A DNA stretch of 64,000 nt. It comes from a virus. The stretch lies in the IMG/VR virus record IMGVR_UViG_3300047509_000156, positions 1 through 64,000 of that record; one strand, written 5' to 3'. Both the position numbers and the translations under genes were made by a program. Positions 1 through 64,000 of the stretch are shown here, in pieces. The notes beneath the pieces were generated by a model, which saw nothing but the letters and a program-made list of their open reading frames with translations, did not search any database and was not told where the DNA came from. Within the stretch, counting starts at the first letter, position 1; every line of letters begins with the position of its first letter.

Positions 1-31
1 GCGCAAACAACTCGACGCCGTCAAGCGGGCC

Positions 32-838
32 ATGATCGGCAAGCCCCAACCACTCGACCGCTTCTGGCTCGACCCATCCCGCCTCATGTCGGACGCCGGC
101 ATGACACCCGATCCCTGGCAGATGGACCTGCTGCGGACGCCGGACTGCTGGACGCTCTGCATAGCTGCACGCGGCGGAGGGAAGTCACAAGTAGCGGCGG
201 CGCTGGCGCTACGCAAGATCATTCTGGAGCCCAAGACGCTGGCCATCGTCATCTCCCAGAAAGAGGACCTTGCCAAGGAGTTCTTCAACGACCGCTTCCT
301 GCCGCTGTGGCGCGGCCTTGGTGAACCGCTCAAAAAGGGCAACCCTTTCGTTGCCGAGATAAAACTTTCCAATGGCAGCCGCTTCAAGGCGTACCCGCAA
401 ACCGAAGGGATTCGCGGCATCCATCCGCACCTGGCTGTCATCGACGAGGCTGCCCGTATCGATGACAAGATGTTTACAGCTATCACGGGAATGCTCGGCC
501 CCAACAACGGCAGGATCATTGCCATCTCGACTCCAGTTGGCCAGCAGGGATTCTTCTTCTATTCGTGGAAGAATGACGACCAGTACCCCGATGGCAAGGA
601 AGGTGTGCAGACGGGCAAAGTCATGTGGAAGAAGATCCGCGTGACAGCCGATATGTGCCCACGACTGACTCCGCAGTTTCTTGCCGAGGCACGTCAGCGA
701 CTCGGCGAGAGGGATTTTGCCACGGAATTCTTCTGTGCCTTCCCGACACTGATCAACCAGATGTTCTCCGATGACGATATCGAGGCCGCCTTCCGCCCCC
801 ACGACGGCACCCGACCGCTGCGTCTCAGGAGAGACTGA
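32..838 (+). CDS. terL: Terminase large subunit, ATPase half (split gene)
   Basis: DNA-packaging motor ATPase that translocates phage DNA into the prohead. Seen: adenine-contact PWQ (28-30), Walker A AARGGGKS (45-52), Walker B LAVIDEA (134-140) and coupling motif IAISTP (163-168). The protein stops after the ATPase domain, at a point where family members normally continue into an RNase H-like nuclease; that domain is in a separate gene at 5507. The reading frame stays open upstream to the window edge, so the true start could lie outside; no clear ribosome-binding site precedes the ATG. Its stop overlaps the next ATG (TGATG). Domain call is firm; whether the two halves act as one enzyme is inferred. 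Confidence 0.93.
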   Translation: MIGKPQPLDRFWLDPSRLMSDAGMTPDPWQMDLLRTPDCWTLCIAARGGGKSQVAAALALRKIILEPKTLAIVISQKEDLAKEFFNDRFLPLWRGLGEPLKKGNPFVAEIKLSNGSRFKAYPQTEGIRGIHPHLAVIDEAARIDDKMFTAITGMLGPNNGRIIAISTPVGQQGFFFYSWKNDDQYPDGKEGVQTGKVMWKKIRVTADMCPRLTPQFLAEARQRLGERDFATEFFCAFPTLINQMFSDDDIEAAFRPHDGTRPLRLRRD

Positions 839-1035
839 TGGATCGTAAGACCGCCTACCAGCAAGCGTATGCCGATCTCTTCCGCCTGATCGTCACCAGC
901 AACTGGTGCGATATCCAGCAAGAGTACCACGACCGTGTCACTCGCATGGATGCCTTGCCGGGCAGCGACCGCGACAAGACGGCATGGGGACTAGAGGTTG
1001 GCGCACTGCTCTACCAGCGTCTGGTGTATGGTTAG
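838..1035 (+). CDS. Small hypothetical protein coupled to terminase
   Basis: A 65-residue protein starting at the ATG that overlaps the terminase stop, so probably translated by coupling. Contains a Trp/Tyr-rich amphipathic helix pattern and no recognisable domain. It is the last rightward gene before a leftward block and its 3' end overlaps the convergent neighbour by four bases. Function unknown. Confidence 0.6.
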   Translation: MDRKTAYQQAYADLFRLIVTSNWCDIQQEYHDRVTRMDALPGSDRDKTAWGLEVGALLYQRLVYG

Positions 1036-1289
1036 AACGGTATTTGCACTTCAAGTGATATGTAGTCGGCGTACTCCTCGTATCCCAGATCGATGATGCG
1101 GTCGCGAAGCACACACAATCTCTCGTCGATCTGTTCCTTACCCTCTGGCTCACGAGGAAAGTACCTGTGGTTGATGAAGTCAAAACTCGGGTAGAGAGCG
1201 TCGAATACCGCCCTCTCTAACTGGAGGAATGTTTCATCCTCGCGGCAGAGTTTGTAGGCGGCACGATGAGTAAAGTAGCGACTGCTCAT
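1032..1289 (-). CDS. Hypothetical protein (85 aa)
   Basis: Acidic protein of 85 residues rich in Arg/Glu and aromatic residues, not recognised. Its ATG overlaps the stop of the tiny upstream gene (ATGA), placing it in the leftward operon that starts near 5.3 kb. It converges on the terminase ATPase gene. Confidence 0.6.
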   Translation of the reverse strand: MSSRYFTHRAAYKLCREDETFLQLERAVFDALYPSFDFINHRYFPREPEGKEQIDERLCVLRDRIIDLGYEEYADYISLEVQIPF

Positions 1290-1375
1290 GTCAGCCTCGT
1301 TCCACAGTGGAAGCAGAAGTTGCCGTTTTCCCTCACTGCGTTATGTGTATACGGACAATTGCTTCGACGGTCCAT
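1286..1375 (-). CDS. Tiny zinc-ribbon-like protein (29 aa)
   Basis: ATG at 1375 opens a 29-residue frame with a Cys at position 7 and a closing FCFHC knuckle near 19-23, the pattern of a miniature zinc ribbon. Its stop overlaps the next gene's ATG. It overlaps the end of the frameshifted gene upstream. Short length makes the call tentative, but similar tiny Cys-knuckle genes recur all over this window. Confidence 0.4.
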   Translation of the reverse strand: MDRRSNCPYTHNAVRENGNFCFHCGTRLT

Positions 1376-1558
1376 GTCGATTGGTAACGATTGCCGGTGA
1401 CGCTCAACCACGTCGGCCAGGGCGTCAGGAAGATCGTCACTGTGGGCAGTTCTGTGACATGGGCACGGATCTCGATGCCGGTGATGCCCATTCCACCATT
1501 AGGGTCTTATCCCCAGGACGAGGCAGAGTTGCCGGCCGAATTCGAGTCCGCTGATCAT
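1333..1558 (-). pseudogene. Small gene broken by a frameshift
   Basis: ATG at 1558 overlaps the preceding stop and begins a frame reading MISGLEFGRQLCLVLGIRP, then TAA. In another frame, beginning just before the stop, the protein-like sequence continues (NGGMGITGIEIR and on to a TGA at 1333). Deleting one C from the CCC run just before the TAA would join the two into a single protein of about 73 residues. The downstream part could also start alone at the ATG at 1491 (52 residues). It may be a real disruption or a sequence error. Confidence 0.45.
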
Positions 1559-2133
1559 CAGAACAGATTCTCCACCGTCCCTGGACTGTTCCCAGTCTGA
1601 CGGAACCTTTTCCTCTCCACCTGATTGTCGCTCTCCCTGTCATCCTCGACGTTCCACCAACCTCTGCGGATCACCTCGACAACCGCCTCGAAGGCGGCAC
1701 GGCAGGTTTTGAACGGTTGAACGATACCGAGTCCACCAGCACCGACGATGTATTCCATGAGGTGTTCCGGTAAGTTGCACGGCCTATCGTTCAGACTGAT
1801 CATCGGTGATCTGGCCCAGAACCACGTCCTGTTCTGGTACTTGTGGTGCGGCCAGCGGTGCGTCGCCGCCAGCCATCCCCATCCTTTCGCCCTCATCTCG
1901 TCGCCACGGTCCAGGGCGTCGTCCGCGAGTAGCAACAGAACCTCGTTGCGGTCCTCGTCGATCATCGCCAGGAGATGTTCGCGATCCGTCGCCTTACTTC
2001 TCTGCTCCAGTTTCTTCTCGGCTATCTCACAGCGAGAGTAGAGCATCAAGATCCGTCTCTCGATGTCCCCACCGGGAATGCTGGCGTTGTCGAGTATTTC
2101 GAGGATGGCCAGTTCTTGTCTAGGAGTGATCAT
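1558..2133 (-). CDS. Hypothetical protein with degenerate Gemmata-type motif
   Basis: 191 residues from the ATG at 2133, which overlaps the upstream stop (ATGA); a longer frame upstream lacks coding character. A central segment (EDRNEVLLLLADDALDRGDE) resembles the TIGR02996 motif common in Gemmata proteins, in which a D..PRL.LADWLEE.GD pattern is conserved, but the Trp is missing. This is followed by an Arg/Trp/His-rich stretch. Function unknown; the motif assignment is weak. Confidence 0.6.
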   Translation of the reverse strand: MITPRQELAILEILDNASIPGGDIERRILMLYSRCEIAEKKLEQRSKATDREHLLAMIDEDRNEVLLLLADDALDRGDEMRAKGWGWLAATHRWPHHKYQNRTWFWARSPMISLNDRPCNLPEHLMEYIVGAGGLGIVQPFKTCRAAFEAVVEVIRRGWWNVEDDRESDNQVERKRFRQTGNSPGTVENLF

Positions 2134-2771
2134 GGCTTTTCTCGCAGGTACTTGTCTGCTTCCAGCACGGCCGCTTGCGGCGTGACGCGAGAGTTGTGAT
2201 CGTAACTGAGAAGTTCGCGCGGGCAGAATCCGTCCTGATTTATTACTCCCCAGCCGCCATCTCTCCATTGCCGTACCGACCAGCCTTTTCGTATCAGTAC
2301 GTCGAACGCCTTCTTGCTCTCGCCAGAATTCTCGGCCTCCTCGTAGCCGCTCTTGTACGCCTCCCCCACGTTATCGAGGGATAGGTCGTGGACTATCCTG
2401 GTGAGCCAGCGGATGTGCGCGAAGAGGCTGGGGATTATCTCTGTCGCAAGCCGAGCCTTGTCCGCGATCTCGACAAGGTTCCCTAATCGTGCCGTCTCCA
2501 AACGTCGGCAGGCTTCATTCCACCTTCCTTGAGACTCCGCTACCTCCTCCTCGCTCATGGGCGCCCCCGGCAGGTCGTTCGCCAGGGCCTCAGCGGCGCC
2601 TTCGCGGCGGGCACGCTCCAGGAGGGGGAGGACGGCCTTGCGGTATGCCTCAACCTGTTTCTGGAAGCCGCTTGGGAACCGCCTCGAAGATCCGGCGATG
2701 GCCATGCTGCCGAGCAAGATGAGGTCGCCCTCCAGGCGGATCATCTCCTCCGCGATCTTCTCGTTGGTCAT
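2130..2771 (-). CDS. Hypothetical protein, paralogue of the gene at 60218
   Basis: 213 residues, largely helical, beginning MTNEKIAEEMIRLE. The gene at 60218-60832 shows the same opening (MKTNEQIAQEMVKV), a shared PLSDEALESARLAWKK-like middle (here PMSEEEVAESQGRWNE) and a shared 'LFAHI..LTR..' segment, so the two are diverged copies about 58 kb apart. The C-terminal 60 residues here (Trp-rich, GWSVRQWRDGGWG) are absent from the other copy. No enzymatic motif seen. Confidence 0.7.
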   Translation of the reverse strand: MTNEKIAEEMIRLEGDLILLGSMAIAGSSRRFPSGFQKQVEAYRKAVLPLLERARREGAAEALANDLPGAPMSEEEVAESQGRWNEACRRLETARLGNLVEIADKARLATEIIPSLFAHIRWLTRIVHDLSLDNVGEAYKSGYEEAENSGESKKAFDVLIRKGWSVRQWRDGGWGVINQDGFCPRELLSYDHNSRVTPQAAVLEADKYLREKP

Positions 2772-3319
2772 GGCTTCCTCTTCAGTCCGAAGTCCCGCTT
2801 CTTAATCTTGGCGAATTTCCCTTCTGGTCCGTGGAAGACGATCCCCTCGATGTCCTTGTCGGATAGGTAGGCGCGCAGTCCGTCGAAATTGCGTGGCACA
2901 CCGTCGAGGATCAATCCAACCGAATAGGGTACAACCTTGACCAGCGTGTGCTCGGTGTACTTCTCCGGGTTTCCCTGGATCTTTGGTCCAACCGCTTCGT
3001 AGATACCATCAGCGGGCCAGAAGGTATCAATAACATAGCGGTGTTCCTTGGCCAGGAGATCGAACGCTTCCCACAGATACTTGTCGGCCGGATCGCCTCG
3101 CTCGCACTCGACGTAACTGGCCTCATCGTAGTCGCCATCTGTCGGCTTCTGCCGCTTCATGAGAACACCGCCGTGAACGCAGACGTTGGTCCCATCCAAC
3201 TTTCGAGTCGCCACCCCGAGGCCGTCAGCGACCCACTGGCATTCCGTCTTGAGGACGTTCTTGACCGGGTGGCCTTTAATTGTCTCGTCGCGCTCGAACA
3301 TGGTTGGAATCTTCCGCAT
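2768..3319 (-). CDS. RNA-ligase-like nucleotidyltransferase
   Basis: 183 residues from the ATG at 3319, which has a good AAGGAG site eight bases upstream; a longer frame runs into the tRNA and is rejected. Covalent nucleotidyltransferase motifs are visible: motif I KLDGTN with the candidate AMP-accepting Lys at 40, a motif III-like YEAVGPKIQGN (108-116), motif IV EGIVFH (158-163) and motif V KIKKRDF (171-177). The size fits the small RNA-ligase-like proteins (DUF5565 type). It should adenylate itself and may seal nicked RNA. It lies directly downstream of a tRNA gene, which suggests tRNA repair, an inference only. Confidence 0.8.
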   Translation of the reverse strand: MRKIPTMFERDETIKGHPVKNVLKTECQWVADGLGVATRKLDGTNVCVHGGVLMKRQKPTDGDYDEASYVECERGDPADKYLWEAFDLLAKEHRYVIDTFWPADGIYEAVGPKIQGNPEKYTEHTLVKVVPYSVGLILDGVPRNFDGLRAYLSDKDIEGIVFHGPEGKFAKIKKRDFGLKRKP

Positions 3320-3342
3320 CGATAATCTCCTTGAAATGTTAG

Positions 3343-3417
3343 TCGGAATGATTGGATTTGAACCAATGCCCTCCCGGTCCCAGGCCGGGCGCTCTAGCCA
3401 AACTGAGCTACATTCCG
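3343..3417 (-). tRNA. tRNA-Pro(UGG) with unusual anticodon loop
   Basis: All four arms fold by hand: acceptor CGGAATG/CATTCCG, D stem GCTC/GAGC, anticodon stem CCCGG/CCGGG, T arm ATTGG-TTCAAAT-CCAAT, discriminator A; no encoded CCA. The loop reads C-C-U-G-G-G-A, giving anticodon UGG (Pro). Position 33 is C instead of the nearly invariant U, and position 32 is also C, where bacterial tRNA-Pro usually has UU. The body is otherwise intact. Confidence 0.88.
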
Positions 3418-3424
3418 CATAAAA

Positions 3425-3509
3425 ACCCTGCCGAGGAGACTCTTGCGGGTCGTTACCACCAAATGACACGCCGGTAAAGAATCCGTGTCGCTGGTATCCT
3501 CGGCAGGGT
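3425..3509 (-). terminator. Long structured hairpin ending in a U-run
   Basis: A perfect 13-bp inverted repeat (3425-3437 with 3497-3509, core CCCTGCCGAGGA) closes a 59-base loop that contains a second short stem (GACACG/CGTGTC). On the leftward strand the closing arm is followed by a TTTTT run, as in an intrinsic terminator. It lies just after the 602-residue gene and before the tRNA-Pro. The large loop is unusual for a simple terminator; it may be a small structured RNA or a processing stem. Confidence 0.55.
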
Positions 3510-3520
3510 GGCTCAAGTGG

Positions 3521-5329
3521 TTAATCAAATCGATCCAGCCTTACCGTCCACACCCCGGCTGCTGTCCGTACGCGCAACAGGCAGTCGAGGCTCTTGTCGT
3601 GGCTCTGGATCGCGTACCCGTTGGCGTCTCCCTCCTCCTTGTCGGTGACGATTGCCGAGTTGGCATACGCCTCCATCGCGTGACGGATGTCGCGGTACTC
3701 ACTGCGGAGCGATTCGGGGAAAAAGGCGCCACCAATGTCCATCGTCGCCCTGGCCCCTTCGAGGGCGAACAGTGCCATCTCTGGATGGTGGGCAAACTGC
3801 TCCGGCTTTTGCCAGTGCGGCGGGCAGCGGCAGATCAGGTTCACCTTGACCCAGGATGGCGAGTGGAGCGACCACTGCTGCGGTGGCGATCCGTAGGTGT
3901 GCAAGTACCACGACACGGGGTTGCGCTGCCGCTGGTACTCGAACTTCAGTTCTTCGCTTGCTCCAGACTCCAGAGCAGCAGCCGACATATCCCACGGCGC
4001 CACGACGATCCGTTCGCTCGTCGGAATAAGAACGTCCAACCAATCCCACTGAAGTATTGGTGGCGCCTCCGCGTTGACTGCCGTCACTAGGCCATAGTAG
4101 GACGTTTGCCGGCCCGAGACGTAATACTCCAGCGATAGTGCCTCGGGTAATACCGTGTCGCGGAACTTCACCCACGTCATCGTCTGCTGAGGCAGTTCGA
4201 GGAATGACGCTCCGGTTTCCTTGGATCGCTGGATGAGGTGATCGAAGGCGCCACGGATTGTGTCCTCTCGCTGTGTTCGCGGCTTCCAGATGATTCCCTG
4301 TGGCAGGATGTCGCTCATCTTGGCAAACCGCCGCTGGAGCGCGCCGGCGGACTTCAGTTTCTCCACGACCGCGTTGCCGGCCGCGATCTGGCCTTCCGTG
4401 ATCGTCTGCGGACGTTGATAGGCGAGAGGGTGCATCTTCTGCGCCCACCGCCTCTTGATGGCGTCGAAGGTCATACCGCTCTTGATGTCGTCGAGCAGCG
4501 TCGAGATCATCGTCGAGCGAACGTGGCAGAATCCCACCGGCGCCGTGGCCACGGCGAGCCAGATCATGTTGGCGCGTCGTAATTCGTGCTTTACATCCTT
4601 AAGCCTCTGGTGGAGAGACAGGAACCACTCCGCGACGCCGTGGACCTTCTCGCTCCTCTCCAGGGAATCCGACTTGAGGACGGCAACAGCCTGCTCGACG
4701 GTGCCAAGCGAGTAGTCGGCCAGAGCGGACGAGAGCATTCCAAACTCCTCCCGCTTCTGCGCCATCATCTGCTCGGCCGTCAGGGTGGGGTGCTTGAACG
4801 GTCGCGTGTTGATCCCCGACAGGTGCGTCCACGTCCCCGTCTGCGGTATACCCCACACCTCGTCGGAGGAGAGAAAGACGCCCGTGACGCGAGCCCTGGC
4901 GACAATGCCACACATTGCCACTCCAGAGTCTTGGAAGAATGGCGGGAACCCACCGACCGCGTTATCCCACAGCACAGGCCAAGACTTCCCGTGTCCATCG
5001 ATTGTCGTCAGCCCGCCGTATCTCTCGATAAAGTGGCGACATGCCGAGCAGCAATAATGCTGCCGTGGTCCGCTATAGATGACAACTGTTGCCGGGCAGT
5101 GCTTTTGGTGTGCCTCGGCAGACGGACCAGTGCGGTCAGCGCCGCAGGTGCAGATACTGTAGGCTTTCCCTCCAGGGATACCGTGAAGGTACTCATCGAA
5201 CAAGTAACTGGCATCCGTGGCAAAGAGCGGTCCCCGTGCCGCCGCCGTCCTCTGGCGTATCAGGTTCTCGAACTGGTGGTAGGCATGGTCGCTCTCGACA
5301 CGCGCTGACATGGCGGTTTTCTCGGACAT
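3521..5329 (-). CDS. Large unknown protein (602 aa)
   Basis: 602 residues, first gene of the leftward block downstream of the tRNA-Thr-like gene and promoter P1. An N-terminal Cys/His cluster (SICTCGADRTG..., HCPAT..., YCCSACRHF, residues about 55-100) suggests a metal-binding module. The rest is a mixed alpha/beta protein with many Trp/Tyr and segments such as NPVSWYLHTYG and WSLHSPSWVKVN. I do not recognise a family. No catalytic motif is evident. Its isolated position with tRNAs and an RNA-ligase-like gene suggests an early or accessory role, which is inference. Confidence 0.75.
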   Translation of the reverse strand: MSEKTAMSARVESDHAYHQFENLIRQRTAAARGPLFATDASYLFDEYLHGIPGGKAYSICTCGADRTGPSAEAHQKHCPATVVIYSGPRQHYCCSACRHFIERYGGLTTIDGHGKSWPVLWDNAVGGFPPFFQDSGVAMCGIVARARVTGVFLSSDEVWGIPQTGTWTHLSGINTRPFKHPTLTAEQMMAQKREEFGMLSSALADYSLGTVEQAVAVLKSDSLERSEKVHGVAEWFLSLHQRLKDVKHELRRANMIWLAVATAPVGFCHVRSTMISTLLDDIKSGMTFDAIKRRWAQKMHPLAYQRPQTITEGQIAAGNAVVEKLKSAGALQRRFAKMSDILPQGIIWKPRTQREDTIRGAFDHLIQRSKETGASFLELPQQTMTWVKFRDTVLPEALSLEYYVSGRQTSYYGLVTAVNAEAPPILQWDWLDVLIPTSERIVVAPWDMSAAALESGASEELKFEYQRQRNPVSWYLHTYGSPPQQWSLHSPSWVKVNLICRCPPHWQKPEQFAHHPEMALFALEGARATMDIGGAFFPESLRSEYRDIRHAMEAYANSAIVTDKEEGDANGYAIQSHDKSLDCLLRVRTAAGVWTVRLDRFD

Positions 5330-5368
5330 GGGGGAACTCCTGTGCGTAAGTGCGTAAATCAGAAACAG

Positions 5369-5440
5369 AGCCAGGTGGGGGAATCGAACCGCCCATCTCC
5401 GTCTTACGCTGACGGCGCCTTACCGTTGGGCCAACCAGGC
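5369..5440 (-). tRNA. tRNA-Thr(CGU)-like gene, possibly degenerate
   Basis: A 72-base cloverleaf can be drawn: acceptor GCCTGGT/ACCTGGC (one U-U mismatch), D stem GCC/GGC, anticodon stem CCGTC/GACGG, loop A-G-C-G-U-A-A, T arm GGCGG-TTCGATT-CCCCC (one C-C mismatch), discriminator U. The loop places anticodon CGU (Thr), matching the usual C-U-C-G-U-A-A loop of tRNA-Thr except that positions 32-33 are AG, so U33 is lost. The two stem mismatches mean it could be decaying. Promoter P1 lies just upstream. Confidence 0.65.
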
Positions 5441-5455
5441 TTCTACACGACAGTA

Positions 5456-5483
5456 TATACGCTGGACTGGTTCGTGCGTGACA
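5456..5483 (-). promoter_or_regulatory. Phage promoter P1 (TGTCAC-N15-GCGTATA)
   Basis: On the leftward strand TGTCAC (5483-5478) is followed after exactly 15 bases by GCGTATA (5462-5456), 16 bases before the tRNA-Thr-like 5' end. The same pair with the same spacing occurs at four other gene starts in this window. It would drive the tRNAs, the 602-residue gene and the small genes down to 1032. Confidence 0.65.
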
Positions 5484-5506
5484 GGAAAATCAGATAGAAT
5501 TTCGGA

Positions 5507-6385
5507 ATGGCCGAATACACCATCAACCCACCATGGGTCTTCGCTCAACCCGGCTTCAAGCCAGGGTTATCCTGTCCGATCTGTTGCGCCAACCTGCCAC
5601 CACTGGACGAGGACGGCAAGTCTTTCTGCTCCGTCTGCGGCACGATGCATGAGGATGCCTCTCAGAAGCGTCCGTCCAGTGTCCCCTACATCGTCGGCGT
5701 TGATCTGGGAAAACTCCGCGACCCGTCCGCTTTCGTCGCCTACAAGACTTCTGCCGTGGGAGAACAGACAGCTTACTCAGCCGTCGCTCTGGAGCGATTC
5801 GATAAGGGTACTCCTTATCCCAAGATCCGCAAGACGATAGCCAGTTGGGTATCCAGAGAGCCTCTGGATGAGGCACCTCTTGTTGTGGACGCCACAGGCG
5901 TAGGAGGACCCGTCGTCGATGAGATGCAGGAGATGCCCGAACTTCGCGGTCGCATCGTCCCCGTGACGATCACTCAGGGTTTAGCAATATCCTGGGATAA
6001 GACGACGAAGATGTGGCACGTCGCCAAGAGGCACCTGGCCTCGGTGATTCAGGCCACCCTCTCCAGCGGACGGCTCATCATCCCTCCCGCCGACGAGAGT
6101 TGGACGCCCCAGGAAAAGGGTTCGTGGACACGGATAATTAAGGTTCTTGAGGAGGAGTTCAAGAACTTCACCATCAAGATCACGACTCACGGAAACGAGA
6201 CTATGTCCGCATGGCGAGACAACGTGGACAACGATGACATTCTCATGGCAACCGCAACGTGTCTGTGGTGGTCCGAGTACCGCCAGTTGGCCCAGGCTGT
6301 CAGTTTCGCCAGCGGTGCTCCAACAATCAGTCCCGACGCCTTCTCTCTGCCCGGCATGACGGACCCCAGGACGATTCGGATATGA
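5507..6385 (+). CDS. terL: Terminase large subunit, nuclease half (split gene)
   Basis: 292 residues carrying the RNase H-like headful nuclease of TerL that cuts concatemeric DNA at packaging. Seen: acidic residues in VGVDLGKLRDPS (D66), VVDATGVGG (D128) and NDDILMA (D243/D244). No ATPase motifs are present; those lie in the gene at 32-838, separated by 4.5 kb of opposite-strand genes. The N-terminus adds a CPICC...CSVC zinc knuckle (23-44) not usual for this domain, perhaps a docking element for the other half. The start is the first ATG; no strong ribosome site is seen. Confidence 0.9.
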   Translation: MAEYTINPPWVFAQPGFKPGLSCPICCANLPPLDEDGKSFCSVCGTMHEDASQKRPSSVPYIVGVDLGKLRDPSAFVAYKTSAVGEQTAYSAVALERFDKGTPYPKIRKTIASWVSREPLDEAPLVVDATGVGGPVVDEMQEMPELRGRIVPVTITQGLAISWDKTTKMWHVAKRHLASVIQATLSSGRLIIPPADESWTPQEKGSWTRIIKVLEEEFKNFTIKITTHGNETMSAWRDNVDNDDILMATATCLWWSEYRQLAQAVSFASGAPTISPDAFSLPGMTDPRTIRI

Positions 6386-6522
6386 GACACACCGACGCCG
6401 AGCCGTTCTTCGTGGCGCTGATGCTCAACCTGATCCTGGTCGCTCTTGGGCTGGCTGGACTGGGGTTGGAGCATCTAAGTCGAACTCTTCTGACTCTATC
6501 GGGAGTTCCCCAGCGCGAATGA
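6382..6522 (+). CDS. Small membrane protein (46 aa)
   Basis: The ATG at 6382 overlaps the terminase-nuclease stop (ATGA). The 46-residue product has one clear hydrophobic segment (residues about 10-29, FVALMLNLILVALGLAGLGL). It overlaps the convergent gene at 6425 by about 100 bases on the other strand, which lowers confidence. It could be a lysis or membrane accessory protein, but nothing specific shows this. Confidence 0.45.
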   Translation: MRHTDAEPFFVALMLNLILVALGLAGLGLEHLSRTLLTLSGVPQRE

Positions 6523-6697
6523 CGTTCTGTGGTCCCGGAGATCCATCGCCGTACATGATCAGGTCCTCGTCGATAAACTGCGCCAGTAGCGCAATCGCCG
6601 CCTCGTCGCGTATCATTAGACGAGGGTTACGATTGATCTCCTGACGCAATCGCTTGTAGGCGTTGCGGGCCATACGCTGGATCACTTCTCCGGTCAC
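6425..6697 (-). CDS. Hypothetical protein (90 aa)
   Basis: Basic helical N-terminal half and a Pro/Glu-rich tail (TPVQPAQERPG). Last gene of the long leftward operon. Its 3' part overlaps the small rightward membrane-protein frame. Not recognised. Confidence 0.6.
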   Translation of the reverse strand: MTGEVIQRMARNAYKRLRQEINRNPRLMIRDEAAIALLAQFIDEDLIMYGDGSPGPQNVIRAGELPIESEEFDLDAPTPVQPAQERPGSG

Positions 6698-6698
6698 T

Positions 6699-6902
6699 TT
6701 AACTCCTTGGTACTCTCGACAGTCTCAGCGCCAAGGCGGTTGCCGAAGCAGGCGTTTCTTCGCCGACGTTAGCGGTGTAGTTCCTGTACTCAACGCTGCC
6801 GCCACAGCCGCGAAGTTCGCACTCGCACCAGGCACAAATGCCGTGTCGAAGGTGGTAGAGTTGCTTCCCACATCGCGTGCATTCTTCAAGTCCTTCGTCC
6901 AT
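6699..6902 (-). CDS. Small zinc-ribbon protein (67 aa)
   Basis: Two Cys pairs, CTRC (8-11) and CAWCEC (23-28), plus a further Cys, fit a compact zinc ribbon. The start abuts the stop of the neighbouring gene. One of many small Cys-knuckle genes in the leftward operon. Likely a DNA-, RNA- or protein-binding accessory factor; no finer assignment is possible. Confidence 0.6.
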   Translation of the reverse strand: MDEGLEECTRCGKQLYHLRHGICAWCECELRGCGGSVEYRNYTANVGEETPASATALALRLSRVPRS

Positions 6903-7106
6903 TTACCACTCCGATGTTGTTTCGGCGAGCAAGACAACTGGCGTGTAGGTGTCGTGCCCCGACTGGCATTCCCAGCGGACGCTGACGACACGCCACTGGC
7001 GATCGTCGATGCGGATAGTGTGTCCTGTCAGCGGCACGGCCAACATCGACAGGATACAGTCTTCCTTCTTTGATAGTTGGTGGAAGATGACGTGGACGGG
7101 GATCAT
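6903..7106 (-). CDS. Hypothetical protein (67 aa)
   Basis: Beta-rich 67-residue protein. Its ATG shares bases with the stop of the GTG-started gene upstream, indicating translational coupling. No family recognised. Confidence 0.6.
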   Translation of the reverse strand: MIPVHVIFHQLSKKEDCILSMLAVPLTGHTIRIDDRQWRVVSVRWECQSGHDTYTPVVLLAETTSEW

Positions 7107-7279
7107 GTGGCCTCCTTGGGCGTATCGTTCTTGTGGATCATGCGCAGGTAGTGCGTGACGAGTTGCTTGTGGATACGAACCATAGCAGCATCGTCATCGC
7201 GAGACTGGGCGTGTTCTAGCTCCCTCTCCAGCCTTTCGGCAATCTTGATGTCGTCCTGATTTCCCTTGAGTGGACTCAC
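7103..7279 (-). CDS. Small hypothetical protein, GTG start (58 aa)
   Basis: A 58-residue frame starting at a GTG that overlaps the stop of the giant sigma-fusion gene (GTGA) and ending in an overlap with the next ATG. The product is a charged, helical protein (AERLERELEHAQSRDDDAA) with little else. The double overlap supports it as a real gene. Confidence 0.6.
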   Translation of the reverse strand: MSPLKGNQDDIKIAERLERELEHAQSRDDDAAMVRIHKQLVTHYLRMIHKNDTPKEAT

Positions 7280-10200
7280 TGCTGTGCCTCCAGAAGTTTC
7301 CTGAGTTGCTTCCGCGCCCGCTCCCGTGTCTTGCGGTAGGCGTCCTTGGCTTTCTTCTGTTCTTCACCGGCCATTTCTTCGATGTGTTTCGGGTAGTCTC
7401 CCTGCCCGGTGAGGTCGAAGTTAATCACGTCCTGGTGTTCTTGCGGCAGTTTGGCGATGACAGGCTTCAGTCGCTGGATCTCCTCGTGGGTCGCCTCCTT
7501 CTCCTCGCTGCCGTGATCGGTCGCCGCCGGATCAATCCTTCCCTCTCCCTCTTCGCCATATCCTTCGATACTTGACGCTTTCTCTCTCTTGTTTTTGCGT
7601 CCTAGGTCACGGGTGCGACTGACGACCGCCTTGTGGACAAACCCCTTCCAGTCGTCCCGCGAGGGATCGAATCTTCCGTCACGGATTGCCTTGAGCAGAG
7701 TCAGCGAGGCTTCCTGAGCGATGTCGTCTGCCTCGCTGCCGCTCTTGCTGATGCTTCGCGCCCACTTCGTTGCCGATCTTAGTACGTCCTGGTGGTGTTC
7801 GTTGAAGAACGTGTCGGCGATCTGTTGCCGCCGCTTTGTTTCCTCCGGAGAAGGTTCTGCTGTATCCGCTGGTTTTACCGCTTCTTCGGTAGGCTTTTCC
7901 ACCGCCTCGCCTTCCGGCATGGTCGCCGCCTCGGCCTGTTTCGCCAGAGGGACGCTTTTCTTCTTCATGGCGGCGACGCGATCGGAGACGGACTTCTTCG
8001 GCTTTGCCGCCGTCTCGGTTGCTGGTGTCTCTGTTCGCAACTTACCTTCAATGTCGGAGAGTTGCTGCTCGTACTCGTGTATCTGGTTGAGACGATCATC
8101 GTATCCCTGTCCTACCTTGCCAGCAGGTCTTTTGCCGGACGGGAATGACCTCTCGAATTCAGCCTTGGCATCAGCCAAGTTTTTGGCGGATCGCTCTCTC
8201 GTCGCCTTTAGACGCTCAGTCGTAGGCGACGAGGCGGTAGTCGCTGGTGCCTCGGTCGGCGTTTCTTTTGCCGTATCTCCTTGCTTCTTCATATCCACGA
8301 ACATCAACTGGCCCTTGTCCGATGGGATACCACGGTTCCAGTTGGGAGTCGTCTTTCCCGTGTGTCCGGCCTGAAGAACCAACTTATCATCCGTCTGCCA
8401 CTTCAAGAGGAGATCGTGAACCTGATTTTCGCTGATCTCCGGGTGCTTCTCGCGGATAGCGTCCACGATATCGGGTATCGGCACTGAGGCGCCATTGAGT
8501 TTCCTCTCGATATCATCAAAGGCGACTCTAGCCGTCTTCTCGATGGCCGGCTCCTGCTCCGGTGTTATCGCTGCTGTCTCTGGTTGCTGCGTGGCTTCGG
8601 TACTGCCGTTAGTAGCAGGCACAGCGTCTCTGCCTGTCGGAGGCGTTGCGTTCTGCCGTTCTGCAAGTCTCTTTTTCGCTTTCTCGATTATCCCTTGCGT
8701 CTTTTTACTTAAAGAAGAATATCCTTCCCTGGCCCACATGGCAGATTCCACGAGATCGCCAGTACGTACCGGCCTTCCTTCAGCAGAGGCACATTCCTGT
8801 GCAATGGCAGAAGCGAGATTGGCGTCTACGCCCATCTTTTTCGCTGTCTTGCCGATCTTGTCCGACATTGCATCGTCGATAGCCCCGGGCTTTTCTTGCT
8901 CGATTGCGCCGCCTGACGGGGCCTCTACCCCAGCCTCTCGTTTGGCGGTAAGGGCAGCAGGTTCTGCTTTTGTCTCCGTCGCTGGGGAAGTATTACCGAC
9001 AGGTTTGACAGCAGCCGGAGCAATCTGTGTCTCGCTGGCAGGCTTTGCCTCGGCTGCGGCTGGTTCGCTGGTGGCAGGAGCGGCTTCTGGTTTAGCTTCT
9101 GCTGGCGGCGTCTCGTTTACTAGTCCGACTGCCGCCTCTTTTTTTGGCTCTGCCGGCTTTTCTTCGGCCATATCCTTGACCATGCCACGATCACGCCATC
9201 GCTGCATTCCTGCTTCACTTGCCGGATATTCACCACTTTCAGTTTCCCAACTATTAGGACCAGTACGGACGTAAACTGTACCTTCTCCCTCCTCGCCACG
9301 ATGCTTGACGCGGACACGCTCCTCTGCCGGCTTCTGTTCAACCCGCTGCGGTGCCGCAGGAGTCTGTTCAGTTGGCGCTGTCGTGGCTGGCGTCTCAGTT
9401 GATGCACCTTCTGGCGGAGTATTTTCGCCCGGCGTCTCTGGCTGCTTCTCCTGTACCGCAGGTTCCGTCGCCACAGCTTCCTGCTTCACTTCCGACTCGG
9501 CTGGTGTAGCCTTGGCGGCAGGTTTGGCTTCCTCTGCCGGAGTATCGACGGGTGTCTGATCGACGGCGGCGGCAGTGTCCTCGGGTGTGGCTTGCTGTCC
9601 CGACTCAACTTTACCCTTGTTCTTTGGTTTCAACTCGCGACCTGCTGGCGGTCCTTTTACCTTTGGCTTTCCTTCGATCTCGCCTTGCGCCTGTTCCTTG
9701 GCAGATTGCCAGTCTGTTTCTGCCTGCTTGATAGCCTGCCTTTTTGCTTTCGCATCTCCTCCAGCAGAGCCAAGTCTCTTCTTGACTTCTGCTTGAACCT
9801 CTTCCTGATTCGGATGAAACCCTGGGCTTTCCTGTCCTTGCATGACGGCGATTACGTCTCGCAAGAACTCCTCTTTGGCTTGCGGATTCATCTCTGCGAC
9901 AGGTTCTGATGGCGTTTCTGCACTGGCCGTTGACGCTTCGGCTGGTTTAGCCTCTGGCGTTACGGTCGGCTTTTCCTTGCGGGTGAGTTTGCGTGGCGTA
10001 AACTCTCGCTTTGTGCCAGTTTCACGATGCGTTACCGCCACTTCTTCTGGTGTGCCAACTGTCGCTGTCATACCTCCTGTTGCCAGATTGGCTTCTTTGG
10101 TTTGATTGCGCAACTCGTTCTTAATCAGGCTAGCCAGCGCCTCCTTGTTGTGCGCTTCTGCCTCCTTGTTGCCCTGCTGCTCGTTCTGCTTGATCGTCTC

Positions 10201-10896
10201 CAGTAAGTGGTGGGCAACGTGGCTGGCCTCTTTGAAGTGATGGGCCGTTCCTCCTTCTTCCTCGGAGGAGGTGTGCGGGCCTTCCTTATCGGTGCCGAAG
10301 ACCTTCTCGACGGCGTTGGTCCAGCGATGGCTGCCCACCTTGGCGTACTTCTCACCTCCCGTACCTTCCTTGACCGACGGCGCCTCCTGGGTGCCCTGGA
10401 CATGCTCGCCGTTGACGTAGGTTTGCTTGCGACCCAGCGAGTCCGTGATCGTTCCCGTGAAGTTAGGATGCGGCAGCCCGCCGGAAACGCCGGCTGACTT
10501 CTTGGTTCCAAGACCTTCGGAACCTCGCGGCGTCTTGCCGGCATCCTTGCCCAGATGCCAGTCGCTTTTCTTCTGCCACCAGTCGGAGAGATCGAAGGGG
10601 ATGTCGCCGGCATAAGCCCATGACTTCTCGCCAACTCCTCCCTCCTTCTCGGTGATGTTGCCGGCGCGGAGGTAGCCCCGGTACTGAAAGCGGAGGTTGC
10701 TCATCCAGGCGCGAGGATCTTCCTCGGCCTCGACCCAGTCCTGTTTCTCCACGTCGAAACATGGTGTTTGGAGGATGTTCAGGAGTGCGGTGCGGTCCTT
10801 GGGTTCGAGGTGGAACGTCGCACCATCGTGGGAAATGGTGCCGGCCGTAACGTCCTTGCCTTGAGCATCAAACTCGTAGATTTCGACGGACAGCAT
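7276..10896 (-). CDS. Giant low-complexity protein with C-terminal sigma-factor module
   Basis: 1206 residues in the head-gene cluster. Residues 1-180 are ordered and Trp-rich (SWAYAGDIPFDLSDWW). The middle, about 280-780, is Ala/Pro/Glu/Thr-rich low-complexity sequence. Residues about 785-870 look like a winged helix (VPIPDIVDAIREKHP). The last 189 residues read as an ECF-like sigma factor: region 2 around EADDIAQEASLTLLKAI and WKGFVHKAVVSRTRD, region 4 around IAKLPQEHQDVINF and the helical tail. Sigma modules bind core RNA polymerase and promoter DNA. Placement beside the prohead protease and a kinase suggests a virion protein that could be ejected to redirect transcription; this is inference. 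The C-terminal module could also be a degenerate sigma-like fold. Confidence 0.8.
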   Translation of the reverse strand: MLSVEIYEFDAQGKDVTAGTISHDGATFHLEPKDRTALLNILQTPCFDVEKQDWVEAEEDPRAWMSNLRFQYRGYLRAGNITEKEGGVGEKSWAYAGDIPFDLSDWWQKKSDWHLGKDAGKTPRGSEGLGTKKSAGVSGGLPHPNFTGTITDSLGRKQTYVNGEHVQGTQEAPSVKEGTGGEKYAKVGSHRWTNAVEKVFGTDKEGPHTSSEEEGGTAHHFKEASHVAHHLLETIKQNEQQGNKEAEAHNKEALASLIKNELRNQTKEANLATGGMTATVGTPEEVAVTHRETGTKREFTPRKLTRKEKPTVTPEAKPAEASTASAETPSEPVAEMNPQAKEEFLRDVIAVMQGQESPGFHPNQEEVQAEVKKRLGSAGGDAKAKRQAIKQAETDWQSAKEQAQGEIEGKPKVKGPPAGRELKPKNKGKVESGQQATPEDTAAAVDQTPVDTPAEEAKPAAKATPAESEVKQEAVATEPAVQEKQPETPGENTPPEGASTETPATTAPTEQTPAAPQRVEQKPAEERVRVKHRGEEGEGTVYVRTGPNSWETESGEYPASEAGMQRWRDRGMVKDMAEEKPAEPKKEAAVGLVNETPPAEAKPEAAPATSEPAAAEAKPASETQIAPAAVKPVGNTSPATETKAEPAALTAKREAGVEAPSGGAIEQEKPGAIDDAMSDKIGKTAKKMGVDANLASAIAQECASAEGRPVRTGDLVESAMWAREGYSSLSKKTQGIIEKAKKRLAERQNATPPTGRDAVPATNGSTEATQQPETAAITPEQEPAIEKTARVAFDDIERKLNGASVPIPDIVDAIREKHPEISENQVHDLLLKWQTDDKLVLQAGHTGKTTPNWNRGIPSDKGQLMFVDMKKQGDTAKETPTEAPATTASSPTTERLKATRERSAKNLADAKAEFERSFPSGKRPAGKVGQGYDDRLNQIHEYEQQLSDIEGKLRTETPATETAAKPKKSVSDRVAAMKKKSVPLAKQAEAATMPEGEAVEKPTEEAVKPADTAEPSPEETKRRQQIADTFFNEHHQDVLRSATKWARSISKSGSEADDIAQEASLTLLKAIRDGRFDPSRDDWKGFVHKAVVSRTRDLGRKNKREKASSIEGYGEEGEGRIDPAATDHGSEEKEATHEEIQRLKPVIAKLPQEHQDVINFDLTGQGDYPKHIEEMAGEEQKKAKDAYRKTRERARKQLRKLLEAQQ

Positions 10897-11125
10897 AATG
10901 AAACTCGTCGGCTAGAAATTCGTATCTGTTCCTCGCTAGCACGTCGCACATCTTTAGTGCCGACTTAGCCAGTTCCGAGTATTCTCCTGACTCTGCTAGT
11001 CCAAGAAGGGCGATGACGACAGCGGTTATGGTGTCCTTGAGAAACATAATGTTATCTTCGCCGCGACGAAGATAAACCGTGGCACAGTTATCATCAAATT
11101 CAACGTGGACCTTTTTTGCTTTCAT
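10868..11125 (-). CDS. Hypothetical protein (85 aa)
   Basis: Starts with a Lys-rich beta hairpin (KAKKVHVEFDDNCATVYLRRGED) followed by two helices. The 3' end overlaps the start of the sigma-fusion gene by 29 bases, and the start overlaps the kinase stop. Not recognised. Confidence 0.6.
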   Translation of the reverse strand: MKAKKVHVEFDDNCATVYLRRGEDNIMFLKDTITAVVIALLGLAESGEYSELAKSALKMCDVLARNRYEFLADEFHYAVRRNLRV

Positions 11126-12420
11126 GCCGCTCCCTTCTTGCGCAACTTCCGCGTCGGCGGCGGGCTGCCCATGTCACCGGATAGTTTCGCCTCCGGTTCC
11201 CTGGCGACACTCACTAAAGATCGAGGCTCCTCTGGATTAACCGCCACCTGAGTGCCTTCTGCCGCTTTCTGTTTGGGCGTCGCCTGCCGCAATGGCTGAG
11301 GCTCGCCTTCTTTTTGCTTTGGACGCATCAGGCGTTTGGTGGGACCAATGTCCTCGTTGCCAGCCTTGCGCTTACGTTCACCGATCAGGTCGCGGAGTTT
11401 ACCGTGCGGTTCATCCAGAATCGGTAGATCGCCGATCTTCAGGGCATTGCCTTGAATCACGGCCGATAGTCGCGCGCCAGTCATCTTGATCGCTTCCTCG
11501 TCCAGTCCGAGCCGCTGGAACTCCTTCTCGATCTCCCCCCACTTACCTTCCAACTCCTTGGTGTCGGGGATGTCCCAGTCCAGCGCATGATGCAGGATCA
11601 AATTGTGCGAGGCGCGGAAGTCTCTCCTGTCGTGTTTGCTGGGAAAGGCCAGGCCGTTGTCGATCAGTTTCAACTCCCCATCCTTGACGAGCCAGTTACC
11701 CGCGTGGCGGTCGAGGTGGCCGGCGATGTAGTCAAGGATGGCCGCTCGCGCCGCATCCTTGTGGCCGTCATAGGCTTTCTCGGCCATGACGACACCACGG
11801 CGGTTCCAGGCACCTAGATGTGTCATGGCTGCTTCGCCCCGTTCTTCCCTCTCACCTGATTCCTCCTTGATCAAATCGCTTGCCGTCTGGGCATCGCCAA
11901 CAAACTTCTGGATCGAGCCAACTATCTCGCCCTGCTGGCGAATCGTTGTCTCGGGGACAAGGTCGCCGAACCCAAGAATGTCAGCCAAACGCCAGAACGC
12001 CGCTTCGCGGAGGTACATGGTCCCCGGCTTGACGCCGCGCTTGAGGATATAGCGCTCCGTGCCAGGAGCGACGCCGATCTCACCATCGGCCGGCTTCCAC
12101 ATGGCCTTCTCGCCCGTGGACAGGGTGACGATAAAGGTCGTGTTGACGCCACCACGCGCCGGAGGCTCCTGTGAGGAGAAGTCACTCGTCTCCAGGTGCG
12201 CCAACCGCTCATCCTCGCGCTTTTCCGGCGCCCGGATACGCGGTGTCTGCTTGGGCTGTGCGGGCGTCGGCACTGTGCCGATCTTGGCCCTCTCCTCGCG
12301 TAACTTGGCCTCCTCGGTATCGGCGTGGACCTTCTGTTCCTCGCCGAACTGGCTGCCGAGTTCCCCTGTCTGCTTCTTGGTGAGTTTCCTCTTCGGCTCG
12401 TCGGTCTGAACCCGCTTCAT
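11122..12420 (-). CDS. Protein kinase-like (PI3/4-kinase/HipA-type fold)
   Basis: 432 residues. A kinase core spans about 93-330: a beta-strand Lys in EKAMWKPADG (K109), a helix Glu in YLREAAFW (E139), catalytic loop HLDRHAGNW (D237, N242) and metal-binding LIDNG (D254) in place of DFG. This matches the bacterial PI3/4-kinase-like and HipA families, which phosphorylate proteins or small molecules. Charged tails flank the core. It sits between the prohead protease and the sigma-fusion gene, so it may be a head-associated enzyme that modifies virion or host proteins; the substrate is unknown. Confidence 0.75.
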   Translation of the reverse strand: MKRVQTDEPKRKLTKKQTGELGSQFGEEQKVHADTEEAKLREERAKIGTVPTPAQPKQTPRIRAPEKREDERLAHLETSDFSSQEPPARGGVNTTFIVTLSTGEKAMWKPADGEIGVAPGTERYILKRGVKPGTMYLREAAFWRLADILGFGDLVPETTIRQQGEIVGSIQKFVGDAQTASDLIKEESGEREERGEAAMTHLGAWNRRGVVMAEKAYDGHKDAARAAILDYIAGHLDRHAGNWLVKDGELKLIDNGLAFPSKHDRRDFRASHNLILHHALDWDIPDTKELEGKWGEIEKEFQRLGLDEEAIKMTGARLSAVIQGNALKIGDLPILDEPHGKLRDLIGERKRKAGNEDIGPTKRLMRPKQKEGEPQPLRQATPKQKAAEGTQVAVNPEEPRSLVSVAREPEAKLSGDMGSPPPTRKLRKKGAA

Positions 12421-12496
12421 CCGGTGCCCATCGCGCCACTCGTAGAGTCGCCCAGCGGAATCCTTGGCAGTACCAGTGAAATGAGGTGGTAAGGAC

Positions 12497-13462
12497 TTAG
12501 TCCCGAAAGGATTCGGCTGGAGAGCCGACCGCCTTTCGCTTGAGTTTCCTGCCCAGCAGCGTCAGCGACTTGGCGGACACCCTGGGACGCTTGAGATGGA
12601 TCGCAGGTCCAGGCGAAGCGGGCGGTACAAAGGAGCCACCGCCCGACTGGCTGGTCGCTGACATAGCAGGCCCGGCAGCCGACTTGACGCAGAGAGTACG
12701 AGGCGAGAAGCCGGCGCCGTAGATGGTCGCTCTCTTGCCAGTCAACCACGGCTGCCAGCGCATCTTGTAGTAATCCGAGATCCCGCCGGTACCCCAGTTG
12801 AGTCCCATCGCCTTGCGGACAGCACCAGCACAGTCGGCGTTGATGGGGATGGCTGTCAGGGATGGTTCCAGGAGTTCGGTTCGGACGAGGTGCAACCCCG
12901 AAGGCTTCCCTTCACCGTGCCGGCCAACCTTGTTGAAGTGGCCGTCGCTCGGATCGGGCGGCAGTGGCCGTGCCAGGATAATGCGGTATCCTACACTGCC
13001 GGAGGAAAGGATCTCTTCCTTGTAGAGTTTGTACGCTTGATCGGACTCCCGCAGAGAGGATGACATAAAAGCGTCGCACTCGGCCAGTCCTTCCTTCGCG
13101 TGGACGTAGACCGTGTAATTGTGCGCTGCGTCCTTGGTCTTGCCCACCGGCCAGGGACACCACTTGCCGTGATCGATAAGGACGGTCCCCGGACCCTTCC
13201 TGTGGTTCTTCGTATCCATCCCCGAGACTTCGTAGAGGTCGCCTTCGCGGTCTCTGCCATGCGTGGCGGCGAAGATGAAGCGGATCGACATGAGGGCGTC
13301 GTTGGTGGTCGGCATTTTCCCATGCTCGCCCACGGCGACCTCCATGCCGTACTGGCCCTGACCGATCTGGTAGGCCGACATCGATGGCATGGCAGCGCCC
13401 TGGGCAGCCTTTTCGCCACGCAGACGGAGAACGAGATCAACTTCCGGCGTCAGGAGACTCAT
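12497..13462 (-). CDS. Prohead maturation protease
   Basis: 321 residues resembling the HK97-type (peptidase family S78/U35) prohead protease that processes scaffold and capsid before packaging. Seen: candidate catalytic His in VLIDHGK (H98), Ser-rich LSSGSVGY (152-159) and the family hallmark ELLEPSLTAIPINAD (196-210), equivalent to the usual 'E.S.V..PAN'. The last 90 residues are basic and Pro/Ser-rich (RPRVSAKS). It is upstream of the kinase gene in the leftward operon. Confidence 0.85.
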   Translation of the reverse strand: MSLLTPEVDLVLRLRGEKAAQGAAMPSMSAYQIGQGQYGMEVAVGEHGKMPTTNDALMSIRFIFAATHGRDREGDLYEVSGMDTKNHRKGPGTVLIDHGKWCPWPVGKTKDAAHNYTVYVHAKEGLAECDAFMSSSLRESDQAYKLYKEEILSSGSVGYRIILARPLPPDPSDGHFNKVGRHGEGKPSGLHLVRTELLEPSLTAIPINADCAGAVRKAMGLNWGTGGISDYYKMRWQPWLTGKRATIYGAGFSPRTLCVKSAAGPAMSATSQSGGGSFVPPASPGPAIHLKRPRVSAKSLTLLGRKLKRKAVGSPAESFRD

Positions 13463-13466
13463 GTCG

Positions 13467-13724
13467 TTATTGTAGGGAACCGCGTGCCTTGCGTAGCGCT
13501 CCCAGTGCCTCGATGGGTGTGTCGAAGACCGCCAGGAGATTACCGTTCATGAGGATCGTCTCGTTGCCACCCGGTGAGGCCAGGTACTTGCCGATATTTT
13601 GCCGCCAACTCTTGATCTTGAATATCAGCGGCGAGCGAGCATCGTGTGTGACTGTCAGCCAGTAATCGCCATGCTCGTTGGGTTCTGGCAGTTTACCGAG
13701 AGGATCGACTGGTTTGCTGAACAC
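13467..13724 (-). CDS. Hypothetical protein (85 aa)
   Basis: Beta-rich protein with a central KIKSWRQNIGKYLASPGG and a C-terminal helix. Four bases upstream of the protease start, same operon. No family recognised. Confidence 0.6.
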   Translation of the reverse strand: MFSKPVDPLGKLPEPNEHGDYWLTVTHDARSPLIFKIKSWRQNIGKYLASPGGNETILMNGNLLAVFDTPIEALGALRKARGSLQ

Positions 13725-13725
13725 A

Positions 13726-13935
13726 TCAGGCTCCTCGGATCGCTTTTGCCGCTGCCTTGCCCGTCTTCTGTCCTTCCGCCAGGAGAGCGTCAGCCTCGCG
13801 CTGCTGCTGGCGTATCGTGTCGAGAATCTCCGCGAGTCGGCTGGAGATCAGCCTGTCAGGCGGGATGTGGCCGGGGTTGAAGAGGATGGCGTTGGCGATC
13901 TCTTTGCCGAGATCACCGATCTGTTCGGTGGTCAT
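13726..13935 (-). CDS. Small helical protein (69 aa)
   Basis: Mainly helical, with a C-terminal coiled-coil-like stretch (IRQQQREADALLAEGQK). Start overlaps the upstream stop. Function unknown. Confidence 0.6.
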   Translation of the reverse strand: MTTEQIGDLGKEIANAILFNPGHIPPDRLISSRLAEILDTIRQQQREADALLAEGQKTGKAAAKAIRGA

Positions 13936-14114
13936 GAGTTTACCTGTTCATCGATGGCTTGTGCTATCGCGAGTTGTTCCTCGAACGGCAGGTCCTCGAA
14001 CCGCCCAAGGATGATTGGCCCTGCCAGTCGTGGGATCGTGTCGTTGATGACCACGGGAAAGCCGGCGATGTAGCCAATCACGTCGCCGTTCTTGAGGTTT
14101 AGTTCGTCACTCAT
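13932..14114 (-). CDS. Hypothetical protein (60 aa)
   Basis: 60-residue acidic protein with a beta-rich front half. ATGA overlaps at both ends place it firmly in the operon. Not recognised. Confidence 0.6.
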   Translation of the reverse strand: MSDELNLKNGDVIGYIAGFPVVINDTIPRLAGPIILGRFEDLPFEEQLAIAQAIDEQVNS

Positions 14115-14374
14115 AGCTTCTCCGGTAAGCAGTAACTGGTTATCACTCCAGGCAACCAGTCGGCTGGCAATTTCTTGTAGTAGGGCACGCAGTCGATCCG
14201 CTGCCCTGGTTGGAGATAGGGGCCGTCCTCTTCGAGGAAGTCCACCCTGAGCGTATTCCCGCCAAGACCGACATCGACCACCGTTGCTGATCGCTCGCCC
14301 AGATCGCCGTGGAAGTAGCGGACACGCTCGAAACGCTTGGGTAGGACGACCTTTTCTGGTTTCTTCTTGGCCAT
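14111..14374 (-). CDS. Hypothetical protein (87 aa), start set by ribosome site
   Basis: The start at 14374 is chosen because GGGAGG lies nine bases upstream; the longer frame runs through a large palindrome. The product begins with a Lys-rich tail (AKKKPEKVV) and then a beta-rich domain with alternating hydrophobics and GQRIDCVPYYKK, which could be a small barrel. Expression may be controlled by the hairpin just upstream. Confidence 0.65.
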   Translation of the reverse strand: MAKKKPEKVVLPKRFERVRYFHGDLGERSATVVDVGLGGNTLRVDFLEEDGPYLQPGQRIDCVPYYKKLPADWLPGVITSYCLPEKL

Positions 14375-14390
14375 TTTTATTTCCTCCCTA

Positions 14391-14431
14391 TTTAGGAGGA
14401 ATCGGGCAAATTTTGCCCGATTCCTCCTAAA
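14391..14431. repeat. Perfect 20-bp inverted repeat with ribosome-site sequence
   Basis: Two 20-base arms (14391-14410 and 14412-14431) are perfect reverse complements with one base between. The arm begins TTTAGGAGGAATCGGGC, so each RNA arm carries or masks an AGGAGG-type sequence. It lies in the 67-base gap between two leftward genes, with a separate GGGAGG site downstream. Possible roles: transcription attenuator, processing site, or a protein-bound DNA palindrome. Confidence 0.7.
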
Positions 14432-14441
14432 AGTGTCCGCT

Positions 14442-14678
14442 TTACGCCGTCTGCCTCCGCAGCAGCCCCGGTGCTGCCGCCTTGGCCATGCCCTCATTGA
14501 TCCAGCCGAGGACGGTGTGCTGAAGCAGTTGGTTGCCGGATGCCGCCATTTCCAGCGTGGCGATCAAGTCGCCATCCACCGTACCGGGGCGTCCCGTCTC
14601 GATCGCTCTGAGAAATCCAGCAAAGTCCGGCAGGGCGGCGGCGAGATCCTGCAAGGTGAGAGGCTTCTGGGGATTCAT
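14442..14678 (-). CDS. Hypothetical protein (78 aa)
   Basis: Start at 14678 overlaps the upstream stop (ATGA). The helical product has a Leu-rich LTLQDLAAALPDFAGFLRAI opening. It is the last gene before the large palindrome. No family recognised. Confidence 0.6.
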   Translation of the reverse strand: MNPQKPLTLQDLAAALPDFAGFLRAIETGRPGTVDGDLIATLEMAASGNQLLQHTVLGWINEGMAKAAAPGLLRRQTA

Positions 14679-15127
14679 GCTGCTTCCTCCTCTCGCGTTT
14701 CCTCTTCCTCCACCGCCTCGCACGCTTCGGTCGGCTTGCCAAGGAACTTCTCGGCCAGGCCCTCATGCTTGGCTTCCAGGGTCCCGGCCTCGTTACGCTT
14801 CCTGAGAAGATCGACGATGAGCGCCGTGGCTGATGGCGTCAGACGGAAAGTTCGCTCGAAGTCTCTCTCCCAGGTGCTTTGCCCAAAGAGCGGGTCAAAT
14901 ATCGGTGTTCCAACCGGCGTCTTCATCTCCTTACCCTCGGCGTCCTTCATGAATCTCTCGTTGTGGTCCTGCCAGCCGCACGCCTCCTTGTCCTGATCCG
15001 ACAGGTGGGACAGTGCCTCGCGCAAGCGGCGCACCAGTTTGAGCGTTGCCAGGTTGCCCTGCTCGGGCAGCAGCGCCACGAGGTTGAATCGCTCGGGCAG
15101 GTTGAGTTTGACGTTCGTCGCCGTCAC
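14675..15127 (-). CDS. Hypothetical protein, GTG start (150 aa)
   Basis: The GTG at 15127 overlaps the upstream stop (GTGA); no ATG fits. The product has an N-terminal beta/alpha part (KLNLPERFNLVALLPEQGNL), a Trp/Phe-rich middle and a very acidic tail (EEEETREEEAA). It shows a general resemblance to small phage assembly-chaperone proteins but I cannot assign it. Confidence 0.65.
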   Translation of the reverse strand: MTATNVKLNLPERFNLVALLPEQGNLATLKLVRRLREALSHLSDQDKEACGWQDHNERFMKDAEGKEMKTPVGTPIFDPLFGQSTWERDFERTFRLTPSATALIVDLLRKRNEAGTLEAKHEGLAEKFLGKPTEACEAVEEEETREEEAA

Positions 15128-15450
15128 TTCTGTTCTCCGTGAGCCTGGATCATGGGCAGCATCTTCTGGATGACTTCGAGAGGATCGCAGTTGCGGGCGT
15201 GCCAGTTCCAGTGCGTCTCGCCGCTGATCTCCTCGGGCGTACCACGGTAACTGCCCTGCTGGCAGAGGATCGTACCACGGAAGGTGTCCCTCCTGAGCAG
15301 TTCGGCGATCAACTCCTCGGTGGTGGCCAGTTCGAGCGACGTTGGTGCCTTGGCGGCACGGGTGACGCAGTCCCAACACATCGCCCCCTTACCCAGATCG
15401 AGGAAGGCGCTGGTGGTCATGTCGCAACCGCAGCCGGGACAGGTAAGCAT
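15124..15450 (-). CDS. Zinc-ribbon protein (108 aa)
   Basis: Start at 15450 is preceded by AAGGA. A CPGCGC...CWDC zinc ribbon fills residues 4-30. The remainder is helical (LATTEELIAELLRRDTF) and ends with a His/Trp-rich patch. The HWNWHARNCDPLEVIQKM segment could bind a nucleic acid or peptide. Function unknown. Confidence 0.6.
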   Translation of the reverse strand: MLTCPGCGCDMTTSAFLDLGKGAMCWDCVTRAAKAPTSLELATTEELIAELLRRDTFRGTILCQQGSYRGTPEEISGETHWNWHARNCDPLEVIQKMLPMIQAHGEQK

Positions 15451-15560
15451 GGGAGGGTCCTTTGTCACAACGAGGAGAAGGCTGCGTACATGGTAGCGGA
15501 AAACCACCGGCGTACAACAGGTGATTCGTTCCTTCGTCGCACATGCCATCAATCGAAGGA

Positions 15561-17696
15561 TCAACTCGACGTGGTAAACGTGGCCCAGACAGTGCTTCCT
15601 GTCGTGTTCACGAACAACCGCGACGTGGTCGAGTTGCCGCCCGTGTTCAGACAGAGACTGCCCTGTGCGGCAGTAAACGTCGGCACTGTCGAACTGACGT
15701 AAATGCCGAACGCGGCCGTGCTGGAGATCAGGACTGCTGCCGTGGTGGCCGCGTTTGATGGCGCCACGTTGGAACAGATCGTCACCGTGCCGGCCGTGCC
15801 GGCACTGGTGCCGCCGTTGATCGTCACCGATCCGCCGCTGCCCGACGTGTTCCCGCCCGCACCGCCAGCGATGGCCACTGCCCCGCCGGTACCCGAACCG
15901 GCGCCTGGTCCTCCGGCGCCTGCCGTAAGGGTAAGGTTCCCGCCAGAGGATGAACCAGAGCCACGGCCACCGACCATACTGGCTGCACCACCGGCCGAGT
16001 TACCGGCCGTTCCTGCCCCGCCAGCGACGGCTACAGCACCACCAGCGCCCGATGTCGCTCCACCCGCTCCGCCCGTCATACTGACTGCGCCGCCGGCGCC
16101 TGTTGCTCCACCTGCTCCGCCTGTCAGGCTTGCCAGTCCGCCAGCAACGGCGGTTGCGCCTGCACCGGCAGCCATGATAAGTGTGCCGCCGCCGGCGCCC
16201 GTTCCGGCGACATTTGTACCGGCCGCCCCGGCCGTGATCGCCACATTGCCTCCAGCACCTGAAGTTCCGGCGCCCGATGTTGCCCCGCCGGCCCCGGCGA
16301 GAATCGTCACTGCTCCACCGGCACCACCCGTTCCTGTCGCCGAACCGGCACCGCCGACGCCAGCCGTGAGTTGGCCTGACCCGCCGATGCCACCGGCACC
16401 AGTGGAACTTGACGCACCACCGGCACCGCCGATCAAGGCTGCCGTGCCGGCCTGGGCTGCCGCCGAGGAACCCGCGACGGTGCCCGAGGCGCCGGCCGTG
16501 ATTGTCACCGCACCACCAGCAGCGCTGGCCTGGCCGCCCGTGGCCGAGCAGGCACCGCCGGCCCCACCTGTGATCGTCACTGCGCCACCAGCGCCAGTGA
16601 TACCAGACGTGGCTGATGAGCAGGCGCCACCAGCACCGCCTGTGATCGATACTGCCGAACCGGCACCACCGATACCGGCCGCTCCTGTCGTTGCTCCGCC
16701 GGCAACGCCAGTGATCGAGATTGTGCCACCAGCGCCACCAGTTCCTGTGGTCGCCGTGCCCGTCGTGCCGCAAGTTAGAGTAATGGCACCGGAAGCCGAG
16801 GCAACGGTTGTCGTGGCGTTGGAAGAGGCGCCCGTCGTGATCGTACAGGCACCACCAGCACCGGATGTTGCACCACCTGCTCCACCCGTCAGGCTGGCGG
16901 CACCGCCGACGCCGGTAGCGCCGCCGGCGCCGGCTGTAGTGGTGCTGGCGCCACCGGCTGCCGAACCCTGGCCGGCACCGCCGACGAGGGAAGCCGCCCC
17001 GCCGGCAGCGTTACCGTTGACGCCGGCACCACCAGTAAGACTCACAGCGCCGCCGGCACCCGAGGTAGCACCACCCGCCGCACCAGCGATGACGACGGCG
17101 CCGCCAGCGGTAGAAGTCGTCGAGGCCCCACCTGTAATGTTGAACGCCTCGCCGCCGGTCGAGGAGATAGCCTGCATCAGGACGCCGCCAGCGGCAGCAG
17201 ACGACGTGATCTTGACGCCAGTGGCGGCACTGCCAGCGCTGGCGGAAACTGCAAACGCCGGGTTCGTCGTGCCGTTGGGACCAACGACAAAGGCGTTTGC
17301 CGACGCCGAGGTGATTGTCTGGGCCACGTTGGTTGTCTGGAGAATGCCGGACTTCAGTGCTCCGGTATTGTCCAGGGTGTACACGTCGAAGAAGCCGCCC
17401 TCGCCCGTCGTGATGAGATAATCAACCGTCGTGGCATCCGTCGTCGCCGCCATCAGGATGTCGCCGGCGCCCAGAGGTAGGTTGACGATGAACAGTTGCT
17501 CGTTTGGTCCCAGTTGCGCCCGCACGATCTGACGTTCCGTCAGGGCACCGGCCGGGTCGATGGAGATGAGAACCGTCTCCGTCAGCGATCCCGACTTGTT
17601 CTGGAGGATCAGCGTGACCTGATTGGGGTAGTTGATGACCCCGGTATAAAGTGCGGTATCGGCGACGGCAAGTTGACCCGAAGCGAGTACAGACAC
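15561..17696 (-). CDS. Glycine/alanine-rich fibre or adhesin (711 aa)
   Basis: GTG start at 17696, placed by an AGGTGAT ribosome site. Residues 1-190 form an ordered beta-rich domain. From about 195 to 640 the sequence is built of irregular 10-14-residue units such as GGAGGATSGAGGAVSLTGGAG, nearly all Gly, Ala, Thr and Ser, the composition of polyglycine-II or collagen-like fibre stalks. A 70-residue C-terminal domain ends in NTTGSTVWATFTTSS. Probably a head or tail fibre exposed on the virion. The opposite strand stays open across it because of this codon pattern and is not a gene. Confidence 0.75.
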   Translation of the reverse strand: MSVLASGQLAVADTALYTGVINYPNQVTLILQNKSGSLTETVLISIDPAGALTERQIVRAQLGPNEQLFIVNLPLGAGDILMAATTDATTVDYLITTGEGGFFDVYTLDNTGALKSGILQTTNVAQTITSASANAFVVGPNGTTNPAFAVSASAGSAATGVKITSSAAAGGVLMQAISSTGGEAFNITGGASTTSTAGGAVVIAGAAGGATSGAGGAVSLTGGAGVNGNAAGGAASLVGGAGQGSAAGGASTTTAGAGGATGVGGAASLTGGAGGATSGAGGACTITTGASSNATTTVASASGAITLTCGTTGTATTGTGGAGGTISITGVAGGATTGAAGIGGAGSAVSITGGAGGACSSATSGITGAGGAVTITGGAGGACSATGGQASAAGGAVTITAGASGTVAGSSAAAQAGTAALIGGAGGASSSTGAGGIGGSGQLTAGVGGAGSATGTGGAGGAVTILAGAGGATSGAGTSGAGGNVAITAGAAGTNVAGTGAGGGTLIMAAGAGATAVAGGLASLTGGAGGATGAGGAVSMTGGAGGATSGAGGAVAVAGGAGTAGNSAGGAASMVGGRGSGSSSGGNLTLTAGAGGPGAGSGTGGAVAIAGGAGGNTSGSGGSVTINGGTSAGTAGTVTICSNVAPSNAATTAAVLISSTAAFGIYVSSTVPTFTAAQGSLCLNTGGNSTTSRLFVNTTGSTVWATFTTSS

Positions 17697-17713
17697 AATA
17701 TCACCTCGATTAT

Positions 17714-17929
17714 TTAGGAGGTTCGATACCACTCGGGCAGCGTGCCAACAGCGGCCTCTGCCGATTTCGTTTGCCGCTCCCCGATTCCCCAGAACTCGAC
17801 TTCCTTGACCGTGCCATCGTCCCCGTAGACGATTTTCTTTACGCGCGGGCAGGTACCGCCGTGCAGGCAGCCGCACCAGCGGCAGGCGCCTTCGAGATCA
17901 AGACCGGGAGTCAGGCTGTCGGCGTTCAT
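17714..17929 (-). CDS. Small Cys-rich protein (71 aa)
   Basis: A CRWCGCLHGGTCPRVKK cluster (16-32) followed by KIVYGDDGTVKEVEFW, a pattern I associate with a short conserved phage protein of unknown role, probably zinc-binding. Its start overlaps the stop of the membrane-anchored gene upstream. Confidence 0.6.
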   Translation of the reverse strand: MNADSLTPGLDLEGACRWCGCLHGGTCPRVKKIVYGDDGTVKEVEFWGIGERQTKSAEAAVGTLPEWYRTS

Positions 17930-18285
17930 CCATTTTCCCTGGCTGATTCATGAACTTGTTCTGCGGTAGCCGCAAACCAGTAGCCACGCACCCACTCTTC
18001 TCTCTCGGGAGATCCTTCTGGATAAGGGATGTTATTAGCATCCCTACCTGCGGCGTATGCCTCGAATCCCTGGAGATACTCCGGCGAGTTCTCGGCTGGC
18101 TTACGGTTTGTGACAAGGTCGTCGTCGATACCCAGCCGTCTCTTGATGCCGCTGATGGCCTTGATCATTCCCAAAAGAAAGGGCACGAAGAAGGCACAGA
18201 ACAGCAGGAGAAACACCAGTTCCATCACCTGAGACGAACTCATGGCTGGTTTACTGCCCGCCTGCTGAACTATCTGTGCTGTCAT
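17926..18285 (-). CDS. Membrane-anchored protein with RMF-like tail (119 aa)
   Basis: One transmembrane segment at about 20-42 (ELVFLLLFCAFFVPFLLGM), then a cytoplasmic-type tail with GFEAYAAGRDANNIPYPEGS and EWVRGYWFA. This 'G..A...G...NPY......W..GW' pattern is that of ribosome modulation factor and related short domains. Role unknown; a membrane-linked small protein within the fibre-portal block. Confidence 0.6.
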   Translation of the reverse strand: MTAQIVQQAGSKPAMSSSQVMELVFLLLFCAFFVPFLLGMIKAISGIKRRLGIDDDLVTNRKPAENSPEYLQGFEAYAAGRDANNIPYPEGSPEREEWVRGYWFAATAEQVHESARENG

Positions 18286-18614
18286 GTCAGGCTCAAAACC
18301 ACGTTGACTGGGGGATCGGGCGGCACGTTCTGCGTCGGGATCGTCAGCGAGTTGGATGTCGCCGGTGCCGAGGAGAGGTTCGTCGCGCCGTTGACGGCCA
18401 CTACTGTGGCAACCAGCACGTCACCGCCTGCCAGCGTGACGCCAGGATTGGCGGCATCCCAGGTTGAAGAGTAGCCTGACGCATCTCCGGATGCCGACTG
18501 GGGCACAGTGACAGGCGAACCGGCGGCGACGCCGTTACGCTGCCAGGAAACGCCATAACTCGTCACTCCCGAGGAGTCTGAAGCGTTCCACGTCACCTTG
18601 GGGTTGATGGCCAT
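18282..18614 (-). CDS. Fibronectin-III-like small protein (110 aa)
   Basis: ATG at 18614 with AAGAGG upstream. The sequence (VTWNASDSSGVTSYGVSWQRNG, about residues 6-27; and a later VATVVAVNGATNLSS) has the strand pattern of a fibronectin type III domain, often found as a surface decoration in tailed phages. Probably a virion decoration. The 80 bases between it and the portal gene hold nothing obvious. Confidence 0.6.
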   Translation of the reverse strand: MAINPKVTWNASDSSGVTSYGVSWQRNGVAAGSPVTVPQSASGDASGYSSTWDAANPGVTLAGGDVLVATVVAVNGATNLSSAPATSNSLTIPTQNVPPDPPVNVVLSLT

Positions 18615-18694
18615 GTGATGATGCCTCTTGTGGTAGTGCAGCCGCAGGCGAACATGTCGCGGCGGTTTGGGTGGACGGTGCAATGCTGCGTCCA

Positions 18695-20278
18695 TCAGGG
18701 ATGGTATCCATTGCCGTTGATACGAGCAAATTTCCGCGTATATGCAGACTTTCCGCCCTGCGTCGGTACAACCGGCGAGCCGCTATTCGTTGGCCGGGTC
18801 CTCTCGACATTACCCGCCTGCCGCATCCGGTTAGGCTGGGAGTTACCTGCCGTGCCTTCGAGGAGCGACTGGAGCTGAGCGTCTTCGGGAGACTCCTCCT
18901 TGGCCGGCGGTTCTCCCGCCTGCTGGACCTGGCCGGGCATTATCTGCCCTTCGCTGCCACCTTCCATTCCTGGCTTCTGGGCAAAGATGGCGCCGTTGAT
19001 GGCTCGCTCCTCGCCCCAGTCCTCGTCGATCTTCTTCAGCTTCCGCAAGTGGCGGATCTCGTTGATGGTCCTGATCCCCGCCTGGAGATCCGTGTTAATC
19101 TGCCTCTCCCTCAACTCCTCGTCGTCGATGGGTTTGGGCTCGTACTCGGCGAAGTAGTTAAAGCCGTAGAACGGCCAGACAAGCGAGAGATTGTCAGCGT
19201 CGGCTAATTGTTGCAGCAGTGGCATCAGGGTGAAGAGGTTGAACTGTTTCAGGGCCGCGTAGAGGATCGCGTAACTCGTGTCCTCGTTCTGGAAGGCCAG
19301 TTGGCGAGAGACGCCAAAGATGCTCATGACGAAGGACATGAGTTGCTTCCAACTCTCCACCCAGCCCATTTCGATGTCTGTTTCTCCGTAGGACTTCATC
19401 GTTAATCCAGGCGAAAGGACGACGGTACTTCCCGTCTTCCACGGCCCGGAGTACATTTGACGCAATTCGTGCTTCAGGCGGTCGAGTTCGGCGCCACGGG
19501 GGAAGAGGATCTGCGGGTCGGCCTCGACGACGTTGTCCGGTTTGGCCGCGTTCTGAGTGCGAGCAAATCTTCCCTGCTCGATCGAATTAAGCGTGTCCAA
19601 AGGCAAGGAACAGGCTGTCAGAGGCGAGAGTCCTTCCTGATCGGTGAGCGGATGAGGGAATCGCGTCGCCGTGATATAGCGCGCCGGCACGACGACGCCG
19701 CCTTGGTTCCAGGCGCCGGGCATCAGGTTTAGTGGACCTGGCCAGAAAGGCTGGATGCGGTAGGCGCCATCGGGATAGACGGATGATGGAGCAATAGGCT
19801 GGTAGGTCCCCGTGGGTACGTTCCACTGCTCGTGCGGCCTGCCGAAACCGTCTTTCACCTGCCAGATGAGCGAGGTGCCGGTTAACTCCAACTGCTGTAC
19901 CCGTCGTCGCCTGAGCGTGGCCCCTGTCTCCTTGGGGTTGGGGTGGTTAAAGACGCGGCAGAGGTCATGGCTCCTTGGCAGCGCCTCGCGGTGTTCGAGG
20001 TCGTTGCCCATCCTGGCTTCCTCTTCCCACTGGTAGAGGCGCAGGGAAGCAGCGGCAGCCTGGTCCATCAGTACCTTGATGGCTACGTAGACGGCGCCGA
20101 TGTCGCGGAAACTTTCCTTGAGGTGGTCGCTCCACCAGTTGACGGGGGCGGGAGAACGGCGGGCGGCGAGATAGTTCTCCCGTGCCATCACGTCGGCAGG
20201 CGAGCCTTCACCGGCCATCTCGGAGACTGGCTGATGGTAGACGGCGGAGAACAGGCCCTGGTAGGAAGGTTTGGCCAT
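18695..20278 (-). CDS. Portal protein
   Basis: 527 residues of the HK97-type portal family, the dodecameric ring at the capsid vertex through which DNA enters. Matching features: MARENYLAARRSP start region, ELTGTSLIWQVKDGFGRP, WNVPTG.YQPI, DG.YRIQPFWPG, the GLSPLTACS segment, SRQLAFQNEDTSYA with the usual Asn/Thr-rich stem, and TINEIRHLRKLKKID near the C-terminus. The C-terminal 90 residues are Gln/Pro-rich. The major capsid gene is 37 kb away, which is unusual for this family. Two short segments reappear in small genes at 54.1-54.7 kb. Confidence 0.93.
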   Translation of the reverse strand: MAKPSYQGLFSAVYHQPVSEMAGEGSPADVMARENYLAARRSPAPVNWWSDHLKESFRDIGAVYVAIKVLMDQAAAASLRLYQWEEEARMGNDLEHREALPRSHDLCRVFNHPNPKETGATLRRRRVQQLELTGTSLIWQVKDGFGRPHEQWNVPTGTYQPIAPSSVYPDGAYRIQPFWPGPLNLMPGAWNQGGVVVPARYITATRFPHPLTDQEGLSPLTACSLPLDTLNSIEQGRFARTQNAAKPDNVVEADPQILFPRGAELDRLKHELRQMYSGPWKTGSTVVLSPGLTMKSYGETDIEMGWVESWKQLMSFVMSIFGVSRQLAFQNEDTSYAILYAALKQFNLFTLMPLLQQLADADNLSLVWPFYGFNYFAEYEPKPIDDEELRERQINTDLQAGIRTINEIRHLRKLKKIDEDWGEERAINGAIFAQKPGMEGGSEGQIMPGQVQQAGEPPAKEESPEDAQLQSLLEGTAGNSQPNRMRQAGNVERTRPTNSGSPVVPTQGGKSAYTRKFARINGNGYHP

Positions 20279-20281
20279 ATT

Positions 20282-21130
20282 TCACCAATTATAGCGTATC
20301 GGGAGCCGGATACCCTCTTCCTCGTCGCCCTGAAAGGTCCCCGCCGCCGGCCGCAGGGCAAACTGCTGGTAGCAGAGGATGTTGCCCGACGCGGCGGCGC
20401 TGTCGTTGACTGTGAAGGCTCCCGTCGCTCCGGCGGGCGACGTGGCAGCCTTGGCGTAGCACAGCGCCATCTGGCAATTCGTGGGGCTGCTTGCCAGAAT
20501 GTTAAACGATGCTTGTGTGAACGTGTTAGCGCCGTTGAAGTTGGCGATACAGAACAACTCTAGCGACTTATCCGTCACCGTGTTGAACGTCGCCACGCTG
20601 ATCGAGTTGGCGCCCGTGTTGCTGCTGCCCGTGCCCGTAGCGTCGATGGGTGTCACGTTGTCCACGCCCGTGAACGATGCGACTTCCCACGACAGGTCGG
20701 CTGCCCCAACTGCGGCGTTGGCCGTGAAGCCGAGGTTGGCGACAGACTGCAACGCCACCCAGACGGCAATCCATACTTTGGTGCTGGTGATTGCCGAGCC
20801 GATGAGAGTCCATCCAGCCGGTCCCGTTACTGTGCCGGCTGTGGTTCCGGCGTTCGTGGCGAAGGAACAGATGAGGATGTCGCCGGTCGATACCGTTGGC
20901 TTTGTGATCGTCTCGGTCTTGGGCAGGACTGGAGCGTGGTCCGTACCCGTCGTACTGTTGTGGAAGGTAATGGCGTTTAGCGTGATCGCCGCAGGCGGCT
21001 TCCACAACTCAGGCTTTCGCTGCTGCTTTCTCCTACGGCGCACGGGCATGCGGCTGTCGAAGAGGCACAGGTCGCTCGCGCGTGCCTCCTCGATTTGAGG
21101 AGAGTACCAGTCTAGACGGCGACAGCCCAT
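20282..21130 (-). CDS. Beta-sandwich virion protein (282 aa)
   Basis: Beta-rich Thr/Ala-rich protein with a PAGWTLIGSA segment and repeated VAS/VAT strands; a related layout (TPAGWTLQLP) occurs in the gene at 35698. This pattern is typical of phage surface domains. The first 27 residues are basic and may be untranslated: an alternative ATG lies at 21049. Directly upstream of portal, three bases apart. Probable structural decoration. Confidence 0.6.
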   Translation of the reverse strand: MGCRRLDWYSPQIEEARASDLCLFDSRMPVRRRRKQQRKPELWKPPAAITLNAITFHNSTTGTDHAPVLPKTETITKPTVSTGDILICSFATNAGTTAGTVTGPAGWTLIGSAITSTKVWIAVWVALQSVANLGFTANAAVGAADLSWEVASFTGVDNVTPIDATGTGSSNTGANSISVATFNTVTDKSLELFCIANFNGANTFTQASFNILASSPTNCQMALCYAKAATSPAGATGAFTVNDSAAASGNILCYQQFALRPAAGTFQGDEEEGIRLPIRYNW

Positions 21131-21385
21131 TTACGAGAAACACCCCTGTAAATGTGCCTCTTTTGCCTCGACCATCTGTCCGGAACCTGGACAAGCAACC
21201 ATACCTTCTTTGACCCAGCAATTGGCCGTCTTGGCAAACCCATCCTCTCCGGCGAACGAAGCGTTCTTGTCCGCAGATTCAGCCAAATGAGGCGTTAGCG
21301 GAACCATTTTGTCGGCCTGTCCAGGAGGACGGACAAAAACAGCCAAACCGCATACGGGGCATTTGGCTGCGTACATAGGGAACAT
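21131..21385 (-). CDS. Zinc-knuckle small protein (84 aa)
   Basis: CPVCG knuckle at 9-13 with a second Cys pair further on (NCWVKEGMVACPG). Stop and next ATG are adjacent. No further assignment. Confidence 0.55.
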   Translation of the reverse strand: MFPMYAAKCPVCGLAVFVRPPGQADKMVPLTPHLAESADKNASFAGEDGFAKTANCWVKEGMVACPGSGQMVEAKEAHLQGCFS

Positions 21386-21430
21386 AACTTTTCCTCTTGT
21401 CTGTCTAGTTTGCGGCAGCCCACTCTCACC

Positions 21431-21844
21431 TCACGGGGTATCGTAACTCAACTGGATGCCGGCGTTGAGCGAACTGCCCAGCGTGTCGAAGTTGATTCTC
21501 ATGGCGTCGGGCAACTTGCCCTGAGCATTGACAGGCAAAGGGAAGGTTTCGGACGGCACCGTGAAACTGCCGTCCTTGGGACTGAGCCCGCCCTGCCAGT
21601 TGTATACCGCACCCGTAGCGGAAAAGTTCAATCCGCCGTCCCAGGAGGCGCTGACCGTGACGCGGCAGGAGTTCGCCGGGTTCTTGGCGTCCGTGTCCGA
21701 CATGACACCCTGAACGACGAAGCGCTTGTAGGGCTGGCCGGTGACAGGGTCCAGCGCGGGAAGCACCACGGACGCAGAGTCGTAGGCGCCGCCGCTGCGG
21801 ACTTGCTGCACGAGGCCGGTGACGGGGACAGAGGCGGATGGCAT
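21431..21844 (-). CDS. Beta-rich small virion protein (137 aa)
   Basis: Start at 21844 chosen for a strong AAGAGGAG site. Thr/Ser/Val-rich with VTVSASWDGGLNFSATG, consistent with an immunoglobulin-like or decoration fold. Similar layout to the genes at 22037 and 22391 (all have an 'NPANS/DPTNS'-type turn and a 'W..G' strand), so the group may be related by duplication. Confidence 0.6.
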   Translation of the reverse strand: MPSASVPVTGLVQQVRSGGAYDSASVVLPALDPVTGQPYKRFVVQGVMSDTDAKNPANSCRVTVSASWDGGLNFSATGAVYNWQGGLSPKDGSFTVPSETFPLPVNAQGKLPDAMRINFDTLGSSLNAGIQLSYDTP

Positions 21845-21845
21845 A

Positions 21846-22025
21846 TTAGTTCTCCTCTTGTGGGACGTGTGACCACTCGATAGTAGGAGAAGATTTACCC
21901 TTCTCGGGCAACCCGATTGAAACAAGCACCAGATTATTGTCAGAAGGCACCCGAAGCGTCGTTGTCTCAATCTGGTTCAGGTTGTCCTCCGGCCCTACCG
22001 TTGACACTTGCAATGTAATCGCCAT
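21846..22025 (-). CDS. Small hypothetical protein (59 aa)
   Basis: Start at 22025 is set by AGAGGAGACG a few bases upstream. Beta-rich, 59 residues, unrecognised; part of a run of small genes with strong ribosome sites. Confidence 0.6.
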   Translation of the reverse strand: MAITLQVSTVGPEDNLNQIETTTLRVPSDNNLVLVSIGLPEKGKSSPTIEWSHVPQEEN

Positions 22026-22036
22026 CTCGTCTCCTC

Positions 22037-22375
22037 TCAGGTAAAGGCCAGGTCCACTTCCTTGACGATGACCTGGGTGATGGTGTGCAGCACGCCACGC
22101 ACGCGCTTCGGCGGGGCGAGTTTGCTGAACTGGAAGGGAACAGAAGAGGGAGGAGTCCCGGCGGCATTCCCGTTCCAGACCGGCCCGGATGCAACCCAAC
22201 TGAAGCCCGTGCCGAAATCAGCCTCTATGTCGAGCTGGAGGCTGTTCGTCGGGTCTTTCGCCTGATTGTCACCCAGAACAGCCGTCAGCGTGGCCGTGGA
22301 CGTGCCGGCTGGCGGGGGTTGCCAGGCCGTGTTGAACGAGCCGACGACGTTGTTGGTGAGATCGAGTACCTTCAT
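22037..22375 (-). CDS. Beta-rich small virion protein (112 aa)
   Basis: Contains DPTNSLQLDIEADFGTGFSW, which parallels NPANSCRVTVSASWDGGLNF in the gene at 21431. Probably the same fold and a paralogue. Strong ribosome site (AGGAGGG) upstream. Confidence 0.6.
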   Translation of the reverse strand: MKVLDLTNNVVGSFNTAWQPPPAGTSTATLTAVLGDNQAKDPTNSLQLDIEADFGTGFSWVASGPVWNGNAAGTPPSSVPFQFSKLAPPKRVRGVLHTITQVIVKEVDLAFT

Positions 22376-22390
22376 TCTACCCTCCTTTCC

Positions 22391-22723
22391 TCATGCACTT
22401 CCCGTGATCGCCACCTGCGCCGTGCCCGATATCCAGTTACCCGGTTGTGCCCGCAATAGTCGCGGCCCCAGCGCTGGCAAGACAGCGATAAATGTATCGC
22501 TGCCCTCTCTTTCACTGGTGATCGTGGCCAGTGGGATACTCACACCCTCACCGATTGAGGGGTCGCTCCAGAGGTGGATCGTGCCCGTCCACGGCAGGGG
22601 CGTTTGCGTGACCGGATCGACGGCTGTGGTGACAAGGACGGTCAATCGCGACTCACCGCCAGCGGGCGCCAGGATAATGGGCGGGTCGTCGATGCTGCTG
22701 ATTATTCCGCTGACTTGACTCAT
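22391..22723 (-). CDS. Beta-rich small virion protein (110 aa)
   Basis: ATG at 22723 with AGGAGAAAAC upstream. Alternating hydrophobic strands, a DPVTQTPLPWTGTIHLW turn and Val/Thr-rich segments. Likely a structural or decoration domain. The longer frame upstream lies over the neighbouring gene and is rejected. Confidence 0.6.
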   Translation of the reverse strand: MSQVSGIISSIDDPPIILAPAGGESRLTVLVTTAVDPVTQTPLPWTGTIHLWSDPSIGEGVSIPLATITSEREGSDTFIAVLPALGPRLLRAQPGNWISGTAQVAITGSA

Positions 22724-22734
22724 GGAGTTTTCTC

Positions 22735-23055
22735 CTACGGCTGAAACAAACACAGCGCGCCCGTCGAGAGTTCCGCCGCATTGCCGGGATCGGTGCGGCG
22801 AATCTTGTACTGATACGTTCTCGCTGTCAGGTTGACGGTGGCCGATGCCGGTATGACGATGGTAACGATGCCATTGGCCGGGTCGGTGATCGTGACGCTC
22901 CCTCCGGCGATTCCAGGGATGACGATATCCGTGTAATTCACCGAGAATGAGATACCCCAGCCGGCGATCGACTGCGGTGTACCGTCGGCGGCGAGGATCT
23001 GATCGGTGATGCCGATGTCGTCGCCCAGAGTAAAGCCAAGGTTCGTCTGGCTCAT
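22735..23055 (-). CDS. BppU-N-like structural protein (106 aa)
   Basis: Opens MSQTNLGFTLGDDIGITDQI and continues with a Gly/Ile/Thr-rich immunoglobulin-like pattern (SIAGWGISFSVNYTD). This resembles the N-terminal domain of baseplate upper proteins (BppU family), which attach receptor-binding modules. The match is by eye. Its ATG overlaps the stop of the giant repeat protein. Confidence 0.6.
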   Translation of the reverse strand: MSQTNLGFTLGDDIGITDQILAADGTPQSIAGWGISFSVNYTDIVIPGIAGGSVTITDPANGIVTIVIPASATVNLTARTYQYKIRRTDPGNAAELSTGALCLFQP

Positions 23056-26000
23056 TAACTCCCCTGGATCTTCTTACTGGGGTTGTAGGTTCCCTTGATA
23101 TTTCCATCAAGGGTTGGCGTTCCAGACGGCTGGCCGCTGCCGGAACCCGTTATCGGCAGCGTTCCTGGTGTTTCGGTCGTGACGACGCTCCTGCCGGGAT
23201 TGTACATATCTTTCATGGATACGGTAAGCGTCGGTATGGGTGGCGGCGGTGGGAACCAGTTAATGTTGTTGCCCAGGTCAACAGAGTTGGCCGGATCAAC
23301 GAGGACCCCCAGAGAGTTGTCCGAGTCTCTTACGCTCACGTAGGCGACGTTGTGCGTGGTGGGGGACTGAATTTGGAATTGCGAACCCATCGTGTCGCTT
23401 CGGATGGCCAGGAATCCGCCGGGAACTCCGGTCGCCGTGAAGCGGTTGAGGATCGTGGTCAGGTTGCCCGCCTGGAAGGTCCAAGTGTCAGCAGTCGTCA
23501 CCTGCTTCACGAGGTTCCAGAAGGTCGTCTGGCCACGGATCGACTGGTTCGTGCCGTTGAACGTGACGGTGCCCTGCCGCGCGATAAAGGCTCCCGGAGA
23601 GAATCCCGCCCCGGCGTTCCAGTTACCGGCTACCGCAATGGAAAAGTTGCTTGCCGACACGTCCAAAGTGCTACTGTTGAAGTTCAGCGTGCCTCCCAGG
23701 ACGACGTTGCTCTGTAGCGCCAGGAGGACGCCACCTGAAGCATTCAGGTTGTAGAGCGTGTTTCCGCCCGTGTCGAGGAGGGACGTGCCGAATCCACCCT
23801 GGAACGTGAGGCTGTTCGTGCCGGCGGTGAACGTGCCCGACAGTTTGACGAAGCCGCCACCGGACATTTTGATGTCATCGCCGGGAGCGAAGGAGTTACC
23901 CAGGGGCAAGAGGAGGGAGTTGCCGTTGGCGACAGTCAGCGCCGAACCGAACACGTTGTACACGTTCACGAGGTCCGCGTCGCCGTTGTTCGCCTGAGCG
24001 AGAATAGCGTTCGTCATCATCCCGCCATCGGAGCGGGGGATGAGCGTGTGTTCGTTGATGTCGAGGTTGCTGAGGCTTGCCCCCGTCGAGGTTGTGACCG
24101 TGCCGCCCTCGGGCGGGGTGTTCTGGAGGTAGACCGCCAGGGGGGTACCGGCGGCTGGTTGGAGGACGCTGATCGTGTAAACGCTGTCCGTATCGGTGAG
24201 TGCCGTGCCGGCGATAGGGCCGCCATTAACGGCTGCGGCAACGCTGATACCGGCACCGGCAGGCGTGGTGCCGTCCTGGAGGTACACCTTACCCGACAGG
24301 GTAATTGTGGCAAAGAACAGCGACTCGGTGTCACTAAATGAGACAGGAAGCCAGGGTGCGCTCTGGATGGCAGCCAGCCACGGTTCTTCCAGATCGATTC
24401 CCAGGGCAGTAGCGACAACCTCATCCTCAAAAGCTACCCTTGCGGTCCAGGTGAGCGTCTGCGTCTGGGTTTGCCAGGACTCCTCTTGGTCGAGTGCGGC
24501 GGCAAAACTTCGCGTCTCATCATCGCGGGATGGTGAGGCTGTCCAGACGGTCGTCGTGACCAGTGCCGGCCAGCCGTCTTCCTGCTCGCGGTAAAAGTTG
24601 GCCAGGGTAGCCGTATCGATCGCTTCGTCGAGATACGGTCGGGCAAGCCAGGCAATCGTCTGGACCTGCGTCAGCCATGGTTCTTCCTGGTCGAGTCCAA
24701 GGGTGGCAGGGGCGACGGAGATAGTATCGTCATCGCGGAAGGGCAGAGAAGTCCAGGGGGCCACCGTTGCCTGCGCGCCCCACGGCTCCTCCTGTTCCCT
24801 GGGGAAGTTGGCTAGCGACGCCGTGTCGATTGCCTCATCGAGAGAAGGTCGAGGTGCCCAAAGGATCGACTCTACGAGTTGCGGCCAGGCGTCTTCCTGA
24901 TCGACGCCAAGGGTGGCGAAACTGCTGATCTCGTCATCGGCGAAAGGACGTGGCAGCCAGAGGATACTCTCGACGGCGCCTACCCAAGGCTCCTCCTGTT
25001 CACGGTAGAAGTTAGCCAGAAGGGCCGTATCGGGAGACTCGTCGAGGAAGTGGCGGGAGGTCCAGGGAATAACCTCGATGGCGCCAGCCCACGGTTCTTC
25101 GAGGTCGAAGCCGAGTCGCGCTTCGGGGTCCTCATCAAGGAATGTGATGGCGAGCCACGGAGCAGACGTGACTTGTGCGGTCCAAAATTCCTCCTGTTCG
25201 CGGTAGAAGTTACTGAGCAGTGCTATGTCGGTAGATTCATCGAGAAACGCCACTCCCAGCCACGGAATGGTTGTAACAGCGCCTACCCAGGGTTCCTCTT
25301 GCTCACGGTAGAAATTAGCCAGAACAGCTAGGTCGATCGCCTCATCCTTAAACGGCAAGGCAAGCCACGGGATTGCCGTGATTTGAGTTACCCACGGTTC
25401 CTCCTGATCGAATCCCAGTCGTGCTTCAGGGTCCTCGTCGGCGAAGACCACCGAGAGCCACGGAACATTCGTTGTCTGCGCCGTCCAGAACTCTTCTTGC
25501 TCCCGGTAGAAATTTGTTAACAGTGCCGTGTCTGGGGACTCATCCGTGAACGGACGCGGCAGCCAAGGGATAACCGTAGTCTGTGCTACCCACGGTTCTT
25601 CCTGATCAAAACCCAGGCGAGTTTCCGGGTCCTCGTCAAGGAAAGATACGCCCAGCCAGGGGATTACCGTGACCTGGGTAATCCACGGTTCCTCCTGTTC
25701 GCGATAGAAGTTTGCCAGCGTCGTCAGATCGATCGCCTCATCCGTAAACGGTCGTGCGAGCCAGGTGATCGTCGTTATTTGAGTGACCCACGGTTCTTCG
25801 AGATCGAAACCAAGTCTTGCTTCAGGATCTTCGTCGAGGAACGTGACGGAGAGCCACGATACTGTTGTGGTTTGAGTTACCCACGGTTCTTCTTGTTCGC
25901 GGTAATAATTCTTCAGTATCGCTATGTCGATCGCTTCATCGAGAAACGTAAGAGCCATCCAGGGGACGTTCTGCACGGCCATGCGCAGTTGTGGCCATGT

Positions 26001-26102
26001 TTCTTCCTGTTCTCTGTAGAAGTTATTGCCCGGAAGAAGAGGCTCCTCAAAATCGATGAACGCCCCAGGACGAGGCAGTGTGATGATCTGAAGGAGGTCC
26101 AC
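23055..26102 (-). CDS. Giant Trp/Asp-Glu repeat protein with C-terminal beta domains
   Basis: 1015 residues. About 17 tandem units fill residues 25-598, each starting EEPW and containing PWL...F.DE. Several early units alternate between a 31-residue type ending DPEARLGFDQ and a 35-residue type ending DTALLANFYREQ. After this come a Thr/Gly-rich transthyretin-like fold (SGKVYLQDGTTPAGAG) and a long beta-helix-like region (SIAVAGNWNAGAGFSPGAF) that ends in a short Pro/Gly tail. The repeats are acidic and Trp-rich. No known repeat family fits. Probably an elongated virion protein. It is followed by the BppU-like gene and preceded by a second protein made of the same repeats. Confidence 0.75.
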   Translation of the reverse strand: MDLLQIITLPRPGAFIDFEEPLLPGNNFYREQEETWPQLRMAVQNVPWMALTFLDEAIDIAILKNYYREQEEPWVTQTTTVSWLSVTFLDEDPEARLGFDLEEPWVTQITTITWLARPFTDEAIDLTTLANFYREQEEPWITQVTVIPWLGVSFLDEDPETRLGFDQEEPWVAQTTVIPWLPRPFTDESPDTALLTNFYREQEEFWTAQTTNVPWLSVVFADEDPEARLGFDQEEPWVTQITAIPWLALPFKDEAIDLAVLANFYREQEEPWVGAVTTIPWLGVAFLDESTDIALLSNFYREQEEFWTAQVTSAPWLAITFLDEDPEARLGFDLEEPWAGAIEVIPWTSRHFLDESPDTALLANFYREQEEPWVGAVESILWLPRPFADDEISSFATLGVDQEDAWPQLVESILWAPRPSLDEAIDTASLANFPREQEEPWGAQATVAPWTSLPFRDDDTISVAPATLGLDQEEPWLTQVQTIAWLARPYLDEAIDTATLANFYREQEDGWPALVTTTVWTASPSRDDETRSFAAALDQEESWQTQTQTLTWTARVAFEDEVVATALGIDLEEPWLAAIQSAPWLPVSFSDTESLFFATITLSGKVYLQDGTTPAGAGISVAAAVNGGPIAGTALTDTDSVYTISVLQPAAGTPLAVYLQNTPPEGGTVTTSTGASLSNLDINEHTLIPRSDGGMMTNAILAQANNGDADLVNVYNVFGSALTVANGNSLLLPLGNSFAPGDDIKMSGGGFVKLSGTFTAGTNSLTFQGGFGTSLLDTGGNTLYNLNASGGVLLALQSNVVLGGTLNFNSSTLDVSASNFSIAVAGNWNAGAGFSPGAFIARQGTVTFNGTNQSIRGQTTFWNLVKQVTTADTWTFQAGNLTTILNRFTATGVPGGFLAIRSDTMGSQFQIQSPTTHNVAYVSVRDSDNSLGVLVDPANSVDLGNNINWFPPPPPIPTLTVSMKDMYNPGRSVVTTETPGTLPITGSGSGQPSGTPTLDGNIKGTYNPSKKIQGS

Positions 26103-27800
26103 GACTACCTCCTTAACTGGTGACGATAACGGTGAGCGTGTCGGTCATGTTGATGACGCGATACGGCCGGCGTGTCAGCGGGTAGAGATCGTCGTCTGCA
26201 AAGGGCAGAGCAATCCAGAGGACGGTGTTTTTCTGTGCCGTCCATCCCTCGTCCTGATCGATACCAAACCCGCTAGCGTTACCCAGCGCCTCGTCATAGG
26301 TGAAGATGGCACTGGCCCAGGAGAGGGTTGTCCTCTGAGCGGTCCACGACTCCTCCTGCTCTAGGGCGAATCGTTTCAGTCCGGCGCTGATCTCGTCGTC
26401 CGTGAAGACTCTTGCCGTCCAGGGAATCGTCCCTACAAGGGCAGCCCAGTATTCATCTTGATCGATACCACGGTGTTCCTGGGCGTCCTCGTCGGTGAAG
26501 ACAACCGGCGTCCAGATCGATCGCGTCGTCTGGGCTGTCAAAAACTCATCCTGATCGATGCCAAATCCGCGAGGGTTTCCTACCGTCTCGTCGTCGGAGA
26601 ACACCCTGGAAACCCAGGGGACGGCCTCGACGAGAACGAGATACGGCTCGGGTTGATCGATACCCAGATGCTCGAAGGACGGCTCGTCGAGGAATGGACG
26701 TGACAGCCAGGGAGTAACCATTGTCTGTGCTGTCCAGAATTCCTCCTGATCGAGGCCGAATCCTTCGAGATTGGTGCTGATCTCGTCATCCATTGCTGGA
26801 CGCGATGTCCAGGGTATCGACTGGACGGCAGCAACCCACGGTTCCTCCAGTTCGACGCGGAGGTTCTTGGCAGCGCCGAGTGTTTCATCGTCCAGTGCAG
26901 AGCGTGGCAGCCAGGGAGCAGTGGTGACGAAACCTACCCAAGGCTCCTCCTGATCAAGTCCAAAAGCTCGCAGACTTGTACTGATCTCGTCGTCGAGGCT
27001 GGCTCTGGGCACCCACTGAATCGTGGTAACGGTAACGAATGGCGGTTCCTCCTGATCGAGTCCGAACTTCTCAAATATCCCTGCAACCTCGTCGTCGAGG
27101 AATGCTCTGGCAGCCCACTGAACCGCCGTCGTCAGGACAGGCCAGGCGTCTTCCTGTTCGCGGACGTTAGCCAGCCGTGTCGAGTCGATTCCTTCGTCGA
27201 GAAATGGCCGAGGAAGCCAGGCGGTGGTTGTGACCAGTTGCGGCCAGGCGTCGTCCATCTGAACAATGTTGGCCAGACTGGTGCTGTCGATGGCCTCGTC
27301 GAGGAATGGCCGGGGCAGCCAGGGTGACGACATGAAGGCCGCGACCCACGGCTCGTCCATCTGGATGATATTGGCCAGAGACGCCGAGTCTAAAGCCTCA
27401 TCCGTGAATGGGCGGGAGAGCCAGGGAACCGTCGTTGCCTGGGCGATCCACGGCTCCTCCTGATCGAACTTAGGCTGGCCCCATTCGTCGTTGTCGAGAG
27501 AGGAGCGTGCAACCCAGACTGTCGTCGTGACAAGAGCCGTCCAGAACTCTTGCTGTTCAAGGAAGAAGTTAATCTGCGGATATGTGGGGTCCTCATCCCT
27601 GGAGGTAAAGACATACCACGGCTGACTGCCGATCACGGCGACAAGGATCTGCGGCCAGAACTCATCATCTGGGCAGGTGAGGTCTTCGAGGCGTGCGTCA
27701 ATTTCGTCATCCGTGAACGCCCTGGAAACCCAGGGAATGTTCTGGATGGGCGTCAGAGAGGGCGGCCACGGTTCTTCCTGCTCGCGGGGAAAGAATTTAG
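24310..27800 (-). repeat. Coding tandem-repeat array of the two giant proteins
   Basis: The two neighbouring genes hold roughly 33 diverged copies of a 31-36-codon unit, recognisable by EEPW, a central PWL and a DE/DD pair. DNA copies have diverged strongly, so the array is old and under selection at protein level. Units in the first gene (26113-27870) are the longer 34-37-residue type; the second gene mixes two lengths. Confidence 0.75.
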
Positions 27801-27870
27801 CCGCAGGGAGTTCGTCTACCTCGACGAACGCCTGCGGCCTAATTCTTTGGCGTGGGAAATAGAGGTCCAA
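26113..27870 (-). CDS. Second Trp/Asp-Glu repeat protein (585 aa)
   Basis: Nearly the whole protein, about residues 28-560, consists of 16-17 units such as QEEPWVAAVQSIPWTSRPA followed by DDE and FGLDQ. A short N-terminal leader (MDLYFPRQRIRPQAF) and a short C-terminal strand (RVINMTDTLTVIVTS) frame the array. Ten bases separate it from the next gene made of the same repeats. Units are more uniform here. Likely a rod-like or scaffold virion component; nothing enzymatic is seen. Confidence 0.7.
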   Translation of the reverse strand: MDLYFPRQRIRPQAFVEVDELPAAKFFPREQEEPWPPSLTPIQNIPWVSRAFTDDEIDARLEDLTCPDDEFWPQILVAVIGSQPWYVFTSRDEDPTYPQINFFLEQQEFWTALVTTTVWVARSSLDNDEWGQPKFDQEEPWIAQATTVPWLSRPFTDEALDSASLANIIQMDEPWVAAFMSSPWLPRPFLDEAIDSTSLANIVQMDDAWPQLVTTTAWLPRPFLDEGIDSTRLANVREQEDAWPVLTTAVQWAARAFLDDEVAGIFEKFGLDQEEPPFVTVTTIQWVPRASLDDEISTSLRAFGLDQEEPWVGFVTTAPWLPRSALDDETLGAAKNLRVELEEPWVAAVQSIPWTSRPAMDDEISTNLEGFGLDQEEFWTAQTMVTPWLSRPFLDEPSFEHLGIDQPEPYLVLVEAVPWVSRVFSDDETVGNPRGFGIDQDEFLTAQTTRSIWTPVVFTDEDAQEHRGIDQDEYWAALVGTIPWTARVFTDDEISAGLKRFALEQEESWTAQRTTLSWASAIFTYDEALGNASGFGIDQDEGWTAQKNTVLWIALPFADDDLYPLTRRPYRVINMTDTLTVIVTS

Positions 27871-27885
27871 GGGTGCCTCCGGGTG

Positions 27886-28182
27886 TTACCCCTTCGGCAA
27901 GGACGCAAGGATGCCTTCGAGGTCCTCGGGGGACTGGATGGGGCTTGTCAGGTGGATGCGCCAACTCGATCGCGGCATACGCTGCAACATGGCGCTGCCG
28001 TCGTCATATCTGCCGAGACGGTGGTCGAGGTTCGCCACGGCCATCTTGGTTTGCCCCTTGAAGATGGCGATACCGCAGGAAATCTGGTCGATGCTCCACT
28101 CGTTGCCGCGCATCGTGGGCCGCAGCGAGTCATCGACAAAGCCGTTTGGAGGCGCGGCGGTGGAAGAGGCAAGTTCGCTCAT
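27886..28182 (-). CDS. Hypothetical protein (98 aa)
   Basis: ATG at 28182 overlaps the endonuclease stop (ATGA). Mixed alpha/beta protein with a C-terminal SPEDLEGILASLPKG. Not recognised. Lies between the endonuclease and the repeat proteins. Confidence 0.6.
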   Translation of the reverse strand: MSELASSTAAPPNGFVDDSLRPTMRGNEWSIDQISCGIAIFKGQTKMAVANLDHRLGRYDDGSAMLQRMPRSSWRIHLTSPIQSPEDLEGILASLPKG

Positions 28183-28829
28183 GTAGAGTTTCCCTTTTGG
28201 ATGCGATCCTGAAAATCCTTCAGGTATTGTATCGCATTGGTAAGGAACGTCGGGTTGTCGCGGAACCGTCCAAGGCCGAAGTTGCAGTCGGCGCACAGGA
28301 GGCCACGGAAGAGTCCTGTCACATGGTCGTGGTCGATGGTGTAGTACACTCTGTTTTTTCCTCCGACCACAGGTCCGCCGCAGATGCCGCAACCCTTAGC
28401 GGTCAGCTTCTTGTACGTCTCTACATCGAGTCCGTGTGCCTTGAGGCGACGAGCGAGGAGTTTTTCCTTGTTGGTGGCAATGGCGGCAGCGTACCACTCG
28501 GGCTTGTTGGCCTTCTTACGCTGAAACCAGTCGGCGTTGTAGGCGACTCTGCACTCGTTGCAAAAACTCTGAAGTCCGTTTGGCATCGACTTGTTTCTTT
28601 GCCACCCTTCGGTTGACTTCGTTTGTCCGCATCGCGGACAAAACTTCTCGCTCGGTATCTCGCGTTCCTGGCTCCTTCTTCTCGCACGGCTGGAAGCCTG
28701 AATCTCTCTGTGGCAGGCAATACAGTGACATTGCCTGCCGTTCTTTCTGCTTCGGTTGCTACCGAACTGCTCAAGAGGTTTTACCTCTTCGCAGCGAGGG
28801 CAGCGCATGGTGGTTGGTGCTGTTTCCAT
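28179..28829 (-). CDS. Recombination endonuclease VII-type HNH nuclease
   Basis: 216 residues. Two N-terminal zinc modules (CPRCEEVKPLEQFG and CPRCGQTKSTEGW) lead to an endonuclease VII core: CGICGG zinc knuckle, HNH-like TIDHDHVTGLFRGLLC and CNFGLGRFRDNP. The family resolves branched DNA or acts as a homing-type nuclease in phages. It sits just 5' of the intron-containing gene in the same orientation. A TATAAT hexamer lies at its start but without an obvious partner. Resolvase versus homing role cannot be told from sequence. Confidence 0.85.
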   Translation of the reverse strand: METAPTTMRCPRCEEVKPLEQFGSNRSRKNGRQCHCIACHREIQASSRARRRSQEREIPSEKFCPRCGQTKSTEGWQRNKSMPNGLQSFCNECRVAYNADWFQRKKANKPEWYAAAIATNKEKLLARRLKAHGLDVETYKKLTAKGCGICGGPVVGGKNRVYYTIDHDHVTGLFRGLLCADCNFGLGRFRDNPTFLTNAIQYLKDFQDRIQKGNST

Positions 28830-28847
28830 ACCACCATTATATCAGAC

Positions 28848-29636
28848 TCACGTTCCAACTTCGCTGAAGTCACAGGCAAATTCAAACGAGAGTCCCGTGG
28901 TGGGACAGCTTGAAACCAGATCTTGCGTCTTCGTCACTCCCCCGTCGAGTGTCGGTGCGTCATCAGGGTTGATGGCCACCCAGCCGCCAGGACCGGACGC
29001 GCCACAGGAAGCGTAACCGACGTAGTTTGGCCCACCCGTACCCACGGTGACGGTGGACTGCGCGGCCGATGCCAACCCGCAGGTGGCAACGCAAGCCGGA
29101 ACGAGGTTGTTCTTCGGCGGCGGCGTGACCGAAGTAGCGGCCACGGTCGTCGATGCAGTGGAAGTCCACTGTTTCAGGCGGATAGAGATACCTGACAGCG
29201 CTGTCAGGCCGGCGCCCTTACCCTGGACGCGGACGGCGACGACGGACATTGAGCGGGAGGCGCCAGGTTTCAGGAAGAAAAACGATTTGTTGCTCTCCAG
29301 GCGCATCTGGAGGGGTTGGTCGTTTCCGCCAACCTCTGCATGTCGCCATGCAGTCCGGACTGTATCATCACCCGTTTGGGTGCCCCTCGTTCAGTCTCTG
29401 AGGCTCCTCACCCCGATCTCTCGGGTCGTTGCCTGCTGATTGTCCGCACCTGTCGGATTGTCACGATTGCTCGTACCGCAGGATTCTCGGGGTTTCCAGC
29501 ATACAGAGGGGTTTTCACCCGCCGATTACTCGGCGGGGCGACTTCTGCTACCAGCATCGAGTTCCGTATTGCCGCTACCGCTCGTCGTCAAGTTTTCGAG
29601 CGCCTGGGCACCGGATTTGGTTTGCACTTCATACAA
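28848..29636 (-). CDS. Structural-type protein split by a group I intron
   Basis: Exons 29556-29636 and 28848-29282, joined in frame after removing the intron at 29283-29555. Exon 1 uses a TTG (29636) or GTG (29627) start and ends in ...NTELD; exon 2 continues FFFLKPGASRSM. The joined protein (about 170 residues) is beta-rich, with a Cys-containing Thr/Gly region near the end (VPACVATCGL). Without splicing, exon 2 alone would start at the ATG at 29306, but that part is intronic by this model. Start site and any further upstream exon are uncertain because an HNH gene lies immediately 5'. Probably a virion or decoration protein. Confidence 0.6.
29283..29555 (-). ncRNA. Group I self-splicing intron, no internal ORF (273 nt)
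   Basis: Pairings found by hand on the leftward strand: P1 between exon end CGAT and guide GTCG with U-G at the splice site; P2 CCCGCCGA/TCGGCGGG; P3 CCCCTC/GAGGGG; P4 GCTG/CAGC; P6 AGGC/GCCT; P7 GACTG/CAGTC, within R and S boxes CAGAGACTGAACG and GATGATACAGTCC; P8 CACCC/GGGTG; P9 CTGCATG/CATGCAG with a GCGA loop. The intron ends in G, and exon 2's first bases TTTT can pair with AGAA for P10. Splicing restores one reading frame. Core identity is strong; exact ends are predicted. Confidence 0.85.
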
Positions 29637-29667
29637 GAACGGCAGAGATCACCTCTCTTTTTAGTGG

Positions 29668-30228
29668 CTAATTCGGTGCCCCATCTGGCACATCAAGCAA
29701 GTGGCCTCTGCGCTTGCCTGATCCTATCCGGCTGACTGTTTGCTGCCGGATACCGAACGCTTCGGCGATGATCGTCTGTTTGACGCCTTCGCGAAGCAAC
29801 TTGCGAATCTCCCTGACTTCGCCGTCAGAGAGTTTGTGAAGAGGGTGCCTCTCGCCCCGATTGTCTGTCCCGTCTCGAACACGATCCATCATATTCTCGG
29901 AGTGAGTCCCCCAACGAAGATTGGCGCGCGAGTTGTCGCTGACGCCTGCCTGGCCGTGAAGAACATCCAATCCTTCCGGGCGTGGACCAGCGAAAGTCTC
30001 CATCACCAGATGGTGAACGTACATCGTCCTTGGCTTGCCGTTCGTGCGAAGATCAACCGTCATGTACCCGTTCTTGGTTCTGCCAGGGCGCAGTAACCTC
30101 GGCTCTGAGGCGGTACCCCAGCGTCCGTTGCGCCATGTCCTGACGTTACCCAGATTGGACACGTCGTAGATCCCCTCGTAGCCTCGGACTGGTAGCCAGT
30201 TCTCGACGATGTTATCCTGACTCTGCAT
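29668..30228 (-). CDS. HNH endonuclease (NUMOD4/HNH type), free-standing
   Basis: 187 residues from the ATG at 30228; the frame is open further upstream but coding character is doubtful. N-terminal NUMOD4-like module (ENWLPVRGYEGIYDVSNLG) followed by the HNH core (MYVHHLVMETFAG, NLRWGTHSENMMDRV) and a C-terminal helix-turn-helix (TIIAEAFGIRQQTVSRI). Such enzymes cleave intronless or nuclease-less alleles to spread. It lies immediately upstream of the ORF-less group I intron, in the same orientation, which suggests that it supplies homing for that intron. Confidence 0.85.
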   Translation of the reverse strand: MQSQDNIVENWLPVRGYEGIYDVSNLGNVRTWRNGRWGTASEPRLLRPGRTKNGYMTVDLRTNGKPRTMYVHHLVMETFAGPRPEGLDVLHGQAGVSDNSRANLRWGTHSENMMDRVRDGTDNRGERHPLHKLSDGEVREIRKLLREGVKQTIIAEAFGIRQQTVSRIGSGKRRGHLLDVPDGAPN

Positions 30229-30534
30229 GACGACCTCGTATGGTGGGGTTGTTGTGCCGGGCAGGCCAGCGACGCGATCCGCTGCCTGCCCATCTTTACG
30301 CGCGCATCGTACTCGGGAATCCGTATATGCGTCCAGACGTAACGCCGTCTTGCCGTCCGAAGCGCTTGTCACTACAAAGAGAAGCAGGTCAATGGTGTAG
30401 CGGTAGCACACCCTGCCAGAAGCGGGTAACGACGGTTATCCGTGAAGGCACAGGCTGGCGGCGACGGCTGCTCGGCTTGATTCGGGAGGGGCCTGTTCGA
30501 CTCAGGCGTCCGACTTTTTCCAAGAGAGAAGATA
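30229..30534. other. Intergenic stretch with tRNA-like fragments
   Basis: About 300 bases between the leftward HNH gene and a rightward small gene. On the + strand a D-arm-like GTGT-AGCGGTA-GCAC near 30390 and a perfect T-arm-like GCCTG-TTCGACT-CAGGC near 30500 can be seen, but no matching acceptor stem joins them, so no tRNA is called. The HNH frame also extends into this region. A decayed tRNA is possible. Confidence 0.35.
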
Positions 30535-30849
30535 ATGAACAAGGTGTACGCCGTCTCAGGCTGGAAGGAAGATTCAGGCGAATCCGATAGAGACTGGGAA
30601 TGGGTCGTCTGCTGCTACACCGAAGAGGAGATGGCGCAAAAGCACGTCAAGATGCTCAAGGAGGCGGTTGCAAGTGGCAGGGAAGAAGCTAAGGGGAAAC
30701 GCGACAAGTTGCAGTCGTTTCGGACGGAACTGGACCCGAAACTATACGGCATCAGCCATAGTTCCTGGTACGGGCCATCGTACACCGTTGAGGAGATCGG
30801 CCTATTCCTGCACGTCGATCAGTTTATGGAACAGGTGGCGGTAAGGTGA
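30535..30849 (+). CDS. Hypothetical protein (104 aa)
   Basis: Rightward gene with a GAGAGAAG ribosome site. The acidic product (KEDSGESDRDWEWVVCCYTEEEM) is followed by a Lys/Glu-rich helix. It converges on the methyltransferase gene, overlapping by 26 bases. Not recognised. Confidence 0.65.
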   Translation: MNKVYAVSGWKEDSGESDRDWEWVVCCYTEEEMAQKHVKMLKEAVASGREEAKGKRDKLQSFRTELDPKLYGISHSSWYGPSYTVEEIGLFLHVDQFMEQVAVR

Positions 30850-31369
30850 TTCCTGGCAGGCCCGCTCGCTTACGCATCACGCACAGCACGTTATCCGCCG
30901 GCGCATTCTCCCGCAGATCGTACACCGTGAAGCCGATCTGGCGCCAGTGCGATAGTGTACCGGCGTCCGCCACATCCTCGATCACGTAGAAGCCGCCTAG
31001 AGCCACGAAAGGCCAGAGAAGGAACCAACTCGTCAGTTGATCGCACAGATGGTGCGAACCGTCGTCCACGATCAAATCGAATGTATGCCCGCGAACGATC
31101 GGCTCCATGTCGCTCCAGATGGTTGCATCACCACGGTGGCAGGTGATACGTGGATCGGCGAATTGCGGCTGGCTGGCGGCGGAGTCCACGCCGATGATTC
31201 TCGCATGGGGGAAGTAATCACCCCATGCCAGGAGGCTCTGCCCGGAGAGGACGCCGATCTCCAGGATCGTGCGGATATCCTTGCCTCTGAGGATGGCCTC
31301 GTAGGCGGCGCCGTAGCCGTGGTGTCCCGGCTCGCGGTTCTTGTCGGTGTCGCGGCCGTCAAAGAGCAT
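30824..31369 (-). CDS. Class I SAM-dependent methyltransferase
   Basis: 181 residues. Rossmann motif I LEIGVLSGQS (36-45) then motif II RIIGVDSAA, an acidic VDDGSHH at motif IV-like position and FYVIEDVADAG. This is the Methyltransf_24/cephalosporin-hydroxylase-like layout often seen with sugar-modifying clusters. Follows the glycosyltransferase by three bases in one operon. The same two domains are fused in the gene at 51913, which supports a joint role in modifying a glycan or protein. Confidence 0.8.
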   Translation of the reverse strand: MLFDGRDTDKNREPGHHGYGAAYEAILRGKDIRTILEIGVLSGQSLLAWGDYFPHARIIGVDSAASQPQFADPRITCHRGDATIWSDMEPIVRGHTFDLIVDDGSHHLCDQLTSWFLLWPFVALGGFYVIEDVADAGTLSHWRQIGFTVYDLRENAPADNVLCVMRKRAGLPGITLPPPVP

Positions 31370-31372
31370 GGT

Positions 31373-32230
31373 TCAATCCCAGACGGTTACTTCGCCGTTG
31401 CCATTCCACCAGCAAATCTTTTCGCCATTGATCCACTGATTCCATTGCCGGGTTGGATAACCCTTGTCGATCAGAGATAGGCTGCCGCCGCACTTCGGGC
31501 AACTGCGGGCGTTGGCTGCTTCCGGCTGGATTTCGCATTTCAGACACGCCCTGACGGTGGCGATGTGGAAACCGAAGGCGTGGCGAGTCGTGTCCGCCAG
31601 GACTTTCAGGCCGAGGGAGGCAGCGTTGCGATAGAAAAAGGTGTCTTCCGTGTAGCCAATGTCGATGACGCCACGCTCGTCTTGACTGGTGTCCTCGAAG
31701 GAATCCGACGTGCGATACCATCGCGGACGGCCGTACTTGTCCTTACCCAGATCCAGTTCGGCGGCCATCCTATCGTAGACTTCGCGGCGAACAAGAGTCA
31801 GCCCCATATGGGCCGCGAACACCTCGTAAATCATGTCTGGGCGGAAAACGTCGGCGCCTCCACCCGGTTCCGGGTAGATCAAAGGGGAAGTCAGATCGTC
31901 GGCTAGTTTTTGGAAGTAGACGCCGTTGACAATCGGGACGTTAAACTTCTTGCTCTGATGGAGCAGTTCGAGCATGGCGCCTGGCATCACAAGAACGTCG
32001 TCGTCTACCCAGAAAAGGTGGCTAATGGGCGTGTTTTCTCGACTGTACGTAAGGACGGAATCGACGATACCGTTGCGAACCTCGGCGATTTCTCCCCCCA
32101 CGCCGTCGCGGAGGTAGAAGATGCACTTGCCGGCGAAATTGCTGAGGAGTACGGATTGCATACAGCGCGCCCAGAAAATGGAGACTACCCCTAGGCTGGG
32201 AGTGCAAAATGCCACATTTTCCTTTGCCAT
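31373..32230 (-). CDS. GT-A glycosyltransferase with zinc ribbon
   Basis: 285 residues. GT-A-type nucleotide-sugar fold with metal-binding acidic triad WVDDDVL (D76-78), followed by the acceptor-side MGLTLVRREVYD region and an ED/H-type end (GYTEDTFFYRN). Residues near 231-250 form a C..C...C..C zinc ribbon (CLKCEI...CPKCGG), unusual for the family. Likely transfers sugar to a virion component or host structure. Start ATG directly after a short A-rich leader. Confidence 0.75.
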   Translation of the reverse strand: MAKENVAFCTPSLGVVSIFWARCMQSVLLSNFAGKCIFYLRDGVGGEIAEVRNGIVDSVLTYSRENTPISHLFWVDDDVLVMPGAMLELLHQSKKFNVPIVNGVYFQKLADDLTSPLIYPEPGGGADVFRPDMIYEVFAAHMGLTLVRREVYDRMAAELDLGKDKYGRPRWYRTSDSFEDTSQDERGVIDIGYTEDTFFYRNAASLGLKVLADTTRHAFGFHIATVRACLKCEIQPEAANARSCPKCGGSLSLIDKGYPTRQWNQWINGEKICWWNGNGEVTVWD

Positions 32231-32303
32231 CTTGATGATTCCTCATAGAATAAACGGGCCGGCGACGTGTTGATGCACGCCAACCGGCTCTAGCCAAAGA
32301 AGA

Positions 32304-32320
32304 TCCTTCTCAAGAAAGGA
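32304..32320 (+). promoter_or_regulatory. Hairpin masking the HNH ribosome site
   Basis: TCCTT (32304-32308) pairs with AAGGA (32316-32320) around a 7-base loop; the AAGGA is the ribosome site seven bases before the ATG at 32328. The HNH gene at 56367 has the same stem length, loop length and spacing. A larger stem (GCCGG/CCGGC) lies upstream. Suggests translational repression. Confidence 0.5.
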
Positions 32321-32327
32321 CCCGTCA

Positions 32328-33089
32328 ATGGATACCCCTCAGTTTCCGGAAAACAACTGGAGAATTCAAGACCTGCGAGGCCACGAGCCGTTCGGCAGAC
32401 TCACCGTCATCGCCTTTGCTGGCTTCAGGGGCAAGAGAAACTACTGTATGTGGCTTTGCCGGTGCGAGTGCGGCAACGAAACCGTCTGCATCGGCAGTAA
32501 TCTTCTTTCCGGTCATGCACAAAGTTGCGGGTGTCTGTGCAGGGAGAAGATAGTCGCCGCCGTCAGAACGCACGGATACACCAGTATCAAAGGCAAGTCG
32601 CGTCGCTACATCAATTGGCAATCCATGCTCGGCAGGTGTTGTAACGAGAAAAACAGGAACTACCCCGGATACGGCGGCAGGGGAATAACCGTTTGCGAGC
32701 GCTGGCGCAATTCGTTCCCAGATTTTCTTCATGATCTTGGCGATCCTCCATCTCCAAAGCATACCGTTGATCGCATCGACAACGACGGCGGTTACTGGTG
32801 CGGCAAGGCTGAGTGTCCAGAGTGCGGACCACTCAAGAGGATTCCCAACTGTCGCTGGGCCACAAAGAAGGAGCAGAGTCTCAACAGGAGAAACAATCGT
32901 CGCCTCACCTACGATGGTTTGACACTAACGGTTTCTGAGTGGGCGGAAAGGACGGGTATTTCAAGGATAACTCTCGCTGGCCGTCTGAAACGCGGATGGT
33001 CTATTGAGAAGACTCTGACGCAACCGGTAACTCGATCTCGTCCTCACAATACCGCCACGGATCGTCAGGTAACCGATCCCCACGGCTAA
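32328..33089 (+). CDS. HNH homing endonuclease, rightward island
   Basis: 253 residues. Zinc module WLCRCECGNET...SCGCLCRE at the front, then the conserved homing-type core YPGYGGRGITVCERW, VDRIDNDGGYW and NCRWATKKEQSLNRRNN, and a C-terminal NUMOD1-like helix-turn-helix (LTVSEWAERTGIS). Transcribed against all neighbours, as expected of a mobile gene. Its last codons overlap the TnpB element: with the element removed, the protein would end ...DRQVTSCPTDS. Related to the gene at 56367. Confidence 0.88.
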   Translation: MDTPQFPENNWRIQDLRGHEPFGRLTVIAFAGFRGKRNYCMWLCRCECGNETVCIGSNLLSGHAQSCGCLCREKIVAAVRTHGYTSIKGKSRRYINWQSMLGRCCNEKNRNYPGYGGRGITVCERWRNSFPDFLHDLGDPPSPKHTVDRIDNDGGYWCGKAECPECGPLKRIPNCRWATKKEQSLNRRNNRRLTYDGLTLTVSEWAERTGISRITLAGRLKRGWSIEKTLTQPVTRSRPHNTATDRQVTDPHG

Positions 33090-34317
33090 AGCCGGGGGCT
33101 TTCCGGCTGACTACGCACTAATGGTATGCGCCGTAGTCGCCAGTTCTATGGCCAGGTTACAAGTGGCCAGAGCACTCAGATTGAGTGCGGCGTTCCAATC
33201 GGCGTTGCAGGAGAAACCGCAGTGCAGACAGACAAACTGAGCCTGACTCTTGCGGTTGGCCTTCTCGCAGTGTTGGCAAGCGCTGCAAGTGCGGCTGGTG
33301 TTCCGTGGATCGACAGCCATGACGGGCACACCTTCCCTCAACGCCTTGTAGTCGATGAAGCTGCGAAGCTGGTGGAACGCCCAGCCCGACAGCCTGTTGC
33401 GTGCATCACCGCCCCTGGCTCTGATCCGTTCGCGTATACCCTTGAGTTCTTCAAGAGCAATCCCGCGCCCGGTGCGTTTGGCGGATTCGACGATGCGCCG
33501 ACTGATGACGTGGTTTTCATGCCGGCGGAACCTGGCTTCCTTGCTGGCGATCCGCTTCAGCTTCTTCTTCGCCCCCTTCGTGTTCCGGCGCTGAAGGCGT
33601 TCGCGCTGGAGGTTGTGCTTGCGGCGAACCTTCTCCACCGGCTTGCCGGAGTAGGCGTTGCCGTCGCTGTCCGTGGCGATCTGCGCTATTCCCAGATCGA
33701 CGCCAAGGAACTCGGTTGCCTTGATCGGCTCGGGCGCTTCGTCGATCAACTGGACGTGGAGGAAGTAACCGCCATCGCGCCGCTTGACGAGAGTTGCCGA
33801 AGTCGGCTTGCGGCCCTTGAGTGCTGCCTTCTGCCGTTCGCCGAGTTCCGTGGCGATGCGAGCGCGGCCCGAGAGCATGGTCAGGCCGAACGTCCAGTTC
33901 CATTCGTGGAAGGAGAAAATACGAGCATCGTAGTCGATGCTGGTGGGCGCGAAGCCCGAGTGCATCTTCTCCGGCACCTTGAGTGCGTTGCAAGCCCTGG
34001 CAATGGCCCTGATCGCCAGGTTGGCGGACAGTCCGAAGTTCGCCCTGATGGCATGGTAGGCTTCCTTCTGCACCGTCACCTTGTTCGTGGAGTTGATGCG
34101 CCTGGCCGTGTCGGCGGCATACTCGCACCCCTGAGCGAACGCCTGCAAGGTGGCGTCGATGTCGGAAGCCTGCTCTTGCGTCGGGATCAGCTTGCAGACG
34201 ATGGTGCGGATGGTTTCCATAAGGGACATTCTATCACAGGAAGTATTCACAGTGCAAGGTCGGCAGGCGACCGTTCTACCCCATGCCTGAAGGCAGGGGC
34301 TTCCAGGATCGTCAGGT
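33059..34317. mobile_element. tnpB-only IS200/IS605-type element
   Basis: The tnpB gene is flanked by terminal hairpins typical of this group: CCCCACGGCTAAAGCCGGGG (33078-33097) at its 3' side and CCCCATGCCTGAAGGCAGGGG-type (34279-34299) at its 5' side. No tnpA is present. A 12-base direct repeat GGATCGTCAGGT borders it (33059-33070, 34306-34317). Removing one copy with the insert restores both the rightward HNH frame and a leftward zinc-ribbon gene. Confidence 0.75.
33111..34220 (-). CDS. tnpB: TnpB RNA-guided nuclease
   Basis: 369 residues from the ATG at 34220 (an ATG at 34229 is also possible); the longer frame is a fusion with the interrupted host gene. TnpB features: RuvC-I FLGVDLGIAQIA, RuvC-II GIALEELKGIRER, zinc finger CSACQHC...CLHCGFSCNADWN with the RuvC-III Asp. 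TnpB is a DNA nuclease guided by an omegaRNA made from the element's end beyond its own 3' end. All catalytic acids are visible, so it should be active. Omega RNA would run past 33111 into the flanking phage sequence. Confidence 0.9.
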   Translation of the reverse strand: METIRTIVCKLIPTQEQASDIDATLQAFAQGCEYAADTARRINSTNKVTVQKEAYHAIRANFGLSANLAIRAIARACNALKVPEKMHSGFAPTSIDYDARIFSFHEWNWTFGLTMLSGRARIATELGERQKAALKGRKPTSATLVKRRDGGYFLHVQLIDEAPEPIKATEFLGVDLGIAQIATDSDGNAYSGKPVEKVRRKHNLQRERLQRRNTKGAKKKLKRIASKEARFRRHENHVISRRIVESAKRTGRGIALEELKGIRERIRARGGDARNRLSGWAFHQLRSFIDYKALREGVPVMAVDPRNTSRTCSACQHCEKANRKSQAQFVCLHCGFSCNADWNAALNLSALATCNLAIELATTAHTISA

Positions 34318-34511
34318 GACTTCCTGCCCCACTGACAGTTGACGTGTCCCTGTATCTTGAGGATCTCTTCTTCGGTGATGATCCAATGTTTCTCGCAAGA
34401 CCAGCACTTGACGGCATCGATATCCGGCTTTGAGCAGTCCTCAACGTCGCCGTCGTTGATCCAGTTCGCCTTGCCGCAGTGTGGGCAGGGGAGTCGATGC
34501 CAGGTGTCCAT
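34306..34511 (-). pseudogene. Zinc-ribbon gene truncated by the TnpB element
   Basis: N-terminal fragment starting MDTWHRLPCPHCGKANWIND, with paired Cys (CPHC and CWSC), cut at the element boundary. Joined to sequence beyond the other end, it continues ...PDDPWRYCEDEIELPVA and stops at a TAG, giving a protein of about 88 residues that overlaps the HNH gene on the other strand. It currently reads through into tnpB as one long frame. Confidence 0.6.
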
Positions 34512-34644
34512 GTTGATTCCTCCTCTCCTTGTTCCTGCTGGCGAGTATCCTCCTCGCCTTGTTCAGGTAATAGAGAACTCCTATCCAGTAGATGATCTGC
34601 GCAAAGATCATGATGGCGTTAAGCGCGACAGCGATCTTTAACAA
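34441..34644 (-). CDS. Small membrane protein (67 aa)
   Basis: One transmembrane segment at about residues 4-27 (IAVALNAIMIFAQIIYWIGVL) and a basic tail. The last third overlaps the truncated zinc-ribbon gene by about 70 bases. Just downstream of the methyltransferase gene. Function unknown. Confidence 0.5.
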   Translation of the reverse strand: MLKIAVALNAIMIFAQIIYWIGVLYYLNKARRILASRNKERRNQHGHLASTPLPTLRQGELDQRRRR

Positions 34645-34658
34645 GTCGTAGTTTATTC

Positions 34659-35213
34659 TCAGTCTCTTCTGGTTAGCGTAACCTCTAGGTCATCTACCAC
34701 ATTCAGGTAGTGCCGGACACCCTGTAACTTCGTCACATCGTCAGGGAAGTCTACCTCTGGATTGTAGATGTGCCTGTAGGTGTAGTCGAAGTTGCACTTG
34801 ATCGGGTAGTGCCCCAACTTGTTCTCTTGCCGCCACTGCCGGGAGAAGTAGAGGTAGGACTGCTCCACGATGGGCGGGAAGAGATGTGTAGGATCACTAA
34901 CGGCACGCCAACTTGACCAGTAGGGCGTGATGATAACAGCCTTGCCGCCGGGGGCGAGGATTCGCCATAGTTCGTCGAAGAAGGCCATTCTTTCCGTGCC
35001 GTTCAGATGTTCAACGAAGTGGGCACACCGAACAGGCTCGACAGGTTCACCAATAAAATCCAGCCAGGGCCAGGGAGTGATGCGTAGATCCCACACCACA
35101 TCAGCGTCCGTGTCTCGCGATATATCAACGCCGACATGACCAGGCGCTTTCCGCCGGCCGCAAGCCAGATCAAGTTTAATGCCCACGGGTGGAGGACCTA
35201 GATTAATGCCCAT
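34659..35213 (-). CDS. SAM-dependent methyltransferase (184 aa)
   Basis: ATG at 35213 overlaps the upstream gene's end; an extended frame upstream is not coding. Motif I LDLACGRRKAPG (14-25), then HVGVDIS and a ELWRILAPGGKAVIITP motif of the Methyltransf_11 type. Likely methylates a small molecule, glycan or protein. The third methyltransferase in the tail-glycan region of the operon. Confidence 0.75.
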   Translation of the reverse strand: MGINLGPPPVGIKLDLACGRRKAPGHVGVDISRDTDADVVWDLRITPWPWLDFIGEPVEPVRCAHFVEHLNGTERMAFFDELWRILAPGGKAVIITPYWSSWRAVSDPTHLFPPIVEQSYLYFSRQWRQENKLGHYPIKCNFDYTYRHIYNPEVDFPDDVTKLQGVRHYLNVVDDLEVTLTRRD

Positions 35214-35673
35214 AAGTGGGGACCGGGTAAGGTGTCTCGCGGAGGAGCATTTGCAGGCCGACAGAGAGATTTTGGTCCTCGTAGAGCTGGAGCAGTTCCA
35301 CGTCGGAGAGGTAGCGGCCGTATTTCGACAACATCTCGTCTTCGAGTTTGCGGTTGAACTCTTCCTCGCTGCCCACCATGCCGGCAAAGCAAGCGGGGTC
35401 GCGATCGTAGCATTTACGGCAGATCAAGGCGATATGAACCGTCGTATCCTTGGGCACCTTGGAGAGCCACTTGCCGCAACTAACGCAGTAGGCTGGTATC
35501 GCCTCGACACGGACGCGGGTTCCGTCGGCGCATTCCCAAAGGCCTTGCTCCGAGCGGGCGTTTTTATCCGCGAGTCGGCTGTCAGGGAGAACGTTGAACT
35601 TGCTGGCGCCGCCCAAGAGGTGGGCCGTGAAATCGATGATGTGGGAGTTATCCGTCGTGATCTCGTTTTGCAT
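35203..35673 (-). CDS. Zinc-ribbon protein (156 aa)
   Basis: Central CVSCGKW...CRKCYDRDPAC zinc ribbon (about 63-95) and a Leu-rich C-terminal helix (LSDVELLQLYEDQNLSVGLQ). Coupled to the downstream methyltransferase by a 10-base overlap. Not assigned further. Confidence 0.6.
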   Translation of the reverse strand: MQNEITTDNSHIIDFTAHLLGGASKFNVLPDSRLADKNARSEQGLWECADGTRVRVEAIPAYCVSCGKWLSKVPKDTTVHIALICRKCYDRDPACFAGMVGSEEEFNRKLEDEMLSKYGRYLSDVELLQLYEDQNLSVGLQMLLRETPYPVPTYGH

Positions 35674-35697
35674 CTGTCACCTCCGCGAGACATTGTA

Positions 35698-36381
35698 TCA
35701 CCAACCGTCTAATGGATTCCACGTCAGCCCCGATTCATCCTCGACCGTTGCCGGCCCCTTGATGGCAATAGACAATCCCACCCAGGGCGAGGACAGGCTG
35801 TTGACGGCCGTCTGGGTATCCCCAGCACCACCGGCTGTCACGGTGAGATGCCGCCAGCCCACGTCGGCGTTGAGTAGGGCGCCGCTGCCCGTTACCTGTC
35901 CCAGATCCGTCTGGGGTGAGTCCACGCTGATAGTCCCGGCCACGACGCCCCAGCCGGCGATGATGAGGTACTGCCCGCCTGCACTCAGCCCCGTATTGCC
36001 GCCATCGTCGAGACGGGTGTTCGTGTTCGTGTCACCTGTCGATAGGACGACAATCGGCCCCGATGCCTGCCCCGTGACTCGACAGACATAGACGATGGAC
36101 TCCGATCCCAAACCGGCGCCGTTGAACGCCTGCGTCGCCCCTTCACCACTGGCAATCTTCGTGTAGATGGCCAGATCACCCACACCGCCGTGCCAGGACT
36201 GCCTGGGTAACTGGAGCGTCCAGCCGGCCGGCGTCGTCGGGTTGGCAACGACTCCATTGGAAAACTCCAGCGCCACCAACAAATTGCCATCCACTGTCCC
36301 TGATGGCGTAGTCGGAGTCATACCTGTGCCGGCGCCGCCGTTGTCGGCTGTGGAGAAACTGGCTAGCGTCGGGAAGGACAT
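35698..36381 (-). CDS. Beta-sandwich virion protein (227 aa)
   Basis: Thr/Ala/Gly-rich strands with TPAGWTLQLPRQSWHGG, SIVYVCRVTGQASGP and a WVGLSIAIKGP end, a layout shared with the gene at 20282. This family of beta domains is frequent at phage tail tips and fibres. Downstream of two large tail proteins. Confidence 0.65.
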   Translation of the reverse strand: MSFPTLASFSTADNGGAGTGMTPTTPSGTVDGNLLVALEFSNGVVANPTTPAGWTLQLPRQSWHGGVGDLAIYTKIASGEGATQAFNGAGLGSESIVYVCRVTGQASGPIVVLSTGDTNTNTRLDDGGNTGLSAGGQYLIIAGWGVVAGTISVDSPQTDLGQVTGSGALLNADVGWRHLTVTAGGAGDTQTAVNSLSSPWVGLSIAIKGPATVEDESGLTWNPLDGW

Positions 36382-36394
36382 CAGGGGTCCTTTC

Positions 36395-37942
36395 TCAGGG
36401 ATAGGGGGCGAATCCTACCAGAACGCCCTTGATGTAGGTGGCGATAAAAAATCCATTCAGTCCTTGAAAGACCTGGGCGCCCGTAAAGCCAGGAATAATG
36501 CTGCCGTTATTGATAAAGCCAGCAGAGCAGATGCCGAAGTTAAAGCCTCCAGTCAGCGGGTTGGCACTAATATCGCCACAGGTGACGCTCGGTACCGTGT
36601 TAAAAAAGGAAGTGGTGATGTAGACGCCGTTGGGCGGGTTTTGGATGTCGGCCAGGATGATCCGGTAGCCGCCCAAAAGCGCCTGGTTGGTCGGGTTAGG
36701 AAACGGCCCCACATCCAGAAAGGGAGAGCCAGGAAGCGTTGGACTGCCGAAGTTTGGCTGGCGTATCTGGAAATGCTGGTAGTTGAGCGAATCGACATAG
36801 TAGCGTAGCCCACCAAGAATGGTTGAACTGTTGGGATCGGGGGCGAGCGGCGTCGCCACGTCTACCAGTTCGATAGTAAGTTCCGGCCCCGTCACCTGAT
36901 TGGGCAAGCTCACGCCATACCAGCTTCCACCTACCTCCTGACTCCAGAAAGATCCGGAAACTCGTACTCCGTAATAGCCCTGGGCGGCGTCTGTTCCTGT
37001 AACAAACAGGAGTGTGCCAAGGATATTCTTGTCGCCGTTGAGAGTTTGCGGGCCGACAGTGATGATGCCGTTGTGGGTCGGATCGGCGAGAACCATATCC
37101 ACCGTAACTTCGACGGCCGTGTCCGGCGTGTAGATGTTCTTGTCCTTGCCGATGTCGAAGTACGTCAGGAATGGAGCACTCCACGAGTTTAAAAAGCCGA
37201 TCGCCGTCTGCATAAGAACGGTCGTGCCAGGAGTCGTTGAGAGGGGTAAACCGACGAGATACTCAATACTGTTAAATCCCTGTAACGTCTTGTTGAATTG
37301 CAACTCGCTGGGAGCAGGATAGGTAGGGTCTTTCAGAAGAATTGGCGTGCCGCCAAAGATCGGATAGTTGAGTCCATCGACATCGTTGTCGTCGAGACTT
37401 GTGATGCCTGTATCTTTGAACAGCCAGGTAGCGGGTTGCTGGTACATTGGATCGGGGATGTAGAGTGTCGCTTCCTGTTCGTATCCAGGAGTCAGGTACT
37501 GATAAGAACCAATCCTGACGCTCAGTTTTCCCGTTACTTCGTAGCAAATGCCGTAGCAGCCGCCGTCGAACGTCTGCTGGATAAACGGCTGACTCGGCGT
37601 GGACTGGTTGTAAGGCACATTAGTCGTCGTCATGACGAACTCCTGCGCCATGACCAGATTGCGCGGGTCGCTCACCCGGTAATCGACGATCTGCTGAAAG
37701 TAGTAAAGAGGCGTAACCAGACTGAGGCCGTTGTAGACGGCCACCTGTTGGCCGACGATCTTTACCCACATGGGCTTTTGTGCCACCTGGCGCGCCGATC
37801 TTGGCGGACTCACGTCTCCAGCGTCGCCGCCAAACTGATCCACGTCCCTCTGAACGCGGTCATCCAGACGCGCCAACTCGCTGAGGCGGATCGGCTGCCG
37901 AGAGTCCATCTTCCAGTCGGGGTGGTTCTTTGGATTGTCCAT
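36395..37942 (-). CDS. Probable tail structural protein (515 aa)
   Basis: Beta-rich, Tyr/Pro/Asn-rich protein with no recognised domain. It is third in the series tape measure, 405-aa protein, 515-aa protein, so a distal-tail or tail-fibre role is likely by position. An N-terminal acidic/basic linker (RLDDRVQRDVDQFGG) precedes the folded part. Start follows the previous stop by two bases. Confidence 0.6.
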   Translation of the reverse strand: MDNPKNHPDWKMDSRQPIRLSELARLDDRVQRDVDQFGGDAGDVSPPRSARQVAQKPMWVKIVGQQVAVYNGLSLVTPLYYFQQIVDYRVSDPRNLVMAQEFVMTTTNVPYNQSTPSQPFIQQTFDGGCYGICYEVTGKLSVRIGSYQYLTPGYEQEATLYIPDPMYQQPATWLFKDTGITSLDDNDVDGLNYPIFGGTPILLKDPTYPAPSELQFNKTLQGFNSIEYLVGLPLSTTPGTTVLMQTAIGFLNSWSAPFLTYFDIGKDKNIYTPDTAVEVTVDMVLADPTHNGIITVGPQTLNGDKNILGTLLFVTGTDAAQGYYGVRVSGSFWSQEVGGSWYGVSLPNQVTGPELTIELVDVATPLAPDPNSSTILGGLRYYVDSLNYQHFQIRQPNFGSPTLPGSPFLDVGPFPNPTNQALLGGYRIILADIQNPPNGVYITTSFFNTVPSVTCGDISANPLTGGFNFGICSAGFINNGSIIPGFTGAQVFQGLNGFFIATYIKGVLVGFAPYP

Positions 37943-37944
37943 GT

Positions 37945-39162
37945 TTAGCTGAGGATAAAGTCGGGTGCAAAAAGATAGGCCGGGTTTCTAGCCTGAAAGA
38001 ATTCGGTGCCGTTAAATGTCGCCGTCTTGTAGGGAACAATTCCAAAGGGATCGTTTTGTATCGGCGTTGTCGTGCCGCTCGACGAGAAGGGCCACCAGTA
38101 GAACTGACCGTTGTACACCCTGGGAACGGCATTGTGACCGGCAGCCACGCTGGTTCCCGCTGGTACCGTGGCGTCCCAGCCGGCGAGAGTCCAGTTGGGC
38201 TGGAAAAGGAAGTTGTGCGCCACGTTCATGACACGATAACCCAAAGGTGAATAGCCTGGCTCAAACTCGGAGGTAAGATATTTGAGCGTCCCCGGAGGGT
38301 AGCGATCGAAACTGAACTGGTTTACCGTGTTGGCGAGTATGGCAATCGTGTTAAAGGGAATGGCGGAATAGGGAACGTTCATCCACACGTAACGAATATA
38401 GGCACGGAATACTGGGACGATTAATCCAGAAGGTACGAAGGGAGGTTCCAGCGTTGCCGGGTCGCTGGTCAGTCTGTTGTATCGTGGCGGTCCCTGGGGA
38501 ATCTCAACCGTCGTTGGCGCCGGCTTGATGTACTTGGCAATGTAACGGCTGCTTTCCCAGCCGTAGTAGCCCAGAATAAATCCCTCGTGCGGGTTAGCGT
38601 TGTCGAAACTTCCGTAGGCCGGTGGAACGCTGCCCATCAGCGTGGTGGCAAAAGCGTCGTTGTAGATGTAATAGGGTAAGGCGTTGTACTCGACCGTGAA
38701 GCGAACCGCGTCGTAGACCGGAGTTGGACCCCACGTCACAGGAATCGTGGACAGTCCAGTTGGTTCCGCCGCACCCTTACCCATCGGTTCGGCTCTGGGG
38801 ATCGACGTGGCCCACAGAAACGGTACGCCGTTGGGGCTGAAAGGAAGAACGGGCGGATTCGTGTCCGGATCGGGCACGGGAGGATAATAAGCTGGTACGG
38901 CTCGCGAGAGATACTTGGTCGGCCTACCAAGGACGCTGTTGCCGTTCTGGACGTTGGCAAAGCCAAGAAGCGCCTTGGCGGCGGCGTGCCGGCCGCCGTC
39001 GTCGGTGTTGGTGTATTTCGGGTTGGGCGGCGGCGTCTTGTAGGCCAGGCGGGTTTTGAGGGTGCGGATAAATCTGCCGGAGTCGGAGGCATACTGGCTC
39101 TCGGGCGACTTGTGGCCACCAGCCTCGCATTCTTCCTGGAATTCCACACCGTTGATGTTCAT
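37945..39162 (-). CDS. Probable distal tail protein (405 aa)
   Basis: Immediately after the tape measure gene, the usual place for distal tail or minor tail proteins. Sequence is Pro/Tyr/Thr-rich with many short strands (PPVPDPDTNPPVLPFSPNG). No characteristic motif seen; the assignment rests on gene order. Confidence 0.6.
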   Translation of the reverse strand: MNINGVEFQEECEAGGHKSPESQYASDSGRFIRTLKTRLAYKTPPPNPKYTNTDDGGRHAAAKALLGFANVQNGNSVLGRPTKYLSRAVPAYYPPVPDPDTNPPVLPFSPNGVPFLWATSIPRAEPMGKGAAEPTGLSTIPVTWGPTPVYDAVRFTVEYNALPYYIYNDAFATTLMGSVPPAYGSFDNANPHEGFILGYYGWESSRYIAKYIKPAPTTVEIPQGPPRYNRLTSDPATLEPPFVPSGLIVPVFRAYIRYVWMNVPYSAIPFNTIAILANTVNQFSFDRYPPGTLKYLTSEFEPGYSPLGYRVMNVAHNFLFQPNWTLAGWDATVPAGTSVAAGHNAVPRVYNGQFYWWPFSSSGTTTPIQNDPFGIVPYKTATFNGTEFFQARNPAYLFAPDFILS

Positions 39163-39165
39163 AAC

Positions 39166-41244
39166 TCACCGAAAGGCTGGGAAGATGTTCTGTGTGTTTC
39201 GGTCGATATTTTCCAGGCTGCCGCCGAGAGCCTTGAGATTTTGCATCTGAAGCTGAAAGAGTCGATTCTCGACGCTGCCGGCACCCATATTGATGGAGCG
39301 GTCCACGAGTCTCTGGTAGGACTCCTCCGCACCCATCATGCCGCCTTTCGGCAAACCCTGCATGGAAAAAAGATCGGTTTTTTCACCCATTATTCTAAGT
39401 CCAAGGTTCGTTGCCGCACGGCGTAAAGCCAGAGAGCCTGTGCTCTCGGCAAGTTTAGCCTTGAATATCTCCCATGCTCCAGCGGCACGGCCGGCTTCCT
39501 GCGGCGATGCGGCAGCGACGATGGAGTCAAACATATGCTTAACGGCGGACATCGCCTCGGCGCCTCCAGCAGCGGCCATGCCGGCATCCTTGCTGGCAAT
39601 ACCACCAGCAAGCCGTCCTGCTCCGCCAGCCAAACGGCCTAAATCGCCGCCGGCACGGCTAACAGCCTCGGCGCCACGCATAAAGGTAGCGGCGGCGCGA
39701 CCGTACTTGTCGTCCATCTGCTGGCGGGCGATCTCCTTCTGGAGGTTAATGAGTTCTTTCTGGTCCTGGGCATCCTGTTGGCGTTGTTCCTTTCCTGCTG
39801 GAGACGACATGGCTGTCAGTTGGTTACGACGCTCCAGGATCTCCTTCTGAAGTTCGACGCCGTGCAGTTGACGCTGATGGAGATACTCCGCTTGCTCGTG
39901 CTGGCGGACTGTTGGGTCTTGCCGCATTGCCAGGTTCGCCCTGGCTTCTGCTATCTCCTGTCTCTGCTGGGAAGGACGAATAACTTCCTGTATCTTGCGC
40001 AGTTCCGCCTGTTCGTTCTGAAGCCTCTGCGCCATCGCCTTGCCTTCATCGCTCATACCGAATCGCAACTCTTGTTTCTGGGCACGAACTTCTTCGATGC
40101 GCGCCTGTGCTGCTCTTTCGGGAGCCTTGAGCATCTCACGACTTCTCGCGTCCCTGGCAATGCGCTCTGCTTCTGCGTCTTCCTTATCGGTAAACGGACG
40201 CAGTTCTGCCTTAATCTGTTCGGCGGCACGCATGGCATCGATACGCGCCAACGATTCGCCCACGGCGGCATCGCGAGCTACGGCGTTTGTCCTGAGCAGT
40301 TCAAGTTGCTTTTCAAGATTGTCTCGATCGTCCCGTGCCGCTCTGAGTCTCTTATCGGCGGCTTCCAGTGCCTTATCCTCTGTCAGTTGTTTTCCTTCCG
40401 GGGAGAACGTCTTGATCTCCCTTTCCTTCTCGGCAATACCCCTCTGGAGTTGCATGGTTCGCGACTCTTCCGCGAACCTCTGTCTCTCCTGTGCTTCTCC
40501 TGCTGGTTTGTTGAGCAGATCCAACCTCTTCTGGAGTTCGTCCGCGTCGCTCTTACGTCCTTCTTCAGCGATACGCTGCTGCTGTTCGTACAACTCGTCG
40601 GCGCGTGGTTTCCCTTGGCCTTGGAGGAAGGCACGACTTTCCTCCATACGATCAGCCTGGGCACGAGCGTCGCTGATGGCTTTATCCAGTGCTGCTGTAC
40701 GGTTTTCGTCGGTTAATGGTTTGCCGACGCCCGTCTCAAAGGATCGCTGTGCCTGCTTCTCCGCTGTCTCGGTGCGCGTCACCTGGAGTGACGCCCTGGC
40801 TTCCTCGATCCGCCGTGCCGTGTCAGCAGGCTGGCTGATTTGTGTTCTCTGCGCCGCTGAAGTGATCTGCTCCTGCATCGCCTGCCGTGTCTGTCTGGCA
40901 ATGGCAAGTTGGGCAATCGCAGCGGCGTTTTGCTCCGTCAGAGGATTGACGCCAGGCTGCAACTGGCCCATGCGGGCTTGCTCGACGCGCCGTGCCATCT
41001 GGAGAACAGACGACTGAGCGTGAATGGCATCCTGAAGGAACTGCTCAATGAGAGGTGGGACAAGCGGGTTGTTTAATCCGCCGCCTGGACCGCCAGGAAG
41101 GCTTTCGATCTGCGACTTTATCCTCTGCCGTGTCAGATCGATAGCGGCGTTCGATTGGATCGTCTGCGTCATCCCTTCCAGAGTGGCAATAAGCCTCTCC
41201 AGAAGGTGTGCCGGCCCCAATCCTTCCAGTGAGCGTTCCGCCAT
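39166..41244 (-). CDS. Tape measure protein
   Basis: 692 residues dominated by charged coiled coil (Gln/Arg/Glu/Ala-rich, about 60-520), then a Gly/Ala-rich hydrophobic region (GRLAGGAGRLAGG, about 545-590) and a C-terminal module. This organisation and the position immediately after the frameshifted chaperone genes identify the tape measure protein that sets tail length and is extruded during infection. By the usual ~1.5 angstrom per residue rule the tail would be about 100 nm. Confidence 0.85.
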   Translation of the reverse strand: MAERSLEGLGPAHLLERLIATLEGMTQTIQSNAAIDLTRQRIKSQIESLPGGPGGGLNNPLVPPLIEQFLQDAIHAQSSVLQMARRVEQARMGQLQPGVNPLTEQNAAAIAQLAIARQTRQAMQEQITSAAQRTQISQPADTARRIEEARASLQVTRTETAEKQAQRSFETGVGKPLTDENRTAALDKAISDARAQADRMEESRAFLQGQGKPRADELYEQQQRIAEEGRKSDADELQKRLDLLNKPAGEAQERQRFAEESRTMQLQRGIAEKEREIKTFSPEGKQLTEDKALEAADKRLRAARDDRDNLEKQLELLRTNAVARDAAVGESLARIDAMRAAEQIKAELRPFTDKEDAEAERIARDARSREMLKAPERAAQARIEEVRAQKQELRFGMSDEGKAMAQRLQNEQAELRKIQEVIRPSQQRQEIAEARANLAMRQDPTVRQHEQAEYLHQRQLHGVELQKEILERRNQLTAMSSPAGKEQRQQDAQDQKELINLQKEIARQQMDDKYGRAAATFMRGAEAVSRAGGDLGRLAGGAGRLAGGIASKDAGMAAAGGAEAMSAVKHMFDSIVAAASPQEAGRAAGAWEIFKAKLAESTGSLALRRAATNLGLRIMGEKTDLFSMQGLPKGGMMGAEESYQRLVDRSINMGAGSVENRLFQLQMQNLKALGGSLENIDRNTQNIFPAFR

Positions 41245-41247
41245 AGA

Positions 41248-42089
41248 TCACCTGAACGTCGGTTGTTCCCGTTCCCCTGCTTCCATTCGCCAGCGGTTCT
41301 CCTCTTCCTGTTGCTTCTTCCTGTTTACCGCCTCTGCTGCCCATTGTGTTGACCGTCTCCAGCCAAACCCCTCGTTCAGGTGCTTATTCCTCATCGTCTC
41401 GTAGAAGTTGTCCTCGTACTCGTCCACGAGGATCTGGCCGAACTCATCGGTTGCCGAGCAGAGTAGGCGGAATATTTCCCATCTTGTAAGTGTTCCTACT
41501 TCATCGCGGCTCATACGCCAGGGGGCACGACGGAAGAGGGCGTAGACTCTGCGGTGGAAGGTGTAGGGACGACCGTCGCCAAGAATGGTGAACTTCCAGT
41601 TTCCGTTATCGTTTCCCCGCTCATCGGCGGGGCTTGTCCGTTTCCCTCCGATACCGGAAAGTCGTTCTTCAGCACCCTGAGCGTCAAGTCGGCCCAGGAT
41701 TCCTTGTCGTTGTTCTTGATCCACGAGAGTTCATCGGGTTTGATGGGCGTGCTTCCGTACTTCGCCTGGCCCATCTGGAACTTGAGTAGGATGTACTCGA
41801 ATAGGCCGAACTCCGTGAACAGCCACTTGAGCGAGCATGGCGTGCCAAAGGCGTATTCATTGCCGGCCTGTCTCTCAAGGAAAGTGTCCTCGATCCGGTG
41901 AAAATTGTCCGCCGATGAGAATTCCCGCAGCGCCATCATACGGTTGAAGGCCCACTGCTCATGTCGCGTCTGGAATCGCAACTCCATGTCCATGTCGCAC
42001 GGTGCCAGGATATAGCGATTCTTTCTCTCTCCCTGCCCATACCACCACTCGACGGGAGCCTTGAGGAGCAATTGCGCGTCGGACGGCAC
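41248..42089 (-). CDS. Tail assembly chaperone GT fusion, made by -1 frameshift
   Basis: Ribosomes that slip at GGGAAAC (41646-41640) leave the G frame and continue in the -1 frame to 41248, giving a 280-residue fusion ...VSEGN-RTSPADERGNDNG... The extension is basic and Trp-rich (GFGWRRSTQWAAEAVNRKK). The T frame has no independent strong start. Tail chaperone genes just before the tape measure commonly use this device, as in phage lambda G/GT. Confidence 0.85.
41511..42089 (-). CDS. Tail assembly chaperone G
   Basis: 192 residues in the zero frame, ending in a Ser/Thr/Pro-rich tail (PTPSTAESTPSSVVPPGV) that is used only when no slip occurs. The front part is helical and Trp/Phe-rich (EWWYGQGERKNRYIL). 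It coats the tape measure during tail assembly. Located between tail tube and tape measure, the canonical position. Confidence 0.8.
   Translation of the reverse strand: MPSDAQLLLKAPVEWWYGQGERKNRYILAPCDMDMELRFQTRHEQWAFNRMMALREFSSADNFHRIEDTFLERQAGNEYAFGTPCSLKWLFTEFGLFEYILLKFQMGQAKYGSTPIKPDELSWIKNNDKESWADLTLRVLKNDFPVSEGNGQAPPMSGETITETGSSPFLATVVPTPSTAESTPSSVVPPGV
41615..41646 (-). promoter_or_regulatory. Programmed -1 ribosomal frameshift signal
   Basis: Slippery heptamer G-GGA-AAC in phase (41646-41640), a 7-base spacer, then a 6-bp stem CCCCGC/GCGGGG (41632-41627 with 41620-41615) with a 6-base loop. Slippage moves GGA-AAC pairing to GGG-AAA. Both frames are open across the site. Confidence 0.88.
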
Positions 42090-42100
42090 GATAATTCCTT

Positions 42101-42130
42101 TGATAAGATCGGGCGAACCTTATCTTATCA
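42101..42130. repeat. Inverted repeat between tail tube and chaperone genes
   Basis: TGATAAGA (42101-42108) and TCTTATCA (42123-42130) form an 8-bp stem around a 14-base loop, at the end of the tail tube gene. No U-run follows on the leftward strand, so it may stabilise or process the mRNA rather than end it. Confidence 0.45.
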
Positions 42131-42631
42131 CGTAATACCAGGCCCGTATGTGGTCGCGTTCGTCGTCCACGGTTCGTGGTAACCGCCATCGGACTCGCCG
42201 TGGATGGTAACAGGTTGGGCGCCAGGGACTCGGCCGCCATGATCGATCTGGCCGACGCAGACGGCCGGGAAGTTCCAGCCGTTCGTGCCGGTTCCAGAAG
42301 GCTCGATCTTGACGGAATAGAACTCACCGATGGACAGGGAAATGGGAGTGAGGAAGGGGTTGGCGGCGTCGTCGAAGGTCATGTTACGAATCGTGACCCG
42401 CGCCACGGGCACGTCGGCGAGTTTGGCGCTGCTGCCCAGCCAGGTGGCGCCGACGCCAGGGCCTGTCGTCTTGCCGTTGGGAAGGACGAAGTTGGGACCG
42501 GCGATGGAGGTGGGGATGCCCTCGGTGTTGCTCATGTCGAGCAACTGGGCAGTTTCCTGCACGTTCCATTCCTGGGTCGCGTACAGTGTTCCCGCGATGG
42601 TTATGCGGGCATCGACGGCACGGCGGCGCAT
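42128..42631 (-). CDS. Major tail tube protein
   Basis: 167 residues with the N-terminal ITIAGTLYATQEWNVQETAQ strand and a beta-rich body (VPVARVTIRNMTF, LSIGEFYSVKIEP) expected of a siphovirus tail tube. It lies directly upstream of the assembly chaperones and tape measure. Assignment by layout and position. Confidence 0.7.
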   Translation of the reverse strand: MRRRAVDARITIAGTLYATQEWNVQETAQLLDMSNTEGIPTSIAGPNFVLPNGKTTGPGVGATWLGSSAKLADVPVARVTIRNMTFDDAANPFLTPISLSIGEFYSVKIEPSGTGTNGWNFPAVCVGQIDHGGRVPGAQPVTIHGESDGGYHEPWTTNATTYGPGIT

Positions 42632-42700
42632 GGGATACCTCTTCTCTGGGGTGTTCCGGCCCCGCGCGAATCCTAGCAGAAGAGGCGTATATGGGAACAG

Positions 42701-43222
42701 TCAGCCCGTTCCCTGACAGGGTTCAACCACCTCGAAGGAGATGTGAAGCGCCGACACGTCGTAGTTCTCGTACCACGCCGGCCTGTCGATGGGAGGGTCC
42801 TCGTCGTAGTTTACCTCGTAGAGTTCGCTGTACTGCCCTGTGACCGTAACCTCCGTTGGAGACCCGGCGACGGCGCGGACGCAGATTTGCTGCCAGGAGA
42901 GGTAATCTGGAAGTCCTGCCGTGTTGTCGAGGTTTCCTGCTGCGATGCGGGTGAGTTCGACGATGTAGGTGTTCAGTTTCGTGTTCAGGCCGTTGGCGCG
43001 GGGATCGGCTGTCGTGTTCCAGACGGAGCGGACTGGACGCCCTGAGCAGGTGACGTAGATGAGGGGAAGATTCTCAGGAACGATGTCGGCCTCTTTTTTC
43101 GGCACTTTTCCAGTTATAACCGTGACCGGCGTGCCATTCGTTGTCGCCAGGCTCAGGCCGCTGACGACGTTGTAGGTGCCAACGAGAAGATCATTCCAAT
43201 TGGATACGGGTGTGGTAGGCAT
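42701..43222 (-). CDS. Probable tail terminator or completion protein
   Basis: 173 residues, alpha/beta, located just before the tail tube gene where tail terminators usually lie. Segments PLIYVTCSGRPVRSVWNTT and YIVELTRIAAGN match the strand-helix-strand layout of that family. Assignment is by position. Confidence 0.55.
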   Translation of the reverse strand: MPTTPVSNWNDLLVGTYNVVSGLSLATTNGTPVTVITGKVPKKEADIVPENLPLIYVTCSGRPVRSVWNTTADPRANGLNTKLNTYIVELTRIAAGNLDNTAGLPDYLSWQQICVRAVAGSPTEVTVTGQYSELYEVNYDEDPPIDRPAWYENYDVSALHISFEVVEPCQGTG

Positions 43223-43226
43223 GCCG

Positions 43227-44003
43227 CTATTCTAGCGGCGGCAGGCCGACAGCGGCGCGGCCATAGGCGATGCAGGCTTTCGACAGATAGGCGTTGGCGT
43301 CGATAATCGAGTTGTACCGGCGGCGAAGAGGCTCTCGAAACCCATCTCTTTCGTCAACTTCTCCTTCCAAGAGGCCAGCAACGCCTTTCACAATCATGCT
43401 TCTGTCTTCAGGACTGACATATGGATACTCGCCAAGGTATTCAAGAATACTGCAATACCAGCGGTAGTATTCCCTTCCCTCGAAAATTGGTACTACTGTT
43501 GACGGCGCACGGTCGCGTAGTACGACCTCCTCGATGGGGTGTTTGCTGAAGATAATGTCGGCGTGCTTGAGGAACCGTTCCTGCGTCAGGGCGATCCGGG
43601 CGATGAATCCACGACGGAAGACGACGCTCATATCGCCGGGACGCATATCGCGATAGAGAGGTTCGCGGTTGTGCAGGCACTGTAGCGGCATGTCGCCTGT
43701 CATCTCTTCCCAGACGAGTGGAAAAAGTTCTAACTCGCGGTAGAGGATATCCCTGGTGTCCATGTCGTCGCAAGCACAAGTGCCGTTTGTGTGCTGCCCA
43801 CCGCCACGCTTGCGGACACAGGAACCACAGGAGCATTTCTGACGCACCGGATCGAGCGTCAACTGGCCACGGATAAAATCGGCCAGGTTGTCGCGGCCGT
43901 TTTCCTCGAACCAGTCGGCCAGTGCCAGACGCGGTAGATCGTCTCGTGGGGATTCGAGGATAGAGTACATCAGGCTGACGCCGGTATCGACGGTCAATCG
44001 CAT
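43227..44003 (-). CDS. TIGR02996 (Gemmata-type) domain protein
   Basis: 258 residues from the ATG at 44003 with AGGAGG just upstream. Residues 12-48 carry LESPRDDLPRLALADWFEEN and ADFIRGQ, the Gemmata-type TIGR02996 repeat-companion motif that is abundant in Gemmata-group planctomycetes. A Cys cluster follows (CSCGSC...CACDD). The rest is unassigned. Strongest pointer in the window to the host group; probably acquired from the host. Confidence 0.75.
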   Translation of the reverse strand: MRLTVDTGVSLMYSILESPRDDLPRLALADWFEENGRDNLADFIRGQLTLDPVRQKCSCGSCVRKRGGGQHTNGTCACDDMDTRDILYRELELFPLVWEEMTGDMPLQCLHNREPLYRDMRPGDMSVVFRRGFIARIALTQERFLKHADIIFSKHPIEEVVLRDRAPSTVVPIFEGREYYRWYCSILEYLGEYPYVSPEDRSMIVKGVAGLLEGEVDERDGFREPLRRRYNSIIDANAYLSKACIAYGRAAVGLPPLE

Positions 44004-44149
44004 ATCCTCCTGGCGATCGTGGTCCAGTATGCCAGTTTTTTGCGGAGTATCGGCGCACAGGTGATAACCGTGCCGTCCTTCACGGTAAAGCCGGCACAAA
44101 GATAGGACGTGGTTACTTGATACAGGCCATCAGCAAGGTTTGTTTTCAC
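43994..44149 (-). CDS. Small conserved phage protein, GTG start (51 aa)
   Basis: GTG at 44149 overlaps the upstream stop (GTGA). The 51 residues (NLADGLYQVTTSYLCAGF, then CAPILRKKLAYW) match a short conserved phage protein that I recall from other tailed phages; its function is unknown. A 10-base overlap couples it to the next gene. Confidence 0.7.
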   Translation of the reverse strand: MKTNLADGLYQVTTSYLCAGFTVKDGTVITCAPILRKKLAYWTTIARRICD

Positions 44150-44484
44150 AGCTTAACCACACTGCCGTCGCAAATTTCGTTCAGGAACGGATATTCGGCA
44201 TTCTGCGGGTGATCGTAGTATTTCCTGCCGCAGTCCGAGCAGACGCAATCGCCACCGCAGCGGTCCCGGTCGAGGCGCGCCACGTCCTTACATCGCAGCA
44301 CCTCACGTGTCCTTGACGTGGCTACCTGTCGTCTCTCGACGGCGTGGAGCCAGCACAGATGGGTGAGGCTATCGCCTCACCCAGATGGGTGGGTTACTGG
44401 CAGGCTGGCGTCGGGAACGCTATCGCAATACTCCGTCGCCTCGTCGCAGAAAGCACACGTCAGGGATACTTCGGCTGGTTTCAT
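44146..44484 (-). pseudogene. Zinc-ribbon gene interrupted by in-frame TGA in a palindrome
   Basis: The ATG at 44484 opens a Cys-rich frame (LTCAFCDEATEYC...) that stops at a TGA inside a perfect hairpin. In the same frame beyond it, coding-like sequence continues (THLCWLHAVERRQ, then CGGDCVCSDCGRKYYDHP) to 44146. Removing 30 bases around the hairpin would restore ...LPVTHLCWLHAVE. It could be an inactivated gene, a readthrough or recoding site, or two short genes; the second part has a GTG at the ...REVLRCKD region. Confidence 0.55.
44361..44382. repeat. Perfect hairpin containing an in-frame TGA
   Basis: GGGTGAGGC-GATA-GCCTCACCC on the coding (leftward) strand, 9-bp stem with 4-base loop, 44382-44361. 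The direct repeat CAGATGGGTG flanks it (44356-44365 and 44382-44391), as if copied in by a small duplication. The stop codon lies within the stem. Confidence 0.7.
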
Positions 44485-44774
44485 CGACTGTCCTCGTAGT
44501 TGTTTCTCGTCAGATTACGGATCTCCGCATCAATTCCCTCGGAGTCGAGGGTAATGTGCGTTCTTGGTTTAGTGGCGAAGAACTCCTCGATCTTCTGCCG
44601 CACTTCACCGGCTGTCATGGTGCCCGGCCAGGTGGTGCGGTATTCCTTGAACTCGCTGTAGCATTCTCCGCAGATGTAGTAGCCGCACAGAAGGCCGCAG
44701 TGGGGGCAGGGGAAGTTCACAACGTCGCACATACAGTTCCCGCAGCCGTACCGGTGGCAGGCAAGTACGCTCAT
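44481..44774 (-). CDS. Zinc-ribbon protein (97 aa)
   Basis: Cys-rich front half (RYGCGNCMCD, then FPCPHCGLLC...CGECY) and a helical tail. The segment VNFPCPHCG also opens the small gene at 45283, with nearly the same DNA, so the two share a recent duplicated knuckle. Start overlaps the upstream stop. Confidence 0.65.
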   Translation of the reverse strand: MSVLACHRYGCGNCMCDVVNFPCPHCGLLCGYYICGECYSEFKEYRTTWPGTMTAGEVRQKIEEFFATKPRTHITLDSEGIDAEIRNLTRNNYEDSR

Positions 44775-45211
44775 TTATTCATCTCCTCTTCCATCAACCC
44801 CGTCGCTTCGAGGAAGAACGCCGCGATACCTACGCGAAGCATATCCACGGGAGAAACTCCATTATCCTTGGCTGCCTTTATCGTTGCGGCGGCAACGATG
44901 ATCAGACTGTCGTCTTTCATGGCGCGGTGGATGTCGTTCTCGCTGAACCAGGATTCCCCCATGCACTCCAGTCGCCGCATCCGCCCAGGAGCGGGCGCCT
45001 TGAGTGTACCCTTCTCCACATTGACGCCAATATTAGCTTCGAGTAGTCCCAGAATGCCGACAACGAAGGCGTCCTTGACGAGCCTCTGCACGTCGGTGTC
45101 CTCCGGATCGAACGGATGCCGGCGGATCAGGTCCTCGATGCCTCCTCCACGGCGAAGGTTCTGCCAGAGAGCGTCGGCAACGGCAGCGTGTTCTTCAGGT
45201 ACGTCGGACAT
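44771..45211 (-). CDS. Hypothetical protein (146 aa), first gene after promoter P2
   Basis: Helical, with LIIVAAATIKAAKDN and GIAAFFLEATGLMEEE. Promoter P2 lies about 30 bases upstream, so this begins a transcription unit leading into the tail genes. Not recognised. Confidence 0.65.
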   Translation of the reverse strand: MSDVPEEHAAVADALWQNLRRGGGIEDLIRRHPFDPEDTDVQRLVKDAFVVGILGLLEANIGVNVEKGTLKAPAPGRMRRLECMGESWFSENDIHRAMKDDSLIIVAAATIKAAKDNGVSPVDMLRVGIAAFFLEATGLMEEEMNK

Positions 45212-45241
45212 GGGTGTTCTCCTGGGTGGGCGACTCTATCC

Positions 45242-45269
45242 TATACGCGGCCGTCGCTATTGTGTGACA
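45242..45269 (-). promoter_or_regulatory. Phage promoter P2 (TGTCAC-N15-GCGTATA)
   Basis: Leftward TGTCAC (45269-45264) and GCGTATA (45248-45242) with 15 bases between, followed by the start of the gene at 45211. Same motif and spacing as P1, P3, P4 and P5. Confidence 0.65.
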
Positions 45270-45282
45270 GGAAACCCGGACG

Positions 45283-45468
45283 TTACGGCGTCATCCCCAT
45301 TCGATATGTCTTCTGTAGGCTCATCCGAGACTGCCAGGATTTACCCTTTTCCTGCCTCCAGATCCACAGGTAGCACAGCCTATCGCACCAGACGCAGTAG
45401 ACATCCCACGTCCCCCACGGATCGGCGACGGGGACAGGCTTGCCGCAGTGGGGGCAGGGGAAGTTCAC
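45283..45468 (-). CDS. Zinc-ribbon protein, GTG start (61 aa)
   Basis: GTG at 45468 overlaps the stop of the next gene (GTGA). VNFPCPHCGKP...VYCVWCDRLC gives two Cys pairs in a compact ribbon; the tail is basic. Shares its opening with the gene at 44481. Confidence 0.6.
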   Translation of the reverse strand: MNFPCPHCGKPVPVADPWGTWDVYCVWCDRLCYLWIWRQEKGKSWQSRMSLQKTYRMGMTP

Positions 45469-45746
45469 GTCGTCCTCTCGGGGATTGCCGCGATGTCGAA
45501 CTCGATGGGTTCGACTGGTTCTCCCTTGTCGTACCTGCTGATGAAATCCTGCAAGGCATCCGGTGTCAGGTGTCTTCCACCGCCAATACTGACGTGAAAG
45601 GGACTGACACTGACGTAGTTCGTCAGGAGCGGGTCGTACTGCTCGGGCCAGCCGAGTGTCCTGAGAATGCACAGCGACCCGGCGCACTTGCGGGCGTCGC
45701 TCCTGATGCCCCTGTCGATGTCTTCCTGCGTTATCTGGAATTTCAT
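45465..45746 (-). CDS. Hypothetical protein (93 aa)
   Basis: Begins KFQITQEDIDRGIRSDARKC and has a central CAGSLCILRTLGW; mixed alpha/beta. The opening resembles a short domain I have seen in phage proteins, role unknown. Start overlaps the upstream stop. Confidence 0.6.
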   Translation of the reverse strand: MKFQITQEDIDRGIRSDARKCAGSLCILRTLGWPEQYDPLLTNYVSVSPFHVSIGGGRHLTPDALQDFISRYDKGEPVEPIEFDIAAIPERTT

Positions 45747-46108
45747 GGGTCTCTCCTTCCGAATGTCTGCTTGACCGCCTCAATGATGGCAGAAACGTCC
45801 TCTTCCGTGCCGCGTTTCTTCGTGATGGGCAGGAAATACTTACCGCTCGACGGCCACCACTGAAATATCTGCGCCGAGCCTTCGTAGAGACAGACGTGAG
45901 GAACTTTGGCCGGTTGAATCATACTGATGCGGACCTCGATCCCCAGTGGCGTCATGGCGTCTGTTAGTTGTCGTAGAATGTCGGCGTAGTCACCCGTATC
46001 ATCGGTGCCGACGCCAGAGTGTTCGCCACCGCCCATTCCACGTTGGCGTGGTCTCCTTCGCCTGCCTCCTCTTGGCTGTGTCATGTCGTTCTCTGGCTCC
46101 TGTGACAC
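45743..46108 (-). CDS. Hypothetical protein with Arg/Gly-rich leader (121 aa)
   Basis: GTG start at 46108, or the ATG eight codons on. An RGGRRRRPRQRGMGGG stretch is followed by a beta-rich domain (VPHVCLYEGSAQIFQWW). Coding-like sequence (WYCEDNALPCRIREAGEEEW) continues upstream in this frame as far as the stop of the gene at 46187, without a start codon, so an indel or lost start may have shortened the gene. Confidence 0.55.
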   Translation of the reverse strand: MSQEPENDMTQPRGGRRRRPRQRGMGGGEHSGVGTDDTGDYADILRQLTDAMTPLGIEVRISMIQPAKVPHVCLYEGSAQIFQWWPSSGKYFLPITKKRGTEEDVSAIIEAVKQTFGRRDP

Positions 46109-46186
46109 GTTTTCGCTCGTCCACCACTCCTCTTCGCCCGCCTCGCGGATTCGGCAAGGCAGTGCGTTATCCTCGCAGTACCACTT

Positions 46187-46516
46187 TCACACTGTCTCCA
46201 GCGGTGAAAGAAGCGGCATGTCGAGCGTGACGACGAGTTCTCCTGTTTCTAGAGCGTTCTCGAATCGCGCCGAATCGTACTCGTCGAGTTCGATACCGCA
46301 CACCGTTCGCGCCTCGGCTGTCGGCAGGGGAATGTCTCTCACCTTGTAGCGTTTCTGCGACTCGATCACCTTCTCGCGTCTTCGCCTCAGTTCTCCCGTG
46401 ACGAATCGTCGCAGATCGTCTTCGAGCCAGTCCTGCCGATCCAGCCAGTCTAGGTAGCCAATCGGGATATCACTCCACCGCTTCCCGACGTACTTCCCGA
46501 ACGGCATGACTCGCAT
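46187..46516 (-). CDS. DUF3820-like protein (109 aa)
   Basis: Opens MRVMPFGKYVGKRWSDIPIG, the signature of the DUF3820/putative quorum-regulated family (MPFGK.KG..W..IP..YL.WL), a short domain found with nucleases and in phages. The remainder is charged and helical. Role unknown. Confidence 0.65.
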   Translation of the reverse strand: MRVMPFGKYVGKRWSDIPIGYLDWLDRQDWLEDDLRRFVTGELRRRREKVIESQKRYKVRDIPLPTAEARTVCGIELDEYDSARFENALETGELVVTLDMPLLSPLETV

Positions 46517-46557
46517 AATAGTTTCCCTCTGCGCAGACCTTCCCCCGGCACACTCCC

Positions 46558-46794
46558 TCACTCCCTCCTGGGTCCTGTAAGCCTTCGTGTCCTACCCTGC
46601 GTGGGAACAGCGATCATCTGCGTCGTGGCTTGTGCCGCGATCAGGATGCTCTTGTTCCCACTGCCGGATCGTTTGCGATTTTGACTGGGCGAGTGTCGTT
46701 TCGCGTTGGCTTTCTTACAGTCCCCTATCGGTCGTTCGGTCGTTTCGGTGTGTTCGGCGGCCTGGGCTATTGGCCATAACCGCCTCTCCGACAC
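46558..46794 (-). CDS. Uncertain ORF (78 aa)
   Basis: GTG-started frame with a Thr/Arg/Ser-rich product (CKKANAKRHSPSQNRKRS). Composition is unlike neighbouring genes and no ribosome site is seen. Listed because the 600-base stretch 46517-47114 has no better candidate than this frame and the one at 46862. Confidence 0.25.
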   Translation of the reverse strand: MSERRLWPIAQAAEHTETTERPIGDCKKANAKRHSPSQNRKRSGSGNKSILIAAQATTQMIAVPTQGRTRRLTGPRRE

Positions 46795-46861
46795 CGGCCA
46801 CCCCTCGGAACGTCGCTTTCCGCTTGGAACCCGTAGGTCCTCTTCCCTAGCCCGCCAGGAA

Positions 46862-47035
46862 CTACCCCCGGCCTGCTGGACTACCGACTTGCTGGCGGGA
46901 ATCGGCCTTTCGTGGGAAAGTGATCAGCAAGTACCACTTTCGCAGCCGACGCACCGGCGTTTCGTCTCCGGCGCTTCTCTTGTCGATGGGGTTCGTCTTG
47001 CGGCACTTGGAAGGGAATCCTAGAATTGCCTTCAT
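46862..47035 (-). CDS. Uncertain ORF (57 aa)
   Basis: ATG at 47035; basic product including CRKTNPIDKRSAGDETPVRR and KWYLLITFPRK. No domain. A hairpin GCCGAAC/GTTCGGC lies just upstream near 47070-47095. Either a short gene or part of a non-coding RNA region. Confidence 0.3.
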   Translation of the reverse strand: MKAILGFPSKCRKTNPIDKRSAGDETPVRRLRKWYLLITFPRKADSRQQVGSPAGRG

Positions 47036-47114
47036 GGTGACGCCGCCAAGCAGACACCATCGTGCCGAACTCGTTCTGGGTTCGGCATCGTTATTGATAC
47101 AGTATCTCCCGCTT

Positions 47115-47951
47115 CTACGCAATCAGTCTTCCGAGAGTCAACTTGTCCGACAGGTCGATCTGCCGCTTCCGCCGATCCGCCTGGGCATAGAGTGCCCGCA
47201 TGAATCCTGGGTGCGCACGCAACTTGTCCAACGCCCGCGCCACCAGTTGCCGCACCCTCTCCCTGGTAATTCCCAACTCGTTGCCGATATCCTGTAACGT
47301 CCTATCCTCGAAGACGTGCAGGCAAAGAAGACGGAAATCGCGGTCGCTGTCCACGGTGATTTTGAGCAGCAAGAGCAGTTGCTCTGGTAACTCTTTCTCG
47401 ACTTCCTCGGTTTCCTCTCGGTCGAGAACCTCGAAGATGTGGTTCTCCTCGCGATGTGATGACGGGTTGCCGTGAGAGTCGCTTACTCGCTCCAGTTCGC
47501 TGAAATGGATGGGAATGCGGATTTGGTTCTTGCTTCCACTCCGGTACTGAGGCCCGACACGCAGATCAGCCGATTCGGCTGCGATGCCGATGTATGAGCG
47601 TATCCAGTGGTAGGCAAAAGAGGAAAACTTGGCGCCAGTTTCCTCATCCCACGGCAAATCGCTGTAGGGGTGCCATGCCCACGGAGTAATGTACCGCTGG
47701 GCGGCAACAGATAGTCCTATCCAGCCGGCGTCGATCAGGTCGTCGAAGTATTGATCGGTGATGGCTTTGAAACCAACAACGGCCCAGCCATAGCGCCGAC
47801 GTGCCAGGGCGCAGGCGATCCGCCGCGCCTCCTTCCATACCAGTCCCTGGTTGTCGGTAACGAGTTGTTGCTCCTCGGGAGTCAGTTTTCGCAGGGGTGC
47901 GTACTTGACCCTACCCGAAAGGTGCCCAAGATGATGATTGTCGGCGTCCAT
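47115..47951 (-). CDS. RNA polymerase sigma factor (sigma-70 family)
   Basis: 278 residues from the ATG at 47951 with a strong AAGGAG site. Region 2 is visible in LIDAGWIGLSVAAQRY and FSSFAYHWIRSYIG (the promoter-melting and -10 helix) and region 4 in RTLQDIGNELGITRERVRQL (from residue 217), the -35-binding helix-turn-helix. It would direct host RNA polymerase to phage promoters. Its own promoter P3 carries the TGTCAC/GCGTATA motif, as expected if it, or the fused sigma at 7276, reads that class. Confidence 0.88.
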   Translation of the reverse strand: MDADNHHLGHLSGRVKYAPLRKLTPEEQQLVTDNQGLVWKEARRIACALARRRYGWAVVGFKAITDQYFDDLIDAGWIGLSVAAQRYITPWAWHPYSDLPWDEETGAKFSSFAYHWIRSYIGIAAESADLRVGPQYRSGSKNQIRIPIHFSELERVSDSHGNPSSHREENHIFEVLDREETEEVEKELPEQLLLLLKITVDSDRDFRLLCLHVFEDRTLQDIGNELGITRERVRQLVARALDKLRAHPGFMRALYAQADRRKRQIDLSDKLTLGRLIA

Positions 47952-48008
47952 GTTTCTCCTTCGCTGACTGGCCACGGATGTTAGAAGCATCGCGTGGCCT
48001 TTCCCTTA

Positions 48009-48036
48009 TATACGCTCAATCGGGCAACTTGTGACA
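48009..48036 (-). promoter_or_regulatory. Phage promoter P3 (TGTCAC-N15-GCGTATA)
   Basis: Leftward TGTCAC (48036-48031) and GCGTATA (48015-48009), 15 bases apart, about 58 bases before the sigma factor ATG. It overlaps the 3' end of the gene upstream. Confidence 0.65.
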
Positions 48037-48276
48037 GACGTGATCGGGTTGCACGTCCTCACCGGCTGCCGGGATACCCAACAGGGCAGCGGGGGCGCCG
48101 AAAGATTCGAGAACACCGTCGCGCATTTTCTCGTAGCCTTCGGCGTACTGTGCCGAACCGCACTCGTCCGTCATGTAGACGGGCAAGCCGCGATCGGGTG
48201 CCATGATCCATTCTTGTTGGGGCAGCATACCAAAGACGCTCCCCAGCGACACGATGATCGAGTCCTTCTCTTCCAT
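48016..48276 (-). CDS. Hypothetical protein (86 aa)
   Basis: Mixed alpha/beta protein with FGMLPQQEWIMAPDRGLPVY. Sits between a head-completion candidate and the sigma factor. Not recognised. Confidence 0.6.
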   Translation of the reverse strand: MEEKDSIIVSLGSVFGMLPQQEWIMAPDRGLPVYMTDECGSAQYAEGYEKMRDGVLESFGAPAALLGIPAAGEDVQPDHVCHKLPD

Positions 48277-48277
48277 C

Positions 48278-48664
48278 TCACACTCTCTTCTGTACGTAGG
48301 TATTGATCCTCTGATCGTTCAACCCGGTAGCCACCCCACCCATGCGGACGATGTTCCACGTCGTTCCATCGGCTAGAGTCCAGTAGTCGGCAATCTTCGG
48401 TTTCGGACATGGTGATGGAGTCGCGGCGGCAAGGATCTCGGCCCAGACTTCCACCATCTTCGTCGATTTGGCAAGCGTGGCGCCGACGTGGGATACCTCG
48501 ATAGCCGTCAGGGGACGGGATTTCACGAACGGCATTCCGTATTTTACAAACACCCCGTCTGACACCTTGACGTTCAGGGTCACTGTCTGATTGCTTTGTG
48601 CTTCCGGCTCGGTATTCGGTTCAGTCAGCCAATGAAAATCGCCTCCAAGGATGGCGTCGAGCAT
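48278..48664 (-). CDS. Probable head-tail joining protein (128 aa)
   Basis: Ends with ADYWTLADGTTWNIVRMGG and NTYVQKRV, the beta-barrel pattern of small head-closure proteins. Its place after the adaptor block and before the tail genes fits. Assignment moderate. Confidence 0.5.
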   Translation of the reverse strand: MLDAILGGDFHWLTEPNTEPEAQSNQTVTLNVKVSDGVFVKYGMPFVKSRPLTAIEVSHVGATLAKSTKMVEVWAEILAAATPSPCPKPKIADYWTLADGTTWNIVRMGGVATGLNDQRINTYVQKRV

Positions 48665-48766
48665 TTTCCTCTACCTCTCGTCTGCAAAGACTATAGGATA
48701 GATTGAAAGCCCTGGCGTGGTGTAAACACCCAGGGCACGACACGAACCACCTTCAGGGAGATGGCC

Positions 48767-49381
48767 ATGTCCAGTCAGGATACTCCTTTTCGGCTAGCCA
48801 GGAAATGCCTTTGGTGCGGGACCGGCTTTGTCGCTAGGCTCTGTGACGTTGTCAGGGGAAGGGGGAACTTTTGCAGCCGCACCTGTTCGTCAAGGTACAG
48901 GTGCGCAAACAGTAAATTTTCCACGACTGATCTGTTCTGGTTGAAGGTCGATAAGAATGGACCTGTGCAGGAGCATTGTCCAGAAATAGGACCATGCTGG
49001 GTGTGGACGGCCTGTAAGTTTCCCAACGGATACGGCAAGTTTCGTAGCGGGTCGGCCCACCGTGCCAGTTGGAAGATCAGCAATGGCGACATCCCAGAAG
49101 GCATTAGAGTTCTCCATCGCTGCGACAATCCTCCGTGCGTAAATCCATGCCACCTCTTTCTTGGGACCGACGCTGACAATAAGCAAGACGCGGTTGCCAA
49201 GTGTAGGCATTATTGCGGCGACGGCCACCATCTGGCGGTTCTGAACGAGGAAATCGTTCGCAAGGCGCGAGCGATGTACGAGAATGGTATGAGAGCCTGC
49301 GATGTTGCTCGTAGCCTCGATGCTCCTTATGGGCCGATACTGCAAGCCGTCACTAGGAGAACGTGGAAGCATGTCTCCTAG
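48767..49381 (+). CDS. HNH homing endonuclease, rightward island
   Basis: 204 residues. The ATG at 48767 is preferred over 48761 because AGGGAG ends six bases before it. N-terminal zinc module (CLWCGTGF...FCSRTCSS) then an HNH_3-type core: CWVWTACKFPNGYG, HRASWKISNGDIPEG, LHRCDNPPCVNPCHLFLG. C-terminal helix-turn-helix (MRACDVARSLDAPYG). Runs against its neighbours, overlapping the next stop by four bases. A strong hairpin (GCCCTGG/CCAGGGC) lies about 40 bases upstream. Confidence 0.88.
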   Translation: MSSQDTPFRLARKCLWCGTGFVARLCDVVRGRGNFCSRTCSSRYRCANSKFSTTDLFWLKVDKNGPVQEHCPEIGPCWVWTACKFPNGYGKFRSGSAHRASWKISNGDIPEGIRVLHRCDNPPCVNPCHLFLGTDADNKQDAVAKCRHYCGDGHHLAVLNEEIVRKARAMYENGMRACDVARSLDAPYGPILQAVTRRTWKHVS

Positions 49382-49689
49382 TCGCAGGTCGGGCAGCGGT
49401 ATCCTTTGAGACGTTCGTGGACCATTATACCGCCGCACTTCGCACAGCGCCCGTCGTCGCGGCACAGCTTACCAATAGCCTCCTCTACGGCGGCGTCACG
49501 CTGTTCATCAGTCGAGCCGTTGAACGCCGACGCCACGAGTTTGTTGAGCGACTTCTTCGTGTCGTCTGGTATCCGCTTGTACCAGCAGGAGGAGCAAATG
49601 CCACGCTCGCCCTCGTGGATCGAGTGCAGAACGCGGTTACAGCCTTCCACGGTACAGCGGTCGTGGACGGTGATTGTTCGGGTGGCCAT
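49378..49689 (-). CDS. Zinc-ribbon protein (103 aa)
   Basis: Cys pairs at both ends: CTVEGC...CSSC in the front half and CAKCGG...CPTC at the end, so two ribbons around a helix. The final GYRCPTC resembles the end of the gene at 49931 (GYRCIRGC). Function unknown. Confidence 0.6.
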   Translation of the reverse strand: MATRTITVHDRCTVEGCNRVLHSIHEGERGICSSCWYKRIPDDTKKSLNKLVASAFNGSTDEQRDAAVEEAIGKLCRDDGRCAKCGGIMVHERLKGYRCPTCD

Positions 49690-49700
49690 TCTCTTCTCCT

Positions 49701-49934
49701 TCAGACTGCCTTCTTTCGCACCTTGACCGTGACGACTCCAGCGACTGGGCCGTCAAACCGCCCCAACTCTTCCAGTTCGGGGAACTTCGCCAGGAGTTTC
49801 CGGACATAGCGATCCGCCTTGCCTGGGTCGATGTCCGTGCAGAAGGCGATCACTCCACCATTCATGGCCTGCTGGCCGATGATCGTGATGCGGTCATCCT
49901 CGGGCAGATCGGCAATGTCGGCGAAGGCGGTCAT
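49701..49934 (-). CDS. Hypothetical protein (77 aa)
   Basis: ATG at 49934 overlaps the upstream stop. IADLPEDDRITIIGQQAM and VAGVVTVKVRKK: a compact alpha/beta protein of a type I have seen conserved in other phages. No role known. Confidence 0.65.
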   Translation of the reverse strand: MTAFADIADLPEDDRITIIGQQAMNGGVIAFCTDIDPGKADRYVRKLLAKFPELEELGRFDGPVAGVVTVKVRKKAV

Positions 49935-50140
49935 GATTGGCACCCCCGGATGCAGCGATAACCGTACAGACGATAATGGGCCATCTGTCCGCCACATTTG
50001 GGACAACAAAGGCCGGGGCCGTGTTGGACTTCTTCCTCATCCATCTCCTTGAGGATCGCGGCGGCCTTGGCACGGATCTCCTCGACGGTCAACTCGCGGC
50101 CCAGATCGGCGCCGCCGTCGCTTGGGTGGTACGGCCTCAT
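49931..50140 (-). CDS. Zinc-ribbon protein (69 aa)
   Basis: Helical first half (VEEIRAKAAAILKEMDEEE) and a C-terminal CCPKCGG...CIRGC ribbon. Coupled at both ends by stop/start overlaps. Confidence 0.6.
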   Translation of the reverse strand: MRPYHPSDGGADLGRELTVEEIRAKAAAILKEMDEEEVQHGPGLCCPKCGGQMAHYRLYGYRCIRGCQS

Positions 50141-50586
50141 ATTCCCCCTCCTATGTGCTTCTCTGCTTCCTTACGGCGTTTCTCTTCCCAGAGAGCCTGT
50201 GCTTCTTCCGGCGTCGCGCCGACGGGGATCACGCGGTCGCCGTTCGCCTCGACCCAGTAGAACGCGGCCTGCTTGTGCAGGACCCTACCGCAGGCAATGT
50301 CGGCCGCGTCGAGCGGCGCTTCCACGTAACTGAACAGGTCGAAGTGCGTGCCGCAGTGGACGCACATCGTCCCGCCGTAGAATTTCGGATTTCTGGCGTA
50401 GGTCTCGCACAGGGCGAGCCCCATGTGCGTGTCGCAACCGCACTTCATGTGCCGGTAGGAGCGGTAGACGGGCATGACAAAACCCTTGGCGCGTTCCTCT
50501 TCGGAGAGGACGAGATACGCTACCTGTTGCCCGTCTGGTTGATGTTCTCGCAGTCGCGGGTCTTTCGGATCGGTTGTCAGTCCCAT
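50137..50586 (-). CDS. Conserved phage zinc protein (149 aa)
   Basis: Two Cys pairs (KCGCDTHMG; MCVHCGTHF) around ALCETYARNPKFYGG. This combination is a conserved phage protein of unknown function found in several tailed-phage groups, as I recall. The C-terminal part is a Glu/Arg helix. Confidence 0.65.
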   Translation of the reverse strand: MGLTTDPKDPRLREHQPDGQQVAYLVLSEEERAKGFVMPVYRSYRHMKCGCDTHMGLALCETYARNPKFYGGTMCVHCGTHFDLFSYVEAPLDAADIACGRVLHKQAAFYWVEANGDRVIPVGATPEEAQALWEEKRRKEAEKHIGGGI

Positions 50587-50593
50587 CAGTACC

Positions 50594-51493
50594 TCAATTT
50601 GCGTTGACGTATGGCGCCAAGAGGCCCCCAGCTTCAGATGCCGTTATCGAATACTTGATCTGTTGCTGCATCATGGATAGCGCCGCGCCCTCATACGATA
50701 AATTTGAAAGCAGCGATCCAGCTCTTGTCGATGCCCTCAATTGCGCCACCATTCGCTCCGCTGCCAGGGTAATGTCGTAGGGTAGTTTATCCCAACCGGC
50801 ACAGTACGTGACCATCAGGTTGCCCTGGCCGTTGATGGGCACCGTGGAGAGGTTGATCCCTGGCGCGTAATACTTGGTACTCCACGTCTGGTTAATCCGC
50901 CACAGACAACCGCAGCGCGAAGAAGAATCAGGCTGGTCCCTGTCGATCCAGTAGTCGTTGCCGTAGTAGAGTTGCGACGATGGCGAAGAAAACGATCCCG
51001 GCACGCTGCCACCATATGACAGATCGTCCTGCACGATATTCGCCCCGAAGGAGAGCGTCGTCAACCCCGTCAACGCGGCAGCCTGCGACAGGGTGATCGT
51101 CCCCGTCCCCACCGTGGCAATCGTCGTCAGCGGCTGAATGGCAAACGAGCCGATACAGGATACCCCTTGGCCGGCGAAGAGGTACTTGGTACTGCTCATC
51201 CCCGTCACCACGCTCGATCCGGCGACCGTATTGCCCGTGTAGATGGGTGCCTGTACGGGCCGGTCGCGGAGGATAAGTGGCCCCTCCGAAGGTCCCGATC
51301 CCATCCAGGTGATCGGGTTGGCCGGGTTGGAGGCCAGCATTACCGTCCTTCCCAGGTGTTCCTGGATGGCTGCACTCACCTCGGCAATCAACTGGTTGAG
51401 GATGAAGTCGTAGAGCGTCTTGGAAGGCTGGATACCAAGGACGATCTTGACGGCCGGCAGGGAGGTACAGGGGTCTACGTTGGGGATGCTCAT
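50594..51493 (-). CDS. Head-tail adaptor (gp6-like) protein
   Basis: 299 residues. The outer parts match gp6-type connector proteins: LYDFILNQLIAEVSAAIQEHLGR at the start, LRDRPVQAPI, and AAERMVAQLRASTRAGSLLSNLSYEG at the end. A large Thr/Ser-rich insertion (about 90-190) separates them. The adaptor bridges portal and tail. TGATG overlap with the upstream gene. Confidence 0.7.
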   Translation of the reverse strand: MSIPNVDPCTSLPAVKIVLGIQPSKTLYDFILNQLIAEVSAAIQEHLGRTVMLASNPANPITWMGSGPSEGPLILRDRPVQAPIYTGNTVAGSSVVTGMSSTKYLFAGQGVSCIGSFAIQPLTTIATVGTGTITLSQAAALTGLTTLSFGANIVQDDLSYGGSVPGSFSSPSSQLYYGNDYWIDRDQPDSSSRCGCLWRINQTWSTKYYAPGINLSTVPINGQGNLMVTYCAGWDKLPYDITLAAERMVAQLRASTRAGSLLSNLSYEGAALSMMQQQIKYSITASEAGGLLAPYVNAN

Positions 51494-51648
51494 CAGGACG
51501 AACCCACTTTATCTTTGAGAATGTTGCCTATGTGCCAGCCTTTACAGTCAGGGCATTCGTAGGCTTGCAGGACAAAGCCGGGTCGCTTGCCCATGTGAGA
51601 GATAGCTTTTTCAGCCTTCTCTTTGGATCGGTAGCAGGTTTTTCGCAC
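51493..51648 (-). CDS. Small zinc-ribbon protein (51 aa)
   Basis: No ATG fits after the previous stop; the GTG at 51648 is the best start. CYRSKEKAEKAISHMG followed by YECPDCKGWHIG is a common short phage zinc-ribbon layout. Start uncertain. Confidence 0.55.
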   Translation of the reverse strand: MRKTCYRSKEKAEKAISHMGKRPGFVLQAYECPDCKGWHIGNILKDKVGSS

Positions 51649-51679
51649 ACATCGGTGGTAGATATGTTGTAGCCTGCCA

Positions 51680-51916
51680 TTACTTCCTGCTGTTTCTCTG
51701 TGGTTGCCGGACAGGTTCAATATATCTGATGCTTTTTCCACAGAGCCACAGATCGATGTCCCGTTCCAGTTCACGCCGCGAGAACGCCGACGTGGCGAAG
51801 ACCCATTCGCCATTCGCCATCACCCCATCGTCGGATCGGAAAACATACCCAACCCATACTCGCAGTTCCGAGACGAGCGGATGGCGCTGACAGCGGATCT
51901 GGGTGACGTGGCTCAC
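51680..51916 (-). CDS. Hypothetical protein (78 aa)
   Basis: ATG overlaps the stop of the fusion enzyme (ATGA). Begins MSHVTQIRCQRHPLV and contains WVFATSAFSRRELERDIDLW. Not recognised. Confidence 0.6.
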   Translation of the reverse strand: MSHVTQIRCQRHPLVSELRVWVGYVFRSDDGVMANGEWVFATSAFSRRELERDIDLWLCGKSIRYIEPVRQPQRNSRK

Positions 51917-53751
51917 ACGGTTCTCTCAAAGGACATCGCCGGGCACTTCTCATCCTCTACTGCCATCGTATCGATGACGCCCTCGGGCAGGTCCTGCTTC
52001 CTACGGACAAACCACAGCGAATCAGGGCCGTGGCGCAGGACGCCGTACTTCCTCTGGAACCATGTCGAAGCGTAGCCTTCCGTCAGCGCTTTGTTGACAC
52101 CTTCCGAGTAGGTGTCATGGCCGCACAGAATCCCTCCCGGCTTGACGTTGATCATCCATAAATCGATGTCCCGCTGCGCTGACTCAAAGGCGTGGTCGCC
52201 GTCGATAAAGACGACATCCGCCGAGTCGGCAGCAAAGCGCGCCGCCGCCTGGAGCGACGTTGATAGCCACGATTCGATGGTTAGATCATGACGCAATCGT
52301 CGCAATTCGTCGCTCTGTGTTTGCCATGTCTTCATGGCCTCGGCGGGATCGAACTTTTCATTGTCGCCAATTCCCAGGAAGGGATCGACACAGATCAGTT
52401 TGCAGCCCGCAGGAAGGGCCAGGGCGACCGCCGAGGCGCTACGTCCCATCCAGGTGCCCACTTCAACCCAGACGCCTCCTGGGGCCAATTCTGACGCTCT
52501 CTTGGCCAGCCAGAGGAGTTCAGCGTGCGTCATCCATCCTGATACCGAGATGGCGTAGAGCGCTGCTACCTCGGGCGCGAAGGCGTTATGCTGTGGTTCC
52601 AGGGAAGCGTGCGGCACGACCTCAGTGGATCGCCTGGCGAACTCGTGGTTGGCCACCAGCATCTCGACCGCCTTGCCAGTCATCGTCTTGCCATTGACGT
52701 TCTTCTGGATCTTGTCCAGCAATTCGCCGCCGGAGCGAAGGTTTTCCATTTGCGTTTGCAGGATCGCGCCTGGTGCCCTATCTGTCCGGTCGCGGGGAAC
52801 GCTGGCCTCGTTCCTTCTCAGCAACGGCGTTCCCGTCGCTGGGCACAGTGCGAAGTGCGTCCAATGCCCGGCACGGTCCACGTAGGGCTTGAATTCCATC
52901 TCGCCATGTGAGGACCCGCACGCCTCGCAGTGCGGCACCAGCAGCGACACGATCCCCGCCTGCGACATCTTTGTCTTCCGTGCCGATGTGAGATCCGAGT
53001 GGATCTTCCGCTGGTGCTTGTGGAGATTGTCGAGTTGTTCGGGTGTGACGATGGCCGGCTTGCCAACCCAGTTGCTTTTGTGGTGCTGTGCCCAGTTGTC
53101 CCAGTCCACGTAGAGCGGCACGCCGGCAAAGAACAATTTGCGGTGGAAACAGCACTCCTCAGTCTCCAGAACCTCCGTCCCCTTGGCGTTGTAGGTGTAG
53201 TCGTACCAGGGCGGCTGGATGATATCGAAGCACTTCCCAGAGTAGGCAATACACCCAGTCCCGAGGTTGGCGACCCGCTCGATCCCCGTCCGCCGCGCCG
53301 CATCCTCGCGCCCCACGTTGACGACAAGATGCGTCTGGTCCTGTGTCCACGAGTGGATCAGGTTGTTCTCATCAATCGTTGGGTTCGATGCCGAACCCCA
53401 CTCGAAGACACAGACATTCTCCTGCACCCCACCCATACAGTAGGGCAATCCGATCACAGCCGGTCCCTGATGATTTAGAAGGAAGTCAACCATCCTCTCG
53501 AAGCATCCATCCTGCACCCACATATCGTCGTCGATCATGAAGACAACATCGGGCTTGATCTGTCTGAGCTGATCGGCGGCGAAGTTTCTTGCCACATTGG
53601 TGGGGAATCGCTTGACGGGCATGTAAACGAGTTCGCCCAGGTCCTCGCGGAGCCGGCAGGTGATCTCGGCATCGACGTGAAAGCGCGACACCTCTTCGCG
53701 ATGACTGCCTGAACCCAAGGGTTTGACGAGAGCGATGGTGTACTTGGCCAA
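51913..53751 (-). CDS. Glycosyltransferase-methyltransferase fusion (612 aa)
   Basis: Residues 1-260 form a GT-A glycosyltransferase with MIDDDMW (D74-76), and an LGTGCIAYSGKCF acceptor region. A CEACGSSHGE zinc motif and linker follow. From about 425 comes a class I methyltransferase (WVEVGTWMGRSASAVALA, then VVFIDGDHAFES and GGILCGHD). The domain order equals the separate genes at 31373 and 30824. Probably modifies a glycan or virion protein in two steps. Substrate unknown. Confidence 0.8.
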   Translation of the reverse strand: MAKYTIALVKPLGSGSHREEVSRFHVDAEITCRLREDLGELVYMPVKRFPTNVARNFAADQLRQIKPDVVFMIDDDMWVQDGCFERMVDFLLNHQGPAVIGLPYCMGGVQENVCVFEWGSASNPTIDENNLIHSWTQDQTHLVVNVGREDAARRTGIERVANLGTGCIAYSGKCFDIIQPPWYDYTYNAKGTEVLETEECCFHRKLFFAGVPLYVDWDNWAQHHKSNWVGKPAIVTPEQLDNLHKHQRKIHSDLTSARKTKMSQAGIVSLLVPHCEACGSSHGEMEFKPYVDRAGHWTHFALCPATGTPLLRRNEASVPRDRTDRAPGAILQTQMENLRSGGELLDKIQKNVNGKTMTGKAVEMLVANHEFARRSTEVVPHASLEPQHNAFAPEVAALYAISVSGWMTHAELLWLAKRASELAPGGVWVEVGTWMGRSASAVALALPAGCKLICVDPFLGIGDNEKFDPAEAMKTWQTQSDELRRLRHDLTIESWLSTSLQAAARFAADSADVVFIDGDHAFESAQRDIDLWMINVKPGGILCGHDTYSEGVNKALTEGYASTWFQRKYGVLRHGPDSLWFVRRKQDLPEGVIDTMAVEDEKCPAMSFERTV

Positions 53752-53753
53752 GA

Positions 53754-54137
53754 CTATTCTCCCTTTGGATACTTCAACCGTTCAATCTTCCACTTCTCCA
53801 TGCGGAATATCGTGCCTTCCTTTTCCATAACGCCTTCGCGTGTTCCCGGCTTGATCTTGATGGTGTGGACGGAGTAGTAGGATTCATCCCTCAGAGGCAT
53901 TATCGCCTCGCGGAACCACAGACGGCCGTTGCTGATGCCCCAGCGTCCGGCGTATCTGGTAGAGAGCCAGGAGGATTCGTAGTAGCCGTCCGCACGAAGA
54001 ATGGCGTCGAACTTGTTTGTCCCCCATGTTATTTGCCAGTGGCCAGCAAACGCCGGAACCGTCAGCGGTACGGCAGGTGCAGGCCGAGGAAACGGCGCCG
54101 GTGCCGCGATGGCCAGGCAGAGGAGGAGATGGTTCAT
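53754..54137 (-). CDS. Secreted lipocalin-like protein (127 aa)
   Basis: ATG at 54137; the longer frame overlaps the upstream gene. Signal peptide LLLCLAIAAPAPFPRPAPAV, a Pro-rich form that I associate with Gemmata-group proteins. The mature part (WQITWGTNKFDAILRADGYY, GRWGISNGRLWF) suggests a small beta-barrel. Probably exported in the infected host or during lysogeny. One base separates it from the portal-like gene. Confidence 0.65.
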   Translation of the reverse strand: MNHLLLCLAIAAPAPFPRPAPAVPLTVPAFAGHWQITWGTNKFDAILRADGYYESSWLSTRYAGRWGISNGRLWFREAIMPLRDESYYSVHTIKIKPGTREGVMEKEGTIFRMEKWKIERLKYPKGE

Positions 54138-54138
54138 G

Positions 54139-54438
54139 CTACTCCGGTATGACGATGACTTGTTTCGATGGCACCACGACGCCGCCTTCCGCCCATGCGC
54201 CGGGAAGATAACTGGCAGGCCAGCCGGGGAACTCCTTGATCCTCCAGGCACCGTCAGGATAGAGCGGCGACGGTTCGATATAGGTGGCGCATTCTTTTGG
54301 GATGTGGCAAACTCTCAGCAACCGTCCGAATCCATCCTTGACGTTCCAGAGAAGCAGTTTGCCTGTCTGTTTTTCTTTCTCGGGAAATGCCCATCCAAAG
54401 AGACAGGCGATCGTCGATAGGAATACTCGTCTGATCAT
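54139..54438 (-). CDS. Signal-peptide protein built on a portal-like segment
   Basis: 99 residues from the ATG at 54438, which overlaps the upstream stop. Opens MIRRVFLSTIACLFGWAF, a hydrophobic signal-type segment. The remainder (LLLWNVKDGFGR, YPDGAWRIKEF, PGAWAEGGVVVPS) lines up residue by residue with the portal region LIWQVKDGFGRP...PDGAYRIQPF...PGAWNQGGVVVPA. Only this piece of portal is present. Either a decoy, a co-opted assembly factor, or a remnant. Confidence 0.7.
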   Translation of the reverse strand: MIRRVFLSTIACLFGWAFPEKEKQTGKLLLWNVKDGFGRLLRVCHIPKECATYIEPSPLYPDGAWRIKEFPGWPASYLPGAWAEGGVVVPSKQVIVIPE

Positions 54439-54656
54439 GTTGACTCCTGCCAATGTTTGTCGATTGGTTTGAGTTTACGCAGGCGACGTATTTCATTGAT
54501 GGTGAGCGGCCCCGTCTGAAGATCAGGAGCGAAACAGATCATCTTGGCGCATCGTCTGCTTGTTTGTCGTGGTTTCTTTGGCTGTGGCGTCTTCTTGACG
54601 AGGAGCGACAACCCGGTAAGGCCAATAAGAGAAGCAAGAAAGTTTCGCCGGATCAT
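54435..54656 (-). CDS. Second signal-peptide protein with portal-like segment
   Basis: 73 residues. MIRRNFLASLIGLTGLSLLV is a Tat- or Sec-type leader (RR at 3-4); after a Pro/Lys linker, DLQTGPLTINEIRRLRKLKP matches the portal's DLQAGIRTINEIRHLRKLKK. It precedes the gene with the mid-portal segment, so the two together carry two separate pieces of portal. Coupled by ATGA overlaps. Confidence 0.7.
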   Translation of the reverse strand: MIRRNFLASLIGLTGLSLLVKKTPQPKKPRQTSRRCAKMICFAPDLQTGPLTINEIRRLRKLKPIDKHWQEST

Positions 54657-54859
54657 GCGTATTCCTCCACTTCCTGTCCGCCATCGGCGAAAGCGTTACC
54701 AATCTCCTTGACGGCGTCGTACATACCGCCAGTTGGTGGCCCCATGAGGAAACCACCGCCACGGTGAAGGAGTGCCTTGTAGAGATGCACGAAGACCCTG
54801 TCCTGGCATTCCGGTGGCAGTTTGTCGAACTTCTTCCGCAGGTATTCTCCCGTCGTCAT
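54653..54859 (-). CDS. Hypothetical protein (68 aa)
   Basis: Helical front and a Gly-rich end (GGGFLMGPPTGGMYDAV). ATGA overlaps at both ends. Not recognised. Confidence 0.6.
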   Translation of the reverse strand: MTTGEYLRKKFDKLPPECQDRVFVHLYKALLHRGGGFLMGPPTGGMYDAVKEIGNAFADGGQEVEEYA

Positions 54860-55062
54860 CGCTTCCTCCGTCCGTAACTTAACTCATTGAGTGCCGCTGA
54901 AATCTTCCTTGCCGCCTGACGCTCCGTCTGATCCATCTTGCCCCACGGGTCGCTCTGCGCCTCGTAGAGTCGTTCCATCTCCACCGTCTCGGCAGCATTT
55001 CCATCGGGGTCGATGTCGTTGAGTTGCAGGAGTATCGAGACATACTTGGCGAAGGGACTCAC
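54856..55062 (-). CDS. Hypothetical protein, GTG start (68 aa)
   Basis: GTG at 55062 is the natural start; a longer frame has no coding character. Helical product (ETVEMERLYEAQSDPWGKMD). Not recognised. A strong hairpin lies about 60 bases upstream. Confidence 0.55.
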   Translation of the reverse strand: MSPFAKYVSILLQLNDIDPDGNAAETVEMERLYEAQSDPWGKMDQTERQAARKISAALNELSYGRRKR

Positions 55063-55124
55063 GGTGGTTGCTCCGTGACGGGCTGCACGCCAGCATATAC
55101 ACTCGCCGCGTTCTCCACAATGAG

Positions 55125-55158
55125 ACACGGACACAGGTAGAGCATCCTGTGTCCGTGT
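55125..55158. repeat. Perfect 13-bp inverted repeat
   Basis: ACACGGACACAGG (55125-55137) and its exact complement (55146-55158) with an 8-base loop, in the gap between two leftward genes. No U-run follows, so a factor-dependent terminator or mRNA-stabilising hairpin is more likely than an intrinsic terminator. Confidence 0.6.
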
Positions 55159-55192
55159 GACCAGCGTGGAGAGATTGGCGATGGGAGATTTC

Positions 55193-55372
55193 TCAGGCCG
55201 GCTTGTCCTGTGTACCCATTTGGGCCGTGAAGAGAGCGGCCATGTAGGCGTCGGCCGCAGCCACGGATTTCAGGCTCTCCGGTTTGCCCTGTGCGTTTGC
55301 CAGAGATGCTGCAAGGATCGAGGTTGCTGCGCCGATAAGTGTGTCATTGGCGGCTACGGTTGGTTTGCTCAT
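55193..55372 (-). CDS. Small hypothetical protein (59 aa)
   Basis: ATG at 55372 with a GAGGAG site. Ala/Thr-rich helical product (GAATSILAASLANAQGKP). Small and unrecognised, but well placed between hairpin and neighbouring gene. Confidence 0.6.
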   Translation of the reverse strand: MSKPTVAANDTLIGAATSILAASLANAQGKPESLKSVAAADAYMAALFTAQMGTQDKPA

Positions 55373-55393
55373 TGTTTCTCCTCAGAGTAAGAA

Positions 55394-55675
55394 TCAGATC
55401 GAACCGGAAGAATGCCGCGTGATCGTCAGTTCGCCCCTCTCGTCCACGGCGGCATCCTCAACGAAGTATGGCTCGGCGGCGCAACCTCCTGCAAGGGCGC
55501 TGGTAATCTCGGCCATCATGTCCTTGTCGGGATGCACACAGATGTACGCTTCCAGAATCTTGCCGCACTCGGCCACAAGGACGATTTTCTTGGTTGGCAG
55601 CCTGATGCTCTGTTTGTGACCGATGCCCAGAGCGTTCAGAAAGGCGTCAACGGCGTCGATTCCTCGCATGGCCAT
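55394..55675 (-). CDS. Hypothetical protein (93 aa)
   Basis: ATG at 55675 chosen for a GGAGA site. RGIDAVDAFLNALGIGHKQS then IVLVAECGKILEAYICVHP: a helix followed by a beta-strand pair, a short layout I have seen in other phage proteins of unknown role. Confidence 0.6.
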   Translation of the reverse strand: MAMRGIDAVDAFLNALGIGHKQSIRLPTKKIVLVAECGKILEAYICVHPDKDMMAEITSALAGGCAAEPYFVEDAAVDERGELTITRHSSGSI

Positions 55676-55734
55676 GACTTGTCTCCAGAGGCGGGCGGCA
55701 CCGGCAGTATACAGCATGGCGGCGCGAGATCGTC

Positions 55735-56223
55735 TCAGACGGACGGACTTCTACTGAACCCGCCTTCACCAGTACCGAAACCGGGCTGACGTTTCTTCCC
55801 GCTGATCAGGAACCCCGACAGCCCAAACGCCCCAGTCGCGGTCGTCGCCGCGAAGGTATTGGCGTTCATGCGGACGTACCGCTGCGTCCGCAGTCCCATG
55901 ATGGCCTGGAACAAGTTGGCGCCTGCCGTCGTGGCCGTCACCGTGAGGATCATCTGCGTGATCCCGTAGTCCGCCGAATTGACGCCGGAGATCACGGTCC
56001 ACGACCCCGTGCCAGAGGGTGATTCCTCGGCCTGCACGACGAGGTTGGTTACGTTGGCCACTGTGGGTACGGAGGCGATCAGCTGCATGGCGATACTGAA
56101 CTCGCCGTCGCCCGACGTGGCCCAATCAGCCGAAGCACCCTGCGACGTGGCGGCGAGGGTGACGTTGTTGAACTGGAAGGAGCGAAGCGTCTCATTGACG
56201 TAGTCCAGAAGCATCGGAATCAC
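55735..56223 (-). CDS. Probable capsid decoration protein (162 aa)
   Basis: Beta-rich Thr/Ala/Ser-rich protein; NLVVQAEESPSGTGSWTVIS and the terminal GFLISGKKRQPGFG are consistent with a head-decoration domain. It follows the capsid gene in transcription order (the HNH gene between them is on the other strand). Confidence 0.55.
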   Translation of the reverse strand: MIPMLLDYVNETLRSFQFNNVTLAATSQGASADWATSGDGEFSIAMQLIASVPTVANVTNLVVQAEESPSGTGSWTVISGVNSADYGITQMILTVTATTAGANLFQAIMGLRTQRYVRMNANTFAATTATGAFGLSGFLISGKKRQPGFGTGEGGFSRSPSV

Positions 56224-56257
56224 CTCATGGAAAATGGGTTACGACGAGTGGAATTGA

Positions 56258-56285
56258 GGTCACTCGCGATGGGTTTGGGCGTATA
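56258..56285 (+). promoter_or_regulatory. Phage promoter P5 (GGTCAC-N15-GCGTATA)
   Basis: Rightward GGTCAC (56258-56263) and GCGTATA (56279-56285), 15 bases apart, with TATAAT at 56282-56287. One mismatch in the upstream box. It precedes the HNH gene's structured leader. Confidence 0.6.
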
Positions 56286-56342
56286 ATGAAGGCGGACCCG
56301 GCACCGTCCCTTAACGGTGTCAGGTCCTGACCGATCAAAGCA

Positions 56343-56359
56343 CCCTTGACTAGAAAGGG
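56343..56359 (+). promoter_or_regulatory. Hairpin masking the HNH ribosome site
   Basis: CCCTT (56343-56347) pairs with AAGGG (56355-56359) around 7 bases; AAGGG is the ribosome site seven bases before the ATG at 56367. Same geometry as at 32304. A larger stem (GGACC/GGTCC) lies upstream in the leader. Confidence 0.5.
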
Positions 56360-56366
56360 CACCTCG

Positions 56367-57260
56367 ATGGCTACAGGACAGCGTATCAGGGATCTCGCCG
56401 GGCAGCGCTTCGAGCGGCTTCTCGTTCTCCGCTTCGACTCGATCAACCACAACAGCAAGGTTGTCTGGTGGTGCCGTTGCGACTGCGGGACCGAGAAGGC
56501 GATCCTGGGCGCGCATATGACACGAACCACTGATCCGGTCGTCTCCTGTGGTTGCTGGCGACGGGAGATGCCGAAGATCCGCGACAGTAAACCGGGGCGA
56601 CAGACGGACGGCAAGCGAGCGCCGGAATACACGGCATGGTGTGGCGCCAAGGATCGCTGCTGTCGAAAAGGCGCCAGGAGTTATCCCGATTACGGCGGGC
56701 GAGGCATCGTCATGTGCGACGAGTGGCGCGACAGTTTCGATGCCTTCCTGGCCGACATGGGAACCAAACCGGGTCCGGAATACTCTCTCGAAAGGCAGGA
56801 CGTTAATGGGCCGTATGCGCCATGGAATTGTGTCTGGGCGCTGCCGGTTGAACAGGGCAACAACAAGAGGAACAACGTCCTGCTGACTTTCCAGGGACGG
56901 ACGATGAGCGTTTCGCAGTGGGCGCGAGAGTTGGGGATGAAGGTACTTACGCTTTATCAGAGGATTCGTCGTGGCATGTCGATTGAGGACGCTTTTACCG
57001 CTCCGCTTCGCCAGCAAGGAACACTGACTCCTGAAGAACGAAACAGGAGATACCTGGCTCGTTCCGCTATCAGAGATCGTGTTCGTCGCGGCAAGATGCC
57101 TCACGTTTCAACCCTCAAGTGTGTCTTTTGCGGTAAGCAAGCCGAGCATTACGACCACTACGCGGGCTACGATAGGGCTAATCGGCTTACGGTTCGTCCT
57201 GTTTGCGAGCGGCATCACCTCTGGGAACATGGCTCTCTTTTGGTCGAGCCAAAAGACTGA
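56367..57260 (+). CDS. HNH homing endonuclease, rightward island
   Basis: 297 residues from the ATG at 56367 (a TTG seven codons earlier is less likely). Zinc module (WWCRCDCGTEK...SCGCWRRE), homing core YPDYGGRGIVMCDEW and NCVWALPVEQGNNKRNN, NUMOD1-like MSVSQWARELGMK. An added C-terminal HNH-like zinc domain (CVFCGKQAEHYDHYAGYD, CERHHLWEHG) is absent from the gene at 32328. Sits ten bases past the capsid stop on the other strand. Promoter P5 and the masked ribosome site suggest independent control. Confidence 0.88.
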   Translation: MATGQRIRDLAGQRFERLLVLRFDSINHNSKVVWWCRCDCGTEKAILGAHMTRTTDPVVSCGCWRREMPKIRDSKPGRQTDGKRAPEYTAWCGAKDRCCRKGARSYPDYGGRGIVMCDEWRDSFDAFLADMGTKPGPEYSLERQDVNGPYAPWNCVWALPVEQGNNKRNNVLLTFQGRTMSVSQWARELGMKVLTLYQRIRRGMSIEDAFTAPLRQQGTLTPEERNRRYLARSAIRDRVRRGKMPHVSTLKCVFCGKQAEHYDHYAGYDRANRLTVRPVCERHHLWEHGSLLVEPKD

Positions 57261-57269
57261 CAAATCGCG

Positions 57270-58769
57270 TCATGGGCCGACAGTGGCGCAGGAAATTGAA
57301 TCGCAAAAAGCCACTGTTCCGGGGTGTCTTGGACCTCCGTCGCCCGTGAGCACGCACCTGACCGCGCATTGGTCGCTCGACAGAAGTGTATAGCCCACAT
57401 CGGTTTGTACGAACTCAATTGCGCCGAAGAGGCCCAAGAGGTAGTCCGCCCATCCCGAAAAAAGTACATACGTCGCGTTCGTCACTCCACCCCGATTGTT
57501 GACGACCTGCACCGTCTTCGTCACCGGGTAGCCCGCCAGGTGCGGAATCGCCTTGCCCTTCAAATCGCGCACCAGCTCGTACACGAAGCCGCCCACTTGC
57601 CCGGCCCCGGAGTAAGGCGTCCACCGCGTCTGACTGAACGCATAACTCAACTGCGGCCTCATGATGAAGCCGCCGTTGTCCTGGTCGGGATTGCCATTGT
57701 TTTCCTCGACCACCATCGGGAAGGAGTAGGCGTCCTGCGGCGAGAGTTGGTTCGGTGAACCCGACGCTCCCGTCTGCGTCACTAGCGCCAACCCGTATGG
57801 GTTGCCCGAAGCGCTGCCCATCGTGGCCAGTCCCAGCGGTTGTGTCTGAGAGCCGTTGCCCTGGAGGAGGTAGAAGTCCAACTGCAAGGCGACACTCTTG
57901 AAGATGTCCGCCCTGATCAGGGCCTCGGTAGCCGGCGCCCCGTAGCGCAGCAACTCGTTGGGCAGCACCACCACGGTGATCATCTTGCGGGCGTTGAGGT
58001 TCAGCGCCCCCGTCGTGACCGTGGTTGGGGTTGTCTGGTTATTTTCCAGTTGCCCCTGGCTGGCTGTGGGCGTGATGAGGCGGGGGTAGGTGATTCGGCC
58101 CGAAGGACCCAGCGGCACGACGGTGGCGCCGGCGTTGAGCAATGCCTCGCGATTTCTCAGGAGTTCGATGGGCGGCCCGAAGGTTGGGGGAGGGACAAAG
58201 GTGCCGCCGCCGGCCTGGTCGGTCCAACTCTGCGCGGGTAGCGCGGCTGCCTTGCCGCCGTAGCCGGAAAGATCGTCGCGCAGGCCCTTGTTGTCGTAGG
58301 CTTTCTTGTACCAGTGCTGGATCTCTTCGGGGTCGGCACGATCGACGCCATGCTGAAGGAGCGATTTCATCTCGTAGTAGTCATCGTTGCTCATCATCTC
58401 CGAGTTGAACCCATCGGGCCACAGAGGGGCGAAGCAGTGCCCCGCTCCGGCGAACTTCTGGAAGCCGCCGCCGGCCTGGAAGGTAGCGTTGCGGATCTTT
58501 TCGGAGAGCATTCCCTCGACCTTGCAGAACTCAGGAGGGATGTGGCCGCCCACCATGCCCAGCATCTTGCCGAAGTAGAAGCCGCGCGAGGTCATGATGT
58601 TTTCACCACGCCGGGCATAGGGCGCCGATCCTGCGGGGGCGCCGAGAACTGGCTGCGCCCCCGTGTCGCGGGCGGCGGCGAGGCGGGCGTCGGTCGTCTC
58701 GATCTTGTTGAGCCGGCTTTCCATGTTGGACAGGACCTTGAGGACCTGTTCAGTGGCGGATTCTGGCAT
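57270..58769 (-). CDS. Major capsid protein (HK97 fold)
   Basis: 499 residues. N-terminal coiled coil (VLSNMESRLNKIETTDARL) and a linker, then the HK97-type core: GGTFVPPPTFGPPIELLRN, a TVVVLPNELLRYG spine helix region, FYLLQGNGSQTQPLGL and the P-domain sequence ending TLLSSDQCAVRCVLTGDGG. The long N-terminal part (about 190 residues) may act as a delta domain removed by the prohead protease. Adjacent to the acidic scaffold-like gene. Confidence 0.9.
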   Translation of the reverse strand: MPESATEQVLKVLSNMESRLNKIETTDARLAAARDTGAQPVLGAPAGSAPYARRGENIMTSRGFYFGKMLGMVGGHIPPEFCKVEGMLSEKIRNATFQAGGGFQKFAGAGHCFAPLWPDGFNSEMMSNDDYYEMKSLLQHGVDRADPEEIQHWYKKAYDNKGLRDDLSGYGGKAAALPAQSWTDQAGGGTFVPPPTFGPPIELLRNREALLNAGATVVPLGPSGRITYPRLITPTASQGQLENNQTTPTTVTTGALNLNARKMITVVVLPNELLRYGAPATEALIRADIFKSVALQLDFYLLQGNGSQTQPLGLATMGSASGNPYGLALVTQTGASGSPNQLSPQDAYSFPMVVEENNGNPDQDNGGFIMRPQLSYAFSQTRWTPYSGAGQVGGFVYELVRDLKGKAIPHLAGYPVTKTVQVVNNRGGVTNATYVLFSGWADYLLGLFGAIEFVQTDVGYTLLSSDQCAVRCVLTGDGGPRHPGTVAFCDSISCATVGP

Positions 58770-58793
58770 TGGATACCTCTTCTTGTTTTTGGC

Positions 58794-59612
58794 TCAACTC
58801 GCCGCTGTTCCGGAGCGGCGTGCCTCGATCGAGGCGAGTTTAGAATCGAGTTTCTGGATAAAGGGAACGATCCCCTTCATCTGGTGTTCATCCATCTCTT
58901 CCATCGGCGCCCCTTCGCCTTCCTCTCCTTCGCCCATGTCGTCCTTGGTACACATCTTCTGACAGTAGGCGCGGAGCGATTGGGCGTGCTGCATGTGCAG
59001 ATCGCGCATCATCCTGTCGGGGTGCGTCTTGCCCTGGCTCTCCAGCCAGTCGGCGACGTGATGAATTGGTGAGAGCGTCTCGTTAACCGCATCGCCCGTG
59101 TGCATTCCCTTGCCCGTCATCGCCTTTCCACCCTTGCCGCCCTTCTCCTCCTCTTCCTTGGTGGGCGGCTTCTCTTCCTTCTTGGGCTTTTCCTCGTCCT
59201 TACCTTCCTCGCCGGGCTTCTCCTCGTCGGCCATCGGCTTCTTTTCCCGCTCGCCCTCGGCGGTTTCGGCTTCCTCGATGCGAGTCTCCCCTTCGGGTTT
59301 CTTGGCTGCCGGGTGGACTTCGGGCAACTCCTCGTAACCCCCTTCGATGTCGGGGTATTCCTTCTCGTGGATCGCCCTGGCCTCGTTGCCCGACTTGCCG
59401 AGCATCGTGGTCATCTTGTGGGCAAATTTGCGGACGGGAGGATGTTCGGACTTGTGGCCGCACTCCAGAGCATTCGTGTGCGCCAGTTTGATCGATTCGT
59501 GCAAATTGGCGAGGTGCTGGCAGGAGTAGGGGATCTCCAACTCCTCGTCGCGGTGTTCCGGTGTGGTAGGAGTGTTGGCCGCTGCTGCGTTTGCCTGCTC
59601 TTGTTCGGCCAT
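58794..59612 (-). CDS. Acidic scaffold-like protein (272 aa)
   Basis: Very Glu/Lys-rich middle (EEKPKKEEKPPTKEEEEKGG) between two helical ends, a typical scaffold composition. Location just before the capsid gene in transcription order fits. A conserved-looking HLANLHESIKLAHTNALECG segment is near residues 33-52. The 377 bases before the next genes hold promoters and terminators listed separately. Confidence 0.6.
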   Translation of the reverse strand: MAEQEQANAAAANTPTTPEHRDEELEIPYSCQHLANLHESIKLAHTNALECGHKSEHPPVRKFAHKMTTMLGKSGNEARAIHEKEYPDIEGGYEELPEVHPAAKKPEGETRIEEAETAEGEREKKPMADEEKPGEEGKDEEKPKKEEKPPTKEEEEKGGKGGKAMTGKGMHTGDAVNETLSPIHHVADWLESQGKTHPDRMMRDLHMQHAQSLRAYCQKMCTKDDMGEGEEGEGAPMEEMDEHQMKGIVPFIQKLDSKLASIEARRSGTAAS

Positions 59613-59663
59613 TGCGGTGTTCCGGGTAGAAATACTGGCTGTATACCCGGTGAATCGGACGGG

Positions 59664-59837
59664 TTGGATTATCCAGACATAATCGCGGCAGTTGAGGCGT
59701 TCAAGGCAATTCGCGGAATAGGCGTAGACGCCATATACGCCAGGAGTCTAGGATTTTCGGTGGAACAGCGCGCATCCTGGCTTCTCCCCCGGCGAGTGAA
59801 TCCGCCGGGGGAGATTGCTTTTATGGGAGGTGGCTAG
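59664..59837 (+). CDS. Small rightward gene, TTG start (57 aa)
   Basis: TTG at 59664 begins LDYPDIIAAVEAFKAIRGIG, which matches the start of a short conserved phage protein that I recall as (M)DY..IIEAVEAFK.IRGIG. The second half (LLPRRVNPPGEIAFMGGG) is encoded across the terminator hairpin, which suggests the gene has been shortened or its end replaced. An inverted repeat CCGGGTA/TACCCGG (about 59622-59650) sits upstream, between this gene and the leftward scaffold gene. Confidence 0.5.
   Translation: MDYPDIIAAVEAFKAIRGIGVDAIYARSLGFSVEQRASWLLPRRVNPPGEIAFMGGG
59783..59814 (+). terminator. Strong GC hairpin, rightward
   Basis: 12-bp perfect stem TCTCCCCCGGCG/CGCCGGGGGAGA with an 8-base loop, followed by TTGCTTTTA. 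It lies within the 3' part of the small rightward gene. Confidence 0.55.
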
Positions 59838-59891
59838 TAGAGTTGGTGCCAGTAGGGAACCGCTCGTACCAAATACTTTACGGGGGTGAGG

Positions 59892-59927
59892 CGCCGCCAG
59901 GCAGAGAAATCTGCCGGCGGCGTTTTT
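59892..59927 (+). terminator. Intrinsic terminator, rightward
   Basis: CGCCGCC-A-GGCAG pairs with CTGCC-GGCGGCG (one bulged A) and is followed by TTTTT (59923-59927). It would end transcription of the small gene at 59664 immediately before promoter P4. Confidence 0.75.
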
Positions 59928-59930
59928 CCT

Positions 59931-59958
59931 TGTCACACCCAATCAAAACAAGCGTATA
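59931..59958 (+). promoter_or_regulatory. Phage promoter P4 (TGTCAC-N15-GCGTATA)
   Basis: Rightward TGTCAC (59931-59936) and GCGTATA (59952-59958) with 15 bases between, four bases after the terminator and 31 bases before the next ATG. Confidence 0.65.
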
Positions 59959-59989
59959 TGGACACGGTCGCCCCACTACTAGGGAAACC

Positions 59990-60217
59990 ATGTCCACCAT
60001 ATCGCAGCAGAGAATCGCCTCGATCCGCGTCTGGGCCGCTGATGTTCGTGATCAGGCAGACGATACCAGTGTCAGTGAACTGGCGTCTTCTCTGTGCCAC
60101 CTGATCGATTTACACGGCAGGATCGAGGCGGATAACGTCCGTCTTGGTATCGAGACGAGTATTGCACTTCTGATCGGTAAACTGGCTTTAACCTGGGCCG
60201 GCTGGCCGGGTAAGTGA
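59990..60217 (+). CDS. Small hypothetical protein (75 aa)
   Basis: ATG at 59990 after AGGGAAACC. Helical (QQRIASIRVWAADVRDQAD; CHLIDLHGRIEADNVRL). Driven by P4. Converges end to end with the leftward gene at 60218. Not recognised. Confidence 0.6.
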   Translation: MSTISQQRIASIRVWAADVRDQADDTSVSELASSLCHLIDLHGRIEADNVRLGIETSIALLIGKLALTWAGWPGK

Positions 60218-60832
60218 TTATGTTGGTTGTTCCATGATGGCGTTACCAATGGCCGTGCCGCCGCCGAATTGTTCCTGCTGCATCTTCCACGCTACCTCGG
60301 CACACCTCTTCCGCTCCATTGTTGTGCCGAAGTTCAGCCCATCGTTGATTCCCTTTTCGCGTCCCTTCTCGAATCCGTGCTGGTACTGGTCGAGCGACCC
60401 GTCCTCCCTGGAGTCGCGGAGCAGGCGGGTCAAAAAGTCGATGTGGGCGAAGAGGTCATTGACGCTGGCGAATACGTATTCTCGGCTCATGCGGATCGAC
60501 CAACCACGGTCATTTTGTACGCGCACGTCGTCCTGCACCTTCTTCCACGCCAGCCGCGCCGATTCGAGCGCCTCGTCGGAAAGAGGATCGCCGGCCACGT
60601 CCAGCGACAGAGCGTCCTGCATACCCGCCTCGCGAGCCTCTTGGAGCAACGGCAGAACTTGACCGATCAGGCTTTCAGCCTCACCTCTGGCAATCGATTC
60701 AACCAGGAATGCCTTGATTTCAATGGCGCCGACGCGGATACCGTAAACATGATCCTGCTCGCCGCCGTTGGCCATACGGTCACGACACTGTACCTTTACC
60801 ATCTCCTGGGCGATCTGCTCGTTCGTCTTCAT
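60218..60832 (-). CDS. Hypothetical protein, paralogue of the gene at 2130
   Basis: 204 residues, helical, with the same opening and central segments as the gene at 2130 (see there). It lacks the Trp-rich C-terminal part and instead ends Gln/Gly-rich. Last gene of the right-hand leftward operon. Confidence 0.7.
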   Translation of the reverse strand: MKTNEQIAQEMVKVQCRDRMANGGEQDHVYGIRVGAIEIKAFLVESIARGEAESLIGQVLPLLQEAREAGMQDALSLDVAGDPLSDEALESARLAWKKVQDDVRVQNDRGWSIRMSREYVFASVNDLFAHIDFLTRLLRDSREDGSLDQYQHGFEKGREKGINDGLNFGTTMERKRCAEVAWKMQQEQFGGGTAIGNAIMEQPT

Positions 60833-61113
60833 GATCTATCTCCTCCGCTGGCAAGACAGCGGCGTATCGACTGGTACGACGTGTGGTACTTATTACCGAT
60901 CGCCTCCAGCGTGGCACCTTGATCGCGCATAAGACGCATATCAGCCACGTCGGCAGGGGTGAATCGCGAGCGGCTCTTGTTGTTGCCGTCGCGAGCGCAG
61001 GCCGGCATGGTGGCGGCGCGATCGTCGTACTCTGACTGACAGCCGGCACAGATCCGCAGCGGTGCCGGGCAGATGCGTTTGCCGCACCATGTACACCCGT
61101 ACGGTTCGTTCAT
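60829..61113 (-). CDS. Zinc-knuckle and helix-turn-helix protein (94 aa)
   Basis: ATG at 61113 overlaps the upstream stop. N-terminal CTWCGKRIC...CAGC ribbon, then ADVADMRLMRDQGATLEAIG and SYQSIRRCL, the pattern of a small recombinase/Myb-type helix-turn-helix. Likely a DNA-binding regulator. Confidence 0.6.
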   Translation of the reverse strand: MNEPYGCTWCGKRICPAPLRICAGCQSEYDDRAATMPACARDGNNKSRSRFTPADVADMRLMRDQGATLEAIGNKYHTSYQSIRRCLASGGDRS

Positions 61114-61310
61114 GGCTTCCTCTCGGCTTTCCTTGAGAGCAGTTCGGACTGACGGAAGCAGCGTTCCGTCAACTCCTCGACGAGTTTCTTGAGGCGGGTG
61201 TTCTCCTCGCAGACAGCAACGATCACCTTGGGCGGTGCGTACTGCCAACTGTGGCCGAGGCGTACTGCCTCTCTAGCGTCGATCAGGAGTTCCTCGGTGG
61301 TACGTGTCAT
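61110..61310 (-). CDS. Small helical protein (66 aa)
   Basis: ATG at 61310 overlaps the upstream stop. Helix-rich with a short coiled-coil run (ENTRLKKLVEELTERCFRQS). Not recognised. Confidence 0.55.
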   Translation of the reverse strand: MTRTTEELLIDAREAVRLGHSWQYAPPKVIVAVCEENTRLKKLVEELTERCFRQSELLSRKAERKP

Positions 61311-61840
61311 AGGTCCGAGAGCCCTTTCTTGCGAAACTCTTCGATCCACCTCTGCCAGTCGTCGGCCAGGGCAAAGAGGCGACGCCGAAGGTAGGAGACG
61401 TACTTTTTGTGGTAGAAGACGACTGTGGTGTCCTTCTCCGGGCGGACGGCGTAGTAGGCATAGGCTCCGATCAATCTTCTCTCTTCGTGGGTCGCTAGAG
61501 AGAATTCCTGTACGCTGGCGCGAAAGCCACCAATCATGACCGTACCAGGACCACTCACCTTCTCCTTATCGACCCGCAGCCACAGGGATTTGGGCGTCCA
61601 CCACGCCAATAGGGACATTCTCCAACCGTCGCCGTACTCTGTGTGGATCACAGTTCCAGGGCGGTGGCTAGTAACACGATCCGCCTTGCAGAACGCGACG
61701 ATGGGCGTGGCGATCCTGGCGCGCCGACGCCAGGATTTCCGTATCTGCACCTCGCCGGGACAGTTCTCCTCCAGCCAGTCGGCAAAGGCCAGCCACGACA
61801 CCGGGTCGAGTCCTCTCTGGAGATGCCGTGGCGGTTTCAC
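61307..61840 (-). CDS. TIGR02996-like (Gemmata-type) protein (177 aa)
   Basis: Contains DPVSWLAFADWLEENC (12-27), the same signature as the gene at 43227 with an altered start. The remaining 140 residues are Trp/Arg-rich and unassigned. Second pointer to a Gemmata-group host. Confidence 0.65.
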   Translation of the reverse strand: MKPPRHLQRGLDPVSWLAFADWLEENCPGEVQIRKSWRRRARIATPIVAFCKADRVTSHRPGTVIHTEYGDGWRMSLLAWWTPKSLWLRVDKEKVSGPGTVMIGGFRASVQEFSLATHEERRLIGAYAYYAVRPEKDTTVVFYHKKYVSYLRRRLFALADDWQRWIEEFRKKGLSDL

Positions 61841-62028
61841 GCTTCACCACCGCTTTCCTGCCAGTCGAGCCACCAGGGATGTTCCTCCTCGCACACGCTG
61901 TCGGTGTGAGCGTCATCATTGCGAGGCAGAAATCCGTATCCGTCGCAGTCGTGGCACACCGTATAGTCGTTCGTTGGCACCGGGAACCTATCGACGATTC
62001 CCTTACCGCCGCATCGTGTACAGATCAT
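61837..62028 (-). CDS. DnaJ-type zinc-finger small protein (63 aa)
   Basis: CTRCGGKG at 3-10 and CHDCDGYG at 25-32 are two CxxCxGxG repeats as in the DnaJ Cys-rich domain, which binds zinc. The tail is acidic and Trp-rich. Could assist folding or bind DNA; no J domain is present. Confidence 0.65.
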   Translation of the reverse strand: MICTRCGGKGIVDRFPVPTNDYTVCHDCDGYGFLPRNDDAHTDSVCEEEHPWWLDWQESGGEA

Positions 62029-62246
62029 AGCTTCTCCTTTTCTGCTTCGTGGCTTCTCTGCCGCAACGCCTCTGCCAGCGCACGGGCGGTTTTCGGATCG
62101 AGACGCAAAACGGTGACGGGCTGGGCGAAAGCAACCACGACGCTTCCCTGGTGCGCCATGATGTTGACATCGACGTTGTGCGTCTCGGGCAGCGTCGCAT
62201 CTTGGGGCGGCAAGTTTACTCGCGGCTCGAAGTCGTCGTTGGTCAT
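62025..62246 (-). CDS. Hypothetical protein (73 aa)
   Basis: Beta-strand pair (VVVAFAQPVTVLRLDP) followed by a helix (KTARALAEALRQRSHEAEK). Overlaps both neighbours by four bases. Not recognised. Confidence 0.6.
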   Translation of the reverse strand: MTNDDFEPRVNLPPQDATLPETHNVDVNIMAHQGSVVVAFAQPVTVLRLDPKTARALAEALRQRSHEAEKEKL

Positions 62247-62428
62247 CGCTTGCTCCTTTCCTTTTCCTCTTGCGACATCAATTCCTCCCTGAGAACCGTA
62301 ACCGTCCTGGGTGCCTCGACGCCCAGCCGGCAGCGGCCTCGATCCGTGTTGATGAGGGTAATCCAGATCGGCCCATCCGATGTTTCCAGGTAGATCCGTT
62401 CACCCGTTTGTCGTCCCAGTACCAGCAT
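62243..62428 (-). CDS. csrA: CsrA/RsmA translational regulator
   Basis: 61 residues starting MLVLGRQTGERIYLE, with the CsrA-typical CRLGVEAPRTVTVLREEL. CsrA dimers bind GGA motifs in mRNA leaders and control translation. Length is normal for the family. The 'R-L' RNA-contact region and C-terminal REE are conserved. Carried here in a phage, it could retune host mRNA or phage messages, several of which have GGA-containing hairpin leaders. Confidence 0.9.
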   Translation of the reverse strand: MLVLGRQTGERIYLETSDGPIWITLINTDRGRCRLGVEAPRTVTVLREELMSQEEKERSKR

Positions 62429-62651
62429 CCTTCTTCCTCCTTCTGTGAGAACGGCTTTCCGTTTTTACCTTCGGCCTCTTCGGTTGTCCGGCGTCTAGTT
62501 CGTCCAGCACATGAACCAGACACTCGCCGCACACTCTGGTTATCAGCAGCGGCAAAAATCCCTCGTCTTCCCGGTAAACGAGATGATCTCCCACGCTATC
62601 GCAGCGGTAGCACAGGCGATTTGTCTCGATAGTGCGCGTCGAGTAGGGCAC
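62400..62651 (-). CDS. Zinc-knuckle protein (83 aa)
   Basis: CYRCDSVGDHL and CGEC pairs in the front half; a basic Lys/Arg/Ser-rich tail (KVKTESRSHRRRKKD) that could bind nucleic acid. Overlaps the csrA start by 29 bases. Confidence 0.55.
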   Translation of the reverse strand: MPYSTRTIETNRLCYRCDSVGDHLVYREDEGFLPLLITRVCGECLVHVLDELDAGQPKRPKVKTESRSHRRRKKDAGTGTTNG

Positions 62652-62664
62652 GGCAGCCTCCCGC

Positions 62665-62958
62665 TCACGAGACCTGCGGCAAGGGTCGGACGTGCCAGCG
62701 TCCCTTGACCTGGAAGCCCCAGAAGACGTTGGCGTCGTGCCATCCCTTCTGCCACTGCCGGTAACAGTGCCGGTCGTCGGCGTGACTGTAGGGGTTGTCC
62801 GACAGCCCCTTACCGGCGATGCGGTCGCTGGACCCGCGATTGAACGCTGTCGCCATCTGTTCGGTGAGCGTTTCCTTGTACTCCTGTTTCAATCCGCCCC
62901 CCCGGTCATCCGAGGGGGAATTCTCGTCATAGCCTGGCATCTTCTCGTGGTCGATCAT
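62665..62958 (-). CDS. RMF-like small protein (97 aa)
   Basis: Segment AFNRGSSDRIAGKGLSDNPY then RQWQKGWHDAN follows the pattern of ribosome modulation factor (G....G....NPY....W..GW). RMF dimerises stalled ribosomes. Flanking sequence is charged. Similar to the tail of the gene at 17926. Confidence 0.6.
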   Translation of the reverse strand: MIDHEKMPGYDENSPSDDRGGGLKQEYKETLTEQMATAFNRGSSDRIAGKGLSDNPYSHADDRHCYRQWQKGWHDANVFWGFQVKGRWHVRPLPQVS

Positions 62959-63221
62959 TCCTCTTCCTCCACTCGCTCCACCTTGAATTCCGGTAGGCTG
63001 TCCACGTCGATCAGCCGCCGCATCGCCGCCCGCGCCTCACCAGCCGTCCACGCTTGGACGATGAAGTCGATCTCCGTTCCGGCCAGGCGCCACAGGGGAG
63101 TTGGTTTCTTGAGGTGGACGACGCGGGCACCTATTTCCTTGTTGATATTGGCAAACGCACGCCTCTTACTCTTGGCAGACTTCAGGGAGGCGATCTGTTC
63201 GCTGATGCTTACCCGGCGCAT
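62955..63221 (-). CDS. Hypothetical protein (88 aa)
   Basis: Basic N-terminal helix (IASLKSAKSKRRAFANINKE) then a beta-rich part and an acidic end. Overlaps the methyltransferase stop. Not recognised. Confidence 0.6.
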   Translation of the reverse strand: MRRVSISEQIASLKSAKSKRRAFANINKEIGARVVHLKKPTPLWRLAGTEIDFIVQAWTAGEARAAMRRLIDVDSLPEFKVERVEEEE

Positions 63222-63829
63222 ACTTCCTCCTCCGGATACTCGTTACCCCAGCCATCGAAACCCGATCGCCTCTTACGGGAGAATAGTTCCAGTCGCGGTT
63301 CTGGGCTGCACTTCTCGACCATCTCCATGAAGGAGTCTGGTTTGACGCTGTGCGGCAGGCGTTCGGAGAGAAATAGAGTTGGTATCGCCTCCTCGACTTC
63401 CAGACGAAGTTTTCCACGGACGGCGAATAGGCAATGTTCCGTGGCACTGCGGAACCAGTACCCCGTCTTGCACGACGGCTCGAAGGAAGCCTTGTCGGCC
63501 TTTCTTACCTTGCCCCAGGTGATGATCGTCTTGGGTTTGAATCCCCACGCCCTAGCGAGGTCGTGTGCTTCCTCCATGAAGGAGTTTGTCGTCCAAAGAT
63601 AGAGGTGGGCGTCCTCCTGAACGAGAGACTGTACGCCCAGACGGATCAGATCGATCATGCTCATCGTCTCGTAGTGACTGCCAAGATCGGCCTGAATGAT
63701 CTCTGCCGCCCTCCCCTCCTGGCTGCCCCTGCCGCCATTGCCGACGACGGCGCGTGGCGAGTGATAGGGCCACGGCGGGTCAGCCACGATGCAGCGGTAG
63801 TGCTTCGGAAGATCACTCAATTGTCGCAT
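63209..63829 (-). CDS. MT-A70 family adenine methyltransferase
   Basis: 206 residues. Catalytic DPPW at 17-20 and other family blocks (LYLWTTNSFMEEA, GFKPKTIITWGK, GYWFRSATEHCLFAVRG). Members methylate N6-adenine in DNA or RNA; phage versions usually modify DNA, giving protection from restriction. Ribosome site AAGGAG precedes the ATG. No restriction partner is visible. Confidence 0.9.
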   Translation of the reverse strand: MRQLSDLPKHYRCIVADPPWPYHSPRAVVGNGGRGSQEGRAAEIIQADLGSHYETMSMIDLIRLGVQSLVQEDAHLYLWTTNSFMEEAHDLARAWGFKPKTIITWGKVRKADKASFEPSCKTGYWFRSATEHCLFAVRGKLRLEVEEAIPTLFLSERLPHSVKPDSFMEMVEKCSPEPRLELFSRKRRSGFDGWGNEYPEEEVCAG

Positions 63830-63841
63830 TTCCGCTCCTTA

Positions 63842-64000
63842 TTAGATTTCCCAGAGAGTAACCACGATCTTGCCGCCCTTGCACACTTCCTTGCGGATGA
63901 CATGTAGATCGTCGATATGTTCATCATCCTGATAAACTCCGGCCTTTTGCAGGGCGTCCAAAGTCGATTTGGCTAAGTTATCGATATCGCGTCCTCGACG
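63842..64000 (-). CDS. rusA: RusA-type Holliday junction resolvase (partial)
   Basis: C-terminal 52 residues of a gene that continues beyond the window. DIDNLAKSTLDALQKAGVY followed by DDEHIDDLHVIRK is the RusA active-site block (Asp residues bind metal). RusA cleaves branched DNA in recombination and packaging. Stop TAA at 63842. Confidence 0.85.
   Translation of the reverse strand, partial: RRGRDIDNLAKSTLDALQKAGVYQDDEHIDDLHVIRKEVCKGGKIVVTLWEI

Follow-up and report, generated by a model that had tools for sequence, protein, structure and literature searches.

An ECF-type sigma module on a phage structural-operon protein and a candidate promoter regulon in the same genome

Some phages bring a complete RNA polymerase with them when they infect, and others bring enzymes that modify the polymerase. 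The locus described here raises the question of whether a phage might instead carry in a sigma factor alone. In the window, by which we mean the whole 64,000-nucleotide stretch analysed (positions 1 to 64,000 of IMG/VR virus record IMGVR_UViG_3300047509_000156), a minus-strand gene at 7276-10896 encodes a 1206-residue protein. An initial annotation read its last 189 residues as an ECF-like sigma factor that, ejected from the virion, would let the phage seize host RNA polymerase at once.

The fusion gene and its sigma module

The 1206-residue frame is open throughout, as proposed, and codon usage favors it over both other frames in every 100-codon block. An 85-aa gene (10868-11125, minus strand) overlaps its start, and a 58-aa gene (7103-7279, minus strand) overlaps its stop by 4 nt. 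We conclude that this is a real gene, because the in-frame codon bias, the overlapping neighbors and the profile matches described below together rule out a chance or artefactual ORF.

The profile search and structure prediction that had been suggested for residues 1018-1206 (7276-7845, minus strand) both identify an ECF-type sigma factor. NCBIfam model TIGR02937 (sigma70-ECF) scores 50.2 bits against this module and 44.4 bits against the whole protein, with a cut-off of 42.9, and PHROG 1740 (‘RNA polymerase sigma factor’) matches the protein at 6.8e-11. A home-made profile built from seven bacterial ECF sigmas, with the query left out, gives 56.8 bits. The best PDB fold matches to the AlphaFold model of the module (mean pLDDT 73.9) are likewise ECF sigmas, with Foldseek probabilities up to 1.00; their TM scores are low because the domain arrangement is undefined.

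The two expected sigma regions differ in how clearly they are seen. Region 2 (residues 1038-1104; 7585-7785, minus strand) matches Pfam Sigma70_r2 at E=2.6e-7 and 30.8 bits, above the gathering cut-off of 24, and is also delineated by alignment and by predicted helices with pLDDT 86-95. It bears the core-binding type motif EADDIAQE and WKGFVHKAVVSRTRDLGRKNKR. Region 4 (residues ~1137-1205; 7282-7488, minus strand), in contrast, has no match of its own to the Pfam region 4 model in a profile search of the fusion protein. A moderately supported assignment comes from the TIGR02937 match, which covers regions 2 to 4 and reaches the model end (165/165), and from a predicted four-helix HTH segment (module residues 120-131, 135-146, 151-157 and 162-188; pLDDT 52-77). 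The modeled sigma has neither region 1.1 nor region 3; a disordered linker of ~30 residues joins region 2 to region 4, and the protein stops directly after region 4. Two sigma-like proteins are found among all ORFs of at least 60 aa in the record, and the fusion is the ECF-type one. We regard the sigma module at the C-terminus as almost certainly real.

From N to C terminus, the fusion protein consists of an orphan region, a P/A/E/T-rich linker, a small helical island, a winged-helix-like segment, a coiled segment and the ECF sigma. The orphan region (residues 1-170; 10387-10896, minus strand) has no Pfam match and no tblastn match in phages. The low-complexity stretch, described earlier as 500 residues long, is present with small islands in it and extends over residues ~300-680 (8857-9996, minus strand). 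A winged helix upstream of the sigma module is plausible but weak: the single-sequence AlphaFold model of residues ~784-866 (8299-8547, minus strand) has the secondary-structure order H-E-H-H-E-E, and its top Foldseek matches are mostly Fur, PadR and ORC winged helices, but its pLDDT is 67.5 and all matches have E>0.1, none being significant. A Pfam profile search of the N-terminal 1000 residues returned zero known polyvalent domains, and no virion-targeting domain is recognizable in the N-terminus. The sigma is the one recognized domain, with the winged helix tentative.

The fusion protein is a large multidomain product of the structural operon. Its gene lies in a minus-strand structural block that also encodes repeat-rich, structural-looking proteins, and it is downstream of genes for a portal protein (18695-20278; Pfam Phage_portal 2.6e-36, PHROG portal), a prohead-protease-like protein (12497-13462) and a kinase of the PI3/PI4-kinase fold (SCO1664-like; 11122-12420), all on the same strand. 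The protease assignment draws on the protease part of phrog_617 (E=0.004) and on the motifs DHG...PVGK, SSGSVGYR and EPSLTAIPINADCAGA read from the sequence; the kinase is above the Pfam cut-off and matches NCBIfam TIGR03843 at 1.7e-10, below that model's cut-off. These neighbors broadly bear out the description of the locus as a head cluster, but the HK97-type major capsid gene (57270-58769, minus strand; Pfam Phage_capsid 4.5e-14) is ~46 kb away.

Searches for relatives returned no second example of the fusion. By tblastn with the sigma domain, the N-terminus or the whole protein, no fusion relative was found in 50,697 phage records, and tblastn found none in a plasmid collection. IMG/VR likewise gave none when queried with the sigma domain, with an alignment or with the whole protein, in a search whose pattern step reaches close relatives only, nor did the portal, protease, kinase or second sigma (see below) retrieve a related phage there. 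The scoring matches in an IMG/VR scan for the ADDIAQE motif were all stand-alone or short. Portal and capsid tblastn gave distant matches only, and one portal-matched record of 103 kb, MW462191, was dropped because the contig looks bacterial and its cluster resembles a gene-transfer agent. No homologue of the fusion protein with known packaging was found. A 1518-aa SNF2-type helicase in IMG/VR contains DADDIAQEALHRAL without a Pfam sigma match and is a lead only. The 602-aa gene nearby (3521-5329) also occurs in Rhizobium phages RHph_X66 and B1VFA, and the stretches of those two genomes that were viewed carry no sigma factor annotation.

A repeated promoter-like motif

A two-part motif, tGTCACA-N15-CGTATmT, recurs in 31 strong copies across the whole phage record (106,481 bp). 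Of 26 exact GTCACA/CGTAT pairs, 25 have a 15-nt spacer. All but one of the 31 copies fall between genes. A start codon follows within 75 nt in 22 cases (binomial P ~1e-20), and in 17 the copy ends 30-42 nt ahead of one. TCACA/CGTAT pairs occur in 20 of 80 upstream regions versus a shuffle maximum of 3-4, and in one scanned stretch of the record the exact pattern was found 20 times versus 0.07 expected. The third base of the −35 element is C at 38 of 39 sites. In the −10 element the T at −7 is not conserved, but the CG ahead of TAT is, a pattern that looks ECF-like. The sites have the geometry of ECF promoters and, in our view, are very probably ECF-type promoters, although one could also parse the same sequence as GTCACA-N17-TATAT, a degenerate version of a sigma-70 promoter. 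E. coli-type sigma-70 promoters are not above chance in four of five scanned regions (10 versus 5.4 in the fifth), and no second, late promoter motif rises above shuffles in minus-strand intergenic regions.

The genes behind these candidate promoters are mostly non-structural. Twenty-one of the sites serve small orphan genes on the plus strand, which form a block at 88-104 kb whose layout suggests early timing, and a single site precedes a recombination operon. Within the window, candidate promoters precede the gene at 59990-60217 (site 59931-59958, plus strand), a tRNA-Thr (5368-5440) followed by the 602-aa gene at 3521-5329 (site 5456-5483, minus strand), the gene at 44771-45211 (site 45242-45269, minus strand) and a second sigma gene (site 48009-48036, minus strand; TGTCACA-N15-CGTATA). 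A further strong copy (15463-15490, plus strand) faces away from the structural genes and has no near downstream gene. None of the 31 strong sites lies directly before a head or structural gene; the two candidate promoters at 48036 and 45269 are oriented towards the structural block, some of which they could transcribe. For a genome almost without annotated relatives, the motif delimits a regulon using nothing but sequence.

The second sigma (47115-47990, minus strand) is a stand-alone, RpoD/group 3-like protein (phrog_351 3.2e-26; Pfam Sigma70_r4 1.7e-13) whose start is probably at 47951, behind AAGGAG. TIGR02937 gives 68.1 bits, followed by RpoD-type models, and the PDB matches are SigA, RpoD and RpoS. 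It has RpoD-like regions 2.3-2.4 and 4.2, and an R-Q recognition helix is present in it as well.

A possible sigma factor for time zero

The ~31 ECF-type sites, mostly before non-structural genes, lend independent support to the idea of host RNA polymerase takeover. The motif could be read by the fused sigma, by the second sigma or by a host sigma, and we hold the fused sigma to be its reader at somewhat better than even odds. A sigma encoded among virion genes, with promoters before non-structural genes, fits a pre-loaded factor by analogy with the N4 and phiKZ virion RNA polymerases (PMC4496689, PMC7598289). We take virion delivery to be about an even bet.

We propose that the fusion protein would be made late from the structural operon, enter the lumen of the head or tail during assembly and be ejected together with the DNA. 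Its sigma module, intact or clipped off, would bind host core RNA polymerase and send it to the GTCACA-N15-CGTAT promoters. These would drive the second sigma gene as well as the recombination operon and the small-gene block at 88-104 kb. The second sigma would then serve a later class of genes, among them the structural genes, so that the fusion protein is made anew. To this whole model, in which a packaged ECF sigma steers host polymerase to a non-structural regulon, we assign a probability of roughly 0.45. The sharper version, that the delivered sigma directs the host core to an early regulon of ~30 promoters including the second sigma gene, so that host sigma is unneeded early, is slightly more tentative.

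The alternative that survives best, though unlikely, is that the fused sigma is functional but unpackaged, being made in the infected cell as an ordinary middle/late phage sigma and fused by an accident of neighboring genes or as a tether. The well-studied phage sigma factors, to our knowledge, all act after synthesis, and the position of the gene in the structural operon is compatible with late synthesis alone. A precedent is the sigma of phiEco32/7-11, which drives middle and late genes (PMC4331800, PMC9965538). However, if the sigma first appeared together with the structural proteins, it would be too late to serve a regulon that is mainly non-structural and has no site directly before structural genes.

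Also unlikely, and ranked next, is that the second sigma reads the motif and autoregulates, while the fused sigma does something else, such as titrating or redirecting host RNA polymerase. The motif copy ahead of the second sigma gene is perfect, consistent with the autoregulation known from phages 7-11/phiEco32 (PMC4331800); TAT lies at a spacing of 17, the sigma-70 value; and the recognition helix, ITRERVRQLVARAL, retains the RQL..RA pattern of an ECF41 sigma (EAACRQLASRAR). However, that helix is RpoD-like (RERxRQ), and known sigma-DNA contacts, on which these readings of base preference rest, predict that it prefers G as the third −35 base, a position occupied by C in the motif. The ECF-like −10 element also speaks against this reading.

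We judge it improbable that the sigma is also, or only, made free, with the long polyprotein as its carrier, a variant that is compatible with the packaged-fusion model. An internal start near Met993 has a weak Shine-Dalgarno sequence (GAGG, 8 nt upstream), but it falls short of AAGGAGA, the usual signal in this phage; prohead-protease cleavage would be served by the nearby protease gene, but no cleavage motif is known. Finally, a host sigma (ECF41-type or divergent primary) reading the motif, with the phage sigmas serving other promoters, is very improbable. The motif is near the published ECF41 consensus, but the control, a 3.2-Mb Caulobacter genome that encodes an ECF41 factor, has 0 exact GTCACA-N15-CGTAT versus 25 in the 106-kb phage. 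ECF41 regulons are also reported as single targets (PMC3426412), and it would be surprising for such a factor to serve ~30 promoters of a phage.

Comparison with known systems

In its architecture, the module resembles ECF (group 4) sigmas such as M. tuberculosis SigH, SigE and SigL and E. coli RpoE, which likewise consist of regions 2 and 4 with a flexible linker. Here it is joined to a phage protein with ~1000 N-terminal, low-complexity residues, whereas the seven nearest bacterial relatives found are all stand-alone. The motif shares its −35 TGTCACA and a −10 beginning CGT with ECF41 promoters, published as TGTCACA-N16-CGTC (PMC3426412), and a control ECF41 locus bears TGTCACAGCC...CTCGTC. 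However, the phage motif has a spacer of 15 and a −10 of CGTATmT, and the phage sigma lacks the C-terminal SnoaL-like regulatory domain of ECF41 sigmas.

Polyvalent proteins (Iyer et al., 2017, PMC5512222) are similarly large and multidomain, with a phage portal/structural neighborhood; they are predicted to be injected, some jump-starting transcription as the N4-type virion RNA polymerase does, and the word ‘Sigma’ does not occur in the text of that paper. The literature searched holds no established case of a virion-borne sigma. Sig was found in particles of Twort-like fRuSau02 and judged unlikely to be structural (PMC5618024). The sigmas of phiEco32 (gp36) and 7-11 and the Twort-like Sig likewise redirect host core to phage promoters, but they are stand-alone and made post-infection for middle/late genes.

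N4-like and phiKZ-like phages offer a parallel in logic: their virion RNA polymerases (PMC7598289, PMC4496689) are late-made, carried in and used immediately on phage promoters, as we propose for the fusion. In contrast to those enzymes, the fusion would bring the specificity factor alone and borrow the host catalytic core, which, if true, would be a much cheaper takeover of transcription at time zero.

A sigma module at the end of a structural-run protein

The ORF at 7276-10896(-) comprises 1206 stop-free codons, and the annotated frame has the top codon score in each 100-codon block. The C-terminal ~190 residues are recognised by Pfam Sigma70_r2 (30.8 bits, cut-off 24) and PHROG 1740 'RNA polymerase sigma factor' (6.8e-11), and NCBIfam TIGR02937 (sigma70-ECF) scores 44.4 bits with the whole protein and 50.2 with the module alone (cut-off 42.9). 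The seven bacterial relatives detected in GTDB genomes, which range from Bacteroidota to Caulobacter, are all stand-alone ECF sigmas, and a profile made from those seven only gives 56.8 bits on the fused module. Given a seven-sequence alignment, AlphaFold predicts region 2 (pLDDT 86-95) and, beyond a disordered linker, region 4 as four helices (pLDDT 52-77). The top Foldseek matches in the PDB are ECF sigmas complexed with RNA polymerase or an anti-sigma (SigH, SigE, SigL, RpoE, AlgU, SigW and CnrH; probability up to 1.00), with TM-scores kept low by the undefined placement of one domain with respect to the other. Among viral predicted structures, the best matches are uncultured-phage ECF sigmas, none at E 0.001. 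Profile search and structure prediction thus bear out the ECF sigma that the initial annotation had read at this C-terminus.

The winged-helix-like segment proposed ahead of the module is seen as a topology in the predicted fold of residues 784-866, but has no significant match. Residues ~300-680 are rich in Pro, Ala, Glu and Thr; residues 1-170 and the islands 520-590 and 660-760 match no family, and searches of the phage, plasmid and IMG/VR collections turned up no relative of the fusion.

The window covers bases 1-64000 of an IMG/VR virus record of 106,481 bp. According to a simple gene-calling script, applied to this possibly incomplete record, the gene belongs to an almost continuous minus-strand run from ~64 kb down to 6.4 kb and overlaps its upstream and downstream neighbours by 29 and 4 nt. 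Its assignment to a head cluster holds in part: portal (18695-20278(-)), protease-like (12497-13462(-); weak PHROG match plus motifs) and PI3/PI4-kinase-fold (11122-12420(-)) genes precede it on the same strand, but the cluster is dispersed, because the major capsid gene sits at 57270-58769(-). A Gly/Ala/Thr-rich collagen-like repeat protein (GGAGGATSGAGGAV; 15561-17876(-)) is encoded between the portal and protease-like genes. Two large structural-looking proteins (23055-26102(-) and 26113-27870(-)) consist of ~30-residue repeats that follow, in degenerate form, the pattern FYREQEEPW..Q.TT.PWL.R.F.DE and have almost no database matches, weak PHROG ones only. Within the structural block, a 612-aa protein (51913-53751(-)) joins a glycosyltransferase-like N-terminal part to a C-terminal methyltransferase (phrog_2675). 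Slightly downstream of the fusion, a 67-aa Cys-rich zinc-ribbon-like mini protein (6699-6902(-); ECTRCGK...GICAWCECELRGC) is conceivably an anti-sigma.

A bipartite promoter motif

When spaced 5-mers were counted without bias across 80 upstream regions, with shuffles as control, a phage-specific promoter motif emerged: TCACA...CGTAT occurs in 20 of the 80, against a shuffle maximum of 3-4. The refined matrix (tGTCACA-N15-CGTATmT) yields 31 strong sites in the record, 30 of them intergenic; the distance from site end to start codon is at most 75 nt in 22 and 30-42 nt in 17. Among 39 matrix matches, the column counts are G 39, T 37, C 38, A 38, C 35, A 35 for GTCACA and C 38, G 36, T 37, A 37, T 36 for CGTAT. 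The exact pattern is found 20 times at 84-104 kb (20 kb; 0.07 expected) and three times in the 64-kb window (0.21 expected), with a spacer of 15 in 25 of 26 exact pairs. In having a rigid spacer, TGTCACA as its -35 and a -10 that begins with CGT, the motif shows features of ECF promoters. The published ECF41 consensus, TGTCACA-N16-CGTC (PMC3426412), applied also to S. meliloti RpoE9 (PMC3616915), has TGTCACA and the -10 CGT in common with the phage motif, whereas its spacer is N16 rather than N15; TGTCACAGCCTCGGCGTCTGGCTCGTC stands in an ECF41 locus taken as control. In four of five stretches, consensus sigma-70 promoters are no more frequent than expected (0 observed vs 3.4 expected, 5 vs 6.4, 3 vs 6.0 and 6 vs 6.3); the fifth, L004, has 10 vs 5.4, two of which precede helicase- and ParB-like genes.

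The plus strand has 21 strong sites between 88 and 104 kb, where they stand ahead of small genes of unknown function. Other strong sites lie in front of an operon that encodes an Erf/Rad52-type annealing protein (76029(-)), a second, stand-alone sigma gene (48036(-)), an 88-aa gene (67.7 kb) and a tRNA-Thr/602-aa gene (5483(-)), and there are a few more. No site stands directly ahead of the portal, protease, capsid or fusion gene; minus-strand promoters at 48036 and 45269 aim into the structural block.

The 602-aa protein (3521-5329(-); phrog_1735, unknown function) is conserved in 429 phage records at <60% identity. A near-perfect motif copy inside the structural block (15463-15490(+)) has no plus-strand gene downstream and possibly drives an antisense transcript. 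In L005, the ~84-104 kb stretch, long G+C-rich hairpins at 18534-18570 and 15207-15240 (record ~102.5 and ~99.2 kb) overlap ECF-type promoters, with -35/-10 on or inside the stem, and are possibly terminator-promoter hybrids or regulatory stem-loops. The spacers of several copies at 95-99 kb share the words TCGCCC or GAGGAGA, and these perhaps act as an additional, regulatory signal within the promoters.

Candidate readers of the motif

We infer that the fused sigma reads the motif, with a host ECF factor as another possible reader. The second sigma (47115-47990(-), probable start 47951; phrog_351 3.2e-26, Pfam region 4 1.7e-13) could also read it and autoregulate, for which phages 7-11/phiEco32 offer a precedent (PMC4331800). 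It scores 68.1 bits against TIGR02937, with RpoD/RpoH models ranking next, its PDB matches are SigA/RpoD/RpoS, and it resembles RpoD in region 2.3-2.4 (KFSSFAYHWIR) and in the recognition helix (ITRERVRQLVARALDKLR). However, the RpoD residues retained in that helix would be predicted to favour TTGAC, but at that position C occurs in 38 of the motif's 39 sites, and of the two phage sigmas it is the fused one that is ECF-type. A profile scan of all record ORFs of at least 60 aa found no third sigma.

Proposed delivery and known systems

In the simplest account, the fused sigma, whose gene lies at the downstream end of the structural genes, would be made during particle building, and it seems to act mainly on non-structural genes and on the gene of the second sigma. 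If made late but needed early, it would have to be carried in, perhaps travelling in the virion and entering with infection; the second sigma could afterwards serve the structural gene class.

Phage sigma factors are known already, and so are injected polyvalent proteins. In the databases and literature searched, no example turned up of a structural-operon polyprotein that carries a fused sigma module and is accompanied by a large set of cognate-looking ECF promoters; this combination gives a directly testable prediction. A separate IMG/VR contig (L024, 3719-8275(+)) encodes a 1518-aa SNF2-helicase polyvalent-type protein with a sigma-region-2-like stretch (DADDIAQEALHRAL) and no Pfam sigma match.

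Polyvalent proteins, which are predicted to be carried in (PMC5512222), may serve as one analogue. N4 and phiKZ, which carry polymerases into the cell (PMC4496689, PMC7598289), may serve as another: here too the factor would be made late and carried in, but where N4 and phiKZ carry polymerases, the putative cargo here is a sigma.
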